Positions 1 to 64,000 of a DNA stretch of 64,000 bases are shown piece by piece. The notes below the pieces were generated by a model, which made no database searches, was not told the origin of the DNA, and saw only the letters and a program-made list of their open reading frames with translations. The stretch is from an uncultured Balneola sp. (GTDB lineage: Bacteria > Bacteroidota > Rhodothermia > Balneolales > Balneolaceae), in NCBI GenBank assembly GCA_913058495.1, contig CAJXQC010000006.1, forward strand, positions 1 through 64,000, given 5' to 3'. Position numbers and translations under genes: made by a program. Numbering within the stretch: the first letter of the stretch is position 1; every line of letters starts with the position of its first letter.

Positions 1-68
1 AAAGATAATTATTTTTGTACTCTATTCTTGAATTTTAACACAGTACCTTAAACGCCGGGTCGTTATGT
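1..68 (+). repeat. attC site, right part only (integron recombination site)
   Basis: The right arm TTAAACGCCGGGTCGTTATG is identical to the right arms of the five further attC sites in the first 3.5 kb, and the right core box is GTTATGT at 62-68. The left core box should lie roughly 20 bases before the window, because the complete sites here are 86-92 bases. The interior differs from the other sites. It closes the cassette upstream of the first gene. Confidence 0.7.
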
Positions 69-90
69 TGCTTCAACTAAACTTGTAAAC

Positions 91-351
91 ATGTCTGAAA
101 AAGTAGATACATTCGATTCATTTTTGAAGTTTCTAAAAGCCATGGAAGAAGATCGAAAGAAGTCTTTAGAACTTGAGGCAAAGAGCCAATCTTCAACTTT
201 CGGTCCAGATGCAGGTGGATGGGAAAATACATCAATTGAAAGTTTCCTTGAATCTATGAGAGCTTGGTTAACAGATAGCCAAGACAAAAATGTATCTCCT
301 TCTTGGGAGTTGTTTGCAGAAGCAATCATGGCTGGTAAAACCTATGAATAA
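91..351 (+). CDS. Small cytoplasmic integron-cassette protein, DUF7660-like
   Basis: An 86-residue acidic protein with no signal peptide or membrane segment. It has a helical start (DTFDSFLKFLKAMEED) followed by GGWENTSIESFLESMRAWL and a C-terminal SWELFAEAIMAGKTYE. The W-N-x-(S/T)-x-x-x-F-L pattern and the closing W-x-x-F-A...YE resemble the DUF7660 family of small proteins with unknown function; this assignment is from memory of the pattern. The gene fills a cassette between two attC sites: it starts 23 bases after the right core of the first and stops 3 bases before the left core of the next. A TAAACTTG element at 78-85 lies 5 bases before the ATG and resembles a Bacteroidota -7 box, but no matching -33 box is visible. 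An antisense frame over the same stretch is treated as a shadow. Confidence 0.75.
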   Translation: MSEKVDTFDSFLKFLKAMEEDRKKSLELEAKSQSSTFGPDAGGWENTSIESFLESMRAWLTDSQDKNVSPSWELFAEAIMAGKTYE

Positions 352-354
352 GCA

Positions 355-444
355 ACATAACAAGCGTTTCAAGCGGACTCGAACAGGGTTCGGAACTTTA
401 ATAATTAAAACCAGACTCGCCGCTTAAACGCCGGGTCGTTATGC
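355..444 (+). repeat. attC site (integron)
   Basis: Left core ACATAAC (355-361) and right core GTTATGC (438-444) bracket two imperfectly complementary arms. The left arm AAGCGTTTCAAGCGG pairs with the right arm CCGCTTAAACGC, leaving one unpaired base on one side. That is the extrahelical-base signature of attC hairpins. The centre holds GGTTCGGAACTTTAATAATT. The gene in front stops 3 bases before the left core. Confidence 0.88.
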
Positions 445-448
445 CTAC

Positions 449-1402
449 ATGATCGTACAAAAACCTAAATATTGTTTCTTTTTTTACTTCTTGTTCATCA
501 GTTCGGTTGTATATGGCCAATCCAATATTCAAGCTTCAGACAGTTTAAATAGCAGGCTTAATATCCCCGAAAATATTGAGGAAGCTCATTGTGAGTTAGA
601 GAATCTATTATCTGATGAAGATATTGCTGAGATTAAAAATTTACCTAGTTCAAACTCTACAATTAGGTATCATTTGGGGCTTGGTATGTGGCTTCGTAAT
701 AATTGGGGTTTGTGGGCTGGGTCAGACTTATACATTTGGTTTTATGAAAGAGGTTATAGCCATCCAGACAATATCTCTGCTACCATTTTAGAAACATTCT
801 GGAATTATTTGAACGGAAAGCCTTATCAGATTAATGAACGATTTGGTAGTGAATGGGAAGAAAATCAAAAGATATTTGCAAAGAATGAAGAAAGAGAGAT
901 TCTAGCTTCGACTTTATTTGATTACATGAAGACTTTAATTTCTGAAGATTCACTTAAAATTGATTCTTTTCAAAAGCTTGTCAGTCTACATGGCTTAATG
1001 CTAGAGATGGAATATGACTTTTTTTATCCATTTGAAGAGGATGAACTAAAAGGTTTAAAGGCGAGAATAGTTTCTGAATCTTTGGATAATGAATTGGTAA
1101 TGAGAAATATGCTTCTATTAGCTGGCCAGGATGAACTAGAAATTGTAAATCTGTTTGGTCTGTGGTGGGAAGATGAAATATTACAAGTCTTCCTTGAAAG
1201 CCCACTTCATTTTTCTAACGCCTATGCTACTCTTTCAAGTACTCAAAAAACTTCAATCGCTACTTTACTTGAATGGCATTATGATGAGAAAAAGTCTTCA
1301 ATTTTAAATGCATTAGAAATAATCGAAGGTTTCGGCCTAACCAGAATAGTTGATGATATAAAAGAACGAATTCAGACTGTTAAAGAATCTTATGATAAGT
1401 AG
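449..1402 (+). CDS. Exported integron-cassette protein, DUF6794-like
   Basis: A 317-residue protein with an N-terminal hydrophobic segment (residues 8-22, ending VVYGQ) that reads as a Sec signal peptide. Residues about 37-125 hold a pattern I associate with DUF6794: NIPENIEEAHCELENLLSDE, then YHLGLGMWLRNNWGLWAGSD, then YSHPDNISATILETFWNYLN. The conserved H-x-G-L-G-x-W-x-R-N-x-W-G-L-W core and HPD motif are intact. The rest is a helical acidic region with no motif I recognise. The function of DUF6794 proteins is unknown. The ATG follows the upstream attC core by only 4 bases, so expression probably depends on a promoter farther up the array. The gene is a single cassette between two attC sites, in line with horizontal acquisition. 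Confidence 0.75.
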   Translation: MIVQKPKYCFFFYFLFISSVVYGQSNIQASDSLNSRLNIPENIEEAHCELENLLSDEDIAEIKNLPSSNSTIRYHLGLGMWLRNNWGLWAGSDLYIWFYERGYSHPDNISATILETFWNYLNGKPYQINERFGSEWEENQKIFAKNEEREILASTLFDYMKTLISEDSLKIDSFQKLVSLHGLMLEMEYDFFYPFEEDELKGLKARIVSESLDNELVMRNMLLLAGQDELEIVNLFGLWWEDEILQVFLESPLHFSNAYATLSSTQKTSIATLLEWHYDEKKSSILNALEIIEGFGLTRIVDDIKERIQTVKESYDK

Positions 1403-1422
1403 TATATCTAATAAATCTGAAG

Positions 1423-1511
1423 GTATAACAAGCGTTTAAAGCGATCTCGTTTAGGGTTCGAAACTTTAATAATTAAAACCAGACTCACCGCTTAAACGCC
1501 GGGGGTTAATT
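1423..1511 (+). repeat. attC site (integron)
   Basis: Left core GTATAAC (1423-1429) and right core GTTAATT (1505-1511), with arms AAGCGTTTAAAGCG and CCGCTTAAACGC. The right end reads CGCCGGGGGTTAAT, so the usual GGGTCGTTATG is altered and the right core is GTTAAT rather than GTTATG. The centre GGTTCGAAACTTTAATAATT is shared with the neighbouring sites. Confidence 0.82.
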
Positions 1512-1523
1512 TGTATTTAGAAC

Positions 1524-1880
1524 ATGAAATCTTACTATCTATTTTTTCTCATTTTTGTATGTTTTAGTTGTACTGCCCAATTACCTATTTCAAATGGTAC
1601 TTATCTATTTCAACATAAATTTGCAGAACACCCGAATACAAGTAGTGATATTAAGTTTGAAGTCATAATTGATAACCCAAAAATTGTTGTTCAGAATATT
1701 GAAGAATCAAAAATTTGGCCTATCGGTATTATTGAAGAAGGAGAGCTCTTTTTTCACGAAGCGACTCAGAAATGGATAATAATCCAGTCAGATAAAGACA
1801 AGAATGCTCTTGAAGTTGGAGGTTGTTCTGATGGACCAACAGTCGTTGATTTAATTAACAAAATTTACTGGACTTGCTAG
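1524..1880 (+). CDS. Small lipoprotein of unknown function (integron cassette)
   Basis: A 118-residue protein that begins with a short hydrophobic leader and a lipobox-like CFSC at about residues 13-16, so it is probably a lipoprotein anchored in the inner or outer membrane. The mature part is small, rich in beta-strand-forming residues, and carries two further cysteines (GGCSDGP near residue 100 and the very last residue, IYWTC) that could form a disulfide outside the cytoplasm. I recognise no family. It occupies one cassette: start 12 bases after one attC and stop 10 bases before the next. Codon use is AT-rich like the other cassette genes. Confidence 0.65.
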   Translation: MKSYYLFFLIFVCFSCTAQLPISNGTYLFQHKFAEHPNTSSDIKFEVIIDNPKIVVQNIEESKIWPIGIIEEGELFFHEATQKWIIIQSDKDKNALEVGGCSDGPTVVDLINKIYWTC

Positions 1881-1890
1881 AAAATCATAT

Positions 1891-1980
1891 ACATTGCAAG
1901 GGGTTCAAGCGGTTTCGTTTAGGGTTCGAAACTTTTATAACTAAAGCCAGACTCGTCGCTTAAACGCGGGGTCGTTATAC
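1891..1980 (+). repeat. attC site with a degenerate left core
   Basis: The right core is GTTATAC (1974-1980) and the right arm CGCTTAAACGCGGGGTCG is well kept. The left core reads ACATTGC where the other sites have ACATAAC, so the AAC triplet needed for the RYYYAAC box is lost, and the left arm is GGGGTTCAAGCGG. The hairpin can still form over the inner arm and the central GGTTCGAAACTTT. Excision of the preceding cassette may be impaired. Confidence 0.78.
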
Positions 1981-2032
1981 ATTCACAAAACAATTTCGTT
2001 GCATGGATACCGTTAATCCATTAAATTAAAGA

Positions 2033-2323
2033 GTGATCAAATCATTCGGAGATAAAGCAACATCGGATCTGTTTCATGGAAATTCGAGCAGTAAAGTTCG
2101 GAGATTACCTGTTCAAATCCTTGATTCAGCTATTTACAAATTGGATATACTGAATGCTGCCACTTCTTTAGATGATTTAAGATCACCTCCAGGCAACAGA
2201 TTAGAAGCACTGCGTGGAGATTACAAAGGATATCACAGTATTCGAATTAATGCCCAATGGAGAATCGTTTTTCATTGGGAAGATTCCAGTGCTTTTGATG
2301 TAGCTATTGTTGATTATCATTAA
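2033..2323 (+). CDS. higB: HigB/RelE-family toxin (type II toxin-antitoxin)
   Basis: A 96-residue protein starting at GTG. The opening IKSFGDKATSDLFHG and the later GDYKGYHSIRINAQWRIVF are characteristic of the HigB/RelE killer-protein family, whose members are ribosome-dependent mRNA interferases. Length matches the family (about 92-100). The GTG start is chosen because the family starts with M-I-x-S-F; an ATG at 2003 is followed by only eight codons before a stop in the other frame. The antitoxin follows within 13 bases, and both share one cassette. Activity is inferred from family membership. An AT-rich stretch before the start (TTG at 1999, TAAATTAA at 2022) could be a weak promoter. Confidence 0.9.
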   Translation: MIKSFGDKATSDLFHGNSSSKVRRLPVQILDSAIYKLDILNAATSLDDLRSPPGNRLEALRGDYKGYHSIRINAQWRIVFHWEDSSAFDVAIVDYH

Positions 2324-2336
2324 AAAAGTGAAAACC

Positions 2337-2627
2337 ATGATTCCACAGAACAGAATTACCACACATCCCGGGACGATTTTAATGAAAGAGTATCTTGAAC
2401 CAATGGAATTAACGCAGAAAAAATTAGCTGACCATCTGGATATTCCCATTCAAAGGATTAATGAAATTGTACGAGGGAAAAGAGGCATTTCTTCGGATAC
2501 TGCTTGGCTACTATCGAAAGCGTTAAATACTTCTCCTGAATTTTGGTTAAATCTACAGGCTATGCATGATTTATCCTCACATCGTCCAAGCAAAGAAATT
2601 GCTCCACTTAAGGCTGCTCAGGCATAA
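2337..2627 (+). CDS. higA: HigA-family antitoxin, XRE helix-turn-helix
   Basis: A 96-residue protein with the HigA start pattern (RITTHPGTILMKEYLEPM) and a helix-turn-helix around residues 25-65 (LTQKKLADHLDIP..RINEIVRGKRG, then ISSDTAWLLSKALNTSPEFW). In this family the protein binds and neutralises HigB and represses the operon. The ATG at 2337 gives the standard family N-terminus; a GTG at 2328 would add three residues, and the ATG at 2307 overlaps the toxin and looks too long. Its stop codon lies inside the left core of the following attC (2622-2628), so the recombination site supplies part of the reading frame end. This is typical of tightly packed cassettes. Confidence 0.9.
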   Translation: MIPQNRITTHPGTILMKEYLEPMELTQKKLADHLDIPIQRINEIVRGKRGISSDTAWLLSKALNTSPEFWLNLQAMHDLSSHRPSKEIAPLKAAQA

Positions 2628-2707
2628 CTGAGTGTTTTACCTCGGACGCGGTTCGGATCTTTAATTTTAATAACCAGTCTCACCGTTTAAACGCCGGGTC
2701 GTTATGT
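2622..2707 (+). repeat. attC site (integron)
   Basis: Left core GCATAAC (2622-2628) and right core GTTATGT (2701-2707), with right arm CACCGTTTAAACGCCGGGTC. At 86 bases it is the shortest of the complete sites. The left arm (TGAGTGTTTTACCTCGG) is less complementary than in the neighbouring sites. The left core overlaps the stop of the higA-like gene. Confidence 0.82.
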
Positions 2708-2746
2708 TCTTCATTTACTTCCCCATTCTTTTCGCTATAAAATTTA

Positions 2747-2777
2747 TTTGATAATGTTCGCATATATGCTAACTTTA
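2747..2777 (+). promoter_or_regulatory. Bacteroidota-type promoter inside a cassette
   Basis: TTTG at 2747-2750, a spacer of exactly 19 bases, then TAACTTTA at 2770-2777. The Bacteroidota primary sigma consensus is TTTG-N19-TAnnTTTG, so only the last base of the -7 box differs. The ATG of the next gene lies 4 bases past the -7 box, which would give a leaderless or nearly leaderless transcript. Confidence 0.5.
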
Positions 2778-2781
2778 AGAA

Positions 2782-3132
2782 ATGCGCGTTATCAAGTTTT
2801 ACCGAACAAAAACCGGGAATTGTCCTGTCGAAGATTTCTTACAAAGTCTTCCTGACAAGCAATCCAAGAAAGTAGCCTGGACACTTCGTGTTGTTCGTGA
2901 TTTAGAACAGGTTCCCGCTCAGTATTTGAAGAAGCTTAAAAGCACCGATGATATTTGGGAAGTTCGGGTAACACTTGGAAACAACACTTTCCGGTTGTTG
3001 GGATTTTTTGACGGGCCAAAACTAATTGTCTTAACAAGTGGTTTTGCTAAGAAGACAAATAAAGTCCCAAAACAGGAAATTGAGACCGCCGAAGAACGTA
3101 AACGTGATTATTACCGGAGGAAAGAACAATGA
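2782..3132 (+). CDS. Gp49-like (RelE superfamily) toxin
   Basis: A 116-residue protein of the phage-derived Gp49-like/HigB family. It opens VIKFYRTKTGNCPVEDFL and continues with LKSTDDIWEVRV, then NTFRLLGFFDGPKLIVLTSG and FAKKTNKVPKQEIETAEERK. The W-E-x-R, F-R-x-x-x-F and K-K-x-x-K-x-P-x-x-E-I signatures are all in place. Family members cleave mRNA on the ribosome. The downstream antitoxin overlaps by 4 bases (ATGA), so the pair is translationally coupled. A promoter with a close Bacteroidota match sits directly before the start, so this cassette should be expressed whatever its position in the array. Confidence 0.9.
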   Translation: MRVIKFYRTKTGNCPVEDFLQSLPDKQSKKVAWTLRVVRDLEQVPAQYLKKLKSTDDIWEVRVTLGNNTFRLLGFFDGPKLIVLTSGFAKKTNKVPKQEIETAEERKRDYYRRKEQ

Positions 3133-3410
3133 GTAAAGATGATTTAGAAATTTTTATCGATCAAAAGAAAGCCGAAAGCCCGGAGTTTGCCGAAAACTTT
3201 GAGGAAGGATACCTCAATTTCAAGATCGGAGTAATTCTTCGTCAGGCACGTGAAAATATGGGAGCAACTCAGGCTGATGTTGCCGAGAAGTTGAACACCA
3301 CGAAATCAGTGATTTCCAGAATGGAAAATCATGCCGAGGATATTAAACTTTCTACGCTTACCAAATATGCAAAGGCATTAGGAAAAAAGGTAAAGCTCGA
3401 AATCCAGTAA
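3129..3410 (+). CDS. XRE-family antitoxin
   Basis: A 93-residue protein with a C-terminal helix-turn-helix (about residues 37-88): ILRQARENMGATQADVAEKL, then TTKSVISRMENHAEDIKLST. The N-terminal 30 residues are acidic and probably contact the toxin. Toxin-first order, a 4-base overlap and confinement to one cassette all support the antitoxin role. It should also repress the promoter at 2747-2777. The stop lies 7 bases before the next attC core. Confidence 0.88.
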   Translation: MSKDDLEIFIDQKKAESPEFAENFEEGYLNFKIGVILRQARENMGATQADVAEKLNTTKSVISRMENHAEDIKLSTLTKYAKALGKKVKLEIQ

Positions 3411-3417
3411 ATTCAAA

Positions 3418-3509
3418 ACATAACAAGGTCTTTTAAATCGGATGAGGACGAAGTTCGGATCTTTAATTTTAATCCCAAGGCTCGTCGCTTAAACGCGAGG
3501 TCGTTAGTG
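3418..3509 (+). repeat. attC site, last one in the array
   Basis: Left core ACATAAC (3418-3424) and right core GTTAGTG (3503-3509). Arms are AAGGTCTTTTAAATCGG and CGTCGCTTAAACGCGAGGTC, with the central AAGTTCGGATCTTTAATTTT shared with the attC at 2622-2707. No further attC is found to the right, so this marks the end of the recognisable array. Confidence 0.82.
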
Positions 3510-3587
3510 TACCACATTAATTTATCCTGCGATTGCTTTCGAAGTTCTTTGTGTTCTAATTATTGTATCTAATTTAATTCAGTCATT

Positions 3588-3800
3588 ATGGAAGACGCTC
3601 TTATCAAAGAACTATCACGACTAAACAAAAACGAGAAGATCATTTTAGTAGAGGCTTTGTGGGACTCAATAGCTTCTGATCCTGAGCAAGTTGATGTACC
3701 TGAACATCATAAAAGTTTTTTGGAAGAGCGTTTACAAAGCCTAGATAATGATACAGCGAATGGAAAGTCATGGGATGAAATCCGGGAAAAATATTTGTAA
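3588..3800 (+). CDS. Addiction-module antitoxin component (orphan)
   Basis: A 70-residue protein of the small addiction-module component family that partners RelE/ParE toxins: LSRLNKNEKIILVEALWDSI, then DVPEHHKSFLEERLQSLDND, ending GKSWDEIREKYL. The pattern (x)EKIxLVExLWDSI...P..H...LExRL......G.SWDEI is diagnostic and length fits (about 70-80). The toxin gene that should follow is reduced to a 19-codon stub, so this is probably an orphan antitoxin. It lies past the last attC and may be an old terminal cassette that lost its own attC, or chromosomal flank. Confidence 0.85.
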   Translation: MEDALIKELSRLNKNEKIILVEALWDSIASDPEQVDVPEHHKSFLEERLQSLDNDTANGKSWDEIREKYL

Positions 3801-3803
3801 CTA

Positions 3804-3863
3804 GTGCTTAAAACGTTAATTCTTATCCCACAAGCTGAAAAAGATCTAAACCTCGTTTCTTAG
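3804..3863 (+). pseudogene. Truncated RelE/ParE-type toxin remnant
   Basis: From a GTG 3 bases after the antitoxin stop, the frame reads VLKTLILIPQAEKDLNLVS and then meets TAG. The pattern I-x-P-x-A-E-x-D-L is the standard N-terminus of RelE/ParE toxins, which are normally about 95 residues. I see no continuation of the family sequence in any frame after the stop, so this looks like a deletion rather than a simple frameshift. The loss would leave the antitoxin without a partner. Confidence 0.65.
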
Positions 3864-3910
3864 CTCAGCTCTACATTTTTTATCTCTAGATTATTCGATA
3901 ATCATTTTAC

Positions 3911-3940
3911 AGCTTCTTATTTAATAAGGGGCTTTTTTTT
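3911..3940 (+). terminator. Rho-independent terminator
   Basis: AGCTTCTTATT and AATAAGGGGCT pair over 11 positions with two G-U wobbles and a tiny loop, followed directly by eight T. It lies between the toxin stub and icmF and separates the integron region from the chromosomal genes that follow. Confidence 0.7.
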
Positions 3941-3985
3941 GGTATTTTGGAATCGCTTCCATGAAATTATAATTAAAGCATACGT

Positions 3986-6900
3986 ATGTCGATCAAGACA
4001 GAAAAAAAATCTACAGAACTTAAAGAAGATAAGTATCCATTTAGCTTAACAGAGCCTCATAAACCTACGCATAAGGTTCGTTTTGTAACGGCTGCCAGTT
4101 TATTTGATGGTCATGATGCCAGTATCAATATCATGCGTAGAATTTTGCAAAGCAGTGGAGTAGAGGTGATTCACCTGGGACACAATCGCTCTGTTCATGA
4201 AATTGTTAATTGTGCTATTCAGGAAGATGTTCAGGGAATTGCAATTAGTTCGTATCAAGGCGGACATGTAGAGTATTTCAAATACATGATCGAATTGTTG
4301 GAAGAGCAGGGAGCCGGTCATATCAAAGTATTTGGCGGCGGTGGCGGAGTGATCGTTCAGGACGAAATCGACGATCTTCATAATTCCGGAGTTTCCAGAA
4401 TCTTTTCAGTTGATGACGGAAGTGAAATGGGATTACAGGGAATGATCAATTACATGATCCACGAATGTGATTATGATCCCGTTACAAAAACTGAGATAGA
4501 TATTGAAAAAGTGCTCGATAAAGAGCCAAAAGCGATCGCCAGAGCAATAACGGCACTGGAAAACGGAAATGGAGAGTTAATAAGCTTCTCTGATAAACAG
4601 CTGTTAAAGAAAGACGGAAAACCACTTAAAGCAAAATCCGAGAAAACGATTCCGGTACTTGGAATCACAGGAACGGGTGGTGCAGGAAAGAGTTCATTGA
4701 CAGACGAGATCGTATTACGCTTTCTGACAGAATTTGAAGATATCACCATCGGTATTATTTCTGTAGATCCTTCCAAAATTAAGACAGGAGGAGCGTTACT
4801 TGGTGATCGCATACGAATGAACAGTATCGACACAGAACGCGTGTATATGCGAAGTCTGGCTACCAGAGCGTCGAACAGAAGTACAAGCGCAGCTCTTACC
4901 GGAGCAATTGAGTTGTATAAGCAAGCCGGATTTGATCTGATCATCGTAGAAACCAGCGGAATTGGTCAAAGCGGTACTGAGATCGTAGATATATCAGATA
5001 TTCCGATCTATGTTATGACCAGCGAATATGGAGCAGCCACGCAGTTAGAGAAGATCAATATGCTTGATCTTGCTGAAATTGTAGTGCTAAACAAATTTGA
5101 AAAGAAAGGTTCGTTAGATGCTTACAGAGATATTCGTAAGCAAATGATTCGTAATCGTGGTGAATGGCACGCTAAACCCGAAGATATGCCGGTTTATCCA
5201 ACGATTGCTGCTCAGTTCAATGACAAAGGAGTTAACAACCTGTTTGCTGCTATTGTTGAAAAGATCAACGAAAAATACAGTTTTGAGTGGGAGCCTAAGC
5301 TCTATACCGATGCTTCGCCAGCAGAAGATATTCAGGCTCAGGCGATCATCCCCGGAAAGAGAGTTCGTTATCTGAGTGAGATATCAGAGACGATCAGAAA
5401 TTACCATGATTGGGCTGAACAACAATCTGAAATTGCCTCCAGATTATCTGAGGTTAATGGAACGCTGAATCAACTAAGTAATTGGAAGCCAGATAATAAA
5501 GAAATATTAGAAAACGATCTTTCCAAAATGAAAGAACACTGGATCTCTAAGCTGGATGTGGCTCCAAAAAAGATCTTAGATGGCTGGGATGATCTGTATG
5601 AACGATACAAGCAAGATACGTTTGATGTAAAGATTCGTGATCGGGTAATCAAAAATGAATTGTACCGGGAATCTTTAAGTGGATTGAAAATTCCGCGCGT
5701 AGCAATGCCGGATACCAAACACGAAGGAGAGAGGCTTAAGTTTGCTTTAAAAGAAAATCTCCCGGGTTATTTCCCATATACCGCAGGTGTATTCCCATTC
5801 AAGCGCGAAGGAGAGGACCCAACCAGAATGTTTGCCGGTGAAGGAACTCCGGAGCGAACCAACAAGCGATTCCATTTTGTAAGCGAAGGGTTGGAAGCTG
5901 CGCGCCTTTCCACCGCATTTGATTCAGTAACACTGTACGGAGAAGATCCCGGTTATCGCCCTGATATTTACGGAAAGATCGGTAATTCGGGTGTGAGTAT
6001 TTGTACGCTGGATGACATGAAGAAACTTTACTCCGGTTTTGAGCTAACCAAGCCAACTACTTCTGTATCAATGACTATCAATGGTCCGGCACCAATGATT
6101 CTGGCTATGTTTATGAATACAGCTATCGATCAGGAAGTAGAAAGATATCTGAAAGCAGAAGGAAAATGGGAGCAAGCAATTAAGGATGTTAAAGCAAAGT
6201 ACGAGAAGCTTGGATTGCCGGTTCCGAAGTACTCAAATGAAATTCCTGCAGGGAATGATGAGTTTGGTTTAGGTTTACTTGGAATGACCGGTGACGAAGT
6301 TATTGATGCTGAAACTTACAATCAGATCAAGGAAAAGACACTTTCGTCGGTTCGAGGAACTGTTCAGGCCGATATTCTTAAAGAAGATCAGGCGCAGAAC
6401 ACTTGTATTTTCTCGACCGAATTTGCTCTTAAAATGATGGGAGACATACAGGAATACTTTACAGAGCATAAAGTTCGTAATTATTACTCTGTTTCTATTT
6501 CCGGATATCATATTGCTGAAGCGGGAGCCAATCCGGTCACTCAGGCTGCACTTACACTGGCAAATGGTTTTACTTATGTAGAATACTACTTAGCCCGTGG
6601 ATTGAATATCGATGATTTTGCTCATAATCTGTCGTTCTTCTTCAGCAATGGATTAGATCCTGAATATGCAGTGATCGGACGTGTAGCGCGTCGCATTTGG
6701 GCGGTAGCTATGAGAAAGAAGTACGAAGCCAATGATCGTTCTCAGAAGTTGAAATATCATATTCAAACAAGCGGTCGTTCGTTGCATGCTCAGGAGATCC
6801 AGTTCAATGATATCCGTACTACATTACAAGCATTATTAGCAATTTACGACAATTGTAATTCCTTGCACACCAACGCTTACGACGAAGCAATTACAACTCC

Positions 6901-7456
6901 GACTGAGGAATCTGTGCGTCGTGCATTAGCTATCCAGATGATCATCAATAAAGAGATGGGAACGGCTAAAAATGAGAACATCAATCAGGGTTCTTATTTC
7001 ATTTCTGAATTGACCGATATGGTGGAAGAAGCCATTCTTACCGAGTTTGATCGAATCACTGAACGCGGCGGAGTTCTGGGCGCAATGGAAAGTATGTACC
7101 AACGCGGAAAGATCCAGGATGAAAGTTTGTACTACGAAACCAAGAAACATACCGGAGAACTACCGATCATCGGTGTAAATACCTTCCTGAAAGAAGGAGC
7201 CGGTGACGAAGAGCAAAAGCCAATCGAGCTCATCCGATCTACAGAAGAAGAGAAGAAGCAACAGATCGACAACTTAGAAGCCTTCTGGAAACGTAATGAA
7301 GACAGAAATGCTGAAGCTATTGAACGCTTGAAGGAAGTTGCCCGAAACAACGGTAACTTATTCGATGAACTCATGGAAACCGTGAAAGTAGCTTCATTGG
7401 GACAGATCTCACATGCCTTGTATGAGGTTGGTGGGCAGTACAGACGGAATATGTAA
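3986..7456 (+). CDS. icmF: Fused isobutyryl-CoA mutase (IcmF), adenosylcobalamin-dependent
   Basis: A 1156-residue three-part enzyme. Residues about 28-165 form a B12-binding domain (FDGHDASIN in the DxHxxG position, then ISSYQGGH and FGGGGG). Residues about 225-480 form a MeaB-like G3E GTPase chaperone with P-loop [12 protein letters not shown], then ISVDPS and ETSGIGQSG. The guanine loop reads NKFE (369-372) rather than NKxD. Residues about 575-1150 are the mutase barrel. [20 protein letters not shown] (from F603) and [20 protein letters not shown] are IcmF-type rather than methylmalonyl-CoA-mutase-type substrate-pocket sequences. IcmF interconverts isobutyryl-CoA and n-butyryl-CoA, and some members also act on pivalyl- or isovaleryl-CoA. 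Length and domain order match the family (about 1,100). It stands alone after a terminator, and no cobalamin riboswitch is seen in the short leader. Confidence 0.95.
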
Positions 7457-7502
7457 TGATCGCTGATTGCGCTGATTAGTTTTTGATTTACGCTAAAAAA
7501 AT

Positions 7503-7632
7503 CTCCCTTCGAAGGGAGCCGATCATCCAAACGGTTCTTTGGATGATCCGAGGGATGCCGTGATGTTTATGAATTGGTAAACCTCACGACATCCTCCGTC
7601 CACAATTCGGCGGACACCTCCTTCAAAGGAGG
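7503..7632. repeat. Mosaic of nested palindromes (REP/MITE-like intergenic repeat)
   Basis: Four consecutive inverted repeats fill this stretch. CTCCCTTCGAAGGGAG (7503-7518) is a perfect 16-base palindrome. GATCATCCAAA/TTTGGATGATC (7521-7531 and 7538-7548) is a perfect 11-base hairpin. A 17-base hairpin pairs 7553-7569 with 7578-7594 with two mismatches. CCTCCTTCAAAGGAGG (7617-7632) is near-perfect. The outer CTCCCTTC and CCTCCTT blocks resemble each other. No coding frame is convincing here. Confidence 0.6.
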
Positions 7633-7670
7633 ATTTTGGTTTCCGGTTTTAAGTAGAATGACAAAACAAA

Positions 7671-7709
7671 GTCATCCTGAGGATGCTTCCGAAGGATCTA
7701 CACAACTAG
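7671..7709. repeat. REP-like element
   Basis: Starts GTCATCCTGAGGATGCTTCC and ends GGATCTACACAACTAG. It shares GTCATCCTGA and GATCTACACAA-CTAG with the intergenic segment at 48413-48539. ATCCT and AGGAT arms give a short hairpin. The shared words at two distant loci suggest a dispersed family. Confidence 0.5.
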
Positions 7710-7901
7710 TTACAAACACTAAGTGTTTTTAACTCAGAAACATTCAAGGTCTCGCTTGGACAAACTACATAACCGCACCAGCGAGACGCTGGCGCTAGGT
7801 TGGGGCAGAGGCATAAGGCATGGTTTTGCTTTTGCGTTCAAAACGGGAGCATTTTGCTACCAGTACGTCGTAAATTTTAAGTCGTTGTTCATGCACGAGC
7901 G
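7710..7901. other. Intergenic, possible repeat remnant, no gene seen
   Basis: A 72-codon frame runs through here, but its translation looks like low-information repeat DNA and it runs into the convergent gene. The stretch CAGCGAGACGCTGGCGC around 7780 has a short inverted repeat. Nothing else is recognised. Confidence 0.4.
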
Positions 7902-8474
7902 TTACTTTTTCTTTTCACAAGAGATCTTCCAGGTTGGATAAGAAAACGTTTCACCAAGATTTACCCATTCACCGATCCATTTAAAGCTTTCATCGGTAAT
8001 TTCATAGAACGTCAAGCGATAATAACCATCGGTTCCGTTTGGGGCTGCTTGACGTCTGTAAAGAACGATCTTGCTTTCATCTGTCTTTGTGCCTTCCCAT
8101 GTACTTAACGTCGGTGAGGCCGGCACTGAGGAGTAATAGTGTACATACCACTTACTACTGTCTGCATTAAACTGGCGAATACTGCCTGAATGTAAACCAT
8201 CCGCTTTAAGCGTTTCATCCTGAACAGCCATCCCATTCATTATGTATTTCCATTTCCAAAGCATTTGAACTTCATCATTCCAAGAACCATCAGGAGCTCT
8301 GCTTTCAGAAATACATTCACTCACTCCAATTAAAGGAGCATAGTCTCCGGTTTGTGGAAATGCATCAGGATTTAATTGTCCGTATGGGTGCTCTTTACTT
8401 GGCTCGTATTCATATTGAGCTGAAACTGATACAACAAAAAAAGAAAGGAAGATCAACAGAAATATATTTTTCAT
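7902..8474 (-). CDS. Secreted protein of unknown function
   Basis: A 190-residue protein with a clear Sec signal peptide (hydrophobic residues 4-18, cleavage after VSVSA). The mature region has SECISESRAPDGSWNDEVQM, MLWKWKYIMNGMAVQDETLK and SSKWYVHYYSS. It ends with a predicted beta-rich part (YYRLTFYEITDESFKWIGEW) and a single late cysteine. The alternation of short strands with W/Y-rich turns is compatible with a lipocalin-like or DUF1579-like fold, but I cannot assign it firmly. It is transcribed alone on the minus strand, convergent with the region after icmF and divergent from the glycosyltransferase at 8545 (70 bases apart). Confidence 0.8.
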   Translation of the reverse strand: MKNIFLLIFLSFFVVSVSAQYEYEPSKEHPYGQLNPDAFPQTGDYAPLIGVSECISESRAPDGSWNDEVQMLWKWKYIMNGMAVQDETLKADGLHSGSIRQFNADSSKWYVHYYSSVPASPTLSTWEGTKTDESKIVLYRRQAAPNGTDGYYRLTFYEITDESFKWIGEWVNLGETFSYPTWKISCEKKK

Positions 8475-8544
8475 ACAGGCTGATTGAATTTGTTTGTACT
8501 TTAATAAGCAGAATTATTTTATAAGTTTTTTATCAGAAGTGTAA

Positions 8545-9789
8545 ATGTTCGCAAATCAGAGATTACTTATTATCGGGACAGTATGGCCGGAGCCTGAATC
8601 TTCAGCAGCCGGCTCCCGAATGATGCAATTGATAGAGTTCTTTCAGGTGAACGAGCTTGAAGTTACATTCGCTTGTTCTGCATCTAATCTGGAATTTTCT
8701 GAAGATCTTAAAACACTTGAGATCAAAACCGAAAGCATTAAGATAAATGATTCCGGTTTTGATCGCTTATTACAGGATCTAAAACCTGATATTGTACTTT
8801 TTGATCGGTTTATGACCGAAGAACAATTTGGTTGGCGGGTAACAGAGCATTGTCCCGATGCACTAAAGATACTTGATACCGAAGATTTGCATTGTTTGAG
8901 GTACGCCCGGCACAAAGCTTTGAAAAACGGCAATGAATTTAAGCTTGAGGATCTATATTCGGATGAAGCTCGCAGAGAAATTGCAGCTATTTATCGTTGT
9001 GATATCTCGTTGATCATTTCAAAATTTGAACACGAACTACTCACAGATTTTTTCAGCATTGACGAAGGAATTTTGCATTACGTTCCGTTTATGTTTGAAG
9101 AACTAGACTCGGATCATCTTTCTGGTATTCCGAAATTTGAAGAAAGGCAGCATTTTATATCGATCGGTAATTTTTTGCATGAACCGAATTGGGACGCCGT
9201 GCGATTTCTGAAAGAAGATATCTGGAAACTCATCAGAAAGGAATTACCTGATGCAGAACTGCATGTCTACGGAGCGTATACTTCTTCGAAAGTAGAGCAG
9301 CTTAATAATGAGAGTGAAGGATTCCTGATAAAGGGGAGAGCAATCAGTGCAGAAGAAGTGTTCAAAAAATCCCGGATTTTATTAGCACCTTTACGCTTTG
9401 GAGCCGGTTTAAAAGGTAAGTTTACAGATGCTATGAAATTTGGAACTCCATCAGTTACTACAAAAATCGGAGCTGAAGGAATGAAAATAAACGTAGGTTG
9501 GTGTGGAGAGCTGGGTGAAACTCCGGATGATATAGCCCAAAAAGCTGTGCAGCTATATTCGGATAAGTCAGTATGGATTGAAGCGCAAAAAACAGGGCTT
9601 CAGATATTCAATCAACTGTTTAATAAAGCTGAGCACGGACAAAATCTTAAAGCAAAGATCGAATCAGTTAACAAAAACCTTCAGAATCATCGAAAGAGAA
9701 ATTTTATCGGATCGATGTTGCTTCAGAATACCCTTCAAAGTTATAAGTACATGAGCAAGTGGATAGAAGAAAAGAATAAAAACTTATAA
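8545..9789 (+). CDS. Glycosyltransferase, GT4-like (GT-B fold)
   Basis: A 414-residue cytoplasmic protein with a two-domain GT-B arrangement. The N-terminal acceptor domain starts LLIIGTVWPEPESSAAGSRM. The C-terminal donor domain opens with FISIGNFLHEPNWDAVRFL (about residue 213) and contains ELHVYGAY and ILLAPLRFGAGLKGKFTDAM, followed by KFGTPSVTT. The GAGLKGK-x-x-x-A-M stretch is the sugar-nucleotide binding region of family 1/4 transferases. The substrate is unknown. There are no polysaccharide partners beside it; the next gene encodes a repeat-containing membrane protein 42 bases downstream and may share its transcript. It is not closely similar to the PelF-like transferases farther down the window. 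Confidence 0.88.
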   Translation: MFANQRLLIIGTVWPEPESSAAGSRMMQLIEFFQVNELEVTFACSASNLEFSEDLKTLEIKTESIKINDSGFDRLLQDLKPDIVLFDRFMTEEQFGWRVTEHCPDALKILDTEDLHCLRYARHKALKNGNEFKLEDLYSDEARREIAAIYRCDISLIISKFEHELLTDFFSIDEGILHYVPFMFEELDSDHLSGIPKFEERQHFISIGNFLHEPNWDAVRFLKEDIWKLIRKELPDAELHVYGAYTSSKVEQLNNESEGFLIKGRAISAEEVFKKSRILLAPLRFGAGLKGKFTDAMKFGTPSVTTKIGAEGMKINVGWCGELGETPDDIAQKAVQLYSDKSVWIEAQKTGLQIFNQLFNKAEHGQNLKAKIESVNKNLQNHRKRNFIGSMLLQNTLQSYKYMSKWIEEKNKNL

Positions 9790-9831
9790 ATTGATTTATT
9801 ACTTTCCTGAAACAGCTTTTGATTAAGAGAC

Positions 9832-10596
9832 ATGAGCAGACAAAGAAATAAAAACAGACTTACCAACGATCTTGATTCAGGGGAAGAAGAAAAAGATTTT
9901 TCTGATTTTTATAGTGATGAAGTTCCCAAAGAAAAGAGAAAACCTTCCGATCCGGAAGATATCCTTTCCAGAAGAAACACATGGGTTATCGGAATCTTCA
10001 TTGTAGTTACGGTTTTATGGCGTTTTGATTGGAGTCCAATGAAAGCGGCTTACGGTATTGGAACTTCTATAACCAATTTATTTGATAGCGAGGAGACTCA
10101 GTCTGTTGGTCAAACTTCCAATTCAGATGCCATGAATTTAACCCAGCTTGACTATCTGGATCGTGTACGGCAATTGGATTTTGGAAGCACACCGTCGACG
10201 TCTCAAATTACAACCCTGTACAACAGGGGGGTTTCCATCGACTATCTTGAAGCCCTGGATGATGTTGATTATTTGGATGAGCTAAATTATTCCGGTGTTA
10301 TCGGTATATACACCAGCGGGGTACCGATCAGTTATATTGAGCATTTAGAAAATATAGATTACCTGGAAGAGGTGAATTACTCAGGAATCATTGGTTTATA
10401 TACTTCCGGAGTACCTGAAAGCTATTTGTCTGTTTTAGATGATGTAGACTATCTGGACGAAGTAAATTATTCCGGGATCATAGGTTTATACACATCAGGG
10501 GTATCTGAAGGATTTCTGCAAGGTCTTTATCAAAGAGATCTTTTGGACGATATGAACTATTCTGAAATCATCCGTTTACACCAAAGTGGCGGTTGA
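9832..10596 (+). CDS. Single-pass membrane protein with 30-residue tandem repeats
   Basis: A 254-residue protein. The first 50 residues are charged and cytoplasmic (many K/E/D), followed by one membrane segment at about 51-66 (TWVIGIFIVVTVLW). From residue 134 four back-to-back repeats of exactly 30 residues run to the C-terminus, with consensus V-x-x-x-Y-L-x-x-L-(D/E)-x-(V/I)-D-Y-L-(D/E)-E-(L/V)-N-Y-S-G-(V/I)-I-G-(L/I)-Y-T-S-G. A fifth, diverged copy precedes them (about 103-133). The cores resemble the G-V-x-x-x-Y-(I/L)-x-x-(L/M) repeats found after BlaR1-type sensors, but that is a loose likeness. A repeat array on the periplasmic side suggests a binding scaffold. The function is unknown. 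Confidence 0.8.
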   Translation: MSRQRNKNRLTNDLDSGEEEKDFSDFYSDEVPKEKRKPSDPEDILSRRNTWVIGIFIVVTVLWRFDWSPMKAAYGIGTSITNLFDSEETQSVGQTSNSDAMNLTQLDYLDRVRQLDFGSTPSTSQITTLYNRGVSIDYLEALDDVDYLDELNYSGVIGIYTSGVPISYIEHLENIDYLEEVNYSGIIGLYTSGVPESYLSVLDDVDYLDEVNYSGIIGLYTSGVSEGFLQGLYQRDLLDDMNYSEIIRLHQSGG

Positions 10597-10604
10597 TCTG
10601 CTGC

Positions 10605-11132
10605 TTACTTCGAATTTTCAATCCTTTTCAGAGACGCTCTGATATCTTTCAAGACTTCGAGTACATTTTCAGAATTATCAGAACTTGTTGCAGATGAGGT
10701 ATTTTCAGTTACAACATCTCTTTGGTCGAGCACTTTGTCTCTGAAATCAGATGCGTTAACTATTCCGATCAAAGATAAATCTGCAGATGCGGAAGCTGAA
10801 CTACCGGCAGTTTCAATTTGAAGAATGCTTAAACCGAAAGCTTTCAAAAGGGGACCTTCTTTAAATGTAAGATCCTGAATCTTGTCCAATGGAATGGTTT
10901 TCTCAGTCCTGAAAATATAACCCTTGTTAAATTTGAGTGAACGAGTTGTAAGTTCGCAATGAAGTCTTTCAAAGTATTTATTCACAAAGTAGGATGCGAA
11001 AATCAACCAAAGAGGGATAAAGGGAATTGTAAATATCATAACAACACACATCAACACTCCATACCATAAGAGATACGATTTAATTTTTGGGTTGAAGCTG
11101 GCTTCTAATAAAGTTTTTGCCGGTTCTGTCAT
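10605..11132 (-). CDS. Membrane PH-domain protein (bPH2/YdbS-like)
   Basis: A 175-residue protein with two adjacent membrane segments at about residues 18-50 (LLWYGVLMCVVMIFTIPFIP, then LWLIFASYFV). A bacterial PH domain follows: YFERLHCELTTRSLKFNKGY, TEKTIPLDKIQDLTFKEGPL, LLKAFGLSILQIETAGSS. The E-(L/K)-T-x-R-x-L, P-L-x-K-I-Q-D and F-G-L-x-x-(L/I)-x-I-x-T pattern is the family hallmark. The C-terminal 40 residues are Ser-rich and then a charged helix. The role of such proteins in bacteria is poorly known; they are envelope-associated. It converges with the repeat protein (8-base gap), and its own ATG lies 22 bases past the terminator of msrB. Confidence 0.88.
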   Translation of the reverse strand: MTEPAKTLLEASFNPKIKSYLLWYGVLMCVVMIFTIPFIPLWLIFASYFVNKYFERLHCELTTRSLKFNKGYIFRTEKTIPLDKIQDLTFKEGPLLKAFGLSILQIETAGSSASASADLSLIGIVNASDFRDKVLDQRDVVTENTSSATSSDNSENVLEVLKDIRASLKRIENSK

Positions 11133-11153
11133 GTATTTAAAATTAGATTATAT

Positions 11154-11183
11154 GAAAAAGGCGAGCCTAAAAATAAGCTCGCC
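11154..11183 (-). terminator. Rho-independent terminator after msrB
   Basis: Read on the minus strand, GGCGAGC - ten-base loop - GGCTCGCC-type stem (11160-11166 pairs with 11177-11183) is followed by TTTTT (11155-11159). It lies 30 bases after the msrB stop. Confidence 0.8.
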
Positions 11184-11212
11184 CTGAGTATAATTAAAAA
11201 TGCGATTCAGAA

Positions 11213-11767
11213 CTATTGTTCTTTACTGGCTAGTTCATTTTTTGGGATAAAGTCCATTGCCGCAGAATTCATGCAGTATCTCAACCCTGTAGGTTCGGGT
11301 CCGTCATCAAAAACGTGACCTAAATGTCCACCACAGTTTGAGCAAACTATCTCAGTTCTGGTCATAAAATAGCTTTTATCCACTTCTTCAGCTACCAAAG
11401 AATCTGCCAATGGTTTCCAAAAACTTGGCCATCCGGAACGACTATTATACTTGTGCTCAGAACTATATAGTTTTTGTCCGCATCCGGCACATACATAAAG
11501 GCCTTCTTCTTTGTTATCGTTGTATTCATTAAACCAAGGTGCTTCCGTACCTTTACCTCGAAGGATTTTAAATTCTTTAGCTGTTAAAATCTTTTTCCAC
11601 TCGGCTTCGGATTTTTGATAGGGATATTTTTTATCCGGATCGGGTTGTGTTTGAGTAGTCATAGTATTGTCAGTATGATCGTGCTCTTTGGTAGGTTTGT
11701 CAGAGTGTGTTGCCACTAAAAAAAGACCTATAAGAGCTATTGAAACAAATATTGCTAACGTTTTCAT
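11213..11767 (-). CDS. msrB: Peptide-methionine (R)-S-oxide reductase MsrB, exported
   Basis: A 184-residue protein. The start at 11767 is chosen because it begins with a signal segment (KTLAIFVSIALIGLFLVA); an upstream ATG at 11854 would add 29 poorly hydrophobic residues and overlap the neighbouring gene. MsrB features are complete: zinc pairs C93/C96 (CAGC) and C142/C145 (CSNC), then GGHLGHVFDDGPEPTGLRYC with the catalytic Cys at 165 and NSAAMDFIP. It reduces the R epimer of methionine sulfoxide in proteins, here outside the cytoplasm. The recycling Cys of some MsrBs, near GWPSF, is Ser/Asn-type here, so regeneration may differ. Length matches MsrB plus a leader. Confidence 0.95.
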   Translation of the reverse strand: MKTLAIFVSIALIGLFLVATHSDKPTKEHDHTDNTMTTQTQPDPDKKYPYQKSEAEWKKILTAKEFKILRGKGTEAPWFNEYNDNKEEGLYVCAGCGQKLYSSEHKYNSRSGWPSFWKPLADSLVAEEVDKSYFMTRTEIVCSNCGGHLGHVFDDGPEPTGLRYCMNSAAMDFIPKNELASKEQ

Positions 11768-11844
11768 AATTACTGTCTGTTTTAAGTTCTTTCTAACATA
11801 ACAATAATACGAAATGAATTGTTTCACAGATTTATAACATCTGA

Positions 11845-13326
11845 TCAATCCCAACCATACTCAAAATCATAATCATCCAGAAGGGGTAGATTCTTTTGTT
11901 TGAAGAACCTGACTCCAACAGTAAATCCAACCCACATGCGGTACTTTCTGCCATTCCACTCCGGACTCCACAAACTATACCATGTGTAATCGTTTGCTGA
12001 ATTTACTCTGGTAACTTGAATGTTATAAGTTGGACCTCCGTAAAGTGATAAGCCGGAATTAAATCGGTTACCAATTAAATATTTATACGAAAATATTAGA
12101 TTCGTTTTTTTGCTCCAATCTTCTTCAAAATGGTGCATTACCGTAAATTCCTGGTTCACAAAAAGGTCTTCACTCTCTATTTTTCTGAAAGAGTCATTGA
12201 TGTTCTTTTCCAGACCTACACCTAAACCAAAGCGATATACATTTCTATCAAAAGAAGTGTTATATCCAAGAATTGCCATGTTATACACCCTGTGAGTACC
12301 AGTGGTTATTCCGATATCTGTAAATCCGGCATCAGAGTAGCGTACGTCAAAGTTTTTACGACCATTTCCATATAAACTTAGAAGTCCTACAGAAGCTCCT
12401 TCAAATTCACTTGCAATATTTATAATACCAACCTGAAGACCGGTAGCAGTGGTTGCATAGTTAAGAAACCCTCCGAATTGAGCACCTTCCATTTCCTGAG
12501 TTATGTTTGCTCCCGCAGAGATCATTAATCCTTCCTGATATCTGGAGTAGTTTAATCCTCCCGTAATCATCAACCCACTTGAGTATTCTGATGAAACATT
12601 AAATAAAGTAGAGATCATTAAGCCTTCCATATTATCAGATGCGATATTACCACCACCCGTTATAAACAAACCACTGGCATCTCCTTTGGCTGCATTAAAT
12701 ACTCCTGAAATCATCAAGCCTTCCATGTTATCTAAACCGACGTTTGCTCCACCTGTGATTTGAAGACCACTCATTGTTTGTTGAGAAATATTCAGCAGAC
12801 CTGAAATTTGAGCTCCTTCTACATCGCCTCGAGCAATATTTGCCCCAAATGAACCCTGTAAACCAGAAAGATCACCACTTGCATAATTAAGAGCTCCTGC
12901 GGCTTGTAAACCTTCAATATTGCTTTTACTAATATTTCCAAAACCTGCGATTTGGATACCGGAAAGGTCGCTGCCTGCATAATTGATCAGTCCTGCAAGA
13001 CCAACGCCTTCGGCATAGCCACTTGTAGCATTTACTAAACCAGCAATCTGGAATCCGGAAGCGTACTCTTTGTTATAATTGTAGAGGGTACCGATCTCTA
13101 ATCCATTTAACCCCCCGTGATAACCACCTAAAAGATTTATAGAATACTTTGCAGTATAACGAGGAGTAGCGATCCCATTTGTACCAATAGGGTTAATTAG
13201 GGTAAGTCTCCATTTTCGATATTCGAGATCCCCGTACCGGTTTTCATATCTCTGGGCTAATAATGAGCTTGCAGAAAAACTGAACAGCAGTATGGCTATA
13301 ATTGAAAGAGCAAAGTTGTTTTTCAT
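11845..13326 (-). CDS. Surface protein with LA_2272-type repeats and a C-terminal barrel-like region
   Basis: A 493-residue protein with a signal peptide (residues 7-24, SIIAILLFSFSASSLLAQ). Residues about 70-310 consist of roughly a dozen repeats of about 20 residues with the core G-(L/A/M)-(Q/M)-(I/A)-(S/T/A)-G-x-x-N-x-(A/S), such as GLQIAGFGNISKSNIEG and GLMISGVFNAAKGDASG. This Gly/Asn pattern belongs to the LA_2272 surface repeat family and probably builds a stacked beta structure. The last 170 residues (VYRFGLGVGLEKNINDSF, TNLIFSYKYLIGNRFNSGL, MWVGFTVGVRFF) look like outer-membrane beta strands. The function is unknown. A hairpin GGTTCGA/TCGAACC lies a few bases before the start codon. 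Confidence 0.85.
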   Translation of the reverse strand: MKNNFALSIIAILLFSFSASSLLAQRYENRYGDLEYRKWRLTLINPIGTNGIATPRYTAKYSINLLGGYHGGLNGLEIGTLYNYNKEYASGFQIAGLVNATSGYAEGVGLAGLINYAGSDLSGIQIAGFGNISKSNIEGLQAAGALNYASGDLSGLQGSFGANIARGDVEGAQISGLLNISQQTMSGLQITGGANVGLDNMEGLMISGVFNAAKGDASGLFITGGGNIASDNMEGLMISTLFNVSSEYSSGLMITGGLNYSRYQEGLMISAGANITQEMEGAQFGGFLNYATTATGLQVGIINIASEFEGASVGLLSLYGNGRKNFDVRYSDAGFTDIGITTGTHRVYNMAILGYNTSFDRNVYRFGLGVGLEKNINDSFRKIESEDLFVNQEFTVMHHFEEDWSKKTNLIFSYKYLIGNRFNSGLSLYGGPTYNIQVTRVNSANDYTWYSLWSPEWNGRKYRMWVGFTVGVRFFKQKNLPLLDDYDFEYGWD

Positions 13327-13331
13327 AATCA

Positions 13332-13353
13332 GGTTCGATTTTAAGTTCGAACC
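13332..13353 (-). promoter_or_regulatory. Leader hairpin before the surface-repeat gene
   Basis: GGTTCGA (13332-13338) and TCGAACC (13347-13353) form a perfect 7-base stem whose base is only 5 bases upstream of the start codon at 13326. It could mask the ribosome-binding region or be a weak terminator of the upstream cyclophilin transcript. No T-run follows. Confidence 0.3.
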
Positions 13354-13415
13354 CGATTACGATATACATTCAAAAATGTTACTTGTTGGAAGAAAAAAGA
13401 TATAGTTGAGGTAAA

Positions 13416-13922
13416 CTAAACAGGAAAATTTTCATCTAACACTTCATTCCACATAGAAACTTCATCTACACTTGAAAGTAATGTCTCAGTATCACCTTCA
13501 ATTGATATTTCTTCAATTCTATCGCCTTGTGAAATATCATTAACAACAGCTTGATCGGATTCAGACACTACTTTTCCGAATACGGAGTGTTTGCCATCGA
13601 GCCATGCTGTTTCAATATGTGTAATAAAAAACTGGCTTCCGTTTGTTCCGGGGCCTGCATTAGCCATCGACAGAACTCCCGGAGTATCGTGTCTTAGTTC
13701 AGGATCAAATTCATCTTCAAATGAATAGCCCGGTCCACCTCTGCCATCTCCATTAGGGCAACCACCCTGAACCATAAAATTATCTATAACCCTGTGAAAG
13801 GATAAGTTATTGTAATACCCACGTTGTGCCAGGTTTACGAAGTTAGCTACCGTTTTAGGAGTTTTTTCAGGAAAGAGATTGAGATTAATATCTCCTTTGT
13901 TGGTTTTTATAGTTGCTACCAT
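13416..13922 (-). CDS. Peptidyl-prolyl cis-trans isomerase, cyclophilin type
   Basis: A 168-residue cytoplasmic cyclophilin without a signal peptide. The fold signatures are in order: [20 protein letters not shown], then [19 protein letters not shown] with the catalytic Arg in [31 protein letters not shown] and HSVFGKV. It catalyses proline isomerisation during protein folding. Length fits short bacterial PpiB-type enzymes. It is the last gene of a probable three-gene run with the PagL-like protein (6 bases upstream) and a small membrane protein. Confidence 0.95.
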
Positions 13923-13928
13923 AGGTCT

Positions 13929-14534
13929 TTATTTAATTATGAGGCTTAGAAATAGAAAGTTTGAATCAACTCCCGGATTTTCACTTCCGGTTTGAGCGTT
14001 TGAAATATGATGGAATTTATATCCTGTTGCAAGGCTTACAGATTTAGAAAAATGAGTCTGTATGGTAAATGAAGGATCAAAGGTATAATTTAGTTTTCTT
14101 CCTTTATCAGTAGGAAAGGTCGCATCCATCAAAATAAATGATCCTGAAATACCAATTTGATACGAGAATAAAGAGCTGATCTTTTTTTGGAACAGAAAAC
14201 CTACGGGCGAAAATCCGAATCCGGTTCCTTTAACAAATTCATTATTCTGATCTCTTTTAGGATAATCAAAATGGATAATGGGAATTATGTCTGCTGTGTA
14301 ATAAAGCAGGGCGTTATCAGGATAAGCTCGAATAGCTTTACGAAATCCTATTCCTACAATTGATGAAGTAGCATTTTTTGTTTTACCAAGCAGATAAACA
14401 GAGGAGAAAGAATAGCCTGACCACAGCCGAAATTGCGCAGGTTGATTTTTTAGCTTTTCCTGAGCAACTGATAAGCCATTAATAGAAAACACGATAAAAA
14501 CTAATACCAGTAAGGACTTAATTGTTCGGCTCAA
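13929..14534 (-). CDS. Acyloxyacyl hydrolase, PagL-like lipid A deacylase
   Basis: About 201 residues when started at the TTG at 14534-14532. That TTG overlaps the stop of the upstream gene (TTGA), and it gives a well-shaped signal peptide (RTIKSLLVLVFIVFSINGLS, then VAQ). The longer frames from ATG at 14606 or 14588 would put 18-24 polar residues before the leader and overlap the neighbour by up to 76 bases, so they are less likely. The mature region is an eight-strand-type barrel with the PagL signature near the C-terminus, YKFHHISNAQTGSENPGVDS. It contains the H-x-S-N core of the His-Ser-acid triad, with an Asp rather than Glu in the equivalent acidic place. PagL removes the 3-O acyl chain from lipid A in the outer membrane. 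Confidence 0.75.
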   Translation of the reverse strand: MSRTIKSLLVLVFIVFSINGLSVAQEKLKNQPAQFRLWSGYSFSSVYLLGKTKNATSSIVGIGFRKAIRAYPDNALLYYTADIIPIIHFDYPKRDQNNEFVKGTGFGFSPVGFLFQKKISSLFSYQIGISGSFILMDATFPTDKGRKLNYTFDPSFTIQTHFSKSVSLATGYKFHHISNAQTGSENPGVDSNFLFLSLIIK

Positions 14535-14851
14535 GACTTCTTTTGTTTTGTGAGAAGAAAAATTGAAAGCATCCAGATTAAAGCCCATGCGCCTGCTAAA
14601 TACCACTTTTGGATATAAAGTAAAGCTCCTAATGAGATAGCATAAATTAAATGATACACCCAGTTTGGTGTACTCGTTTTTGAAGCTCTTTTTTGAAGTG
14701 AAGACATAAAAACGGCAAGTACTTTACTTGCCAGTAACAGTCCGGTATAAATCCATATTATTATGAAAGAAGCATCATAAGGCAGAAATATTGTAGAAAC
14801 AATCACTCCCAGAAATACAAAATCTAAGATCGAATCTTTAAGCCAACTCAT
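14531..14851 (-). CDS. Small four-helix membrane protein, unknown function
   Basis: A 106-residue hydrophobic protein with about four membrane segments: ILDFVFLGVIVSTIFLPY, FIIIWIYTGLLLASKVLAVF, WVYHLIYAISLGALLYIQ and YLAGAWALIWMLSIFLLT. A basic loop (SSLQKRASKTSTPNW) separates the two halves. I do not recognise a family. Its stop codon overlaps the probable TTG start of the PagL-like gene, which points to co-translation and perhaps a linked envelope role. Confidence 0.75.
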   Translation of the reverse strand: MSWLKDSILDFVFLGVIVSTIFLPYDASFIIIWIYTGLLLASKVLAVFMSSLQKRASKTSTPNWVYHLIYAISLGALLYIQKWYLAGAWALIWMLSIFLLTKQKKS

Positions 14852-14905
14852 ACAGTTTTTTTTGATAAGGTAGCTGTTAATTGAAAAAAGTGACAGTAGT
14901 ACTTT

Positions 14906-15496
14906 CTATTTTTTTGAAAGAGATGTTATCCAGAGTATGTCATGACGATTGGCGGACTTACTTTTCTGAGAAGGAGAAGAAGCTGAATTCCAATTCAATC
15001 CTTCTTTAGTTGTAACGTCAACGATGTAACCGGAGACTTCGATAATGTGTCCTTCTCTCAAGCTAAAAAGACTGCTTTTGATTTCATCTGTTGAAGGAAC
15101 AATATGCCAAAGTAAGGTGCTATTGTTTATTATATCATGCTTAAGAGGAAGGCGTATTTTATTATAAGTGAACGATCGATTCTTTAAATTAAAATTAATG
15201 TAATCCAGATTTTTTTGATCAGAAACTTGTCCCCACCCAATTAAAATATCGTAAGTTGAGAATTCAGACATGTTATCAAAAAAATACCTTGATTTTTCGA
15301 GCACCCGAACTGTGGCATTAATTTTTTTATATGGAGAAAAGGTATTTCCATCAAACGTGATATCCTTGTCGTCAATTATTTTGGTGGCTTTTGGTGCTTC
15401 ATCAGCTGTTATGCCGGGGCCTCTTTTAATTGGAATCTCTGACCAAGCCATTATTGATAATCCAATTACTACACAGAGTAATAAATACTTAACCAT
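14906..15496 (-). CDS. Exported or membrane-anchored protein, unknown function
   Basis: A 196-residue protein with one N-terminal hydrophobic segment (KYLLLCVVIGLSIMAW), followed by a soluble domain containing YDILIGWGQVSDQKNLDYIN, STLLWHIVPSTDEI, SLREGHIIEVSGYIVDVTTK and a late NRHDILWITSL. The order IGWG..SD, HI(V/I)P, LR-x-G-x-x-(I/V)-x-(V/L)-x-G-Y-(I/L)-V resembles a family of uncharacterised proteins in many Gram-negatives; I know no function. The start is well supported: on the minus strand GGAG lies 5 bases before the ATG. It is 54 bases upstream of the small membrane protein. Confidence 0.78.
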   Translation of the reverse strand: MVKYLLLCVVIGLSIMAWSEIPIKRGPGITADEAPKATKIIDDKDITFDGNTFSPYKKINATVRVLEKSRYFFDNMSEFSTYDILIGWGQVSDQKNLDYINFNLKNRSFTYNKIRLPLKHDIINNSTLLWHIVPSTDEIKSSLFSLREGHIIEVSGYIVDVTTKEGLNWNSASSPSQKSKSANRHDILWITSLSKK

Positions 15497-15566
15497 CTTG
15501 TCTCCTTGATTTGTCCTTTTTCCTAAAAGAGGATTAAGAGGTACTGTGCGTTACAAAAAAGAGGGG

Positions 15567-16052
15567 TTAAGAAACGATTTTTTTGTAGTTCATGTAGAAT
15601 TTTTCGAGATCTTCTACATAAAAATTTTGGAGAGCAGGGTTACCATCTGTTCCTAGAATGTCTGAAAAAACAAATGATTGACGATTTTTGTAGCTAAATA
15701 AAAGTTCCCCGTTTTCGAAAGAGACACTTTCAATATCACTAAATGAATACTCCAATTTCTCTGAGCTTAAAAGTACAGCATCACCTAAAAGAAAATGACC
15801 TTGTGAGTCAATAAACTGACTGGCTTCTATACTATGTCGTTGAGCAATCTCCTGATTCATATAATCTTTAACTGAACCAGTCATGACCATATAAACTGAA
15901 GTTTTAGTGAGGCAAAGTTTAACTTCGTTGTACTTATCTTCAATCTCGACTAAAGCAGGCTTTTCATTTACAGGATCTGTTCCATCAGCAATTAGAGTAC
16001 TACTGAAAGTAAGAATGCAAGCGAATATAAATGAGTGCTTTAAAAATTGCAT
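15567..16052 (-). CDS. Secreted protein, unknown function
   Basis: A 161-residue protein with a signal peptide (KHSFIFACILTFSSTLIADG). The mature part is acidic and has no recognised motif: DKYNEVKLCLTKTSVYMVMT, then LGDAVLLSSEKLEYSFSDIE and LFSYKNRQSFVFSDI. It is transcribed away from the Pel-like operon, whose first gene starts 128 bases to the right. The shared intergenic region could hold promoters for both directions. Confidence 0.72.
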   Translation of the reverse strand: MQFLKHSFIFACILTFSSTLIADGTDPVNEKPALVEIEDKYNEVKLCLTKTSVYMVMTGSVKDYMNQEIAQRHSIEASQFIDSQGHFLLGDAVLLSSEKLEYSFSDIESVSFENGELLFSYKNRQSFVFSDILGTDGNPALQNFYVEDLEKFYMNYKKIVS

Positions 16053-16110
16053 TTTAAGACGTTAATCTATGTACATTGTTGTATTCAACTTTATATATGA
16101 CGTATTAAAC

Positions 16111-16140
16111 ATTGAATAGTTTCAACTTATTTTACGTTTT
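16111..16140 (+). promoter_or_regulatory. Candidate promoter of the Pel-like operon
   Basis: ATTG at 16111-16114, an 18-base spacer and TACGTTTT at 16133-16140 approach the Bacteroidota consensus TTTG-N19-TAnnTTTG (one mismatch in each box and one base short). It lies 40 bases before the first ATG of the operon. Confidence 0.33.
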
Positions 16141-16179
16141 TTAAAATAAAACAAATTCTGAAGAAAAAAATTAGAATTC

Positions 16180-17334
16180 ATGGCTCAAAATGAAGTGAAT
16201 CCATTAGATTTCTCAATTCTTGTTGTAGATGATTCAAAGCCCAATGTAATATTGTTATCTCATGTCTTGGAGAAAGAAGGTTTTCATGTAGAGAAGAGTT
16301 ACGATGGCGAAGAAGCTTTAAAGAGAATTAAAGAAGTTAATCCGGATATCATACTCCTGGATATTATGATGCCTAAAATGTCAGGATTAGAGGTTGGTAA
16401 AGCTTTAAGGATGTCTGAGTTTGAAGATATTCCGATTATTTTTTTAAGTAGTTCGAATGAATCAGTTGATAAAGTAAAAGCTTTTGAAGCAGGGGGAGTG
16501 GATTTTATAAATAAACCTTTTGATAGAGATGAACTCATCATCAGAGTTCGAAGCCACTTAATGCTTAAGGTATTGAAAGAAGAAAGTGAGGAGCGACTCC
16601 GAATCTTAAAAGAAAGAGAAATTGAACTAAGTGAGGCCAACCAAAAGAAACATAGGTTGATGAGAATGCTTAGCCACGATTTTAAAAACCCTATTTCAGG
16701 CATAATGGGATTGGTAACAATTCTCTTGGAAGATAGTGAGCTTGATGAGGAAGAGAAAAATGAGATGCTCGAGCTAATAAAGCAGAGTAGCGAGAAGTTA
16801 TTAGAGCTTGTAAAAGATCTTCTGGATAAAGAAGTAATAGGTGGTGAGTTTGGGGCTTTGGAAATGAATGAGGTAGATATTATTGATCTTGCAAATCAGG
16901 TAATAAAGGCTAATAAACCTAAAGCTACTCTAAAAAAAATAAACCTCAGCTTGAGCACTTTTCAGGATGAGCTAATTGTGAAGTTAGATAAAGAGAAGAT
17001 CCGGTATGTACTAAATACGTTGGTGTCTAATGCTGTTAAGTTTACTCTTATAGACGGAGAAGTAAAGGTTGAATTTCTAAATTCAGAAGATGAAACATTC
17101 ATAATAAAAATCAGTGATACTGGTATAGGAATTCCTAATACAATGCTACCAAATTTTTTAATATCATCTAATAAAGAACAAGTGTCTAACCCCGGGGGTA
17201 TTTTGGGAGGTGGACTTGGACTTGAAGATGTTCAATCTTATGTCGATGCTCATGAAGGAAGGATATGGGTAGAGTCAGAGGAAAATAGCGGAACAACCTT
17301 TTTTATAGAACTACCACTGGGAAATTTACAATAA
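16180..17334 (+). CDS. Response regulator-histidine kinase hybrid
   Basis: A 384-residue soluble protein. Residues 12-130 are a receiver domain (ILVVDDSKPN, phospho-acceptor Asp at 61 in LLDIMMPKMSG, FINKPF). A coiled-coil linker follows (about 130-160). Residues about 160-225 are a HisKA dimerisation domain with phospho-His in MLSHDFKNPISGI. Residues about 265-382 are the ATPase domain with N-box NTLVSNAVKF, G1 DTGIGIP and GGGLGLEDVQ. With no membrane segment it must sense an intracellular signal or receive phosphate on its N-terminal receiver. It leads an operon whose later genes make and export a polysaccharide, and the following gene (2 bases on) is another receiver protein, so the pair probably controls production after translation or by phosphorelay. 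Confidence 0.92.
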   Translation: MAQNEVNPLDFSILVVDDSKPNVILLSHVLEKEGFHVEKSYDGEEALKRIKEVNPDIILLDIMMPKMSGLEVGKALRMSEFEDIPIIFLSSSNESVDKVKAFEAGGVDFINKPFDRDELIIRVRSHLMLKVLKEESEERLRILKEREIELSEANQKKHRLMRMLSHDFKNPISGIMGLVTILLEDSELDEEEKNEMLELIKQSSEKLLELVKDLLDKEVIGGEFGALEMNEVDIIDLANQVIKANKPKATLKKINLSLSTFQDELIVKLDKEKIRYVLNTLVSNAVKFTLIDGEVKVEFLNSEDETFIIKISDTGIGIPNTMLPNFLISSNKEQVSNPGGILGGGLGLEDVQSYVDAHEGRIWVESEENSGTTFFIELPLGNLQ

Positions 17335-17336
17335 AT

Positions 17337-18269
17337 ATGTCGCATACAATTTTAGTAATAGACGATGATGAACCAATTCACATCATGGCAAAGAGTTTAC
17401 TTGGAAAAGAATTTCAACTGGTGAATGCAAGAGACTCTCAGGAGGCTATAAATATACTATCTGAAACACCTGTTAATTTAATTCTATCGGATATTCATAT
17501 GCCGGGGTTATCCGGTTTGGAATTGTTGGAGTCAATCAGGGATGATAAAGAAAAGAGCAAGATCCCTGTACTTATCATGACAAACCTTCCAACTGTCGAG
17601 AAGGAACAAAAAGCCTTAGACCTTGGAGCTGTTGATTTTATCAAAAAAGAACGTTTCAACACAGACCGTGAAGGGGTTATTGAGTTGGTAAGAATGAAAA
17701 TTCTAACTGATGTTAATGTAAAAGGACTGGATGAGGATCTGGAGAAAAGTAAGAATAAGCTTGTAATGAAATTGATGGAGTCAGCAATTAAAGGATCATT
17801 TACTGATACGGCTGAAACTTTTTGTACTTACTTATCAGATATTCTTAATAGTGACCTTTTAACCTTCTTTGTATTAGAAGAAGGAAATCCTAAGCCACTT
17901 ATTGTTCATGGAGATATTAAACCATCTGATGCTGATTTCTCTACCTTTCAAAACTCTAACTCTTTTGATCACTTAAACACTAAAAAAGAATCCTATCTGA
18001 GCAATCATATCTATAATGAGGAATTCGGATGTTTTCTGGACTTCTCTACCAAAAATGAAATGCCGGCAGAAATAGGGGTTCCATTGTTTTCAGCAAATGA
18101 GAAGGCAATGTTGATGAATAACCTGAGTGCACCTGCAGAATCAGAGCTTTTTGGAATGTTAATAGTTAAGCGATCAAAGCTATTTTCAAGTAAAGAATTT
18201 GAATTAATTTCCAGATTAGTAACTCAAACCGGAGCAATACTTTGGAGGCTTTACCAGAAAAATAAATGA
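17337..18269 (+). CDS. Receiver-GAF protein
   Basis: A 310-residue protein. Residues 4-120 are a receiver domain with Asp52 (LILSDIHMPGLSG), T in LIMTN and K in FIKKE. The remaining 170 residues form a GAF-like sensor fold (AETFCTYLSDILNSDLLTFF ... GVPLFSANEKAMLMNNL ... FGMLIVKRSKLFSSKEFELI). There is no DNA-binding or GGDEF output. Canonical Pel operons encode PelD, a membrane GAF protein with a degenerate GGDEF that binds c-di-GMP; this gene may supply a GAF input in place of PelD, but it lacks membrane segments and the c-di-GMP site, so that is inference. It overlaps the next gene by 4 bases. Confidence 0.85.
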   Translation: MSHTILVIDDDEPIHIMAKSLLGKEFQLVNARDSQEAINILSETPVNLILSDIHMPGLSGLELLESIRDDKEKSKIPVLIMTNLPTVEKEQKALDLGAVDFIKKERFNTDREGVIELVRMKILTDVNVKGLDEDLEKSKNKLVMKLMESAIKGSFTDTAETFCTYLSDILNSDLLTFFVLEEGNPKPLIVHGDIKPSDADFSTFQNSNSFDHLNTKKESYLSNHIYNEEFGCFLDFSTKNEMPAEIGVPLFSANEKAMLMNNLSAPAESELFGMLIVKRSKLFSSKEFELISRLVTQTGAILWRLYQKNK

Positions 18270-19453
18270 GTCTGAATAATACTTCCATTTTACTGATCAT
18301 TGAAGGAACCTATCCCTGGTACAGAGGGGGAGTTAGTGAATGGGTCTATCAATATTTGAAAGAACTGGATAGTTATGATTTTCATATTCTTCAAGTAGCT
18401 ACAGATGAATTTAAACAGCTTGATCCTTATAACGCTCTTTATCCTATTACAGAAAATGTTAAGTCATTTACCCGCGTACCTCCGCCAACTTTGAAATCTG
18501 ATTGGGAAACGGCTAAAGAGACCTGGTTTCAATCTATTGTTGAATCGGTTCCTGTTTATAAATACGATACCATTCATGTAACCAATACGGGTTTTGCAGG
18601 TTGGTTGGGTATCCGAATATCTGATTTTTTTAATGCTCCACTTGTGTTAACTGAACACGCTTTATATTGGAAAGAGGTAGAGAAAGGAGCAGTGGCTTTG
18701 GAATGTGGCTACCAAATACCTGATAATTTTGAAGCAAAATCAGAAATAGTAGATATTTTTAAGCAAATTGCATCTGAAGTTTATTCGTCGTCAGAAGAAG
18801 TTGTTTCTGTTTCGAGGGTAAACATCCCTTATCAGAAACAATTTGGAGCAGACTCGCCGAAGTATATTCCCAACGGGGTTCCAACTGATTTGTTAACACC
18901 GGATAAAAAAAGGACGAATACACCGGTTATAGGATGGATTGGAAGATGTGCGGAAATGAAAAATCCTAAACTGTTCTTTGAGATTGTGGAAGTATTCCAA
19001 AGCAGGTCTCTGGATGTGAGTTTTGTTATGATGCTTAGTGATGCAAATGAAAAAGAACTTGAGCAGGAAGTAAGAGCATTGGCAAAAAAGCATCCGGAAG
19101 TAACCATGATATGGAATGAACCTGCTCATCAGTATTTGCATCAGTTTGATATGTTGTGCATTACCAGTCATAACGAATCTCAGCCTTTAGTCATGTTTGA
19201 AGCGCTATCAAACAAAGCCTTGCCCATTGGTTGGGAGGTTGGAGATCTTACTTCAGAATTTGGTTTCGTGGTTCCATCAGGTACTAGCACAAATACTCTG
19301 GTTGATCAGGTAAGTGCTCTTTGGGAAGATTCACCGAAATTCAATGAGTTAACAGAAAGTAAATATGATCTGGTAGCTTATAATCATACATGGACTTCCA
19401 TATTTAAGAAGTACGACGAGCTTTTCCGGGAACTTTTAGTTGAAGATGCTTAG
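18266..19453 (+). CDS. Glycosyltransferase, PelF-like short paralogue (GT4)
   Basis: A 395-residue GT-B protein. The N-terminus LLIIEGTYPWYRGGVSEWVY has the E-G-(T/S)-Y-P-x-x-x-G-G-V-S-x-W signature of PelF-type transferases. The donor domain begins VIGWIGRCAEMKNPKLF (about residue 221). It holds the E-x7-E nucleotide-sugar motif in ESQPLVMFEALS and the preceding CITSHN. It is about 130 residues shorter than the PelF-like protein encoded next, mostly because the middle insertion is missing. Two PelF relatives in one operon suggest either two transfer steps (a mixed or branched polymer) or a priming enzyme plus a polymerase. It overlaps the upstream gene by ATGA and the next gene by one base. 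Confidence 0.87.
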   Translation: MSLNNTSILLIIEGTYPWYRGGVSEWVYQYLKELDSYDFHILQVATDEFKQLDPYNALYPITENVKSFTRVPPPTLKSDWETAKETWFQSIVESVPVYKYDTIHVTNTGFAGWLGIRISDFFNAPLVLTEHALYWKEVEKGAVALECGYQIPDNFEAKSEIVDIFKQIASEVYSSSEEVVSVSRVNIPYQKQFGADSPKYIPNGVPTDLLTPDKKRTNTPVIGWIGRCAEMKNPKLFFEIVEVFQSRSLDVSFVMMLSDANEKELEQEVRALAKKHPEVTMIWNEPAHQYLHQFDMLCITSHNESQPLVMFEALSNKALPIGWEVGDLTSEFGFVVPSGTSTNTLVDQVSALWEDSPKFNELTESKYDLVAYNHTWTSIFKKYDELFRELLVEDA

Positions 19454-21045
19454 TGATGGAAGAAGTAAAACCGGTTGTATTATTTGAAACAGAGGGCTCT
19501 TATCCATTTAGTGGAGGAGGAGTAAGCACCTGGGCTCACATATTATGTACAGAGTTACAGGAAGAAGTGGATTTTCATCTGATGGCAATTACCGGTAATC
19601 CATTCGTGGAGCCTCGTTATAAGCTTCCTAAGAATATAACAGATATTATCCATATTCCGCTTTGGGGAGTTGAAGAACCTGTCCATTATTTTGATAAAAC
19701 AATTCCGTTCTCGGGTCAAATTGAAAAAAAAGCCAGAACTACAAAAGAGGTAGTTAAACAACACTTTCTGCCATTATTTAGAGATTTTATTTCATGCCTG
19801 AATGATCCATTTCAGGATGTAGACAAGATCAGTGATGTCATATATGGATTCTGGAAATTCTTTCAATATTACGATTATAAAATAACCATGAAGGAGCCCA
19901 TGCTTTGGGTAGTTTTCAAGGATTCACTTCACGAAAAGTATGTTGAGAATTATGATCCTGAGTTAGGAGATACACCAAAAGTGATCGACATGACTTTTGG
20001 GATGAGGTGGTTATACCATTTTTTAATGCCCGTCGCATCTCCGATACCCAAAGAAGTAAATATCTCTCATTCTACCTTAGCCGGCTTTCCGGCTTTAGCT
20101 TCTATTGCAGCTAAGTATGAATATGGGATTCCAAGTATGGTAACGGATCATGGAGTGTATATGAGAGAACGCCTTATCAATGTTGGCCGCTCTGATATGA
20201 CTTTCTTTTCCAAAAAAATGCTTGTAGATCTCTCTACAATGATAACAAGAGCTGTTTATCATACTGCTGATCAGATTTCTCCTGTTACTACGGCAAATCA
20301 GAAATGGGAAGAACGCTTTGAAGCTAAACCCGAGAATATTTTACCGATTTATAATGGTGTGGATACAGATCTTTTTAAACCTACACCAAAACCTACTAAG
20401 ACTGAAGGTACGCCAACGGTAATAGCAGTGGCTCAGGTATTTCCGCTAAAAGATATCGAGACAATGATCCGAACGTGTGCTGTAGTTCGGAAAACTATCC
20501 CAAACGTACAATTTACAGTATACGGTAGTTTGGATGTTGATGCAGAGTATGTTGAAACATGCAGGGAACTTATCAAAGATCTTGATCTGGAGGAAAATTT
20601 CACGTTTGGAGGGTTTCATAACAATCCAAGTATGATCTTTAATGAAGGGGATATTTCAATTCTAACTTCCATATCTGAAGGGTTTCCGTATACCGTGATT
20701 GAATCAATGAGCTGTGGACGTCCTGTAGTTGCAACCGATGTTGGAGGAATAAAAGACGCGTTAGAAGGATGCGGAATTCTTTGCAAGCCACGTTCTCCGG
20801 AAGAGATTGCTGAGGGAGTCGTTCAGTTATTGGAAGATACAGATTTGAGAATTGAACTGGGAAATAAGTCCCGTGAGAAAGTACTTCTTAATTTTACTAC
20901 AGACAGATCAGTTAAAAATTATCTTGAATCCTACAAACTACTGGCAGCTAAGCCAAGAGATCCTTTAAAAAATAAAGTGAAGACAGAGTCAGTATTAAAC
21001 CTTCTTGAATATCTAAAAGTTAAGAGGTTGGCTCATGCAAACTGA
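19453..21045 (+). CDS. pelF: PelF-type exopolysaccharide glycosyltransferase
   Basis: A 530-residue cytoplasmic GT4 enzyme of the PelF family. The N-terminal DUF3492-type region starts VLFETEGSYPFSGGGVSTWA and includes PLWGVEEPVHYFD and SHSTLAGFPALASIAAKYEY, then VTDHGVYMRERL. The donor domain begins near residue 315 (TVIAVAQVFPLKDIETMI) and has SEGFPYTVIESMSCGRPVVA with E-x7-E and GGIKDALEG. In Pseudomonas, PelF polymerises UDP-linked GalNAc/Glc-type sugars into Pel. Length matches (about 500). The start may be the GTG at 19453, overlapping the previous stop, or the ATG 3 bases on. It overlaps the PelG-like gene by 11 bases, the usual PelF-PelG order. Confidence 0.92.
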   Translation: MMEEVKPVVLFETEGSYPFSGGGVSTWAHILCTELQEEVDFHLMAITGNPFVEPRYKLPKNITDIIHIPLWGVEEPVHYFDKTIPFSGQIEKKARTTKEVVKQHFLPLFRDFISCLNDPFQDVDKISDVIYGFWKFFQYYDYKITMKEPMLWVVFKDSLHEKYVENYDPELGDTPKVIDMTFGMRWLYHFLMPVASPIPKEVNISHSTLAGFPALASIAAKYEYGIPSMVTDHGVYMRERLINVGRSDMTFFSKKMLVDLSTMITRAVYHTADQISPVTTANQKWEERFEAKPENILPIYNGVDTDLFKPTPKPTKTEGTPTVIAVAQVFPLKDIETMIRTCAVVRKTIPNVQFTVYGSLDVDAEYVETCRELIKDLDLEENFTFGGFHNNPSMIFNEGDISILTSISEGFPYTVIESMSCGRPVVATDVGGIKDALEGCGILCKPRSPEEIAEGVVQLLEDTDLRIELGNKSREKVLLNFTTDRSVKNYLESYKLLAAKPRDPLKNKVKTESVLNLLEYLKVKRLAHAN

Positions 21046-22663
21046 AGAAAGAGATATTATTCTTGAAAAAGAAGATCTGTCAGTGATTGAAGAATTGACT
21101 CAGCAGGTTTATGACCTGATCGGAAATCCTTTAAGCGTGTGGGCAGTAGCTGCTACAATTGAGTCGCTTGGAATAAGAGATGTGGATGCAAATACCGATT
21201 ATGGATATAAGAGTGTTTTTGATTTAGCAGAGGAAGTATTTAAAAGGCTTAAAAAGCATATAAAGGGCAAGTATGAGGAAGAAAGTGAATCAGAGTTTAA
21301 GCTTGGTGATGTAGGAGAAAGTTTTAAACTCTTCTTTAAACATTTTGGTATGGGAGTGCTTTTTACCATGCCAATGATTTCTCAGATTGCAGCAATTATT
21401 ATTTTTGAATATGCACTATGGGCTTGGTTTCGGTTTAATGTAGCTCAGGCAACCATGATAGCGATGGGGACGATAGGGGCTTTCATCATTACAGGTGGTT
21501 TTATTCAGGTGCTAGGAAGGCTTGTTTCAAAATATATGGGGGAAACAAATTACTATTTAAGCTGGAAAGCTATTAAAGCAGTAATGTATTTTGCCATTCC
21601 TCTTGTTCTTGGAATTGCCGCGCTCGTTTTTGTAGTAAATGTAATTCTTCCTTTTTATCCTCAAAGAATGGTAACAATAGGGCTCACCTATTTTATACTG
21701 ATCTCCAGTATGATGCTTTCAGCTGCCGTTTTGTACGCTTCCCAACAAAAGCTGATTATTTTAGGAAGTATTTTAGCAGGAACACTTTCCGTTGCTTTTG
21801 GAATGGAAGTACTTGATTGGGGGATTTATCTCTCGCAATGGTTAGGAATAGGAATAACCACAGGATCACAGATAATTTATATAATAATTTATTACCAATT
21901 TAAGATCAGATCTAACCGTCAGCGATTGTATAAACAATCTCTGCCTAATCTTGAGGTAAGCTACTATAATACCTATCGATATTTCTTGTATGGTTTTGGG
22001 TATTTTTCTTTTCTGTTTGTGGACAGAATTTTGGCATGGTCTGCCGGGCCACCGCCACCGCCCTATATCATCTGGTTTAATACTCCTTATGAATTGGGAA
22101 TGGACTGGGCGTTATTGAGCTTTATATTTACAATAGCGTTACTGGAGTTTATAATTCATTTATTTTCGCACAGGATTATACCTGCTCAAAAGAAAACGCA
22201 GATAGATAAGCTTAAAAAATTCAATTTATACTTTAGCAATTTTTATTCATTACAGTTGGTACTACTCTTTTTTGTTGGAATAATATCCATTGTATTGACT
22301 TATTACGGAGTGGAAGCTTTAAGAGTTTTTGAAGATGATTATCCTGAAATAAGAGACTTCTTTGCAAATCCATTAACCTTTAAGGTGTTTTGGATGGGAA
22401 GCATTGGCTACTTGTTTTTGGTTTTCGGACTATTGAATTCACTATTCTTTTTTACAATGAATAGGCCGGAATATGTACTTTATTCTATGCTCGCAGCATT
22501 AGCAGTTAATGCACTTACAGGCTATATATGTAGCAGAGTAATAGGATTTGAATATGCTGTAGTAGGTTTGATTGCAGGCTCAATTACATTTGCAGCAGTT
22601 ACCGGATTAATCGGTAAAAGATTTTTTAAACATTTGGACTATTTTTATTACTCTGCATACTAA
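21035..22663 (+). CDS. pelG: PelG-like polytopic inner-membrane transporter subunit
   Basis: A 542-residue protein with a cytoplasmic N-terminus of about 105 residues and some 12 membrane segments from about residue 108 (MGVLFTMPMISQIAAIIIFE) to the end. The motif YRYFLYGFGYFSFLFVDRIL, then AWSAGPPPPP, corresponds to the position where PelG proteins have an aromatic, Asp-containing helix and an exposed loop. PelG is the membrane partner of PelD/PelE/PelF and is thought to move the growing polymer across the inner membrane. The long soluble N-terminus is larger than in the Pseudomonas protein. Position directly after pelF and an 11-base overlap support the call; the sequence likeness is moderate. 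Confidence 0.75.
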   Translation: MQTEERDIILEKEDLSVIEELTQQVYDLIGNPLSVWAVAATIESLGIRDVDANTDYGYKSVFDLAEEVFKRLKKHIKGKYEEESESEFKLGDVGESFKLFFKHFGMGVLFTMPMISQIAAIIIFEYALWAWFRFNVAQATMIAMGTIGAFIITGGFIQVLGRLVSKYMGETNYYLSWKAIKAVMYFAIPLVLGIAALVFVVNVILPFYPQRMVTIGLTYFILISSMMLSAAVLYASQQKLIILGSILAGTLSVAFGMEVLDWGIYLSQWLGIGITTGSQIIYIIIYYQFKIRSNRQRLYKQSLPNLEVSYYNTYRYFLYGFGYFSFLFVDRILAWSAGPPPPPYIIWFNTPYELGMDWALLSFIFTIALLEFIIHLFSHRIIPAQKKTQIDKLKKFNLYFSNFYSLQLVLLFFVGIISIVLTYYGVEALRVFEDDYPEIRDFFANPLTFKVFWMGSIGYLFLVFGLLNSLFFFTMNRPEYVLYSMLAALAVNALTGYICSRVIGFEYAVVGLIAGSITFAAVTGLIGKRFFKHLDYFYYSAY

Positions 22664-22672
22664 GGACATCTT

Positions 22673-24295
22673 ATGAGTAAAGACGTAAAAGACTACATAA
22701 ATATAATAGGGAGCAGGCTTGGAAAAGCCTTTGCGATAGATTCGTTTGGAACTGAAGAAGAGCTTGAGTTTTGGGCTCTTTCGGCAGAGCATATGTCTCG
22801 TAAGCAAAACCCAACATTTCAGAATATAATTACCTGGATTGATCTGTTGTATCAGGCTCCTGTGCATTTTGTGTATAAACTGGAAAAAGAGCACTTAATA
22901 CTCATAAAAAGACAATTAATATCAGAAAATCTGCTTCCTGATAAATCCGGAGGAGGGAAGCCTGGTAAAGTAGATGCACAAAGAACTCAGTTTATTCAGG
23001 ATTTCGAAAATCAAATGCAGAATCTTGAGAAAAAGAGGCAATGGGACGAAGACTTTAAAGAGCACGGGGTTTCTGCTCACACAATCGGAAATTGTGAGCA
23101 TATCCCGCTCTACAAAAAGACTGGAGAATTTTGGGGCATATATGTAATAGGGCCTAATATTAAAAGCCCTGAAAACATGGTTCCAAAGTTTTCAATAGTA
23201 AGTAGGTTGCTTTCTTCGTGGCTGATTAAATTAGATGAGCAGGAAAAAGAATCCCAGAAAGAATATCAGGATAAAGTTCATGGTTTAGTCGGGGAACTGG
23301 GTATCGGTGCGTTAAATACAACGGGAATTTCTGAACTTTTACTTTTATACATAATCAATTCTTTACAGGCTAAATCCGGCGCAGTTGTTGAATATAAGAA
23401 TGGTGCTCCTGTACTTATTGCTTCAAATAGCCTTGATGAGCAATACTTGAAAGCACTTTTAGGGCTCTCTGGTGAAAAAATGTATGATCTGGCTGAAAAC
23501 GACTTCAGTTTATCAGAAGCAGGTAAAGAGATTGTAAATAAGCTGGATGTTGAACCACTGTTTTTGCCATATATATCAGAAGAAGTAAAAGGTTTTATCT
23601 GGATAAACAGAACTGAAAGAAACGAAGCTAAAGATTCAAGTCCTGTGCTTAATGATATTTCTGAGATCGTAGCAAAACTTTTCGAATTCAGAGATGTTAA
23701 TAAAAGTTTCTCAGATGATCTGCTTGATGCGTTCTATAAAATGCTTCGGGCAATCGAGGCAAAAAGAGAGAAAACAAAATATCATTCACCTAGAATGATC
23801 GCTTTTGTTGAAATGTTTGGAATGCTTTTTGGATTGGATAATAATGAAATGGAGATCATTAAGACTACTGCAAAACTTCATGATATCGGATATGTAGGTG
23901 CAGCAGGAATAAGTTCTTTGGCGAGTATAGGTTCTGAACTGGCTCATCCTATTGCAGGAGCAACCATGATCAGTAATTTGCCTGTTCATAATGATATTAT
24001 TGAAGGTATTAGAACTCATCATGAATGGGTAAATGGAAAAGGTACTCCTAATGAGATCAGAGGGGAAGATATTCCGTGGACGGGAAAAATTATTTCCGTG
24101 TATGAATTTGTGGTAGACTTTTTTGAATCAAATCCGGAAGTAGCGCCCGAAAAAGAAGAAGAAATGTTGGAAAAGCTGAAATCCAGCTTGATAGAGCGCG
24201 CGGATGTTCAATTTGATATGGTTTTAATTCCTACAGTTATACAACAACTAACTATGCTCGGTTGGTCAGGTTGTGCGCAATTAGGAGTTGAATAA
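22673..24295 (+). CDS. GAF-like/HD-GYP-related protein with degenerate GYP motif
   Basis: A 540-residue soluble protein. Residues about 60-180 and 200-340 look like two sensor folds (ISELLLLYIINSLQAKSGAV ... VKGFIWINRTERN is GAF-like). Residues about 365-500 are an HD domain: H403-D404 in AKLHDIGYVG, His in ELAHPIAGATM, and H449-H450-E451 followed by WVNGKGTP. In HD-GYP phosphodiesterases the last motif is HHExxDGxGYP. Here the Asp is Asn and GYP is GTP, while the metal-binding His/Asp residues are kept. It could be a c-di-GMP phosphodiesterase with altered specificity, another nucleotide phosphohydrolase, or a c-di-GMP sensor. It lies inside the polysaccharide operon (9-base gaps on both sides). 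Confidence 0.82.
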   Translation: MSKDVKDYINIIGSRLGKAFAIDSFGTEEELEFWALSAEHMSRKQNPTFQNIITWIDLLYQAPVHFVYKLEKEHLILIKRQLISENLLPDKSGGGKPGKVDAQRTQFIQDFENQMQNLEKKRQWDEDFKEHGVSAHTIGNCEHIPLYKKTGEFWGIYVIGPNIKSPENMVPKFSIVSRLLSSWLIKLDEQEKESQKEYQDKVHGLVGELGIGALNTTGISELLLLYIINSLQAKSGAVVEYKNGAPVLIASNSLDEQYLKALLGLSGEKMYDLAENDFSLSEAGKEIVNKLDVEPLFLPYISEEVKGFIWINRTERNEAKDSSPVLNDISEIVAKLFEFRDVNKSFSDDLLDAFYKMLRAIEAKREKTKYHSPRMIAFVEMFGMLFGLDNNEMEIIKTTAKLHDIGYVGAAGISSLASIGSELAHPIAGATMISNLPVHNDIIEGIRTHHEWVNGKGTPNEIRGEDIPWTGKIISVYEFVVDFFESNPEVAPEKEEEMLEKLKSSLIERADVQFDMVLIPTVIQQLTMLGWSGCAQLGVE

Positions 24296-24304
24296 ATTTC
24301 ATTA

Positions 24305-25159
24305 ATGTATAAGAAGTTATACCTGATTATTATCTATTTGCTCACTGTAAATTGCATATCATCCAGTAATAAGCTGTCAGAAGATTCCGTCTATGACTCC
24401 TTTGGAGTTGTGTATTCTGATATCAATCCTTCTATAGTTTCCGGTTATAAGCTGTTGATTGTAGAGCCGTATTTTTACAGCAAGCAAGATATCATCGAAT
24501 TCCATTCAAGAGGAATAAAGGTAGTAGCTTATCTTTCTTTGGGAGAAGTCAACGAATCCCGAAGATATTTCAGTGATTTCAAAAAGATAGGTTTGATCGG
24601 AAAGAATGAAAATCATGGTTCATACTACATAAATCTTTCCGAGAATAGAATAAAAGAAAAATTTATCTATGAAATTGTTCCGGAGTTACTTTCCTATGGA
24701 TATGATGGTCTTTTTCTGGACACCATAGACGCTGTGGCTCCGTATACACTCAGAAGAAGTATGGAACAGGACATGGTCGATTTGATATCAAGTATAAGAA
24801 CCCGAAACCCTGATAAGTTGCTAATTCAAAATGCAGGTTTATTTCTGTTGGATAAAACAGCGACTTATATTGATGCTGTGACGATTGAAGCTGTAGCTTC
24901 GGGTTATGATTTCGATAAAAGTGAATATCAAATCAAACCGGAAACAGAGTATGAAGAAAGACTTGAATTCATAGATTCTTTACATAATAACTACAAAGTT
25001 CCGTTTCTGATCATAGATTTCGCTGAAAATTACGAAACTTCTTTACAAGTTAAATCCAGATTAGAAGATTCCGGATTACCTTTTTTCATAAGCAATATTG
25101 AATTCCGGGGATTGCCAAACTCTTTAGGTAGATCATCAAAATTAAAGAAGGGAGCATAG
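24305..25159 (+). CDS. GH114/PelA-hydrolase-like lipoprotein (endo-alpha-1,4-galactosaminidase type)
   Basis: A 284-residue protein with a short hydrophobic leader and a Cys at about 17 (LLTVNCISSS), an acceptable but not ideal lipobox. The catalytic barrel follows the GH114 plan: LLIVEPYFYSKQDI, VVAYLSLGEVNESRRYF, SYGYDGLFLDTIDAV, LIQNAGL, DAVTIEAVASGYDF. The acidic residues in GLFLDT and TIEAV sit where PelA-type hydrolases have theirs. In Pseudomonas the equivalent domain is the N-terminal part of PelA (GH166-type) and cuts Pel; here it is a stand-alone gene. It would trim polymer in the periplasm. It is one base from the next gene and 9 from the HD gene. Confidence 0.85.
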   Translation: MYKKLYLIIIYLLTVNCISSSNKLSEDSVYDSFGVVYSDINPSIVSGYKLLIVEPYFYSKQDIIEFHSRGIKVVAYLSLGEVNESRRYFSDFKKIGLIGKNENHGSYYINLSENRIKEKFIYEIVPELLSYGYDGLFLDTIDAVAPYTLRRSMEQDMVDLISSIRTRNPDKLLIQNAGLFLLDKTATYIDAVTIEAVASGYDFDKSEYQIKPETEYEERLEFIDSLHNNYKVPFLIIDFAENYETSLQVKSRLEDSGLPFFISNIEFRGLPNSLGRSSKLKKGA

Positions 25160-25160
25160 T

Positions 25161-27221
25161 ATGCCATATTGGTTGATCGTGTTTCTTTCTATAGCCCGGC
25201 TGGTTCTCTTTTTTGTGATCCTGTTTTCATGGATAGGTCCCAAATTCCTCCCTCATACCAAAAAGTTACATGGAATTGATAAGATGCTTTACAGTTGGAT
25301 CGGTATTGGGGGTACTATTATACTCACAATTTTTATTCTTACGATACTGAATCTGTATGATTTGATTAGCATATTTAGTGTTTTGATTTTGATCCCTATT
25401 CTTATTTCGTTCTTTAAGGAATGGAGAAGTGGAACATCTATCGGATCTATTTTTAAAGTAATAGAGAATAAAATAGTAGCTAATCAAGTAAGGGTTATTG
25501 AATCTATAAAAGTATTTACCTACCAGGGATTAAAAGATAGGTTTTCTGGTAAAAGAGAATTTTCAATTTATGAGAACAGATATAATATTGCTGCTGTAAC
25601 TATTGGTATTATATCTTGTATTGTCCGTGTTATTCCTGTTTTAAAGAATGCGGCACCGTACAGCAGGGCATGGTATTTCGAACTCGATGAAGTCAAGAAT
25701 ATCAGACTTCAGCAATATTTTGGCGAATTGCCAATTCCAAAAGGAATGCACTCTCTAGTTGGTATGTTCAGCAACTTGACACAGGTAGGGCCGGAGCTTG
25801 CTCTTAGTTTATTGGGCAGTTTAACTAGCTTTTTATTGACGATTATAATTTTTTGGCTGATCCGGGAAATCACAAAAGGTAAACGATTAAATGCTGCATT
25901 ATTCGGAGCCAGTATCTTTGCTCTTATTCCTACATTATTAACTCCAATAAGTCTTGAAGCTGAAACCGGAATTAATACAATTCTGTTAGCCCTTTGTTTT
26001 GCTCTTCCAACAGCTTTTATTTTTGTTCGAAACCTCAGGTCAGTTGACAAGGCACCTTGGTTTTATGTGACTATGGGAATTATCGCAACTGCCCTTACTG
26101 ATATATTTGTTCTGTTAATAGTGTTATTGCCTTTTTTGATATATGGATTACTAGCTATTCCCAGAAAGAGATTTGGTATTAACTTGATTAAAATTGTTAC
26201 CTATTTAGTTGTTGTCTTTTCAGTTTCGTTAAGTCCTTATATTATCCATTTGATATTAATGGGGCAGGATATTAATTCATTTTTTGAATTACAGCTTTTA
26301 GACACCCTTATATTTAGTTATTTCCCTTTCTTAATTACTGATATAGAAGCTCTGAGTTCAATATATCTTTATATAACCGGAGGCTTGTTTATTGTCTTTT
26401 TGATCCTTCATTTCGTTCAAAAAAAGAAACGCTTCGCAGATGAATTAGTCTATTTTGCAATGTTCGGTTCGGTGGCTTTTCTGTATTCTTCTCATAACAA
26501 CCTGGATATATCATTTATAGATTTAGATCAGGTTAATGCTTTTTATGCAATTCTTATTTCTGTTTTATGTGGACTGGTTTTCTATGCCTTATATACTATA
26601 ATAGAAGTAGTAATGAATATAAAACATCGTTTCGTTAGCTATAGCCAACCAATCCTAATGGTTTTATTAGTGGGTGGTGGGGTATTCCTTGCCGGTGGAG
26701 TAAATACGGGCAAAACATTGCCACAAACACTGCCGAATGGTTTTTTTGAATCTTACTACAGTATAATCAATGAAAGGCTTCCTTTTACCTATGCAACGGT
26801 AAGTCCTCCTATTGATAATGCATTGTCCAAGAACAGACATTATTTTATGAATTATGATTTCTTTCTAGGAAGCTATGGAAATATAGATTCTCTGTATCAA
26901 GAGTATCTTGAACTTCCCAAAGAGCTCAGGCCTGATACCGCGAATATTCCTCCTGCAAGTATATTCGTTTTTATACAAAAACCACCTTACGAATCAATAC
27001 AGCAAGGAATTTTGTTTGAACCGGGAGAGCAGATGCTGGCATTAAGTGAATGGATTTCTAAATATAACTCATTGCCGGGCAGAGAGGTTCTCATATATAG
27101 AGAAACAGAGGATGCAATAATCTACGAGATAATAAATCAGAAAGACGGATCTAACATAGGTGATATTTTGATGAATATTTACCCAAAAGAGGAAGGGCGT
27201 GCGGCTAAGCTATTTAAATAA
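25161..27221 (+). CDS. Polytopic membrane protein, GT-C-like
   Basis: A 686-residue protein with roughly 13 membrane segments over residues 1-520 and a C-terminal soluble domain of about 150 residues on the outer side (ESYYSIINERLPFTYATV ... ASIFVFIQKPPYESIQQGIL). After the fourth helix an acidic loop reads RAWYFELDEVKNIRLQQYFG, reminiscent of the first periplasmic loop of GT-C transferases, where an Asp/Glu acts in catalysis. Canonical Pel operons have no such protein; PelE, which has two helices plus TPRs, is missing here. It may modify the polymer, supply lipid-linked sugar, or serve as an assembly subunit. The family is not firmly recognised. Its end overlaps the next gene by 23 bases. 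Confidence 0.7.
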   Translation: MPYWLIVFLSIARLVLFFVILFSWIGPKFLPHTKKLHGIDKMLYSWIGIGGTIILTIFILTILNLYDLISIFSVLILIPILISFFKEWRSGTSIGSIFKVIENKIVANQVRVIESIKVFTYQGLKDRFSGKREFSIYENRYNIAAVTIGIISCIVRVIPVLKNAAPYSRAWYFELDEVKNIRLQQYFGELPIPKGMHSLVGMFSNLTQVGPELALSLLGSLTSFLLTIIIFWLIREITKGKRLNAALFGASIFALIPTLLTPISLEAETGINTILLALCFALPTAFIFVRNLRSVDKAPWFYVTMGIIATALTDIFVLLIVLLPFLIYGLLAIPRKRFGINLIKIVTYLVVVFSVSLSPYIIHLILMGQDINSFFELQLLDTLIFSYFPFLITDIEALSSIYLYITGGLFIVFLILHFVQKKKRFADELVYFAMFGSVAFLYSSHNNLDISFIDLDQVNAFYAILISVLCGLVFYALYTIIEVVMNIKHRFVSYSQPILMVLLVGGGVFLAGGVNTGKTLPQTLPNGFFESYYSIINERLPFTYATVSPPIDNALSKNRHYFMNYDFFLGSYGNIDSLYQEYLELPKELRPDTANIPPASIFVFIQKPPYESIQQGILFEPGEQMLALSEWISKYNSLPGREVLIYRETEDAIIYEIINQKDGSNIGDILMNIYPKEEGRAAKLFK

Positions 27222-30200
27222 ATACTTACTTAGTTCATTACTATTTCTTGTTTTAATGGTTCTAAATAAGCCGTTAAATGCACAAAATGAGATAGCGCCA
27301 ATTATAATTCTGCATAGTTCGTCTGATGAGTTTTCTACTGAAGTTACAAGCGAGTTGATTGAAGCATTTAAATATCCGGAATTCAAGTATGAAATCCTGG
27401 ATCTGGATAAATCCAAAAATATTCCAATAGATAAAAAAACCAATCTTCTTATCAATACCAGTTCGAATATAACTTCAATAGATGATAAAGAGCTAAACAA
27501 GATCATAGACTATTTAGGTAAGGGTGGTAAAATGATCTTTTTTGGTACTGTAACAGATGAAAGATTTGCATATATCCAAGGGATAAAGGCCGGAGCCGAT
27601 TATAGCATTGATCAGACAGTTCGTGGAATTAAAGGAGTTGAAAATATATTTCCTGGTTATAAAGGAATGGAGTTTTATTCAAATTTCAGCATTCCTCATA
27701 ATCGGTTAAAGAAGAGCAGTTTTACTGATCAAATTAGAGTACTTGCAACTGCTGTAACCGACGAGGATTACCCTATACTTTTTGAAAATAGTATTGGGCT
27801 TGGAACTGTAATGGTATTTAATAGTTATGTGCTTTATGAAAAAGACTACAGAGGGTTAATGTTTTCCTCCGTAATTAAAATGTTACCACATTTACCATAC
27901 AGAAATGCAAATGTGGGTACTATTTTTCTGGATGATTTTCCTGCCCCGCTTTATAATACTAAGTTAGAACCTATTGCTACAGAATACGATGTAGAGCAAG
28001 CAGACTTTGTCGCAAATATTTGGTGGCCGGATATGCAAAAACTTGCTGATTCTTTGTTGATCACATACTCAGCCATGACTGCATTTAATTATAATGCAAA
28101 TATAGTACCTCCATTCGATTACATAGAGTGGACATCAGCAACCATAAGAAGAAAGAATCGGCTAGTTAAAGCGAGTGTTTATCTGGCTCAGGATATTGCT
28201 GAGTCCAGGCATGAACTAGCGTTTCATGGCTATAACCATTTTTCATTATTGAATGAAGAATGGGATTCTAATTCATCGTTTATGGAATCAGCTTTAAACT
28301 CGGTTAAAAAGAGATGGAGAGTTGATGATCTTGGGCTGCTTCCAATAACCTATGTCCCTCCAACTAATTTTATTGATTCAACCGGAATACAGGCTTTAAC
28401 AAGAGCTATGCCCTCGATAAAAGTTCTTAGTTCTTTATATCTGGGAGAAAAAGAATATGGAGGAGCCAGAGGTTTTGGCCCGGACCCATATTCAGATAAA
28501 TTATTTAATTACCCAAGGATATCAAGTGGGTTCAATATAGAAGGGAATTCAGTTTTTAATCAGCATAGTATGCAGCTACTCACCGGGGTTTGGAATCATT
28601 TTGTTCATCCCGATGATGTATTTCAAGTTGTTCAACGAGAAGCAGATGCGTTTGAAAGCAGAAACTCTGATAATCTAGGCTGGAGATCTACTCCGGATAC
28701 TACCACTTCACTCTATCAGGAGTTTCTTAAAAGATTAAGCCATACAAAAAAACAGTATCCTTTTTTACGATTGGTTTCTGCAGACTATGGAGCAAATATA
28801 GCTCAAGATTGGTTGAATGCAGATTCTGAATATCTGGAAACGGATGATCAGTATCTTGTGAATGTAATACCGCCTGATACTTATAAATCATCCAGTGAAG
28901 ACAAAGAAGAGAAGTATTGGTTTATGTATGTGCCAAGAGAAGACCGGTCTGATATTGAAAAGCATTTAAGTAAAATAGTAGATGGGTATACTTTTTCAAG
29001 GTTTTGGGATGGCTATCTTTTTCATTTTTATTCGAAAAAGAATCTGATAAATATTCCTAAGCCAAAATCACTTAACAGAACTTCCAGAGAGCTGGAATCA
29101 GGTTTAGCATTGGCGAAAAATAGATTTAATACTTATCTGACAAATCCTTTTTATTTAGCTGCTTCATCTGTAACGGTTGAGCCTGAAATTACCTTTGAGC
29201 AACAACTTTCGGATGCGATAAACAGATATTTACGAAGTCCTAAAAGCATTCAGGCTCAGGAAGAGTTAATTGAACTTAGTATTGAAAATGATGAAGCAAT
29301 GCGTGCAATTCAAATTCTTGAGTTCAGGTTAAAGTCTACTCCTGACTGGCGAAAAAGTGACATAGATCGATTGGTCACTTACTATGGATTTGAAAGTGCT
29401 TATACAAGAGCTGAGAACTTTCTGGAAGAGCTCTGGAGAAAATACGGTGACGAGAAGGTTATTCTTTTAAAAAACAGAGTAGCTGAACAGCTTGGTTTAT
29501 ACTCACCTGAATTTGTAAAGAGGTGGAGACTAAGAGAAATTGAAATTTATGGTGAAACGAATGAAACAGTTCTTGCTTATGTAAATGCTGTTGAAAGTGC
29601 TGAAACCTGGCCGGAGATAAAGCAAAGGTTAAGAAGTCTGATAAATATCGATCCGCGAAATGATAGCTTGTACGCATATACAATTCAAAGATCGTTTTAT
29701 TATGAATCAGCAGATAGCACCATTGCATTGCTGGAAGAGTTTCCTGAGTGGTCTCATAATCAGTTAAATGAATTTGCGGGGCAATTTGCTAGCATATACG
29801 GTTATCAGCTTTTTGATTACGATAAAGCTTTGTATTGGGCAGAACGATCAGATAGTATCTCAAACCGAACTAAATTAGAATGGATAGCTCAACAAAATGA
29901 ACTGGATCAATTTTATGCTATTAGTAAGGATTATTTACGGAATAACCCCGGTAACGATTCCTTAAGGGTGTTTGCAGGTACAACTCTCTATTATCTTGGC
30001 TTTAAAGAAAGAGGATATGAAATCATGTATCCTTTATTCGGTAGAGGAAAGAGTACCGAAACCGAAGCTCATCAGTTGATAGAAGAGGAATTTAAATTTA
30101 TCACTTATAAAGACAAGAAAAATCTTTTCAGAAGATACCCGAACTTCTTCTCAGAGAAGGAAGAAAAGATATTTAAAACTGATCTACGATGGAATGAAGG

Positions 30201-31086
30201 AGTAAGAGCATCTTTGTTTGGTGAATATTTCTCTGACAATTTTGATAATCAATCTGCCAGAGGAGGAGTGTCGGTACAATTTGGGAACAGATTGGATAAA
30301 TCTCACTTATTTAAATTGGAAGATATTTATGTAAATGACAGAGTGGGGAACCAGAATTTCTTTTCTAACTTTACAGGTATTGGATATGAATTTGAGAACA
30401 GAAAAGAAGATTATAGCCGTGTCTTTAGATTTGGTCCATCTCTATTTTATGGGGAGGAAGGTATTCTGGGAGAAGCTTTTGTTTCCTATTCAATAAGCTA
30501 TGATTCTACATTTACGGCACTTAACTTGTCGATTGAACCTGAGTTTACCCGCCAGGCTATTGTACAGGATATCTATAAATTGAAGGGCGAATTCTATAGA
30601 GAAGATCCCTGGTTAAAAAATAAATTCCTGACAACGGTGTCCGGATCGGGACAGGTTTATACAAATGAAGTGTTCGATTATTCTGTAACGGGAAGAGGTT
30701 ACATCCAGCCTTGGGGAACTCCATTCAGAGGAAGATTGATTGGAGAGTTAGGTTGGCAAGATGCTTCAAAAAGCTTCCCGAATGCTGAACCATTTTTTAC
30801 TCAGGATAATTATTTGCTGAAGGGTTTAGGTTTTGATTTAAGATACCGAAGTCCTAATGATTTTAGCTATGATTCTTTATTTGAATTAGAATTAATGGGA
30901 AAACATGCCTCAACGGATGGGTACTTCTTAACAGGACGTGCAAATGTGGAACATAAATTTAAAAAGTTTTGGCAGATAAAAGTGGGTACTGAGTTTTCAA
31001 CAAGTTCTGTATATCAGTCAAATAGAATATTCTTTACCATTTCTCATTTTTTTAAATACAAGCTAAAACGTCCCGAACAAAAATAA
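27199..31086 (+). CDS. DUF2194 deacetylase-like + TPR + outer-membrane barrel fusion (PelA-PelB-like)
   Basis: A 1295-residue protein with a signal peptide (residues 8-28, LLSSLLFLVLMVLNKPLNAQ). Residues about 28-230 look like a Rossmann/reductase-like segment (IIILHSSSDEFSTE ... KMIFFGTVTDERFAYIQGIK). Residues about 237-630 match the DUF2194/polysaccharide-deacetylase plan: metal Asp in NVGTIFLDDFPAP and the H-x3-H zinc pair in HELAFHGYNHFSL (342-346), then VWNHFVHPDDVF. Residues about 665-990 are helical repeats of TPR type. From about 997 to the end the chain alternates like a beta-barrel and closes with FFTISHFFKYKL. In Pseudomonas these activities are on two proteins: PelA (deacetylase) and PelB (TPR plus porin), which bind each other. 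Here they are one chain, apparently joining modification to export. Confidence 0.83.
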   Translation: MRLSYLNKYLLSSLLFLVLMVLNKPLNAQNEIAPIIILHSSSDEFSTEVTSELIEAFKYPEFKYEILDLDKSKNIPIDKKTNLLINTSSNITSIDDKELNKIIDYLGKGGKMIFFGTVTDERFAYIQGIKAGADYSIDQTVRGIKGVENIFPGYKGMEFYSNFSIPHNRLKKSSFTDQIRVLATAVTDEDYPILFENSIGLGTVMVFNSYVLYEKDYRGLMFSSVIKMLPHLPYRNANVGTIFLDDFPAPLYNTKLEPIATEYDVEQADFVANIWWPDMQKLADSLLITYSAMTAFNYNANIVPPFDYIEWTSATIRRKNRLVKASVYLAQDIAESRHELAFHGYNHFSLLNEEWDSNSSFMESALNSVKKRWRVDDLGLLPITYVPPTNFIDSTGIQALTRAMPSIKVLSSLYLGEKEYGGARGFGPDPYSDKLFNYPRISSGFNIEGNSVFNQHSMQLLTGVWNHFVHPDDVFQVVQREADAFESRNSDNLGWRSTPDTTTSLYQEFLKRLSHTKKQYPFLRLVSADYGANIAQDWLNADSEYLETDDQYLVNVIPPDTYKSSSEDKEEKYWFMYVPREDRSDIEKHLSKIVDGYTFSRFWDGYLFHFYSKKNLINIPKPKSLNRTSRELESGLALAKNRFNTYLTNPFYLAASSVTVEPEITFEQQLSDAINRYLRSPKSIQAQEELIELSIENDEAMRAIQILEFRLKSTPDWRKSDIDRLVTYYGFESAYTRAENFLEELWRKYGDEKVILLKNRVAEQLGLYSPEFVKRWRLREIEIYGETNETVLAYVNAVESAETWPEIKQRLRSLINIDPRNDSLYAYTIQRSFYYESADSTIALLEEFPEWSHNQLNEFAGQFASIYGYQLFDYDKALYWAERSDSISNRTKLEWIAQQNELDQFYAISKDYLRNNPGNDSLRVFAGTTLYYLGFKERGYEIMYPLFGRGKSTETEAHQLIEEEFKFITYKDKKNLFRRYPNFFSEKEEKIFKTDLRWNEGVRASLFGEYFSDNFDNQSARGGVSVQFGNRLDKSHLFKLEDIYVNDRVGNQNFFSNFTGIGYEFENRKEDYSRVFRFGPSLFYGEEGILGEAFVSYSISYDSTFTALNLSIEPEFTRQAIVQDIYKLKGEFYREDPWLKNKFLTTVSGSGQVYTNEVFDYSVTGRGYIQPWGTPFRGRLIGELGWQDASKSFPNAEPFFTQDNYLLKGLGFDLRYRSPNDFSYDSLFELELMGKHASTDGYFLTGRANVEHKFKKFWQIKVGTEFSTSSVYQSNRIFFTISHFFKYKLKRPEQK

Positions 31087-31107
31087 TTCAGAAGCGTATA
31101 TTTCTTC

Positions 31108-31425
31108 ATGAAAAAAATCAGACCACATATTGAGTGGGTTGCATTCACTACAGGGTTGGTTCTTATGGCTATGATGGACCCTTTGAGTTCCGGGACTTCA
31201 TTGTGCTTTTTTGAATTTGTTGGAATCGAATTTTGCCCGGGAGAGGGGTTGGGACATTCCATTGCCTGGATATTCAGAGGAGAGTTTGAAAATGCTGTAA
31301 GCGCGAATCTTTTTGGCATACCCGCCGTACTCATTTTGAGTTTGAGAATTCTACAGATCTGGAAAGATCTTTATATAAATAAAACTACTACACAAAAAGG
31401 ACATACAGATGGCAGAAGTTTATGA
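31108..31425 (+). CDS. DUF2752 membrane protein
   Basis: A 105-residue protein with two membrane segments (VAFTTGLVLMAMMDPL; LFGIPAVLILSLRILQIW) and the DUF2752 core FCPGEGLGHSIAWIFRGEFE, then NLFGIP. Typical members have C-P-(G/T)-C-G-x-T-R-A; here the second Cys is replaced (CPGEGLGHS), so a metal or disulfide role is unlikely. The function is unknown. It follows the barrel gene by 21 bases and overlaps the TM2 gene by 17, so it is probably carried on the Pel-like transcript, though not known as a Pel component. Confidence 0.85.
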   Translation: MKKIRPHIEWVAFTTGLVLMAMMDPLSSGTSLCFFEFVGIEFCPGEGLGHSIAWIFRGEFENAVSANLFGIPAVLILSLRILQIWKDLYINKTTTQKGHTDGRSL

Positions 31426-31750
31426 TTTTATACCTGAAGCAGAAGGAGATGAAGCTCTTTATTTAGCCAAACTTCTGACTTCATTAGATGATGAGAATAA
31501 AAAAAGGTTCTCTAATGTATACAGATCCAGAAGAAAAGATCCACAGACTGTTCTAATACTTTGTCTGTTAGGATTTTTAGGCCTTGCCGGAGTACACAGA
31601 TTTATATTAAATCAGATAGGAATGGGAATTTTATACTTCTTTACAGCAGGCCTGTGCTTTATTGGAGTGATCGTTGACCTGGTTAATTATAAGGATCTCA
31701 CTTTTCAGTATAACAGGAAAGTTGCTCAGGAAGTCAGATCCCTTTTATAA
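31409..31750 (+). CDS. TM2 domain-containing membrane protein
   Basis: A 113-residue protein. The first 50 residues are a soluble acidic helix-rich part (EAEGDEALYLAKLLTSLDDE, then KKRFSNVYRSRRKDP). The rest is a TM2 domain with two helices joined by a short turn: LILCLLGFLGLAGVHRFILN, then GMGILYFFTAGLCFIGVIVD. The G-x-x-G-x-H-R-F motif is intact. The function of bacterial TM2 proteins is unclear. It is the last gene of the run; its stop region overlaps the convergent DUF5777 gene by 6 bases, which leaves no room for a separate terminator. Confidence 0.88.
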   Translation: MAEVYDFIPEAEGDEALYLAKLLTSLDDENKKRFSNVYRSRRKDPQTVLILCLLGFLGLAGVHRFILNQIGMGILYFFTAGLCFIGVIVDLVNYKDLTFQYNRKVAQEVRSLL

Positions 31751-32602
31751 AAGCCCGAAAATACGATTTACATTAAACCCGAATCTGAAATTAGGTTCAA
31801 AAAAATTAGTCTCGGTTCGGGTTAATAAGTGCTGTTCGGTAAACCATCTGCCGGACATAAAGAACATTTGAAAGACATGACCACCGGTCTCTAATTCGTA
31901 GACCAAAGCAGCGTGGTTTTTTGTATCTGAAATTTTATCTCCGATTACAGGGAGATACTCGAATGAAATAGACTTTCTTTCATTGATTTTAAATCTGCCG
32001 GCAAATCCCAGACCATAAACGGTATTATATAATTCAGAATCTGCTTCTCTTTGAACCACCGTATTAAAGTGAGAGACCATAGGGGAAACCTGAAAGCTAA
32101 AATTATCGCTGAATTTACGAGCTATCATAACCGAACCCAGATAATTCAGTCTTTCCTGAACTGTTAATCCGAAAGATTCTTTTTGAGTTCTGATTCCCAT
32201 ATTTCCTTTTAGTACAACCGAAACAGGCACTCTATCCAGTTTTGTTTGATGAAGGATCCTGTAATCGATCGAAAAATCAATGTTGTCTTCACGGCTGGTT
32301 CGGCCAATTCCGATGTTAAGATTATCAGTAAGTCCGTATCCAAAAGCGATCCGAACATTAGCTCCTTCATCAACTCCGAAAAAAGTATCTATTCCACCGC
32401 GAACATCACCGAAATTGTGCTGTATCATACTATTCAGATCACCTTTACCTAAAAGTTGAACAGTCCCTAAACCGGCTATGTTTTTTGTGAGAAATGTTTC
32501 TTCAACCGGCCCATCAGGATTTGCTCTCACTCGTTCCATTTGAGCTTGCAATAAAGAAACAGTGCAAATTGAAATTAGTACTGTAATAAAGAATGTTCTC
32601 AT
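31745..32602 (-). CDS. DUF5777-family beta-barrel protein
   Basis: A 285-residue protein with a signal peptide (FFITVLISICTVSLLQAQ). The mature chain is an outer-membrane barrel type with features of the DUF5777 family: GTVQLLGKGDLNSMIQHNFG, then FFGVDEGANVRIAFGYGLTD, RTSREDNIDFSIDYRIL, and a C-terminal HVFQMFFMSGRWFTEQHLLT. Such proteins often sit beside a YceI-like protein and a c-type cytochrome in this phylum, as they do here (gaps of 3 and 15 bases). The role is unknown, possibly electron-transfer related. The last residues form a strand without the usual C-terminal aromatic. Confidence 0.85.
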   Translation of the reverse strand: MRTFFITVLISICTVSLLQAQMERVRANPDGPVEETFLTKNIAGLGTVQLLGKGDLNSMIQHNFGDVRGGIDTFFGVDEGANVRIAFGYGLTDNLNIGIGRTSREDNIDFSIDYRILHQTKLDRVPVSVVLKGNMGIRTQKESFGLTVQERLNYLGSVMIARKFSDNFSFQVSPMVSHFNTVVQREADSELYNTVYGLGFAGRFKINERKSISFEYLPVIGDKISDTKNHAALVYELETGGHVFQMFFMSGRWFTEQHLLTRTETNFFEPNFRFGFNVNRIFGLL

Positions 32603-32605
32603 TGT

Positions 32606-33151
32606 TTATCCATCTACGGGTTTTAGCAAAGCATCAATTTTAATTTCCTGATTTTCATCCACTTTAATGAATAAGATCTTGGGTGGTTCTATTTTGTAGT
32701 CTAACAAGCTTAAAATCCAACCGGCTGTTACATGTAAACCAGTATCTTTCATTTGTAATGTGCCTTCCACTTCAATTTCTTTTTCTTCGCCATGAATTTT
32801 AAAAGTCCCTTTTACAATGACATCCTGAACAGAAGAAGATTCCGGATCAAAATCTGTTACCAACTTTCCAAAGAATTCGGCAAAAGGATACTTTTTAGTT
32901 TCTAAAGTAAGCTTCATATCCTTATCACGTTTCCCATTTCCGGTATCTAAAGTTTCCAGATCTATATAGAAGTCGATAGTTTTTTCATCCAGATTAATAA
33001 GACCAACAAGGCTCTCAGAATTTCCTTCGAAATTGTGTAAAGGAACTTTAGAATAGAATGTGGCTTTACCTTCTTCAGTTTTAAAGCTTTGACCAAAGCT
33101 TAAGCCGGCCGTAAATAAAACCAAAAAAGCTGAAAGAAATAATTTTTTCAT
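32606..33151 (-). CDS. YceI-family periplasmic protein
   Basis: A 181-residue protein with a signal peptide (LFLSAFLVLFTAGLSFGQ) and a lipocalin-like YceI fold: GKATFYSKVPLHNFEGNSES, then TIDFYIDLETLDTGNGKRDK, KLTLETKKYPFAEFFGKLV, VKGTFKIHGEEKEIEVEGTL. YceI proteins bind isoprenoid chains such as quinone-like molecules in the periplasm. The G-x-G-x-R-D/ M-x-x-x-L-(E/D)-x-x-x-(Y/F)-P pattern is kept. It is the middle gene of a three-gene unit with the cytochrome-like lipoprotein and the DUF5777 barrel. Confidence 0.92.
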   Translation of the reverse strand: MKKLFLSAFLVLFTAGLSFGQSFKTEEGKATFYSKVPLHNFEGNSESLVGLINLDEKTIDFYIDLETLDTGNGKRDKDMKLTLETKKYPFAEFFGKLVTDFDPESSSVQDVIVKGTFKIHGEEKEIEVEGTLQMKDTGLHVTAGWILSLLDYKIEPPKILFIKVDENQEIKIDALLKPVDG

Positions 33152-33166
33152 AATTCAATACCTAAT

Positions 33167-33565
33167 TTAATTGTCTTGTGCACCCTGATTAATCCAGGCT
33201 ATGATTTTGCCTATATCCGAACTGCTGATACTTCCGCTAAGAGGCATCCGTGAACCAAACTCGGGGTTAGATCCAAGTTTATCTATGATCGGGCTTCTAT
33301 CAGCACTGTCGGGCACAATAATAAGCCTGCCATATCCGGAACCTATGCTGTTAATAGCATTCTGGTAACTATCCAGATTAACACCATTTACATTGTCACC
33401 GTTTGTATGGCAAAATCCTCCTCCACAAGTCGAATTAAAAATCGGCTGTACTTGAGTAGCATAACTTATAGGTTCGTCTGGAATTTCGGGAACCTGATCT
33501 TCAACATTGTTTAAACAACTAGATAGAAATAGGCTGCTGAGTGTCAAAAAAAGTATTTTTTTCAT
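33167..33565 (-). CDS. Cytochrome-c-like lipoprotein with a CX4CH haem motif
   Basis: A 132-residue protein with a lipoprotein leader (LFLTLSSLFLSSC, lipobox LSSC). The mature part reads YATQVQPIFNSTCGGGFCHT: the haem site is C-GGGF-C-H, that is CX4CH rather than CX2CH. It is followed by the family pattern NGVNLDSYQNAIN, then SPIIDKLGS, a possible axial Met in GSRMPLSG, and DIGKIIAWINQGAQ. The overall layout matches the one-haem domain often annotated as planctomycete-type cytochrome c. CX4CH sites are uncommon and may need a dedicated haem ligation step. It heads the operon with YceI and the DUF5777 barrel, so an envelope redox role is plausible. Confidence 0.8.
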   Translation of the reverse strand: MKKILFLTLSSLFLSSCLNNVEDQVPEIPDEPISYATQVQPIFNSTCGGGFCHTNGDNVNGVNLDSYQNAINSIGSGYGRLIIVPDSADRSPIIDKLGSNPEFGSRMPLSGSISSSDIGKIIAWINQGAQDN

Positions 33566-33878
33566 ATTCTGACTAATTAAAGATTATCTGAGCTTAATGC
33601 TAATTTTTAGAATTAAATTTTAATAATCTAACTAGAAAAGATATGAGGGAATTGCATCACAAATCTATAAAAGAAAAAGATGGAGGGAAAAAGAAACCCG
33701 AGTCGTTCAAAACCCGGGTTTATCTTTAGGGCATTTGGTGCTTGTGCAGCATCCAAAAGCTCGATTGCTCTTCGTGTGTCGACTACGAAAAAATATCCTG
33801 ATAGTTACATTCTTATAATTATGCATATTAAATACTGTAAAGAGGTGGGTTTAAACTCAATGGTTCTTATCTTTAAAC
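33566..33878. other. Intergenic region with structured elements, no gene accepted
   Basis: Between divergent genes. It holds two hairpins (below) and an AT-rich part after 33790. TATCTTTA at 33867-33874 lies just before the mltG start and resembles a -7 box without a clear -33 box. A 68-codon plus-strand frame (33680-33886) crosses both hairpins and is rejected as coding. Confidence 0.45.
33688..33757 (-). ncRNA. Candidate structured RNA with terminator (minus strand)
   Basis: Read on the minus strand, a hairpin TTTGGATGC...GCACCAAA (33734-33741 with 33749-33757, one bulge) is followed about 15 bases later by AAACCCG...CGGGTTT (33715-33721 with 33694-33700) and then CTTTTT. The second hairpin looks like a Rho-independent terminator. 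It lies about 120 bases before the start of the cytochrome-like gene, so it could be a small RNA or an attenuating leader. No known RNA family is recognised. Confidence 0.3.
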
Positions 33879-34949
33879 ATGAATGACAAAAAAATCTTTG
33901 ATTTCACTGTGAAAGAAGCAGTAGCAGGTTTAGCTATAGTACTTATTATTTTCCTCTGTACTTTTATTTCCAGAACGTACAGGATTTCTAAGTCTGAGGC
34001 GTTAATTGGTACCCAAAACACTCAGATATATTTACAACAAGATGTTACTCTAAGTGAGTTAGTAAACATATTGGAGTTGTCCAATATTCAATTTGACGAA
34101 GATGAATTACTTTGGGTTAGTCCGTTACTTGGTTGGAGAACTTTCAGAAAAGGGTATTATCAGTTTGATGGGGAGTATTCTTACAATGATTTTTTAACCA
34201 AGCTTGCTTTCGGAAGTCAGGATCCCGTTTCAATTACAATTTTGCCTGGTATAACAATTGACAGATTTGCCAGAAATTTAGGAAATACAATGAGTTTTGA
34301 CAGCTCTGATGTTCGGATTGTTTTTGATGACTCACTATTTGTTGCTTCCAAAAATATATCCAAAGAACAATTGTTCGGAAGAATGTTGCCAAATACTTAC
34401 GATGTATATTGGACTTATAGCCCAAAGCAAACAATAGAAAAGATACTCAGCGAATTTAAAAATCAGGTTGTTAAGCAATATAAAAGCAGAATAGACTCTT
34501 TGGATTACTCTATCGATGAAATAGTTGCTATGGCTTCAATTGTGGAGTGGGAAGCGAATATTGAAGAAGAAAAACCAATAGTAGCAGGTTTGTATTGGAA
34601 CAGGTTAAAAAGAAGAATGTATCTGCAAGCCGATCCAACAATCAGTTTTGCTGTAGGAGAGAGGCGTAGATTATTACTGGAAGATTACAAAGTTGATCAT
34701 CCATATAACACTTACACTAAATATGGATTGCCGCCGGGACCTGTTACAAATCCCAGCTTACAAACTATCAAGGCGACTTTGTATCCTGCAAATCACCAGT
34801 ATTTATACATGGTGGCAAATCCTGAAGGGGGACATCTTTTCAACCTAACCTATGAAGAGCATTTAGTGGACGCTGAAAAATGGCGGAAATGGTTGAGGCA
34901 GCAATACAGAATTAAACGACAAAGAGAATTACAGGAATCAGGAGAGTAA
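33879..34949 (+). CDS. mltG: Endolytic murein transglycosylase MltG
   Basis: A 356-residue inner-membrane protein with one N-terminal membrane segment (GLAIVLIIFLCTFISRTY). The LysM-like part follows (DVTLSELVNILELSNIQFDE), then the YceG catalytic domain: ITILPGITIDRFARNLGNTM, ILSEFKNQVV, and the active-site Glu223 in MASIVEWEANIEEE. NRLKRRMYLQADPTISFAVG, YNTYTKYGLPPGPVTNPSLQ and MVANPEGGHLFNLTYEEH complete the signature. MltG cleaves nascent glycan strands and sets their length. Length fits (about 340). It converges with the LpoA-like gene, with 13 bases between them. Confidence 0.95.
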   Translation: MNDKKIFDFTVKEAVAGLAIVLIIFLCTFISRTYRISKSEALIGTQNTQIYLQQDVTLSELVNILELSNIQFDEDELLWVSPLLGWRTFRKGYYQFDGEYSYNDFLTKLAFGSQDPVSITILPGITIDRFARNLGNTMSFDSSDVRIVFDDSLFVASKNISKEQLFGRMLPNTYDVYWTYSPKQTIEKILSEFKNQVVKQYKSRIDSLDYSIDEIVAMASIVEWEANIEEEKPIVAGLYWNRLKRRMYLQADPTISFAVGERRRLLLEDYKVDHPYNTYTKYGLPPGPVTNPSLQTIKATLYPANHQYLYMVANPEGGHLFNLTYEEHLVDAEKWRKWLRQQYRIKRQRELQESGE

Positions 34950-34962
34950 ATTTCTTAGTGTT

Positions 34963-36675
34963 TTATTCTTCCCGGAAAATAGATTTAATAAGAACCTTTT
35001 GGTTGATATGCTCACTATCAAAACCAAACTGACCACTAAGACCACGGTAATTTTTTAATTCATGCAGACCTTGCTTTAGTAAGTCCGGATTACCGACTCT
35101 GTTTAATGTACTCAATACGAATTTAGTGACATCGTAGCCTATAAAAGCAAACCGATTGGGCTCTGTTTGAAAGCGTAATCTGAAATTCGATGCAAACTCT
35201 TCTACATCAGTTTCACCATAACGTATTTCAAAACTCTGAGTATAGTGAATGGATGTTTCCGGCAAGCGTGTATTTTCCAGGTCTGTATCTGCCCATTCTT
35301 CAGAACCCAGGAGTATGTAATCACTTTTTGAAGCTTCTAGATCAGTGAGCAAGTTCCTGATCAAAGTCGGAGCTGCCGCGCCTGTGAATGGGGCATAAAT
35401 TCCTTTTAAGCCCGGGGATGGTACCAATGTATCAGTTTTAGACAGATAAGCTGTGTATTCCGAAATATCATAACCTTCGGATTCCAGATCTTTCAGGAAA
35501 AAGTGCTGAACAAATGCTCCTAAGCGTTCTGCTTCATGTCTGAATGCCAGTGCTGAAGCTTCACCTAAAGCACCCATTTCAGCTAATACAGCTACTGTGT
35601 CAAGGCCTAAAGAGTTTACAGCATATTGAGCCATTTTCTTGCCCTGTACAGCAAAAGTTGGATTTGTCTGGAACATATAGTTATTGGCTATGTTCAGAGA
35701 GTCAGAATTAGCCAGAGGAGTAATTACCGGTATTTCATACACCTCTGCAAGTTCAGAAAACGATTTTGCTACATCAGAAAATAATGGACCTATTACTACA
35801 TCTACATCTTTATTCCAGACTAAGTGATTTAGTATGTCTTCTGATTGAATAGAATCTACATTAGTTCTGGAAAAGTTAATGAATGCTTTTTTATCACTCT
35901 GGTTTGCATTGAACTCTTCAACGGCTATCTGTATCCCAAAATAGAGATGTTGAGGGATTTCATAGTTGTCAGAATTCATATCAAAAGAGGGGAGTGTAAC
36001 ACCAATTTGATAAGACATTCCAGATGGAGCGTAAGAATATTTTCGGAATGGATACCTGGAAGCATATATAAGCGAATCCCTCAAAGCAGATTCTATCTGG
36101 AATAAATCTACAGCATTACTGTCAATCAGGGATGATTTTAATGAGTTGACCATAGTTTTCGCTTTTGAGAAATCTACTCTGCCTAATGCTCCGGAGACAA
36201 CATCTGCTAAAATTTCAACATTAGAACTCTGTCTGAATACAGTTTTGATCTGATCTATACTTAAATAGCTCAAAACCTGATCGTAAAAAGAAATGGCTCT
36301 GGTGTAGTATGGATTATTTCTGCTATTGGATTTAAGTTCATGTAAAAGCTCAAGAGAAGCTGTAAAATCATCAAGTTGGAACAGAACCAAGGACTTTGTG
36401 TATTTAGCTTCCTGTATTAAGATCGTAGCGTTCTCATCAGAATCAATAACTTTATTCAGATAAGCTCTGGATTTAGAAAAATCCCCTAACGAAAAATAAC
36501 TTTTACCGGAGAATAAATTCGCTTCCGGACTATCTATCTGAGTGAATATTCTAAGGGCTCTTTCATAGTCTCCGTTTTGATAGAGATTTTTGCCTGATTC
36601 AACAGATTGGGTAAAAGCTGAGGCGGAAAAAAGCAGAATTAATAAAAAAGAGAAAATTGAAAAAGTAGATTTCAT
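34963..36675 (-). CDS. TPR + periplasmic-binding-fold protein (LpoA/LivK-like)
   Basis: A 570-residue exported protein (signal FSIFSFLLILLFSASAFTQS). Residues about 25-200 are TPR-like helical repeats (GKNLYQNGDYERALRIFTQI, GKSYFSLGDFSKSRAYLNKV). Residues about 225-560 have a type I periplasmic-binding fold: GVTLPSFDMNSDNYEI, VIGPLFSDVAKSFSELAEVY, EIPVITPLANSDSLN, FIGYDVTKFVLSTLN. A TPR-plus-binding-fold arrangement is that of LpoA, the outer-membrane activator of penicillin-binding proteins, although there is no lipobox. Being next to mltG fits a peptidoglycan role, but an amino-acid-type ligand sensor cannot be excluded. It follows guaA by 55 bases on the same strand and may be on that transcript. 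Confidence 0.82.
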   Translation of the reverse strand: MKSTFSIFSFLLILLFSASAFTQSVESGKNLYQNGDYERALRIFTQIDSPEANLFSGKSYFSLGDFSKSRAYLNKVIDSDENATILIQEAKYTKSLVLFQLDDFTASLELLHELKSNSRNNPYYTRAISFYDQVLSYLSIDQIKTVFRQSSNVEILADVVSGALGRVDFSKAKTMVNSLKSSLIDSNAVDLFQIESALRDSLIYASRYPFRKYSYAPSGMSYQIGVTLPSFDMNSDNYEIPQHLYFGIQIAVEEFNANQSDKKAFINFSRTNVDSIQSEDILNHLVWNKDVDVVIGPLFSDVAKSFSELAEVYEIPVITPLANSDSLNIANNYMFQTNPTFAVQGKKMAQYAVNSLGLDTVAVLAEMGALGEASALAFRHEAERLGAFVQHFFLKDLESEGYDISEYTAYLSKTDTLVPSPGLKGIYAPFTGAAAPTLIRNLLTDLEASKSDYILLGSEEWADTDLENTRLPETSIHYTQSFEIRYGETDVEEFASNFRLRFQTEPNRFAFIGYDVTKFVLSTLNRVGNPDLLKQGLHELKNYRGLSGQFGFDSEHINQKVLIKSIFREE

Positions 36676-36730
36676 AGAATTGCTAATTAATACACATGCT
36701 TACACTCAGAATAAACGAATTTGTTCTCAT

Positions 36731-38278
36731 TTATTCCCATTCAATTGTTGCAGGAGGTTTCGAACTAATATCATAAACCACTCTGTTAATTCCCTTTACT
36801 TCATTAATAATTCGATTGGAGACCGTTCCTAGGAAATCGTAGGGGAGATGTGCCCAATCGGCAGTCATACCGTCTACACTTGTAACAGCTCTGATGGCTG
36901 CAGTAAATTCATATGTTCGTTCATCACCCATTACACCAACACTCTGAACAGGTAATAAAACAGCAAGAGCTTGCCAAACATCATCATAAAGCCCCTGACT
37001 TTTAAGCTCATCGATAAAGATCTTATCAGCTTCGCGAAGCAGATCTAATCTTTCTTTGCTTAGTTCACCAATTACTCTGATTCCTAGTCCGGGACCAGGA
37101 AATGGATGTCGGCCAATAAAATGAGCAGGAATACCTAAAGCTTTTCCAACTTCACGTACTTCATCTTTAAAGAGTTCCCGTACAGGCTCGATCAGATCAA
37201 GTTTCATTTTTTCCGGTAACCCACCCACATTGTGGTGCGATTTTATAGTCGCTGATGGACCTTTGAAGGAAACACTTTCAATTACATCAGGATAAAGAGT
37301 TCCCTGAGCTAAATATTTAAATTCTGATTGTCCGCCAATTTCTTTCTCGAAAACATCGATAAAAGTAACGCCAATGATCTTTCTTTTCTTTTCTGGATCA
37401 GAAACACCTGTTAGTCTGGTTAGGAATAGTTCACTTGCATCTACACCTCTTACAGGAAGTTCAAGATCTTTGATATAGAGATCGAGCACCTCATTGAATT
37501 CATCCTTTCGCAGCAATCCGTTATCAACAAAAACGCATTCCAGTTGATCACCAATTGCTTTGTGAATCAGAGTAGCAACAACAGTAGAGTCCACACCACC
37601 TGATAGTGCACACAGAACTTTGTCATTCCCGACTTTCTTTCTGATCGCCTCAATTTGTTCTTCCACAAAAGAATTTGCTGTCCAGTCTCCGGATAAATCA
37701 CAGATATCGAAAGCAAAGTTATGAAGAATTTGTTTCCCATAATCCGTATGTGCTACTTCCGGATGGAATTGAACACCGTAGATCTCTTTTTCTTTATGAT
37801 GAACAGCTGCAACTCCGGCATTATTTGTATGGCCTACAATTTCATAAGAGGATGGAAGCTCATGAATGTGATCTCCATGACTCATCCAAACAACAGAATT
37901 GTCTTCTACATCTTTTAATATTCCGTTGCTGTTATCAACGATTAGATGAGCTCTTCCGAATTCACGTTTATCTGCTTTTTCAACACTTCCTGGAATCTGA
38001 GTATGAGCAAGAAGCTGTAATCCATAACAAACACCAAGAATTGGTACATCCCAATCCAGTATATCTGTTTGAAGGGATGGGGCATCATCGTCATTTACAC
38101 TTTTGGGGCTTCCTGAAAGAATGATCCCTTTAGGAACCGGTTCAGAAACCGTGCTCAGGTCGACATTAAAAGGATGGATTTCACAGTAGATATTGAATTC
38201 ACGCAATCTTCTTGCGATAAGCTGAGTGAACTGAGATCCGTAATCAAGAATTAAAATCCATTCGTTATGTCGGTTCAT
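36731..38278 (-). CDS. guaA: GMP synthase (glutamine-hydrolysing)
   Basis: A 515-residue protein with the full GuaA architecture. The class I glutamine amidotransferase domain (residues 8-195) has Cys84 in GVCYGLQLL and the His-Glu pair in [11 protein letters not shown]. The ATP pyrophosphatase domain has the P-loop [14 protein letters not shown]. The C-terminal dimerisation domain ends [17 protein letters not shown], the canonical GuaA terminus. It converts XMP to GMP using glutamine and ATP. Length is standard. It lies 15 bases after gcvH and closes the efp-accB-accC-gcvH run. No purine riboswitch is seen, consistent with internal placement. Confidence 0.98.
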
Positions 38279-38293
38279 TAAATTTGATAATAT

Positions 38294-38674
38294 TTAAGCG
38301 ATGATTTCTTTGTATTGGTCTGCTGACAGAAGAGAATCCAGTTGGGAGGTATCTGATAGTTTTATTTTTACCATCCAGCCTTTCCCGTACGGATCTTCGT
38401 TAACTATCTCAGGATTATCTTCAAGTTCTTCATTAATTTCTGAAATTTCACCATCTACAGGTGCATAAAGCTCAGAAACTGTTTTTACAGCTTCAACAGT
38501 ACCGAAAGTGTCATCGGCAGAAAACTCAAATCCTTCTTCTTCCAACTCCACAAAAACGATATCTCCAAGTTCACCTTGAGCAAATTCTGTGATCCCAATA
38601 GTGGCTGTGCCGTCACCATTGTCTTTGATCCATTCATGCTCTCTGGTGTATTTTAAATCACTTGGTACGCTCAT
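38294..38674 (-). CDS. gcvH: Glycine cleavage system H protein
   Basis: A 126-residue lipoyl carrier. [20 protein letters not shown] and [20 protein letters not shown] lead to the lipoylation site Lys64 in [15 protein letters not shown], followed by [19 protein letters not shown]. In the glycine cleavage system it shuttles the aminomethyl group between P, T and L proteins; in some bacteria GcvH also relays lipoyl groups to other complexes. No gcvT or gcvP is present nearby. Instead it overlaps accC by 4 bases (ATGA), pairing a lipoyl carrier with the biotin-dependent acetyl-CoA carboxylase genes. Confidence 0.97.
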
Positions 38675-40026
38675 CTAACAGCCTCCGGGTTAAATTTGAA
38701 ATTATTTTCTAAATACTTAGTGGTGAATTTACCAGCTAAGAAGTTAGGATCATCCATAAGTTGAATATGGTAAGGTATAGTCGTTTTAATCCCTTCTATG
38801 ATAAATTCCTGCAACGCACGTTTCATCTTATTGATAGCTAATTCTCTGGTTGGTGCGTAAACAATTAGTTTAGCTATCATTGAATCGTAGTGAGGTGGGA
38901 TGCGATATCCTGAATAAGCATGAGTATCCAATCTCACACCATGACCACCCGGTGGGTGAAATACAGTAATTTCACCTGCAGAAGGACGGAAGTTAAATTC
39001 AGGATCTTCAGCGTTAATTCTACACTCTATAGAATGGCCTCGCATTTCGATCTCACGCTCTTCGATCTTCATACCGGCAGCAACACGTATTTGCTGTTCA
39101 ATAAGATCATATCCTGTTACTTCCTCAGTTACAGGATGTTCAACCTGAATACGAGTGTTCATTTCCATGAAATAGAAATTCTCATCGTCATCTACTAAAT
39201 ATTCAACAGTACCAGCACCTTCATAATCAACTGCTTTCGCAGCGTTTATAGAAGCTTCACCCATTCTCTTTCTTAAATCCGGGGTCATAAGTGGGGAAGG
39301 AGATTCTTCCAATACTTTTTGATGTCGACGCTGAAGAGAGCAATCTCTTTCACCTAAGTGAATAACATTACCGTGCTGATCAGCCATGATCTGGATCTCA
39401 ACATGATGTGGGTTTTGAACGAAACGTTCAATATATACTTCTGGGTTACTGAAGATGGTGCCGGCTTCATTTCGGCACATTTCGAAATTCTTCTTTAACT
39501 CACTTTCTTTTTCAACAACACGCATTCCACGACCACCGCCACCAGCAGAAGCTTTGATAATAACTGGGAATCCAATGTCCTTGCACACTTTTACAGCTTC
39601 TTCATAAGTGTCAACTACACCATCGCTACCAGGTACAACAGGTACCTTATTCTTGATCATAGTTGCTTTAGCTACAGCTTTATCTCCCATTGAGTTAATA
39701 GCGTGAGGAGATGGGCCTATAAACTTTAGATCATGCTCAGAGCAAATCTTAGAGAACTCAGCATTTTCAGCTAAAAAACCATAACCGGGATGAATAGCCT
39801 CAGCATTGGTGATTTCTGCGGCAGCTAAAATACTTTGTATTTTTAAGTAGCTGTCTTTACCTGCAGGAGGCCCAATACATACAGCTTCATCTGCAAATTT
39901 AACATGAAGGCTATCGGCATCAGCTGTTGAATAAACAGCTACTGTCTTAATACCCATTTCTTGACACGTTCGAATAACTCGAAGTGCTATTTCGCCACGA
40001 TTGGCTATTAATATCTTTTTAAACAT
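38671..40026 (-). CDS. accC: Acetyl-CoA carboxylase, biotin carboxylase subunit
   Basis: A 451-residue enzyme of the ATP-grasp class. The N-terminal [20 protein letters not shown], glycine-rich loop [29 protein letters not shown], and ATP-site [20 protein letters not shown] are intact. The C-terminal domain has [20 protein letters not shown]. It carboxylates biotin on AccB as the first step of malonyl-CoA synthesis. Length is standard (about 445-450). It follows accB by 9 bases and overlaps gcvH. Confidence 0.98.
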
Positions 40027-40035
40027 GCTGACTAA

Positions 40036-40518
40036 TTAGTCTTTGCTGATTATGAAAAGAGGTTGATCAAACTCGACAGCCTGACCATCGTCGATCAGAA
40101 TGTCCTGAACAGTTCCACTAAATTCGGCTTCAATTTCATTCATGATCTTCATTGCTTCTACGATACAAAGAGTATCACCTTTGGAGATCTTAGATCCTAC
40201 TTTTACAAAAGGATCGGAATCAGGTGAAGCTGCTTTATAAAAAGTACCAACGATAGGAGACTTAACAGTTTCTCCTTTTACTGATGAACCGCCAGAGGAA
40301 TCTGAAGAAGCACCACCATCTGCTGAAACCGGTGCCTGTGGTTGAGCAGGAGCTGCAGGCTGAGCCGGAGCAGCTTGCATCGGTTGTGTATAAGCAATCT
40401 GCTCAACAGTCCCTGTTTTCTTTACTTTAATTTTAAAATCGCCTTCTTCGATAGCTACTTCGTCTACATCGCTATCAGAAATTAGATTTAGAATATTTTT
40501 TATCAGTTTTAAGTCCAT
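40036..40518 (-). CDS. accB: Acetyl-CoA carboxylase biotin carboxyl carrier protein
   Basis: A 160-residue protein. The N-terminal segment [20 protein letters not shown] is the AccB interaction part. An Ala/Pro-rich flexible linker (about 45-80) leads to the biotinyl domain, with Lys124 in [11 protein letters not shown] and the AccB-specific thumb [19 protein letters not shown]. It carries CO2 from AccC to the carboxyltransferase. The accA/accD genes are not in the window. It starts 6 bases after the efp stop, a common efp-accB-accC order. Confidence 0.98.
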
Positions 40519-40524
40519 AGTAAG

Positions 40525-41094
40525 TTATTTAGCTCGTTCCAGATAAGTTCCTGTTCTTGTATCTACTTTAATTTCTTCACCTTCATTAATAAAAAGAGGT
40601 ACGTTAACAACAGCTCCGGATTCTAAAGTTGCCGGTTTGCTACCTCCTTGTGCAGTATCACCTTTTACTCCGGGATCGGTTTGGCTTACAGTAAGCACTA
40701 GATGATCCGGTGGTTCTGCGTATAAAACTTGTTCGTCGTCAGCGTTGAATAATACATTGCAGACCTGACCTTCAATTAAAAAATCTTTTCTTTCAACCTG
40801 ATTGGCATTAACGGGAATCTGTTCATATGTATCACTATTCATAAAGTAGAAAAGGGGACCATCCTGATATAAAAATTGGTAGTCTCTGTTTTCTACACGA
40901 ACAGCTTCAGTATTTTCTCCTGAGCGCCATGTTTTATCAATGTTTTTACCGTTTACAATACCTCTGAGCTTTGTTCTTACAAAAGCAGGGCCTTTTCCGG
41001 GCTTTACATGTTGAAATTCAGTAATCGAATACAATTCACCATCCATATTCAGAACTAACCCATTTCTGAAGTCGGAAGTAGAAATTTTAGCCAT
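40525..41094 (-). CDS. efp: Translation elongation factor P
   Basis: A 189-residue three-domain beta-barrel protein. The N-terminal KOW-like domain reads STSDFRNGLVLNMDGELYSI, then the loop VKPGKGPAFVRTKLRG, whose tip Lys (in GKG) is the modification site. The OB domains end with LVLTVSQTDPGVKGDTAQG, then PLFINEGEEIKVDTRTGTYL. EF-P relieves ribosome stalling at polyproline. Length is standard (about 185-190). It is the probable first gene of the efp-accB-accC-gcvH-guaA run; the transporter gene upstream is 63 bases away. Confidence 0.98.
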   Translation of the reverse strand: MAKISTSDFRNGLVLNMDGELYSITEFQHVKPGKGPAFVRTKLRGIVNGKNIDKTWRSGENTEAVRVENRDYQFLYQDGPLFYFMNSDTYEQIPVNANQVERKDFLIEGQVCNVLFNADDEQVLYAEPPDHLVLTVSQTDPGVKGDTAQGGSKPATLESGAVVNVPLFINEGEEIKVDTRTGTYLERAK

Positions 41095-41157
41095 TAAAAA
41101 TATCTCCGTTATTTAGTTGCCCAAAAATACAGCTAGGGAATTCCGATAACAAGTTAA

Positions 41158-42504
41158 TTAAAGAAAATTGGTAATAATGTTATATAGAATTGCCAGCGGG
41201 CAAACTACGTAAATGAATACTGGCCAGACTTTTGAGAATAATGTTTGTCTAATGCCTGCAAAACCAAATTCCATCTCTGTTATTGCTGAGTCTGTTTTCC
41301 AAACAAAAGCAACAAATATACAGGTTAACAATCCGCCGATTGGTAATCCAAGGTTATTGAATATGTTATCAAAATGACCAATAAGTGCCGGATAAAAGGA
41401 AACCACTATAGAAATAGCAAGCACTCCAAGACCTACACCCCAGGCTGCTTTTTTCCTTTTAACTTCGAATTCATCAATAACAAAAGACACAGGGACTTCA
41501 AGTAGTGATATAGTAGATGTTAGTGCTGCGATACTTAACAACAGGAAGAATACAACTCCAAGAATTAACCCAACTGCTCCACCAATAGTATGAAAGAGTG
41601 CCGGTAGAATTTGGAAAACCAGATCAGTGCTGGAAGCCAGTTGATCGCCAACAAAAATTTCAATTCCTGCATTTTTAGCAACATACATTGCCGGGATGAT
41701 CAAAAGTCCGGCTAAAAAGGCGATTCCGACATCAGCCAAGGTTACAAATGCTGCTGCTTGAGGAATATTCTCTTTTTTATTTAGATATGAACCATAAGTG
41801 ATCAATGCTCCCATACCAAGAGAAAGTGAGAAGAAAGCCTGACCCATTGCCGAAAATATCAGGTCTGCATTAATTTTTGAAAAATCAGGAAGCAAGTATT
41901 CGCGAACACCTTCTGATGCGCCTGGTTGAGTAAGCACATAACCGATCATTATTACAATGATTCCGATCAACAAAGGCATCATAAATTTAGTGGCACGTTC
42001 AATACCGTCACTGATACCGCCCGTAATAATTTTAATAGTACCAAACATAAAAGCAGAGGCTATAATTGCGTTTTTCCAGCCATTGCCTGTGTCAGTAAGT
42101 AGATCAGCGGCTGCTTGCCAACCGAAATAATAGAAAATTTCTTCAAATGCGAATCCAAACGCCCAACCTGCAATTACAGTGTAGAAGGAGAGGATCATGA
42201 CTCCACATATAACTCCCCATAAACCAACCAACGGAAAAAACTTATTGGAAGAAAGAGCCTTAAAAGCGCCTACCGGGTTCTTTCCTGATTTTCTACCGAT
42301 AGCCAGTTCTGCTACCATAACAGGAAAACCTATTAAAAATGTACAAATCAAATAAACTATGAGATAAGCTGCGCCACCTTCAGTAGCTACTTTTGTTGGG
42401 AAACCCCAAATGTTACCTAAACCTACAGCAGAACCGGCTGCTGCTAATATAAATCCAAGTTTTGAGTTCCATGCACCACGTTCGGTTGTTGATGTACCTG
42501 CCAA
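41158..42504 (-). CDS. Sodium-dependent transporter, NSS family
   Basis: A 448-residue protein with about 11-12 membrane segments. The NSS signature opens it: WNSKLGFILAAAGSAVGLGN, then IWGFPTKVATEGGAAYLIVY. The unwound first helix (GSAVGLGNIW) holds the sodium and substrate sites. LeuT-type features follow (FFSLSLGMGALITYGSYL; LTSTISLLEV). It likely takes up an amino acid with Na+. The exact substrate cannot be read from the sequence. It is transcribed alone or with efp (63 bases). Confidence 0.93.
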   Translation of the reverse strand: MAGTSTTERGAWNSKLGFILAAAGSAVGLGNIWGFPTKVATEGGAAYLIVYLICTFLIGFPVMVAELAIGRKSGKNPVGAFKALSSNKFFPLVGLWGVICGVMILSFYTVIAGWAFGFAFEEIFYYFGWQAAADLLTDTGNGWKNAIIASAFMFGTIKIITGGISDGIERATKFMMPLLIGIIVIMIGYVLTQPGASEGVREYLLPDFSKINADLIFSAMGQAFFSLSLGMGALITYGSYLNKKENIPQAAAFVTLADVGIAFLAGLLIIPAMYVAKNAGIEIFVGDQLASSTDLVFQILPALFHTIGGAVGLILGVVFFLLLSIAALTSTISLLEVPVSFVIDEFEVKRKKAAWGVGLGVLAISIVVSFYPALIGHFDNIFNNLGLPIGGLLTCIFVAFVWKTDSAITEMEFGFAGIRQTLFSKVWPVFIYVVCPLAILYNIITNFL

Positions 42505-42552
42505 AAGATGTCCTCCTTTAAGAATTGTTTAAAGCACTAAAATATTTCTTGC

Positions 42553-44550
42553 TTACATTATACGCAACCTTCTTAATATAACACCGGAAGAAGGTGCTAG
42601 AGTATAAGAATTTTCAATAGTTATTTTAGCTTTATTTAGTTTGATAGAATTTTTGTCAGCCAGAAGCTCCCAGCCTCCGGGAGGCAGATCAATTGAATGT
42701 TCTTTTTTGGGATTTCCATTCAACGAAATGAAATACTCATACGGGTCCAGATCTTGATTTGATTGAATGGAAAAAGTGATATGTAGGGGATCTTTATAAA
42801 CTTTAAAATTGATATCCGAAGGTAAAGCTTTTCTGAGAGCAGGGGAGTTTAAACGAAGTTCAATGAGCCCCTTATAATACTCAAACAAACCTTTATTGAT
42901 TTCTATTTCATTGAAATTCAGCCAGTTAGTCTCGTTGTCTTTGTTATAACTGTCATGATCGAGCAAACCGTTTCTTTTATCCCGATTTCTCGGATCAAAG
43001 ATCAGTTTTGAGCGAGCCCATTCCTGTCCGGCATGTATCATAGTTACTCCCTGACTAACAAAAAGAGTAAGCGATGCCAGTTTGGCTGTGTCTAATTCTT
43101 CCTGAGATAGATGAGTAAGTGCTCTTTTGTTTTCAAACTTCTGTTCATTTTTAGAATGATCCAAGGATATCCGGATGAAATCTCCAAGAGTGTAACCATC
43201 ATGACTTTCAATATAATTGAGCGAATGAGCAGAGGTACTAAAAAGTCCTTTTTCTCCCTCTTTTAATGTTCCGCGGATGAAATTTTCGATGGCAAATCGT
43301 GAAGTTTCATGATTCCATCCACCAAAAATAAACCCTTTATCAGAAATAGGGTGAGAGCCTTTGATCCCGTTTCTGATCTTGTCGTTCCAGGAGATCCAGC
43401 CGTGATCGGAGAATCTCGAAGGTTTATATTCTCCGCCCCAGGGTTCAGCGATCAAAATTACATCAGGATTGATCTTTTGAGCTTCTTGTTTGATAAGGTC
43501 AATAGTTTCCCAATCTATAATTCCTGCCAGATCAAACCTGAAACCATCAATATGATATTCTTTGATCCAGTGCAGTACAGAATCAACGATCAACTTTCTG
43601 GAATACTCAGATGTAGTATCAATATCATTTCCGGTCCAGCTGTTGTTGATGAAGTTACCTTTTTCATCAAGTTTAAAATAATGTTCTTTAGCCAGAATTT
43701 TGAGCGGATTTTGATCATAATGAGAAGCATGATTGTAAACCACATCCATTATAACTGCGATATCATTTTGATGAAGTTCACGTACTAAGCTTTTTAGCTC
43801 TGTAATCGCATTCTCTGATTTCCCGATCACTTCATCTTTATTAAGATTGGCATCAGAAGCGTATAAGGTTTCCGGAGCGTGAAAGAAAGATGTCATGTAG
43901 CCCCAATAATTTCTGGCGTAAGGATTCCAGGTATTCTTTATTCCTTCTTTGGTTTGTTCGTTAAACGGAGGCTCGAAATAAGCAAACTTCTGCAAGGGCA
44001 AAAACTCAACTGCATTTACGTTAAGCCTTTTCAGGTGTGAAATGCCACCAACTTCAGCTTCTCTGAAATCATTATAGATTCCCTGAACAAATGTTCTTGC
44101 TGAAGAGTGAGCAACCATGTCTTTGATGTGAGTCTCATAAATAATGAGATCTCTTGGGTCCTCAACTTTAATAAAGCGATCATCCTGCCAATCAAATTCT
44201 TTTGATCGAATGATCTTTGTTTTCGGAAATTGGAGATGATGATTTGTAGTAGTTACAAATGTACTCCAGGGATCAGCTGCATGTTGGGACTCACCATTTC
44301 CGGATACACGGTAACAGTACCATTTATTAGTCAGATCTTCGGAAACAAAGGAGTTCCAGATTCCACTTTCATCTTTAGTGCAGGGATAGACAGAGCCTTC
44401 TTCATCCGGATAGTTATCGTAAACTATTACTTCAACAGATTCAGATAAAGGGGAGAAGACTCTGAAGACTACACCGTGATCAAGAATGGTAAAGCCCATT
44501 TTAAAGATGTCGAAATCTTCCGTTACAACAGTTTGGGAATTCAAACTCAA
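42553..44550 (-). CDS. pulA: Type I pullulanase/glycogen debranching enzyme, GH13
   Basis: A 665-residue cytoplasmic protein (no signal peptide). An N-terminal CBM48-type domain (FTILDHGVVFRVFSPLSESV) precedes the GH13 barrel. The conserved regions are present: DVVYNHASHYDQNPL, nucleophile Asp in GFRFDLAGIIDWET, acid Glu in VILIAEPWGGEY, and YIESHDGYTLGDFI. The pullulanase hallmark YNWGYDP is altered to NYWGYMTSFFHAPE. This places it with a branch seen in this phylum and leaves substrate preference (pullulan versus glycogen limit dextrin) open. It overlaps metG by 4 bases (ATGA), an unusual pairing that suggests co-translation. Confidence 0.88.
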   Translation of the reverse strand: MSLNSQTVVTEDFDIFKMGFTILDHGVVFRVFSPLSESVEVIVYDNYPDEEGSVYPCTKDESGIWNSFVSEDLTNKWYCYRVSGNGESQHAADPWSTFVTTTNHHLQFPKTKIIRSKEFDWQDDRFIKVEDPRDLIIYETHIKDMVAHSSARTFVQGIYNDFREAEVGGISHLKRLNVNAVEFLPLQKFAYFEPPFNEQTKEGIKNTWNPYARNYWGYMTSFFHAPETLYASDANLNKDEVIGKSENAITELKSLVRELHQNDIAVIMDVVYNHASHYDQNPLKILAKEHYFKLDEKGNFINNSWTGNDIDTTSEYSRKLIVDSVLHWIKEYHIDGFRFDLAGIIDWETIDLIKQEAQKINPDVILIAEPWGGEYKPSRFSDHGWISWNDKIRNGIKGSHPISDKGFIFGGWNHETSRFAIENFIRGTLKEGEKGLFSTSAHSLNYIESHDGYTLGDFIRISLDHSKNEQKFENKRALTHLSQEELDTAKLASLTLFVSQGVTMIHAGQEWARSKLIFDPRNRDKRNGLLDHDSYNKDNETNWLNFNEIEINKGLFEYYKGLIELRLNSPALRKALPSDINFKVYKDPLHITFSIQSNQDLDPYEYFISLNGNPKKEHSIDLPPGGWELLADKNSIKLNKAKITIENSYTLAPSSGVILRRLRIM

Positions 44551-46580
44551 GTTATTGTGCTTCCTGATTCAGCTTCAGTGTCTACAAACTTAAGATTGCC
44601 TTCGGTATCTTCAGCCATCAGAATCATTCCGGCACTTTCAACACCCATAAGCTTTTTTGGGGCCAGATTTGCAACCACGCTAACTTTCTGGCCAACAATA
44701 TTCTCCATATCAACGTGCTTAGCTATACCTGAAACTATGGTTCTGGTCTCGATGCCGATATCGACCTTGAGTTTTAAAAGTTTATCTGATTTTTCAATTT
44801 TCTCTGCTTCTAAGATCTCTCCGGCTCGTATGTCCAGTTTCATGAAATCTTCAAAGCCAATATTATCTTTCAATGGTGTAAATTTTGAGGTTGGGTCATT
44901 TGCGGCAGCTCTTTCTTCTAATCTGGCTACCTGAGCTTCAATTTCTTCATCTTCTACTTTAGTAAAAAGCACTTCTCCTGGATCTATCGAGTTTCCTACT
45001 TCCAACATTGAATCAGAAATGCTGTCCCAAGATACATCTCCGGAATAAGAGAGCTGATTCCTTAGTTTTTTCATGGAATCAGGGAGGATGGGCTCCATCA
45101 ATACAGAAAGAGCAGCACATATTTGTAAACTTACATGTAAAGAGTTGGCACAAGCCTGAGGGTCACTGTTTCTGGTTTTCCAGGGCTCAGTTTCGGTAAA
45201 GTATTTATTTCCGGTTCTGGCTAGATTCATCATTTCAGAAATAGCTTCCTTAAACTTAAATGCTTCGAAAGCCCGGGTTACTTTTTCTTTTTGAGTTTCG
45301 ATGGCTTTCAGGGCATCGAGATCGATTTGTTGTGGGTCAACAAGTTCAGGAACCTCTCCATCAGCAAATTTTTGAGTAAAGGAGAGTGCTCTGAATACAA
45401 AATTACCCAAAACAGCTGCCAGTTCATTATTGACTCTGGCTTGAAAATCTTTCCATGAAAAATCGGAGTCTTTGCTTTCAGGAAGAGTAGTTCCCAATGC
45501 ATAACGAAGCAGATCCGGTGAAAAATCTTCTAAATATTCATGAAGCCAAACCGCCCATCCACGAGAAGTAGAAAGCTTTTTACCCTCCAGATTCAAAAAC
45601 TCGTTCGCTGGAACGTTCTCCGGCATAACGTATCCACCGTGTTCCATCAGGATGGTCGGAAACATGATGCAGTGAAAAACGATATTATCTTTTCCTATAA
45701 AATGATATAGTTCGGAATTCTCATCCTTCCAGTAATCTTTCCAGACTTCAGGAGTTCCTTTTTGTTCAGCCCATTCTTTAGTTGCAGAGATGTAACCGAT
45801 AGGAGCATCAAACCAAACGTAGAGAACTTTTCCTTTTGCATTCTCTAAAGGAACAGGAACGCCCCAACTTAAGTCTCTAGTGGCAGCTCTGTCTGCAAGT
45901 CCATCGTTCAACCAGCTTTTAACCTGCCCCATAACATTAGGTTTCCAGTTCTTTCTGGTATCCAGCCATTTTTCCAGTTTTTCCTGAGTATCTCCAAGTG
46001 GCATATACCAGTGCTCGGTTTCTTTCAATTCAGGTTTTTCTCCTGAAAGTGCCGAAACCGGATCGATCAATTCAGTAGGAGAAAGCGAGGTTCCGCAGTT
46101 CTCACATTGATCTCCATAAGCTTCTGTGTAACTGCAATTTGGGCAAGTTCCCTTAACATATCTGTCAGGTAAAAACATGTCAGTTTTAGAATCGTAAAGC
46201 TGCTTTTCGGTTTTCTTTTTGAAGTATCCTTTGTCATTAAGGTTTGTGAAGAATTCCTGAGCTGTTTCACGATGAGTTTCAGAACTGGTTCTTCCGTAAT
46301 AATCGAAAGAAATTCCAAATTCCTCGAACACTTTCTTGTTCATTTCATGAAATCGATCAACAATATCCTGAGGTTTCACACCTTCTTTTTCAGCCGCAAT
46401 TGTGATGGGAACTCCGTGTTCATCCGACCCACAAATAAAAACAATATCATCGCCTCTGAGTCTTTTATAGCGCGTATAGAAATCGGGAGTTAAATAAGCT
46501 CCTGCTAAATGACCTAAGTGAAGCGGCCCGTTTGCATAAGGCAGGGCGGCAGTAACAAGAATTCGTTTATTGTCTGACAT
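44547..46580 (-). CDS. metG: Methionine--tRNA ligase
   Basis: A 677-residue class I synthetase. The HIGH motif is HLGH (21-24) in PYANGPLHLGHLAGAYL. The zinc knuckle is CPNCSYTEAYGDQCENCG. The KMSKS-like KLSTS (about 335) is in LEGKKLSTSRGWAVW. A C-terminal tRNA-binding domain (about residue 575 onward) is fused: MKLDIRAGEILEAEKIEKSD, then VVANLAPKKLMGVES. It charges tRNA-Met. Length matches the long dimeric form (about 680). It stands upstream of pulA with ATGA overlap. Confidence 0.98.
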   Translation of the reverse strand: MSDNKRILVTAALPYANGPLHLGHLAGAYLTPDFYTRYKRLRGDDIVFICGSDEHGVPITIAAEKEGVKPQDIVDRFHEMNKKVFEEFGISFDYYGRTSSETHRETAQEFFTNLNDKGYFKKKTEKQLYDSKTDMFLPDRYVKGTCPNCSYTEAYGDQCENCGTSLSPTELIDPVSALSGEKPELKETEHWYMPLGDTQEKLEKWLDTRKNWKPNVMGQVKSWLNDGLADRAATRDLSWGVPVPLENAKGKVLYVWFDAPIGYISATKEWAEQKGTPEVWKDYWKDENSELYHFIGKDNIVFHCIMFPTILMEHGGYVMPENVPANEFLNLEGKKLSTSRGWAVWLHEYLEDFSPDLLRYALGTTLPESKDSDFSWKDFQARVNNELAAVLGNFVFRALSFTQKFADGEVPELVDPQQIDLDALKAIETQKEKVTRAFEAFKFKEAISEMMNLARTGNKYFTETEPWKTRNSDPQACANSLHVSLQICAALSVLMEPILPDSMKKLRNQLSYSGDVSWDSISDSMLEVGNSIDPGEVLFTKVEDEEIEAQVARLEERAAANDPTSKFTPLKDNIGFEDFMKLDIRAGEILEAEKIEKSDKLLKLKVDIGIETRTIVSGIAKHVDMENIVGQKVSVVANLAPKKLMGVESAGMILMAEDTEGNLKFVDTEAESGSTIT

Positions 46581-46707
46581 TAAAGTAATAACTGGAATTT
46601 AATTTGATGCGAAGATAAGCAAACAAAAGCGCTGAATCATTGATTTATTTAGGTCATAATCAGTTGTGATAAATTTAAGTTTTTAGTATATATATTTAAT
46701 CAAAATA

Positions 46708-48273
46708 TCAAAACTCAGAGCTTTTAAACTCCGGTGCTTTTCTCACTTTTGTTAATTGCTCAAAAGAATAAGCCATTTCGATCATTTCAGGCTCCATCCA
46801 TGCACCGCCAAAGAAAGTAATACCAACAGGTAAACCATCAATAAAGCCCATTGGAACAGTTATCGAAGCATATCCGGCTCTGGCAGCAGGGGAACTTGAT
46901 GATGTCCCGAAATTATCTCCGTTAGTATGATCCGTTTTCCAGGCAGGTCCGCCGGTAATACCTATAAAACCGTGTAGATCATGTTCTTCCATTACTTTAT
47001 CAATTCCTTCTTCACGGGCTGCTTTCAGCATGTTTGTACGTGCTTTGATGTATTCTTCCGAATCTAGGTCGCCTTTTTTTTGTGCTTGAAGTAAAATATC
47101 GTGATCAAATTTCATTTCAACAGGATCGGCTAATGTTTTTTCGATGATCTCTTCCAGATCTGCAACCGTGGCATTTTCTCCTAATGATTCCAGGTATTTG
47201 TTGATACCATCCTTGAATTCATAAAGCAAAACATTGTAACCATCTCGGCCCGATACATTTCCTATTCTGTCGATTTCTACAATGGTAACACCTTGTTCTT
47301 CCAGAAATCGAATAGTTTCGTACATCAAAGTATCCGTTTTGTGATCGCTGCTGATGGATGGTTTATACAGACCAAGTCTTTTTCCCTCTAGCGCTCCCGT
47401 TTTCAGAAACTGAGTGTAGTCAGTATGAAATTTCTCTTCGCTTTCATTGGTGTATGAATCTCGCTCATCTATTCCAACCATAACGCCCAACATAATAGCC
47501 GCATCAGTAACCGTTCGTGCCATTGGTCCGGGCGTATCCTGGGTTTCTGAAATTGGAATGATTCCTGATCGACTCAACAACCCAACCGTTGGTTTTATCC
47601 CTACAACTCCATTTGCAGATGAGGGGCAGGTGATAGATCCATTTGTCTCTGTGCCAATAGCTAACATTGCAAAGTTGGCGGATACAGAAGCTCCTGATCC
47701 CGCGCTTGAACCACATGGATTTCGTGTTATATCAAAAGGATTTTTTGTTTGTCCGCCCAAACCACTCCAGCCACTTGATGAATTATTGCTATGGAAATTT
47801 GCCCACTCGCTAAGGTTCGCTTTTCCCAGAATAATGGCTCCGCTTTCTCTGAGTTTTTGCACAATGTAAGCGTCTTGTACGGGCATGGAACCTTCCATAA
47901 CTCTGGAACCGGCTGTGTTAGCCATTTTATCTTTTGTATCGATATTGTCCTTTAGTAAAACCGGTATTCCGTGTAATGCTCCAAACGTATTTCCCTCAGC
48001 TATTTTTTGATCTAATTCCTCAGCGATGGCAATAGCATCCGGATTAATGGTGATCACAGAATTGATCTCAGGACCATCTTGATCATATTGTTCGATTCGT
48101 TCCAGATAAGCTTCAACTACATCTTTAGCTGTGTAAGTTCCTTTTTTATAGTTCTCATGAAGTTCTTCAATAGTGGCTTCTTCCAATCCCAGCTGATCAA
48201 ATTTGGATTGGGAAGGTTGACAAGCTATAAATGCAGCAAGGATAAATAAAAAGGCAACTCTGACGATGTTCAT
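46708..48273 (-). CDS. Exported amidase, amidase-signature family
   Basis: A 521-residue protein with a hydrophobic leader ending in a lipobox-like FIAC (Cys18), so probably a lipoprotein. The amidase-signature core is complete: catalytic Lys108 in GIPVLLKDNIDTKD, the Gly/Ser stretch NPCGSSAGSGASVSANFAML, and nucleophile region TETNGSITCPSSANGVVGIK with the Ser-cisSer-Lys triad. Members hydrolyse amide bonds; the substrate is unknown. The extracytoplasmic location sets it apart from GatA, which is cytoplasmic. Monocistronic, with a 127-base gap to metG. Confidence 0.93.
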   Translation of the reverse strand: MNIVRVAFLFILAAFIACQPSQSKFDQLGLEEATIEELHENYKKGTYTAKDVVEAYLERIEQYDQDGPEINSVITINPDAIAIAEELDQKIAEGNTFGALHGIPVLLKDNIDTKDKMANTAGSRVMEGSMPVQDAYIVQKLRESGAIILGKANLSEWANFHSNNSSSGWSGLGGQTKNPFDITRNPCGSSAGSGASVSANFAMLAIGTETNGSITCPSSANGVVGIKPTVGLLSRSGIIPISETQDTPGPMARTVTDAAIMLGVMVGIDERDSYTNESEEKFHTDYTQFLKTGALEGKRLGLYKPSISSDHKTDTLMYETIRFLEEQGVTIVEIDRIGNVSGRDGYNVLLYEFKDGINKYLESLGENATVADLEEIIEKTLADPVEMKFDHDILLQAQKKGDLDSEEYIKARTNMLKAAREEGIDKVMEEHDLHGFIGITGGPAWKTDHTNGDNFGTSSSSPAARAGYASITVPMGFIDGLPVGITFFGGAWMEPEMIEMAYSFEQLTKVRKAPEFKSSEF

Positions 48274-48350
48274 GTTCCTGTAGTTAGTTAAGTAGAATTG
48301 TACGGGAATATAAAACAGAGATGAAGAAAAGGAAGTAAAATGTTATAGGT

Positions 48351-48408
48351 GAGGAGTGAGGAGTGAGGAGTGAGGAGTGAGGAGTGAGGAGTGAGGAGTG
48401 AGGAGTGA
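48351..48408. repeat. Heptanucleotide tandem repeat (GAGGAGT, 8.3 copies)
   Basis: GAGGAGT is repeated eight times without a mismatch and ends with GA of a ninth copy. It lies upstream of the amidase gene (77 bases from its start) in non-coding sequence. Perfect short repeats of this kind expand and contract by slippage, so copy number probably varies between strains. Confidence 0.9.
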
Positions 48409-48412
48409 CTAC

Positions 48413-48437
48413 GTCATCCTGAACTTGTTTCAGGATC
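48413..48437. repeat. REP-like palindrome
   Basis: GTCATCCTGAACTTGTTTCAGGATC contains the inverted repeat ATCCTGAA / TTCAGGAT with a five-base loop (ACTTGT-type centre). It shares GTCATCCTGA with the element at 7671-7709. Confidence 0.6.
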
Positions 48438-48688
48438 TTTGTGATGTTTAGATTCTATTTACTAGGCCAAATATTTCCGCACAAGCGGTATGACGATTGA
48501 ACTAGAAAGGGTATCGGGACGAAGATCTACACAATCTAGCAAAAGCCTTTTCGCCGAGCCTGAAGGCTCTTCTGGTTTAAGCTTCTAATCTGATTAATCT
48601 AAGGTTAGAAGGGTGCGTGCCTGCAATAGGGTAGGTTTAGGTCCTCAAAAACAGGATTACGCTATTTGATTCAGTAAAAGAATTTTCA
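48438..48688. other. Intergenic, repeat-derived, no gene seen
   Basis: Contains GATCTACACAATCTAG (48524-48539), almost the same as the tail of the repeat at 7671-7709 (GATCTACACAACTAG), and a weak inverted repeat CCTGAAGGCTCTTCTGG. No frame of useful length; it is the downstream end of mfd. Confidence 0.45.
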
Positions 48689-51600
48689 CTATATCTTTTC
48701 TGCTAATTTTTTCAAAAACGCTGTAGCGCCAAATACATCCGGAATATCCTGAATAGCCAGTCTTACGGCTTCATTTTTTTGAATAAGCTGAAATTTATCA
48801 GGTTTCAATTGCTCTAAACTTTTGAGTATAGTTTGAAATTTTCCGCTTTCGTAAAACGGTTCCGCAAGTTTTGAATCTGATTTTGGACAAACTGCCCACA
48901 TGCGTTTTGAGCGAATAGTTACTTTTGTAAACAAGCACTGCGAAGCAAAGAGTTTGATCTTACTTGCTTCGATCAGGTATTTGGCAGCTTTAGGTGCCGG
49001 ACCAAATCTATCTTCTATCTCTTCTTTCCAACCTAATATCTCATCTTCTGTTTTAGCTTGTGACAGTTTTCTATATAGATTCAATCGTTCTACACTGTCA
49101 CTTACATAGTTATTAGGGAGCAAGGCAGATTCATCGAACTCAACAACGGTTTCCGGGAGTTCTATTTCTGCTTCAACACCTTCAAACATATCACTAAACT
49201 CTGATTCTTTAAGTTCCCGAACGGCATCATTCAGGATCTTGGAATAGAGTTCAAAGCCAATATCATTGATAAATCCGCTTTGTTCTCCTCCAAGGATATT
49301 TCCGGCTCCCCGGATATCCAAATCCCGCATTGCGATGTTGAAACCGGAACCTAGATCTGAAAACTCCTCAAGAGCCAAAAGACGTTTTCTGGCCTCAGGG
49401 GTAAGAGTTTGAATAGGTCGGGTAATGAGATAACAAAATGCCTTTCTGTTTGATCGCCCAACCCGACCTCTGAGCTGATGCAGTTCTGCCAAACCAAAAT
49501 TATCTGCCTGATTTATGATAATAGTGTTAGCATTTGCAATATCAATTCCGTTTTCAACGATGTTAGTAGACACCAATACATCAAACTTATGATTATAAAA
49601 GTCAGTAATGATCTTTTCGAGTTGAGAGCCCGTCATTTGACCATGTCCGAATCGAACACGAACATCCGGAACCAGACGCCGGATCATTTCAGCAACTTCT
49701 TCAATGTTTTTTACTCTGTTATTAATAAAGAAAACCTGACCACCACGACTCATTTCCTGAAGTATAGCATCTTTGATCAATTCTTCGTCAAAGCTGTGAA
49801 TTTCGGTGTAAACAGGCTGCCGATTAGGAGGTGGTGTATTTATTATACTTAAGTCTCTTGCGCCCATCAGAGAAAATTGAAGAGTTCTGGGGATAGGAGT
49901 AGCTGTAAGTGTTAGTACATCTACAGCGGCTCTGAATTCTTTAAGTTTTTCTTTAGCACTTACTCCAAATCGTTGTTCTTCATCTACAACTATCAAACCA
50001 AGATCATTGAACTTTATATCTTTGGAGAGAATTCTGTGGGTACCTATCAGAATATCGACTTCTCCGGCGTCCAGCTTTTTTAATACTTTAGTTTGTTCCG
50101 CTTTTGTCCTGAATCTTGAAAGCACTTCAACAGAAACAGGAAATTTCCCAACCCTTTTTTGAAATGTTTTAGCATGTTGCTCAGCAAGTATAGTAGTAGG
50201 AACAAGTACTCCAACTTGTTTATGATCCATAACGGCTTTGAATGCAGCTCTTACAGCAACTTCAGTTTTACCAAAACCAACATCTCCACAAACCAGACGG
50301 TCCATAGGCTGTTCACTTTGCATATCCTGTTTTACAGCCTGTATAGCCAGATCTTGATCCGGGGTTTCTTCGAACTGGAAATTAGCTTCCATTTCTGTTT
50401 GCCAACTTGTGTCCTCGCTGAAGGAATAAGCTTTTTGTGCCTTTCTTTTAGCGTATAATAAGATAAGTTCTCTGGCAATGTCCTTTACTTTCTTCTTGGT
50501 CTGAGCTTTTTTTCTTGCCCATTCACCAGAACCGAGTTTAGTTATTCTTGGAGCAGTTCCTTCTTTACCTGAATATTTTTGAAGTTTATGCAGGCTACTC
50601 ACATTTACATAAAGAACAGAGTCATCTTTATAGCGAAGTACAACGACTTCCTGTTCTGTTTCTTTTACCTGAATATTTTTGAAGCCTGCAAATTTCCCGA
50701 TTCCATAATCTACATGAACTACAAAATCTCCGATGTTAAGGTCTTTGAGTTCCTTGAAGGATATACCGCCCTGATGTTTTCTTTTCTTTATTTTAGGGCG
50801 GTAATAACGGTTAAAAATTTGATGGTCAGTATAAACACAAAGGCCCGATGAAGGATATATGAAACCTTCATGTAAGGATTTAACCATCAGGGAATAATCA
50901 AATTCTTGAGATCTTTCTCCAAGCAATTCTTCAAACCTTCTTTTTTGCCCATCATTGTCACAGCAAATCAGAACATGATTTCCAGCCTGACTTTGTTGGG
51001 TGATGTCCTTCCGTAATAATTCAAAATTTCCGTGGAAGTCAGGTTGTGGTTTAGATCCAAAACTGAAATGATTTTTAAAGGCGTTTGAAGTGCCGAATAT
51101 AATCTGATTATTAAATTTGTTGATACCTTCAAGGTATTCAGCTTCAGATAGATATAGCTTTTCTGTTTTTGAAACTTCAGGATCATCTAAATCATTATAT
51201 GCTTGTTCAGACTGATGAAAAAAATCTTCAATATTTGATAGGATCAGTTCAGGATTTATCAGAACTATCGCCGTGTCTTCATGAAAATAAGAAAGAAAAC
51301 CTGACTTCTCTGAGTCAGGTAAATTTGTAAGGTCAGGGATAAATTTAGCTTGATTTAAAAAAGAAACTGATCGTTGAGAATCGGCATCAAATTCCCGAAT
51401 AGATTCCAGTTCATCCCCAAAAAACTCAAGTCGAATCGGGTATTCTCCCGCAAATGGATACACATCAAAGATTCCGCCACGAATTGCAAAGTCACCGGGT
51501 TCATCTACGAATCTTGTAGGATTATATCCCTGATCTACGAGTTGTTCTTTTAATTTTTCCGGATCAAGTATATTTCCTTTTGTAACAGATACACTCACTT

Positions 51601-52009
51601 TATCGAGTACATGAGGAGGCGCTACTTTTTCTGAAATTGCGGAAGCTGAAGCAGTAACAATTTTTTTTGCACGGCTTTTTAATTGTTCAAGAGCTTCTGA
51701 TCTGAGTACAAGTGAGCCAGAATCTACGATTTGACCTGAATCGTAAGGTTTATGGTTAGTGGCAGGAAAACTGATCAGCTTTGATTCTGATATTACATTC
51801 AAATCAGCTTTTAAAAAACGCTCATTTTCCTCTGTATCTGTGATAACCAAAACAGTCTTATATGACTTATTCAGTTCATTTATGGCAAATGAAGTTAAAG
51901 AGCCTACGCTTTCTTTTATTAAAACATGACTATTGTTGTTTATAAATGACAGGTATTCTGAAAATAATGGAGTGTCAGAGACTCTTTTTACTAAAGTACT
52001 TTTCTTCAT
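48689..52009 (-). CDS. mfd: Transcription-repair coupling factor Mfd
   Basis: A 1106-residue SF2 translocase. The UvrB-like N-terminal module is present (GDFAIRGGIFDVYPFAGEYP). The RNA polymerase interaction domain is around residue 430 (IGDFVVHVDYGIGKFAGFKN). The motor has Walker A GDVGFGKTEVA, VDEEQRFGV, LTATPIPRTLQFS, VENGIDIANANTIIINQAD and QLRGRVGRSNRKAFCY. The C-terminal TRCF domain contains FEGVEAEIELPE. It removes stalled RNA polymerase and recruits UvrA. Length is at the short end of the family (1,100-1,150). Monocistronic. Confidence 0.98.
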   Translation of the reverse strand: MKKSTLVKRVSDTPLFSEYLSFINNNSHVLIKESVGSLTSFAINELNKSYKTVLVITDTEENERFLKADLNVISESKLISFPATNHKPYDSGQIVDSGSLVLRSEALEQLKSRAKKIVTASASAISEKVAPPHVLDKVSVSVTKGNILDPEKLKEQLVDQGYNPTRFVDEPGDFAIRGGIFDVYPFAGEYPIRLEFFGDELESIREFDADSQRSVSFLNQAKFIPDLTNLPDSEKSGFLSYFHEDTAIVLINPELILSNIEDFFHQSEQAYNDLDDPEVSKTEKLYLSEAEYLEGINKFNNQIIFGTSNAFKNHFSFGSKPQPDFHGNFELLRKDITQQSQAGNHVLICCDNDGQKRRFEELLGERSQEFDYSLMVKSLHEGFIYPSSGLCVYTDHQIFNRYYRPKIKKRKHQGGISFKELKDLNIGDFVVHVDYGIGKFAGFKNIQVKETEQEVVVLRYKDDSVLYVNVSSLHKLQKYSGKEGTAPRITKLGSGEWARKKAQTKKKVKDIARELILLYAKRKAQKAYSFSEDTSWQTEMEANFQFEETPDQDLAIQAVKQDMQSEQPMDRLVCGDVGFGKTEVAVRAAFKAVMDHKQVGVLVPTTILAEQHAKTFQKRVGKFPVSVEVLSRFRTKAEQTKVLKKLDAGEVDILIGTHRILSKDIKFNDLGLIVVDEEQRFGVSAKEKLKEFRAAVDVLTLTATPIPRTLQFSLMGARDLSIINTPPPNRQPVYTEIHSFDEELIKDAILQEMSRGGQVFFINNRVKNIEEVAEMIRRLVPDVRVRFGHGQMTGSQLEKIITDFYNHKFDVLVSTNIVENGIDIANANTIIINQADNFGLAELHQLRGRVGRSNRKAFCYLITRPIQTLTPEARKRLLALEEFSDLGSGFNIAMRDLDIRGAGNILGGEQSGFINDIGFELYSKILNDAVRELKESEFSDMFEGVEAEIELPETVVEFDESALLPNNYVSDSVERLNLYRKLSQAKTEDEILGWKEEIEDRFGPAPKAAKYLIEASKIKLFASQCLFTKVTIRSKRMWAVCPKSDSKLAEPFYESGKFQTILKSLEQLKPDKFQLIQKNEAVRLAIQDIPDVFGATAFLKKLAEKI

Positions 52010-52175
52010 GAATAGGTTAAGAGATACAGGAAACTAATTAGAATCTTAAGGTACGAAAGAAGATGGAAGAAAGAATGGGGAACATAAGAACAGTTGAATA
52101 TTCAACATCGAATAAGGGAACATTCAACTTTTTAAGAAAGAATTTGAATGTCGCAAACTGATTTTTGTATTTCGT

Positions 52176-53171
52176 TTATGCTTCTACTACGCTTCTTAAT
52201 ACAAAACGATCTGTTGCAAAAGCTATTGAAAACAGAAGCAAAGAAATTCCCAGATAGATCGGGTATTCATCCTTGTAGTCGGTGTAGATAAGTTCTTCTA
52301 CTTCCGATTTTTCCAATTCATCAATTTCATTGTATACATTTATTAATTCTTCAGTATCTGTAGCCCGGTAATATCTTCCACCTGTTAATTGAGCAACTGA
52401 AGTAAGCATTTCTTCATCAATATTAACTTCTATATTCTGGTAACGACGACCAAATATCGGGTCTTGAATTGGGTAAGGAGCTGTACCTCTTGTTCCTGCT
52501 CCAATGGTATAAATTTTAATTCCGTATGTAACAGCCAGATCTGCTGCAGTTACAGGATCAATTTCTCCGGCATTATTTTGTCCATCAGTTAAAAGTATAA
52601 TGACCTTACTTTTGGTTTCGCTGTCCTTCAATCGGTTAATAGCCGTTGCAATTCCCATTCCGATTGCGGTTCCATCCTCAATGATACCCATTTCAAGGTC
52701 TTCAAGTAATTGTGTGAGCAGCTTATAATCGAGAGTGGGAGGGACTACTGTAAAACTTTTCATCGCAAAAGTAACCAAACCTATCCGGTCGGATACTCTT
52801 TTATCTACAAACTCTTTAGCTACTTCTCTGGCTGCCTCAAAGCGGTTTGGTTGAAGATCCTCTGCTCGCATAGACGAAGAGATATCAATAACCATTACAA
52901 TATCTATCCCTTCGGCATTTCTTTCAATAGTTGTGAGTTTTTCCTGGGGACGTGCTAATGCTATAATCAAAAGAGCAAAACCCGACCATGTAAAAAGTGC
53001 AGTAACCCAATGCAAGTTAGCCTTCCAATTTCCCGGAAGATTCTTTGCATCATCAAGAGAAGAGAAAGAAAGTGCGGCTCTTTTTTTCCCAAGTATTCGA
53101 TACAGATACATTCCAATAATAAAAGGAAGCAGTAAAAGTGCCCAAAACCATTCCGGATTAGCCCACTGCAT
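52176..53171 (-). CDS. VWA-domain membrane protein, BatA-like
   Basis: A 331-residue protein. The ATG at 53171 is chosen because GAGGAGG lies 6-12 bases upstream on the minus strand, a strong Shine-Dalgarno sequence, and it gives the family N-terminus QWANPEWFWALLLLPFI. A longer ATG at 53207 would add 12 basic residues. Two membrane segments precede the VWA domain, whose metal site reads DISSSM (D96, S98, S100) with later TFAMKSFTVVPPTL and LLTDGQNNAGEID; a third helix is near the C-terminus (YPIYLGISLLLFSIAFATDR). BatA-type proteins work with MoxR ATPases and DUF58 proteins. Its start overlaps the end of the BatD-like gene by 14 bases. Confidence 0.93.
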   Translation of the reverse strand: MQWANPEWFWALLLLPFIIGMYLYRILGKKRAALSFSSLDDAKNLPGNWKANLHWVTALFTWSGFALLIIALARPQEKLTTIERNAEGIDIVMVIDISSSMRAEDLQPNRFEAAREVAKEFVDKRVSDRIGLVTFAMKSFTVVPPTLDYKLLTQLLEDLEMGIIEDGTAIGMGIATAINRLKDSETKSKVIILLTDGQNNAGEIDPVTAADLAVTYGIKIYTIGAGTRGTAPYPIQDPIFGRRYQNIEVNIDEEMLTSVAQLTGGRYYRATDTEELINVYNEIDELEKSEVEELIYTDYKDEYPIYLGISLLLFSIAFATDRFVLRSVVEA

Positions 53172-54156
53172 ATTTTTCCTCCTCTTTTTGAATAAACTGA
53201 CTTTCAAAATCTACTTTCATACGATGAATTCTTGAGCTGTCAACAATTTTTGCTCGTTCCAGAAAAGCCAATCCTTCTTTATAAGCAGTCCAGGATTCAT
53301 CAAGTGTTGGTTTGAATTTAGCAAACTTGGTCATATCAGCCTCGTTTAAAACAGTACGAGTATGTTTTACTAATTGTACGTCAACTCCAAACGCGTCCAT
53401 ATAACGAAGCACTTCACGGGTAGTAGATTCCAGAGCAGGGATCTTGTACAACTCTTCAATATACCATCTCAATGCATCACCAAGCTCACTGTAAAACCAT
53501 TTAAAATCCTTTTCTGAGTTTGCAGTGTGTTCTTCTTTAATACTAATTAAAACGGATTCCAGTTCTTGAATTGGGTTCTTAAATTCAGGAACCGGTTTTG
53601 GTTCAACAGATTCTGTCTGTTGATTTCTGAAGTATTTCCACCAAATAAAAAATGCTATTGATAAAAGTATCAGCAACGCGATCAAGTATGGCCATAGAAT
53701 AACAGGGAACGCATAATTTGGTTTTAAAGGTTTGAATTCGTCCTGTTCAGATGCAATGGTTTGTTTATAGAATAAAGGATAGGGTTTACTAAAAACCAGA
53801 TTCGTATCAGCGTTAGAAACAATTTTAACAGGTAAGGGAGGAATCGCATTGTCTTCAATCCCAAAAAACTGTAACTCATATTGTGCACTGTCGTTTGCAG
53901 CACTGACTTTATAATGCTTTACAGAGATAAATTCAATATCGCCGCCAAATGAATTTGAATCCGGGAAAATTACTTTCTCAGCAGGCGAGGAATTTTTTAC
54001 AGCAATAGAAAAGTTAAAAATTTCACCTACAGTCAAAGAATCACTTGGACCGGTAGTCGATAAATTCTGAGCAGTGGAGGTTCCTGAAATCAAACAAAAA
54101 CAACCAATAAAAGTAATTAAATTTCTGTAAAATGAATGCCGATCAATGTTGATCAT
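53158..54156 (-). CDS. BatD-like protein with one membrane helix
   Basis: A 332-residue exported protein with a signal peptide (LITFIGCFCLISGTSTAQ). A beta-sandwich region (about 30-150: SLTVGEIFNFSIAVKNSSPA) is followed by one membrane helix (FPVILWPYLIALLILLSIAF, then FIWW). A cytoplasmic helical domain of about 145 residues comes last (KWFYSELGDALRWYIEELYK, then IPALESTTREVLRYMDAF). This layout is seen in proteins encoded between DUF58 and VWA genes of MoxR/Bat loci. It overlaps the VWA gene by 14 bases, so they are co-translated. Confidence 0.82.
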   Translation of the reverse strand: MINIDRHSFYRNLITFIGCFCLISGTSTAQNLSTTGPSDSLTVGEIFNFSIAVKNSSPAEKVIFPDSNSFGGDIEFISVKHYKVSAANDSAQYELQFFGIEDNAIPPLPVKIVSNADTNLVFSKPYPLFYKQTIASEQDEFKPLKPNYAFPVILWPYLIALLILLSIAFFIWWKYFRNQQTESVEPKPVPEFKNPIQELESVLISIKEEHTANSEKDFKWFYSELGDALRWYIEELYKIPALESTTREVLRYMDAFGVDVQLVKHTRTVLNEADMTKFAKFKPTLDESWTAYKEGLAFLERAKIVDSSRIHRMKVDFESQFIQKEEEKYAVG

Positions 54157-54321
54157 TAAAGATTTTTATCTGCTTAATTTTTTTTGATGAATATAAAATA
54201 TTGAGCTTAATATAATGGCTTTTCAGAGCATTGTTTAATCAAATTTACATCTCAAAGATTTTATGAAATAAGAATAAATAATAGTAGTTTTTCAGAATCA
54301 TCTGCAAAGTAAAATTAATAC

Positions 54322-55596
54322 ATGATTTGGGTTAAAAATTTTCTTCTAAGTGTAGCAGTAGTATGTCTGTTTCAGGCATGTTTTGTATTTCAGGAAAAAG
54401 CACCGTTAACTGAGAATTCAGTTAATATTCAGGAGTTCAAAGAGATTGAAGAACTGCCCGGTTTGGATGCTTACGGGTACATTAAAGATGAAGCTGTGGT
54501 AAAGGAAGCTAAGGTAAAGAGAAATGAAAGTTTATATATCATTCTGAGATCATTAGATGTAACCCCTGAAGATATCTATACTATCCAGCAAAAATCGAAA
54601 GGGAAATTTAATCCCAGAAGGATCAATCAAAATCAAAAATACTACACTTATCACGATGCAGAGACGGGAGCTCCAACCCGTATGATTTTTCATCAAACAG
54701 CTACTGATTACGTAATATTTGACTGGAGCAATGGAATTGAAGTTGAGACAGGTTCCAAAGAAATCGAAACGGAGATTGCTACTGCTTATGGAACCATTGA
54801 ATCTTCGTTATATGAAACTCTGGTAGGGCAGGGTGTAAATATGTTAGTGGCAAATGGCTTAAGCGAGATATTTGGTTGGGAAGTCGACTTTTTCAGATTA
54901 TATAAAGGTGATAAATTTAAAGTGATTTATGAAAAGCGCTTTGTAGATGGAAAACCTTATGGCATTGGACAGATAATTGCAGCAGAATTTGAGCATCGCG
55001 GACAAATATATGATGCTTATTTTTATGAAAGCGACGATGCATACGGCTACTACGATAATCTGGGAAATAGTGTCCAAAAAGCTTTGTTAAAAGCTCCTTT
55101 TAAATATTCTCAGCGAATAAGTTCGAATTTTTCATATAACCGTTTTCATCCTGTACTGAAAAGAAGGATGCCTCATTATGGAGTAGACTACGCCGCGCCT
55201 ATGGGAACACCCGTAATTTCGGTAGGAGATGGAGAGATTATTACATCGCGATATAACGGAGCTGCCGGGAATATGGTTAAGATCAGACATAATTCAACAT
55301 ATTCTACAGCATATCTTCATTTAAGTGGATATGCATCCGGAATAAAAGAAGGAAGGAGAGTTAAACAAGGCCAGGTTATTGGGTATGTAGGAAAAACCGG
55401 AAGGGTTACAGGGGTTCACTTGCATTACAACGTTTATAAAAATGATAGTCCCGTAAATCCGGTTAAATTAGTTTTGCCACCTTCTAAAGGAATCTCTGAA
55501 GTCGAACTTGAAACATATAAAGCATCTATTGAAGACAAAAAATCAGAGCTGGAAAAAATAGGTCAGGAAGAAAGTTTAGCTGAGGTGCTGAATTAG
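54322..55596 (+). CDS. M23-family metallopeptidase lipoprotein (murein endopeptidase)
   Basis: A 424-residue protein with a lipoprotein leader (FLLSVAVVCLFQAC, lipobox FQAC). The region at about 45-130 resembles an OapA/LysM-like module (NESLYIILRSLDVTPEDIYT). The C-terminal LytM domain has H in MPHYGVDYAAPMGTPV (about 285-289, H-x3-D), then the HxH metal pair in GVHLHYNVYKND (about 366-368). It cuts peptide cross-links of peptidoglycan. It lies on the opposite strand between the DUF58 gene and the BatD-like/VWA genes. Its stop codon directly abuts that of the DUF58 gene with no intervening base. Confidence 0.95.
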   Translation: MIWVKNFLLSVAVVCLFQACFVFQEKAPLTENSVNIQEFKEIEELPGLDAYGYIKDEAVVKEAKVKRNESLYIILRSLDVTPEDIYTIQQKSKGKFNPRRINQNQKYYTYHDAETGAPTRMIFHQTATDYVIFDWSNGIEVETGSKEIETEIATAYGTIESSLYETLVGQGVNMLVANGLSEIFGWEVDFFRLYKGDKFKVIYEKRFVDGKPYGIGQIIAAEFEHRGQIYDAYFYESDDAYGYYDNLGNSVQKALLKAPFKYSQRISSNFSYNRFHPVLKRRMPHYGVDYAAPMGTPVISVGDGEIITSRYNGAAGNMVKIRHNSTYSTAYLHLSGYASGIKEGRRVKQGQVIGYVGKTGRVTGVHLHYNVYKNDSPVNPVKLVLPPSKGISEVELETYKASIEDKKSELEKIGQEESLAEVLN

Positions 55597-56472
55597 TTAG
55601 TAACGGTTTACTCTTCTTAAAAAGAAGTTCATAAGAGGTTGTACATAAGATTGATTTGTACTCACTTCCACTGCGTCTATCTTCATTTTTAACAGTTTGT
55701 CATGCAGTACCTGTTTTTGAGAAAGTCTTTTTTTGCGGTATGTTTCTCGTACTCTTTTACTTGAAGTATCAATCAATATTTCTCTGTTAGACTCTGAATC
55801 TCTTAGAGGTATAATACCAAGATTAGGCAGTGTTTCTTCATGTTCATCATTTACTATTATACTTACAAGATCATGTTTCTGATTGGTAATTCTGAGCTGT
55901 TTATCGAAGTTACTGTCCTGAAAGTCAGAAGCCAGAACAACAATTGCTTTTCTGTCTAATAACCGATTGATATATGATAAAGCATTGGCAATGCTTGTTC
56001 CTTTTCCGGTTGGTTTCGTCGTGTATAACTCCCGGATCAATCTTAATACATGTGTTTTACCTTTTTTAGGAGGAACTACTTTTTCGATGTGATCGCTAAA
56101 CAGAACAAGTCCCACCTTATCGCTGTTTTTTATTGCGCTGAATGCCAACACAGCGCAGATCTCAATAGCCAGATCCATCTTTGTTTGATTGAGCGTCCCA
56201 AAAGTTCCGCTGGGTGAAATATCGACACAAAGCATTAACGTTTGTTCACGCTCTTCTTCGAAAATTTTGATATATGGATCGCCTGTTCTTGCGGTAACAT
56301 TCCAATCAATTTGCCGGATATCATCGCCATAATTATAAGCTCTGACTTCAGAGAACTCCATTCCCCGTCCTTTAAATGCAGATTGATATTCACCTCCAAA
56401 CAGCGTGTTAACGATGCCTTTCGTCTGAACTTCCAGCTTTCTGATTTTCTTAAGAACCTCTTTTGATACCAT
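55597..56472 (-). CDS. DUF58 domain protein (Bat/MoxR-associated)
   Basis: A 291-residue protein with KIRKLEVQTKGIVNTLFGGE at the N-terminus, the DUF58 signature RAYNYGDDIRQIDWNVTART, and a VWA-like fold with DISPSGTFGT (a partial MIDAS). KVGLVLFSDHIEKVVPPKKG and TSIANALSYINRLLDRKAIV follow. DUF58 proteins are partners of MoxR ATPases and of BatA-like VWA proteins. In many relatives the order moxR-DUF58-BatD-BatA is continuous; here no moxR is seen upstream within the window, and an oppositely oriented M23 gene separates it from the other two. Confidence 0.93.
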   Translation of the reverse strand: MVSKEVLKKIRKLEVQTKGIVNTLFGGEYQSAFKGRGMEFSEVRAYNYGDDIRQIDWNVTARTGDPYIKIFEEEREQTLMLCVDISPSGTFGTLNQTKMDLAIEICAVLAFSAIKNSDKVGLVLFSDHIEKVVPPKKGKTHVLRLIRELYTTKPTGKGTSIANALSYINRLLDRKAIVVLASDFQDSNFDKQLRITNQKHDLVSIIVNDEHEETLPNLGIIPLRDSESNREILIDTSSKRVRETYRKKRLSQKQVLHDKLLKMKIDAVEVSTNQSYVQPLMNFFLRRVNRY

Positions 56473-56777
56473 AAACAGTGATCCGAGTTAAAAATTCGTT
56501 AGCTAATCTAAGCATATTAAATACATTAAAAGATATATTTTAACGAACAATATTTCGATAATTAATTAAAGTTAATATTGGGATGCCTCATTGTTGGATT
56601 TAATTCCAAAATCAATTCTTAAAGCAATGCAAGCACTATTTTAAACATTAAAATACTCTAATACTAAAATAGAAAATTAGAGGCTTTTCATTAAAGCTAT
56701 CTAACGGGGTTTATTTGAGGGTATGGGTATCTTTTCTCAGCGCAAAAAGCGCGAAATAACTAAAAATAAACACACTT
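56473..56777. other. Divergent intergenic region, promoters likely
   Basis: A 305-base AT-rich stretch between the DUF58 gene and the DUF11 trio. It contains the short hairpin GCGCAAAAAGCGC (56739-56751) about 27 bases before the first DUF11 gene. I could not find a full-length match to the Bacteroidota promoter pattern, although TATCTTTT at 56727-56734 resembles a -7 box. No gene is seen. Confidence 0.4.
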
Positions 56778-57257
56778 ATGAAATATAAGTATCTATTTTT
56801 ATTCGTTTTATTTCTGGGTTTATCTGTGAATACAAATGCACAAAGTGGCGAGTTGTCTTCAGTTTTGAAGGCATACAAAATCTCATTTGGTGCAGACAGT
56901 AACGAGGTTGCAACTGAAGTGACCGAAGTTAAGCCAGGAGATATTATTGAATATCGACTAACTTATCAGAATGGAACAGGTGGAGACATCACTCAACTTA
57001 TGCCTGTTTTGCCAATACCACCTGAGATGTTCTATCTCGAAAGCACTGCATCGCCAGCGCTAAGTGGGGCAAGCGTTAGTACTATTGCTAATGACTTCAG
57101 ACAACCACCATTGACACGTCAGGTTACTTTGCCGGACGGATCACAGGTAAACCGCGTCATTCCTGCTCAGGAATACCGACGCTTACAATGGCTAGTTCCT
57201 GCTCTTGCGGCTGGAGAAAGCATAACTCTTACCGCAAGAGTTGAGGTCCGATCATGA
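56778..57257 (+). CDS. Small exported DUF11-type protein
   Basis: A 159-residue protein with a signal peptide (YLFLFVLFLGLSVNTNAQ) and a single Ig-like DUF11 repeat: VKPGDIIEYRLTYQNGTGGD, then ITQLMPVLPIPPEMFYLEST, ending QWLVPALAAGESITLTARVE. There is no anchor or sorting domain. DUF11 modules are extracellular beta-sandwiches. It is the first of three consecutive DUF11 genes; the next begins 86 bases after its stop if its likely start (57344) is used. It may cap or nucleate a surface assembly with the other two. Confidence 0.85.
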   Translation: MKYKYLFLFVLFLGLSVNTNAQSGELSSVLKAYKISFGADSNEVATEVTEVKPGDIIEYRLTYQNGTGGDITQLMPVLPIPPEMFYLESTASPALSGASVSTIANDFRQPPLTRQVTLPDGSQVNRVIPAQEYRRLQWLVPALAAGESITLTARVEVRS

Positions 57258-57343
57258 TCAGGACTAAAACGGAATTTCAAAATTCAAATCTAAACAGTGT
57301 TCAAAAAAACAAACAATTGAACCATAATAATAGGATTCAAACA

Positions 57344-60010
57344 ATGAAAACAACACATAAACTACGACAAAGGGTACAAGCTTTGTTTGGTATGTTGATG
57401 GTTTTTGCTGTTGTACTTGGCACATCTTCGGATGTTTTTGCTCAGGTACCACCTGCATCTTCATCCATCGGTAACCAGGCAACAGCCACGTACATTGATA
57501 ATGGTAGTAACAATCAGTCTGTTACTTCTAATACTGTTGTTACAACTGTACAACAGGTAGCAGGTGTTACAATTACAGCCGGAGCAACCAAGCAGGTTAG
57601 TATCGGTGGTCAGGTAACATTCAGTCACATTATTACCAACACGGGTAACGGAACTGATCAGTTCACGATTACTGCAGTTGATGCAAATAATGGAGCATAT
57701 AACTTCAACAACATCAGGATTTATCCGGATGCCAACAAAGATGGAGTTGCGGATAACTTTACTGAAATATCTATAACACCAAACGTTGACCGTGCAGGGC
57801 TTGCAAACAATTCTTACGGAGTTGTAATTGTAGCTGATGTACCGGCTGGTGCACAGGATGGTCAGTTTGAAGATATCACAGTAACTGCAACAAGTAAGTT
57901 CAGTACAGATAACGGCGGAAATGAAAATGCAGTTGCTACTGACAAAGCGATTGTAGATGAAGATGCTGTAATTACAGTTAGTAAAGGCGTTAGTCAGACT
58001 ACAGCCGATGTAGGAAATACACTTACCTATACTATCAGTTATTCTGAAAATGGTACTGCAGCGGCAAATAACCTTGTTTTGAAGGATCCGATTCCTGCAG
58101 GTTTAACTTACGTGCCGGGAACAGCAGTATGGAGTGGTAAAACAGGATTCCTTACTGATGCTGATGATGGTAACGAAAGCGGAATTACCTTTGAACATAT
58201 AACAGGTACTCAGGATACCTTGAGTGCAGTTGTTGCAAATGTAGCTAACGGTTCTTCAGGTACTCTTTCTTTTCAGGTAACTATTGATAACGGACAGGAA
58301 GGGGAAACCATCACAAATACAGTAATTACTACTCATGATGATATTGTGGGTGATAACACTGTTAATGGTACTCCAGTAACTGTAAATGAAAACTATGACA
58401 TTGCATTAGTTGATGCTCAGGTTGTTTTGGTTGATTCCAGCGAGCAGGGTGCTACTGTTAATTTCGTAAACCGTTATGTAAATACAGGTAGTACTGCTGA
58501 TACGTATAACATTACCCTTGGTACTGATAACTATCCTAGTGGTAGACAGTTCTTTCTTTACAAGGCAGATGCAAATAACCAACCTACCAGTACTTACCAA
58601 GATACCGGTACAGATGGAATTGAAGATACAGGTCAGATACAACCAGGAGACACTGTAGTTGTAATCTTACAAGTTCAATTACCTTCAGGAGTAAGTGGAG
58701 TTGGTCCATTCTCTGTTGATAAGACGCTTACATCGATAGGTGATCCTAATGAAAGTGCTACTCATACTGATAGATTAAATACCATTGTAGCTCCTACAGT
58801 TGATTTGACAAACAATGTTGCTGCCGGATTAGCAGGTGCTTTAGGTGAAGGGCAAGGACCTGAAACTGCTGCAATTGTCAGCCAAACAACTAACCCGGGA
58901 ACTACAGTATCTTTTACACTTTTCGTAAAAAATACAAGTGCCGGACAAGATGCATACGATTTGGACTTTGCAGCTGACACAAACGCTTCCGGAGCTTTAT
59001 TAAATCCGGGATCAATGCCAACAGGTTGGACAGTTACTTTCCGTGACCCTAATGCCGGAAACAGTATTATAAACGAAACAGGAAACTTAGCTGCTGGTGC
59101 AAGTAAACAAATAACTGCAGAAGTATTTATTCCAGCGGGCTATCAACCGGGAACGCAAGCGGTTTATTTCCAGGCTTTTTCAGCTACAACAAATGCGATT
59201 GATATTATTCATGACCAGGTAGTTGTGAATACTTTGCAAAATATGCAGTTAACTGCGAACGGATCAGGTCAAATTGCACCTGGTGGATCTCGTAACTACC
59301 TCCATACGCTTACTATTTTAAGTAACGTAACTGAGAATGATAGTTCAAATTCTAATCTTGAAATTGAATTAACAAACTCTAAGCCGGTAGGTTGGACTTC
59401 CAACGTTTATTGGGATATAAACAATAACGGTATCATTGATGCTACTGATTCATTGTTAACCTCAGGAGCAACTGCAGGTACATATAACCTGCCTGAAGAA
59501 GTAGGTAACCTTGGCTTTAACGACCAGGTTAAATTCATTGTTAAAGTTACCGGTTTGGCCGGACTTGATGATGGAGAGACCAATACAACTACCATCACTA
59601 TTAGTGATAACCTGACTAACCTTGCTTCAAGAAGTAATACTGACATTACTGAAGTACAAGCAGGTCTTGTTGTTGTTGAAAAATTCCAGGCACCTGATGC
59701 CGGTGGTAGTGCAGGAGCCTTTACTAAGAATCCATTCAATGTATTACCTGGTGATACAGTGTATTATAAAATCACTGTTCGTAATGATGGTTCGCAGCCT
59801 GTTACAACCATTTCTATAACTGATGACACACCGTCGTTCACAAAAATGTTGGTAGCAGCAGCTACAAATGTTAATTCCGGAACGGTCGGAAGTATAGTTA
59901 TCACATCTCAACCTACAGTAGGTGCTACGGGTACCATCCAGGTTGACATAGATCAACTTGATCCTACAGAAGAAGTGCAGCTTACATTTGCTGTGAAAGT
60001 AGATAGTTGA
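57344..60010 (+). CDS. Large exported protein with multiple DUF11 repeats
   Basis: An 888-residue protein. The ATG at 57344 is chosen because it begins a signal peptide (RVQALFGMLMVFAVVLGTSS, cleavage near DVFAQ); an ATG at 57254 would add 30 polar residues. The mature chain is a string of five to six Ig-like DUF11-type modules, with conserved openings such as DVGNTLTYTISYSENGTAAA, NPGTTVSFTLFVKNTSAGQD and LPGDTVYYKITVRNDGSQPV. It contains almost no Cys and is rich in Thr, Asn, Gly and Ala. The C-terminus ends in the last beta-sandwich (EEVQLTFAVKVDS) with no visible anchor, so it is probably released or held by a partner. A terminator follows its stop. Confidence 0.88.
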   Translation: MKTTHKLRQRVQALFGMLMVFAVVLGTSSDVFAQVPPASSSIGNQATATYIDNGSNNQSVTSNTVVTTVQQVAGVTITAGATKQVSIGGQVTFSHIITNTGNGTDQFTITAVDANNGAYNFNNIRIYPDANKDGVADNFTEISITPNVDRAGLANNSYGVVIVADVPAGAQDGQFEDITVTATSKFSTDNGGNENAVATDKAIVDEDAVITVSKGVSQTTADVGNTLTYTISYSENGTAAANNLVLKDPIPAGLTYVPGTAVWSGKTGFLTDADDGNESGITFEHITGTQDTLSAVVANVANGSSGTLSFQVTIDNGQEGETITNTVITTHDDIVGDNTVNGTPVTVNENYDIALVDAQVVLVDSSEQGATVNFVNRYVNTGSTADTYNITLGTDNYPSGRQFFLYKADANNQPTSTYQDTGTDGIEDTGQIQPGDTVVVILQVQLPSGVSGVGPFSVDKTLTSIGDPNESATHTDRLNTIVAPTVDLTNNVAAGLAGALGEGQGPETAAIVSQTTNPGTTVSFTLFVKNTSAGQDAYDLDFAADTNASGALLNPGSMPTGWTVTFRDPNAGNSIINETGNLAAGASKQITAEVFIPAGYQPGTQAVYFQAFSATTNAIDIIHDQVVVNTLQNMQLTANGSGQIAPGGSRNYLHTLTILSNVTENDSSNSNLEIELTNSKPVGWTSNVYWDINNNGIIDATDSLLTSGATAGTYNLPEEVGNLGFNDQVKFIVKVTGLAGLDDGETNTTTITISDNLTNLASRSNTDITEVQAGLVVVEKFQAPDAGGSAGAFTKNPFNVLPGDTVYYKITVRNDGSQPVTTISITDDTPSFTKMLVAAATNVNSGTVGSIVITSQPTVGATGTIQVDIDQLDPTEEVQLTFAVKVDS

Positions 60011-60040
60011 GATAAATAAATATTCATAACCCAGAATTAT

Positions 60041-60071
60041 GAGAATGAGGCTGACCCCTCATTCTCCTTTT
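60041..60071 (+). terminator. Rho-independent terminator between two DUF11 genes
   Basis: GAGAATGAGG (60041-60050) and CCTCATTCTC (60057-60066) form a perfect 10-base stem with a six-base loop, followed by CTTTT. It lies between the stop at 60010 and the GTG start at 60093, so downstream expression would need read-through or a separate promoter inside the 20 bases that remain. Confidence 0.85.
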
Positions 60072-60092
60072 AAAAGTTTTAAAAAATAAAAA

Positions 60093-63000
60093 GTGTACAA
60101 AATTAACTCTCTCATATCATTTCTGGTTCTGCTGCTTATAGCAGGGATGGGAGAGGTTCGTGCACAAAACGCTCCAACAAGCGGAACTTCTATTAAGAAT
60201 CAGGTAACGACTACTTATTCTGAAACAGGTGAAACATTACCGATTGAAATACTTTCAAATGAAGTAAACGTTGTTGTTGATGCTACTGTTGATTTTGCCC
60301 TGGAACTCAATAATTCATTCAAAAGGTTTAGAGGCGAAAAAGTAGAGTTTGATCATTTCTTGATTAACCGAGGAAATGTAGCTTCTACATTTGATATCAA
60401 GATTTATAACTGGGAGCAGGGAGAATATGATCTTGAAGATCTGGAATGGTTGAATGGAAATAAATCTAAAATTCAGAATACTGACACTTTATTTCAGACA
60501 ATAACATTAAATCCCGGAGAGCGCTTCGACTTCAAATATTCAGGTGCAATTAATGAAGCTGAAGACGACTCGATTACTTCTATAGTAAATGTAGAAGCAA
60601 TTTCAAGAGAGTTTGATGTCAGGTTGTTGAAACGTGATTCGGTTTATGTTCTGTCAGGAGCAAGAATTGACTTAACTAAAACTCAATCGGGTGACCAGGA
60701 AAAACTACCTAACCAAAACTATACTTATACAATAGCAGGAATTAACAATGGTGATGTCTCAGCATTACCAAGAAGCGGAATTACGATCGATGGAATAGCG
60801 TCTAATAAAATTATACTGCTTGACTCTATTCCTTCAAATGTGAGTTTTGTTCAATTCACAGAAACAACGAACGGACAAGAGCTTTATGGTTATGAAGGAA
60901 ATGGTAAATATGAGTTTAGCTCATCATTGCCTTCAGATCCGGAAATAGTTTCTTTCATTGGTCTTGCTTTTGATGAACTTGGTTCGGGAGAAGAATTTAG
61001 CACAACTTTCGAAGTACAAATCAATCCAGGAGCTAGTGAGAAGATCGAAAACAGAGCAGAGATTAGTTACAGCGATCCGGAAGACAATCTTGTTATTGAT
61101 GATGTATCTGATAATGTAATAGCTTTTCTACCATCAAACGGTGCTACCATCGACTACTTTACTGATGATACCTTTGGAAAGAAGACGGGAACATCAAGTA
61201 TAGGTCGTAAACTTCATCTTCAGGCAACTGCTGCTGCATGTAATGAGTTCAGATCAAAAATTGATACAACAGAAATAACATTAAAATCTTTTGAAACCAG
61301 TGACTCTGAAAAATTCATTGGAATTGAAACAGGTATCAATACCAGTTTATTCAGAATTGCCGGCGGAGTAGCAACGAGAAATGCCGCTGATTTTGATGTA
61401 GTAATTGGTAACGACATTCTTGAAACAGTTGAAGATGACGTAATACAAGCAAGATTGAATTGTAGCGGGATCAATAATATCGGTGATGGTGGTGAAGGAG
61501 CAAGAATTGAGACTACGGTTATTGTAGATCCTTATGGAATTGTGTTTGACAGTGAAACCAATCAGCCAATCAGAAATGCAAAAGTAACAGTGATTGATGT
61601 AACAGGAGCTAATAACGGTGGCGATGCAGGTGGAAGAGCAAAGGTTTACGAAACAGACGGAACTACTCCTGCTCCAAGTGAATACATTACAGGTCCTGAT
61701 GGAAGATTTGCTTTCAGGTATCTTGAAACAGGAACTTATAAAGTTGAGGTAGAAACTCCGGAGGGCTATACTTTTTCATCTGAAGTACCACTGGGTCTTC
61801 TGCCAACAGGTCGAAAAGTTGATACATTAGCATCTTATGGTAAGGATTGGGTTTTCAGCAATGTTCCTCAGGGTACAAATTTTGATATTCCTTTAGATCC
61901 ACAGGCAAGAGGAGTTTTATTCACAAACAAAACAGTAGACCGACCAACTGCAGAAATTGGTGATTACATCAATTATACAATTACTATTAAGAGTGAAGCG
62001 ATTAATACTGTTAGAAATCTATTTATTGATGACTTGCTTCCATTTGGTTTCGAATATCAATTGGGATCCACAAAACTGGATGGTGTAAAGCTTCAGGATC
62101 CCGAAGGTGATAAAGGTCCGAGTTTGAAATTTGATGTGGGCGATATTGAATCAGGAACAACTAAAGAATTAACATACAGAGTATTTGTAGGTCCCGGATC
62201 AGAAAAAGGGAAAGGAATAAACGTTGCAGTAGCTAAGAGTGATGAAGTAGTAGTAAAAAGCAGTAATGAAGCTAAAGTAAAAGTAGAAGTTCGTGGCGGT
62301 CTGTTCAATGACAATGCATATGTAATTGGTAAAGTCTTTCAGGACTGTAACGAAAATGATATGCAGGATCCGGGTGAAGTTGGAGTGCCGGGTGTTCGAT
62401 TATATATGGAGAATGGTACTTTTGTAGTTACCGATAGCGAAGGGAAATATACTTTCTATGCAGTAAGTCCAAATAAGCATGTTCTTAAAGTTGATAACTA
62501 TTCACTTCCGGAAGGAAGTAAGTTATCAGTTTTGGATAACCGTCATGCCAATGATCCTTCAAGTAGATTTGTGGATGTTAAGAAGGGACAACTTCACAGA
62601 GCTGACTTTGCAATTTGTGAATGTACTCCGGGAGTTAATGAGGAGATCAATTCAAGAAGAGAGTTGCTTTCTCAAACATCTAAAGATGCACTGTCAGGTT
62701 CTTTAAAAAGAAGCTTCACATTAAATGAAAGTAACGCTCAATCTGGCAGAGGTCAGTTTGAAAATGCAAGTGGTACTGTAGACGGTAAGGCTTCAGTATC
62801 GAGAAAAGCTGCTACAAGTCCTGATGGAAAATTAACTAACAATGCTAAAGAAGAAGAGGGAGCTCCATCACAAGGCAGACTACTTGAAGAAGCGCTAATG
62901 GAAGCAGAGGATGGTTTAGGATTTTTGAACCTTTCAAATAATGATACTCTTTCGGTTAACAACTATACAATTTGGGCTAAAGGAAAATCAGGAGCCAAGT

Positions 63001-64000
63001 TCTTACTTACACTAAATGGAAATCTGATTACTGATGAGAAAGTTGGTCAATCTTCCGTTTCACCAACAAATAATTTACAAGGTTGGGAATATGTAAGTAT
63101 CGATTTTAAAGCAGGTAAGAATGTATTGGTATTAGAAGAGATTGATCCATTTGGCAATATCAGAGGCAGAGAAGAAATTCAAGTGTATGCTCCGGGTAAA
63201 ACCAGCCGACTTAAAGTAACTGCTCCAAGGAATTTCGTTTCTGCTGATGGAGTTTCTTCTGCCTTGATAAGAGTAGAAATACTTGATGAAAATGATATCA
63301 AAGTAGGTGATCAGGTATTAGTAACACTAGATACTGAATTCGGAAATTGGAAAGTTAAAGACAACAATACTAATGAGCCCGGAACTCAGACTTTTATTGA
63401 AGGTGGCGTCGCTGAATTTGAACTTACTTCTACTACTCAACCAAAAACTACTTTGGTTCGTGCTAATTTGGGTATTATAAAAGGAGAAGTAAAAGTAGAA
63501 TTTCTACCTGATCTAAGACCTTTAATTGCTGCAGGTATCATTGAAGGTACGCTTAGATTTAATCAGCAAGTGAACATAAGCTCTGAAAAAGAGGCCGATG
63601 GTTTCGAAAGAGAGTTAAAGCAGCTTTCCTATGATTTCCAGAACTTTACAGGTGATGCAAGACTTGCTTTCTTTATCAAAGGTAAAATAAGCGGGAGATC
63701 ACTTCTGACGGCGGGTTTTGATTCTGAAAAGTCAAAAGAAGATCGATTATTCAGAGATATCAGACCGGACGAATTTTACCCTGTATATGGAGAATCATCT
63801 ATTAAAGGTTTTGATGCACAATCTTCCAGCAGGCTTTATGTACGTGTTGACAGAGGCAAAACTTATGCACTTTATGGTGACTTTATTACTCAGGAAAGAG
63901 ATCAAAATGTACAATTAGGTACATACAGTAGAGCCCAAACCGGTTTAAAAGCAAACTTTGAAGAAGGAAAGATTAAAGCTCAGGCATTTGGTGTAAATGC
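60093..64000 (+). CDS. Giant exported DUF11/SdrD-like protein with a beta-barrel C-terminus (partial at window end)
   Basis: An open frame of more than 1,302 codons from GTG at 60093 to the window end, with no stop. The GTG gives a proper signal peptide (SLISFLVLLLIAGMGEVRAQ) directly; the first ATG falls inside that leader, so a search limited to ATG starts would miss the gene. Ig-like DUF11 modules fill residues about 30-475 and 605-740. CarboxypepD-regulatory-like (about 480-565, IVFDSETNQPIRNAKVTVID) and SdrD-B-like (about 742-800, VIGKVFQDCNENDMQDPGEV) modules are included. From about 1184 (NFTGDARLAFFIKGKISGRS, then FDSEKSKEDRLFRDIRPDEF, YPVYGES) it looks like the start of an outer-membrane barrel. 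Large proteins with this plan are known in this phylum, with unknown function. Confidence 0.88.
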   Translation, partial: MYKINSLISFLVLLLIAGMGEVRAQNAPTSGTSIKNQVTTTYSETGETLPIEILSNEVNVVVDATVDFALELNNSFKRFRGEKVEFDHFLINRGNVASTFDIKIYNWEQGEYDLEDLEWLNGNKSKIQNTDTLFQTITLNPGERFDFKYSGAINEAEDDSITSIVNVEAISREFDVRLLKRDSVYVLSGARIDLTKTQSGDQEKLPNQNYTYTIAGINNGDVSALPRSGITIDGIASNKIILLDSIPSNVSFVQFTETTNGQELYGYEGNGKYEFSSSLPSDPEIVSFIGLAFDELGSGEEFSTTFEVQINPGASEKIENRAEISYSDPEDNLVIDDVSDNVIAFLPSNGATIDYFTDDTFGKKTGTSSIGRKLHLQATAAACNEFRSKIDTTEITLKSFETSDSEKFIGIETGINTSLFRIAGGVATRNAADFDVVIGNDILETVEDDVIQARLNCSGINNIGDGGEGARIETTVIVDPYGIVFDSETNQPIRNAKVTVIDVTGANNGGDAGGRAKVYETDGTTPAPSEYITGPDGRFAFRYLETGTYKVEVETPEGYTFSSEVPLGLLPTGRKVDTLASYGKDWVFSNVPQGTNFDIPLDPQARGVLFTNKTVDRPTAEIGDYINYTITIKSEAINTVRNLFIDDLLPFGFEYQLGSTKLDGVKLQDPEGDKGPSLKFDVGDIESGTTKELTYRVFVGPGSEKGKGINVAVAKSDEVVVKSSNEAKVKVEVRGGLFNDNAYVIGKVFQDCNENDMQDPGEVGVPGVRLYMENGTFVVTDSEGKYTFYAVSPNKHVLKVDNYSLPEGSKLSVLDNRHANDPSSRFVDVKKGQLHRADFAICECTPGVNEEINSRRELLSQTSKDALSGSLKRSFTLNESNAQSGRGQFENASGTVDGKASVSRKAATSPDGKLTNNAKEEEGAPSQGRLLEEALMEAEDGLGFLNLSNNDTLSVNNYTIWAKGKSGAKFLLTLNGNLITDEKVGQSSVSPTNNLQGWEYVSIDFKAGKNVLVLEEIDPFGNIRGREEIQVYAPGKTSRLKVTAPRNFVSADGVSSALIRVEILDENDIKVGDQVLVTLDTEFGNWKVKDNNTNEPGTQTFIEGGVAEFELTSTTQPKTTLVRANLGIIKGEVKVEFLPDLRPLIAAGIIEGTLRFNQQVNISSEKEADGFERELKQLSYDFQNFTGDARLAFFIKGKISGRSLLTAGFDSEKSKEDRLFRDIRPDEFYPVYGESSIKGFDAQSSSRLYVRVDRGKTYALYGDFITQERDQNVQLGTYSRAQTGLKANFEEGKIKAQAFGVN

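Follow-up and report, generated by a model that had tools for sequence, protein, structure and literature searches.

A predicted deacetylase–exporter fusion protein in Pel-like operons of Bacteroidota

Can the modification and the export of a biofilm polysaccharide, which are coupled via contacts between separate proteins in PelA-PelB and PgaB-PgaA, be carried by one polypeptide, and what would such a polypeptide tell us about the contact between PelA and PelB? This question is raised by a gene of an uncultured Balneola sp. (assembly GCA_913058495.1), which lies within the first 64,000 nucleotides of contig CAJXQC010000006.1 (the window, i.e., the whole stretch of DNA that was analyzed). A single chain with both functions would allow the whole step from the periplasm to the cell surface to be solved as one structure.

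A preliminary description had recognized a deacetylase, a TPR scaffold and an outer-membrane barrel in one chain of 1295 residues, which is borne out by a Pfam match to DUF2194, by AlphaFold2 (AF2) models and by 88 fused homologues. The gene is one open frame starting with GTG, and this start codon and the upstream AGAGGAAGG are kept in four close relatives. The gene and its parts are as follows:

27199..31086, forward strand: fused DUF2194 deacetylase–TPR–16-strand barrel protein, 1295 aa (open reading frame, Pfam PF09960, AF2 models, homologues)
27199..27285, forward strand: signal peptide, residues 1-29, ending in AQN (sequence)
27286..27888, forward strand: ThuA/GATase-like mixed alpha/beta domain, residues 30-230 (AF2 model; ThuA-like proteins at Z about 15)
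27889..28821, forward strand: predicted CE4/CE18-type deacetylase barrel, residues 231-541 (AF2 models; fold matches; 9zau)
27925..27939, forward strand: FLDDF, residues 243-247; D245 is the presumed catalytic base and D246 a presumed metal ligand (invariant)
28225..28239, forward strand: HGYNH, residues 343-347, with the presumed metal ligands H343 and H347 (invariant)
28597..28617, forward strand: HFVHPDD, residues 467-473, with a His (H467 or H470) as the presumed catalytic acid (invariant)
28822..29058, forward strand: small beta-rich linker domain, residues 542-620 (AF2 secondary structure)
29083..30198, forward strand: TPR-like solenoid of about 20 helices, residues 629-1000 (AF2; TPR profile match)
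30202..31053, forward strand: predicted 16-strand outer-membrane barrel, residues 1002-1285 (AF2; structural matches)

The AF2 model of residues 231-1295, which was built from an alignment of 70 homologues, has a mean pLDDT of 89 and a pTM of 0.48, so that it does not establish the mutual placement of deacetylase, solenoid and pore. Along the chain it shows the deacetylase fold, then about 20 helices (629-1000) and then exactly 16 strands (1002-1285). Thus, the structure prediction that had been suggested as a check returned all three elements, with the deacetylase fold at 231-541, the TPR solenoid at 629-1000 and the 16-strand barrel at 1002-1285. A second model of residues 30-625 (pLDDT 93.6, pTM 0.92) comprises a ThuA/GATase-like domain, the deacetylase and the small beta-rich part. 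The order of domains had been given correctly in the preliminary description, which had overlooked the N-terminal ThuA/GATase-like domain (30-230). Outside the DUF2194 region, a Pfam search of the fusion gave no convincing match.

In order to see how widespread this architecture is, related frames were collected across Bacteroidota, which yielded 88 distinct full-length fused homologues of 1264-1649 aa; this number excludes chance or misassembly as an origin of the fusion. About 80 of the 88 carry a lipobox at the end of the signal peptide, with a near-invariant Cys column, and a plain signal peptide is found in the fusion studied here and its closest Balneola relatives. Within the class, DUF2194 scores above the cut-off in 27 of 245 genomes, and in 24 of these 27 the frame is about 1290-1650 aa long. 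The remaining three belong to family f17 and are unfused; two of their frames measure about 625 aa, and the third is longer owing to an upstream over-extension in GC-rich DNA. Phylum-wide, all 26 strong DUF2194 matches lie in frames of at least 1268 aa (families f1, f22, f31, f39, and f42). A scan of genome contigs added 80 further loci, in Flavobacterium, Maribacter, Roseivirga, Fodinibius, Gracilimonas and others; wherever such a locus is not truncated by the end of its contig, it encodes the long form.

The N-terminal half is a clear member of DUF2194 (PF09960), which spans residues 26-556 with 247 bits (E 3.8e-73), well above the gathering cut-off of 30.4 bits. Alignments of 23 and 70 homologues show no variation at D245, D246, H343, H347, H467, and H470, nor at D472 and D473 of the HFVHPDD motif. 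Hence the FLDDF and HGYNH motifs named in the preliminary description are present and invariant, whereas its histidine numbering (H342/H346) was off by one. When the single fusion protein was searched, the only clear sequence relative of solved structure was the DUF2194 protein 9zau (E 1.5e-40). By structure comparison, the deacetylase part matches HP0310 PgdA with Z 16.5, and the chain of ThuA-like domain and deacetylase matches human NDST1 with Z 15.3 and Agd3 with Z 15.5, the latter over 510 aligned residues, i.e., almost the whole DUF2194 region. Agd3 is a fungal galactosaminogalactan deacetylase. With an Asp-Asp pair, an HxxxH motif and a catalytic His in a CE4-like fold, the DUF2194 half is predicted to be a metal-dependent deacetylase of the CE4/CE18 type.

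The C-terminal half has a different set of relatives. At the sequence level, its profile matches consensus TPR proteins (E 5e-5), and the modeled solenoid consists of about ten TPR-like hairpins. For the barrel together with the last helices, the nearest solved structures found with VIA-align are BcsC (Z 23.7), PgaA (23.4), and PelB (22.4), which are practically tied, and other porins follow at Z 16 and lower. The modeled barrel is thus assigned to the exopolysaccharide exporter class of BcsC, PgaA, and PelB, from which export itself would follow as the expected function. Alternatively, the barrel could merely hold the deacetylase on the outer membrane for display, as barrels do serve as anchors in many outer-membrane proteins, and its lumen has no clear cationic or anionic character. 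This electrostatic test for a cationic polymer gave a near-neutral lumen in the model (mean net charge -0.6), which is uninformative and lends no support to a cationic cargo. We nevertheless regard a mere anchor as highly improbable: the fold is specific to polysaccharide exporters (Z 22-24 versus 16), the TPR solenoid is as in BcsC, PgaA, and PelB, the core operon holds no other exporter candidate, and a barrel anchor would be redundant in most members, which already have a lipid anchor. A search of the own genome for a second copy of the exporter half found none. We thus continue with the reading of the barrel as an exporter.

In order to deduce to which polysaccharide system the fusion belongs, we analyzed the genes upstream of it, which all run in the same direction:

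18266..19453, forward strand: second PelF-like glycosyltransferase (NF038011, 90 bits, just under the cut-off)
19453..21045, forward strand: PelF glycosyltransferase (NF038011, 150 bits, cut-off 100)
21035..22663, forward strand: PelG-like transporter (PF16933, near full length, 18.3 bits against a cut-off of 29)
22673..24295, forward strand: HD-domain protein, candidate regulator (PF13487, E 4.5e-13)
24305..25159, forward strand: GH114 hydrolase, separate counterpart of the PelA hydrolase domain (PF03537, E 1.5e-12)
25161..27221, forward strand: multi-spanning membrane protein that matches no family and is regularly found directly upstream of the fusion

A core operon of pelF, the pelG-like gene, the GH114 gene, the gene of the multi-spanning membrane protein and the fusion is present in about 70 loci, usually with the fusion as the last gene. 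The second PelF-like enzyme is present in Balneolaceae-type loci, and the HD-domain gene was found in most loci of the Balneolaceae type and otherwise only in two Bacteroidota MAGs (L088, L089). Profile comparison with hhalign links the PelF family to proteobacterial PelF (E 1e-52) and the GH114 family to the hydrolase domain of proteobacterial PelA (E 1.9e-29). For the transporter, the PF16933 score stays below the cut-off of 29 in Flavobacterium as well (25.8 bits), and its identity as PelG is suggested by sequence. No candidate gene for the PelC lipoprotein was found within the conserved five-gene core, and the GGDEF receptor PelD (PF16963) is absent from the own genome, in a search whose control was positive in two of three records. 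Since PelD and, as far as the core is concerned, PelC were not found, the canonical pel system is incomplete here. A PADLOC search gave no defence-system match.

These data leave some room for a deacetylase-exporter that serves a different amino-sugar polymer, be it PNAG-like or of another type, and has recruited PelF- and PelG-like enzymes. The barrel resembles PgaA and BcsC equally, the PelG-like protein scores under the cut-off, the PF16963 search found no PelD in the own genome, and Balneola has the second PelF-like enzyme, all of which would be in keeping with such a system. However, a PelF above the curated cut-off together with a GH114 enzyme that matches the PelA hydrolase domain indicates a Pel-type operon, and DUF2194 also occurs in pel operons of Fusobacteriota. 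There, the pel operon contains a stand-alone DUF2194 gene, which follows a GAF gene and stands one gene ahead of pelF/pelG; thus, DUF2194 apparently supplies the deacetylase in Pel-like operons elsewhere, too. Another polymer is rather unlikely in our view, and a Pel-like exopolysaccharide system is the assignment that we prefer.

If the operon is Pel-like, the fusion might literally consist of the PelA deacetylase (CE21) and PelB, homologous domain by domain. The function classes and their order match, the operon is Pel-like, and the barrel aligns with PelB in the PelBC structure at Z 22.4. PelA likewise has a ThuA-like domain ahead of its deacetylase, and the order of ThuA-like domain, deacetylase, and beta-rich part is common to PelA and the fusion (PMC12022489). 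However, hhalign gave no profile-profile signal between the fusion deacetylase and the PelA deacetylase (probability 0.3%), nor between the TPR/barrel part and PelB, compared to strongly positive controls for PelF (E 1e-52) and GH114 (E 2e-29). The same test missed PelG, and thin four-sequence templates can miss remote homologues, so that this negative result is not absolute. The Pfam family of the PelB barrel, PF24604, had no match in the fusion at E values up to 1 and none in 394 Bacteroidota genomes, with a positive control in four of four records. The preliminary description had also suggested aligning the metal-site residues with PelA; there is no profile signal, and the first motif of the fusion is an invariant adjacent D-D pair (F-L-D-D-F), unlike the H526-x-D528-x-D530 motif of PelA (PMC12022489). 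In addition, BcsC and PgaA are equally near to the barrel in structure. The PelA structure 9CGY is not among the fold matches listed, which has no bearing either way. Taken together, a literal fusion of PelA and PelB is distinctly improbable; by analogy, the module may work like PelA-PelB while being built from different families, and descent from PelA-PelB is not shown.

The question whether the two halves also occur as separate proteins leads back to family f17, an outgroup family of the same class in which the deacetylase and the TPR-barrel half are adjacent genes. At one locus (L042), a stand-alone DUF2194 gene (8239-10119, minus strand) overlaps by 4 nt a gene (6677-8242, minus strand) that encodes a secreted, TPR-containing protein with a beta-rich end, and at another (L044) the two genes are 4 nt apart. 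Among 2086 ORFs, the two TPR proteins are the best unfused matches of the fusion TPR-barrel profile (E 0.0012 and 0.012). They are 50% identical to each other and thus count as about one independent observation. On this sequence evidence, homology of the split forms to the fusion is weakly suggested. When the class was searched for further split forms, the two known ones were joined only by partial matches over the TPR part. In a tree, the split forms and a single divergent fusion (L069) fall together on long branches, a placement compatible with either order, fusion first or fission first.

The domains and their order, the metal-site motifs, the barrel class, the operon context, the conservation and the unfused outgroup neighbors come from sequences and models; the identity of the polymer, the deacetylase activity, the export and the path of the strand are what we infer. 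Probably, the fusion forms the periplasmic and outer-membrane end of a Bacteroidota Pel-like exopolysaccharide system and couples deacetylation to export by tethering. PelF would make an amino-sugar polymer, which the PelG-like protein, perhaps together with the multi-spanning membrane protein, would move through the inner membrane. On the periplasmic side, the DUF2194 part of the fusion, a metal-dependent deacetylase by prediction, would strip some of the N-acetyl groups, and the attached TPR solenoid would pass the strand to the fusion's own 16-strand barrel for export. In this way, each pore would have one deacetylase fixed beside it (a 1:1 ratio), with a lipid as an additional N-terminal anchor in most homologues. 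The separate GH114 enzyme might cut the polymer like the hydrolase half of PelA. A broader proposal, to which we give even chances, is that Bacteroidota possess their own, self-contained Pel-like system, where a single outer-membrane protein, mostly a lipoprotein, derived from DUF2194 and a separate line of exporter barrels, replaces the PelA deacetylase and PelB. Coupling of deacetylase and exporter would then have arisen more than once, and DUF2194 would count as a carbohydrate esterase family of its own, separate from CE21.

With regard to the starting question, the fusion architecture fits coupling of deacetylation and export and does not prove it. The preliminary description had seen the functions of PelA and PelB fused, which applies to the deacetylase and the exporter-class barrel but not to the PelA hydrolase half, which here is a separate GH114 gene. 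It had further taken the fusion as a Rosetta-stone confirmation of the PelA-PelB interaction. As the DUF2194 deacetylase gives no profile signal to that of PelA, PF24604 has no match and the hydrolase is separate, the fusion lends analogous, class-level support to a general coupling, and the contact between PelA and PelB itself is not confirmed. A Pel-like system in Bacteroidota is indicated by this finding, which also suggests what DUF2194 may do in this phylum.

Among known systems, PelA-PelB-PelC of Pseudomonas likewise couples a periplasmic metal-dependent deacetylase to a TPR-barrel exporter, and the modeled solenoid that runs into a 16-strand exporter barrel is a PelB-like trait. Both operons encode a GH114/GH166-type hydrolase besides PelF and a PelG-like protein. 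They differ in that Balneola uses one polypeptide and Pseudomonas two, in the deacetylase family (DUF2194 versus CE21), in the hydrolase, which has its own gene in Balneola and is half of PelA in Pseudomonas, and in that the fusion is mostly a lipoprotein, lacks a PF24604 barrel and is not accompanied by a detected PelC (core operon) or PelD (own genome). Agd3 (CE18) and the N-deacetylase of human NDST1 are relatives of the ThuA-like and deacetylase part (Z about 15) at a sequence identity of about 8-12% and have no exporter. The solved DUF2194 protein 9zau, a chain of 593 residues, shares its family with the deacetylase half and has neither TPR nor barrel. The 16-strand exporter barrels of BcsC and PgaA come with a TPR domain as in the fusion (Z 23-24), whereas no enzyme domain is attached in the solved structures. 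The Gram-positive pelDEADAFG operon (PMC7112168, PMC12345266) also has pelF and pelG and keeps the deacetylase (PelADA) apart from the hydrolase, yet there is no outer membrane and no barrel. Our literature search, outside which lay subscription papers and preprints, found no description of a deacetylase-exporter fusion, and the word "Bacteroidetes" was not found in the main text of two 2020 papers on pel operons. The closest precedent is the BcsZ-BcsC fusion of some Zymomonas operons (PMC7112194), in which a periplasmic polysaccharide-acting enzyme is likewise joined to a TPR outer-membrane pore. An enzyme-pore fusion is thus not new as a kind; BcsZ, however, is a hydrolase, acts in a cellulose system and is reported as a fusion from some Zymomonas operons rather than phylum-wide, so that the Balneola fusion differs in the type of enzyme, the system, and the conservation across a phylum.

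Across Bacteroidota, the fusion gene is regularly preceded immediately by a gene for a multi-spanning membrane protein. In the Balneola-type operon, the following genes were considered:

Window 22673-24295, + strand: HD-domain protein with similarity to NosR-family c-di-GMP phosphodiesterases
Window 25161-27221, + strand: multi-spanning membrane protein of 686 aa, directly 5' of the fusion gene

Pfam and NCBIfam yielded no family for the 686-aa protein, which is a candidate inner-membrane partner, and the HD-domain protein may act as a regulator in place of PelD. Two Balneolaceae versions of the fusion carry ~300 additional residues C-terminal to the barrel:

L047:9869-14629, + strand: 1586 aa
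L024:1851-6800, - strand: 1649 aa

A weak SPOR-domain match (E 0.004) in the version shared by loci L047 and L090 perhaps points to binding of peptidoglycan.

In those pel operons of the diderm Fusobacteriota that contain a stand-alone DUF2194 gene, the exporter may be one among the secreted or secreted-looking proteins encoded after pelG:

L157:15040-15957, + strand: Cetobacterium, small secreted beta-rich protein immediately 3' of pelG
L177:14340-16259, + strand: Fusobacterium, two secreted-looking ORFs 3' of pelG

The contig CALPUN020000057.1 (L124), labelled as a Bifidobacterium breve MAG, harbors a Bacteroidota-type fused gene, interrupted by the contig end, as well as a flavobacterial-type operon; the label is most likely a binning error. 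The Flavobacterium operon is adjoined by a gene (L097:13765-15390, - strand) whose DUF4874/DUF4832 product carries a sorting tail for the Por secretion system, and streptococcal pel clusters are likewise accompanied by DUF4832 genes (PMC7112168).
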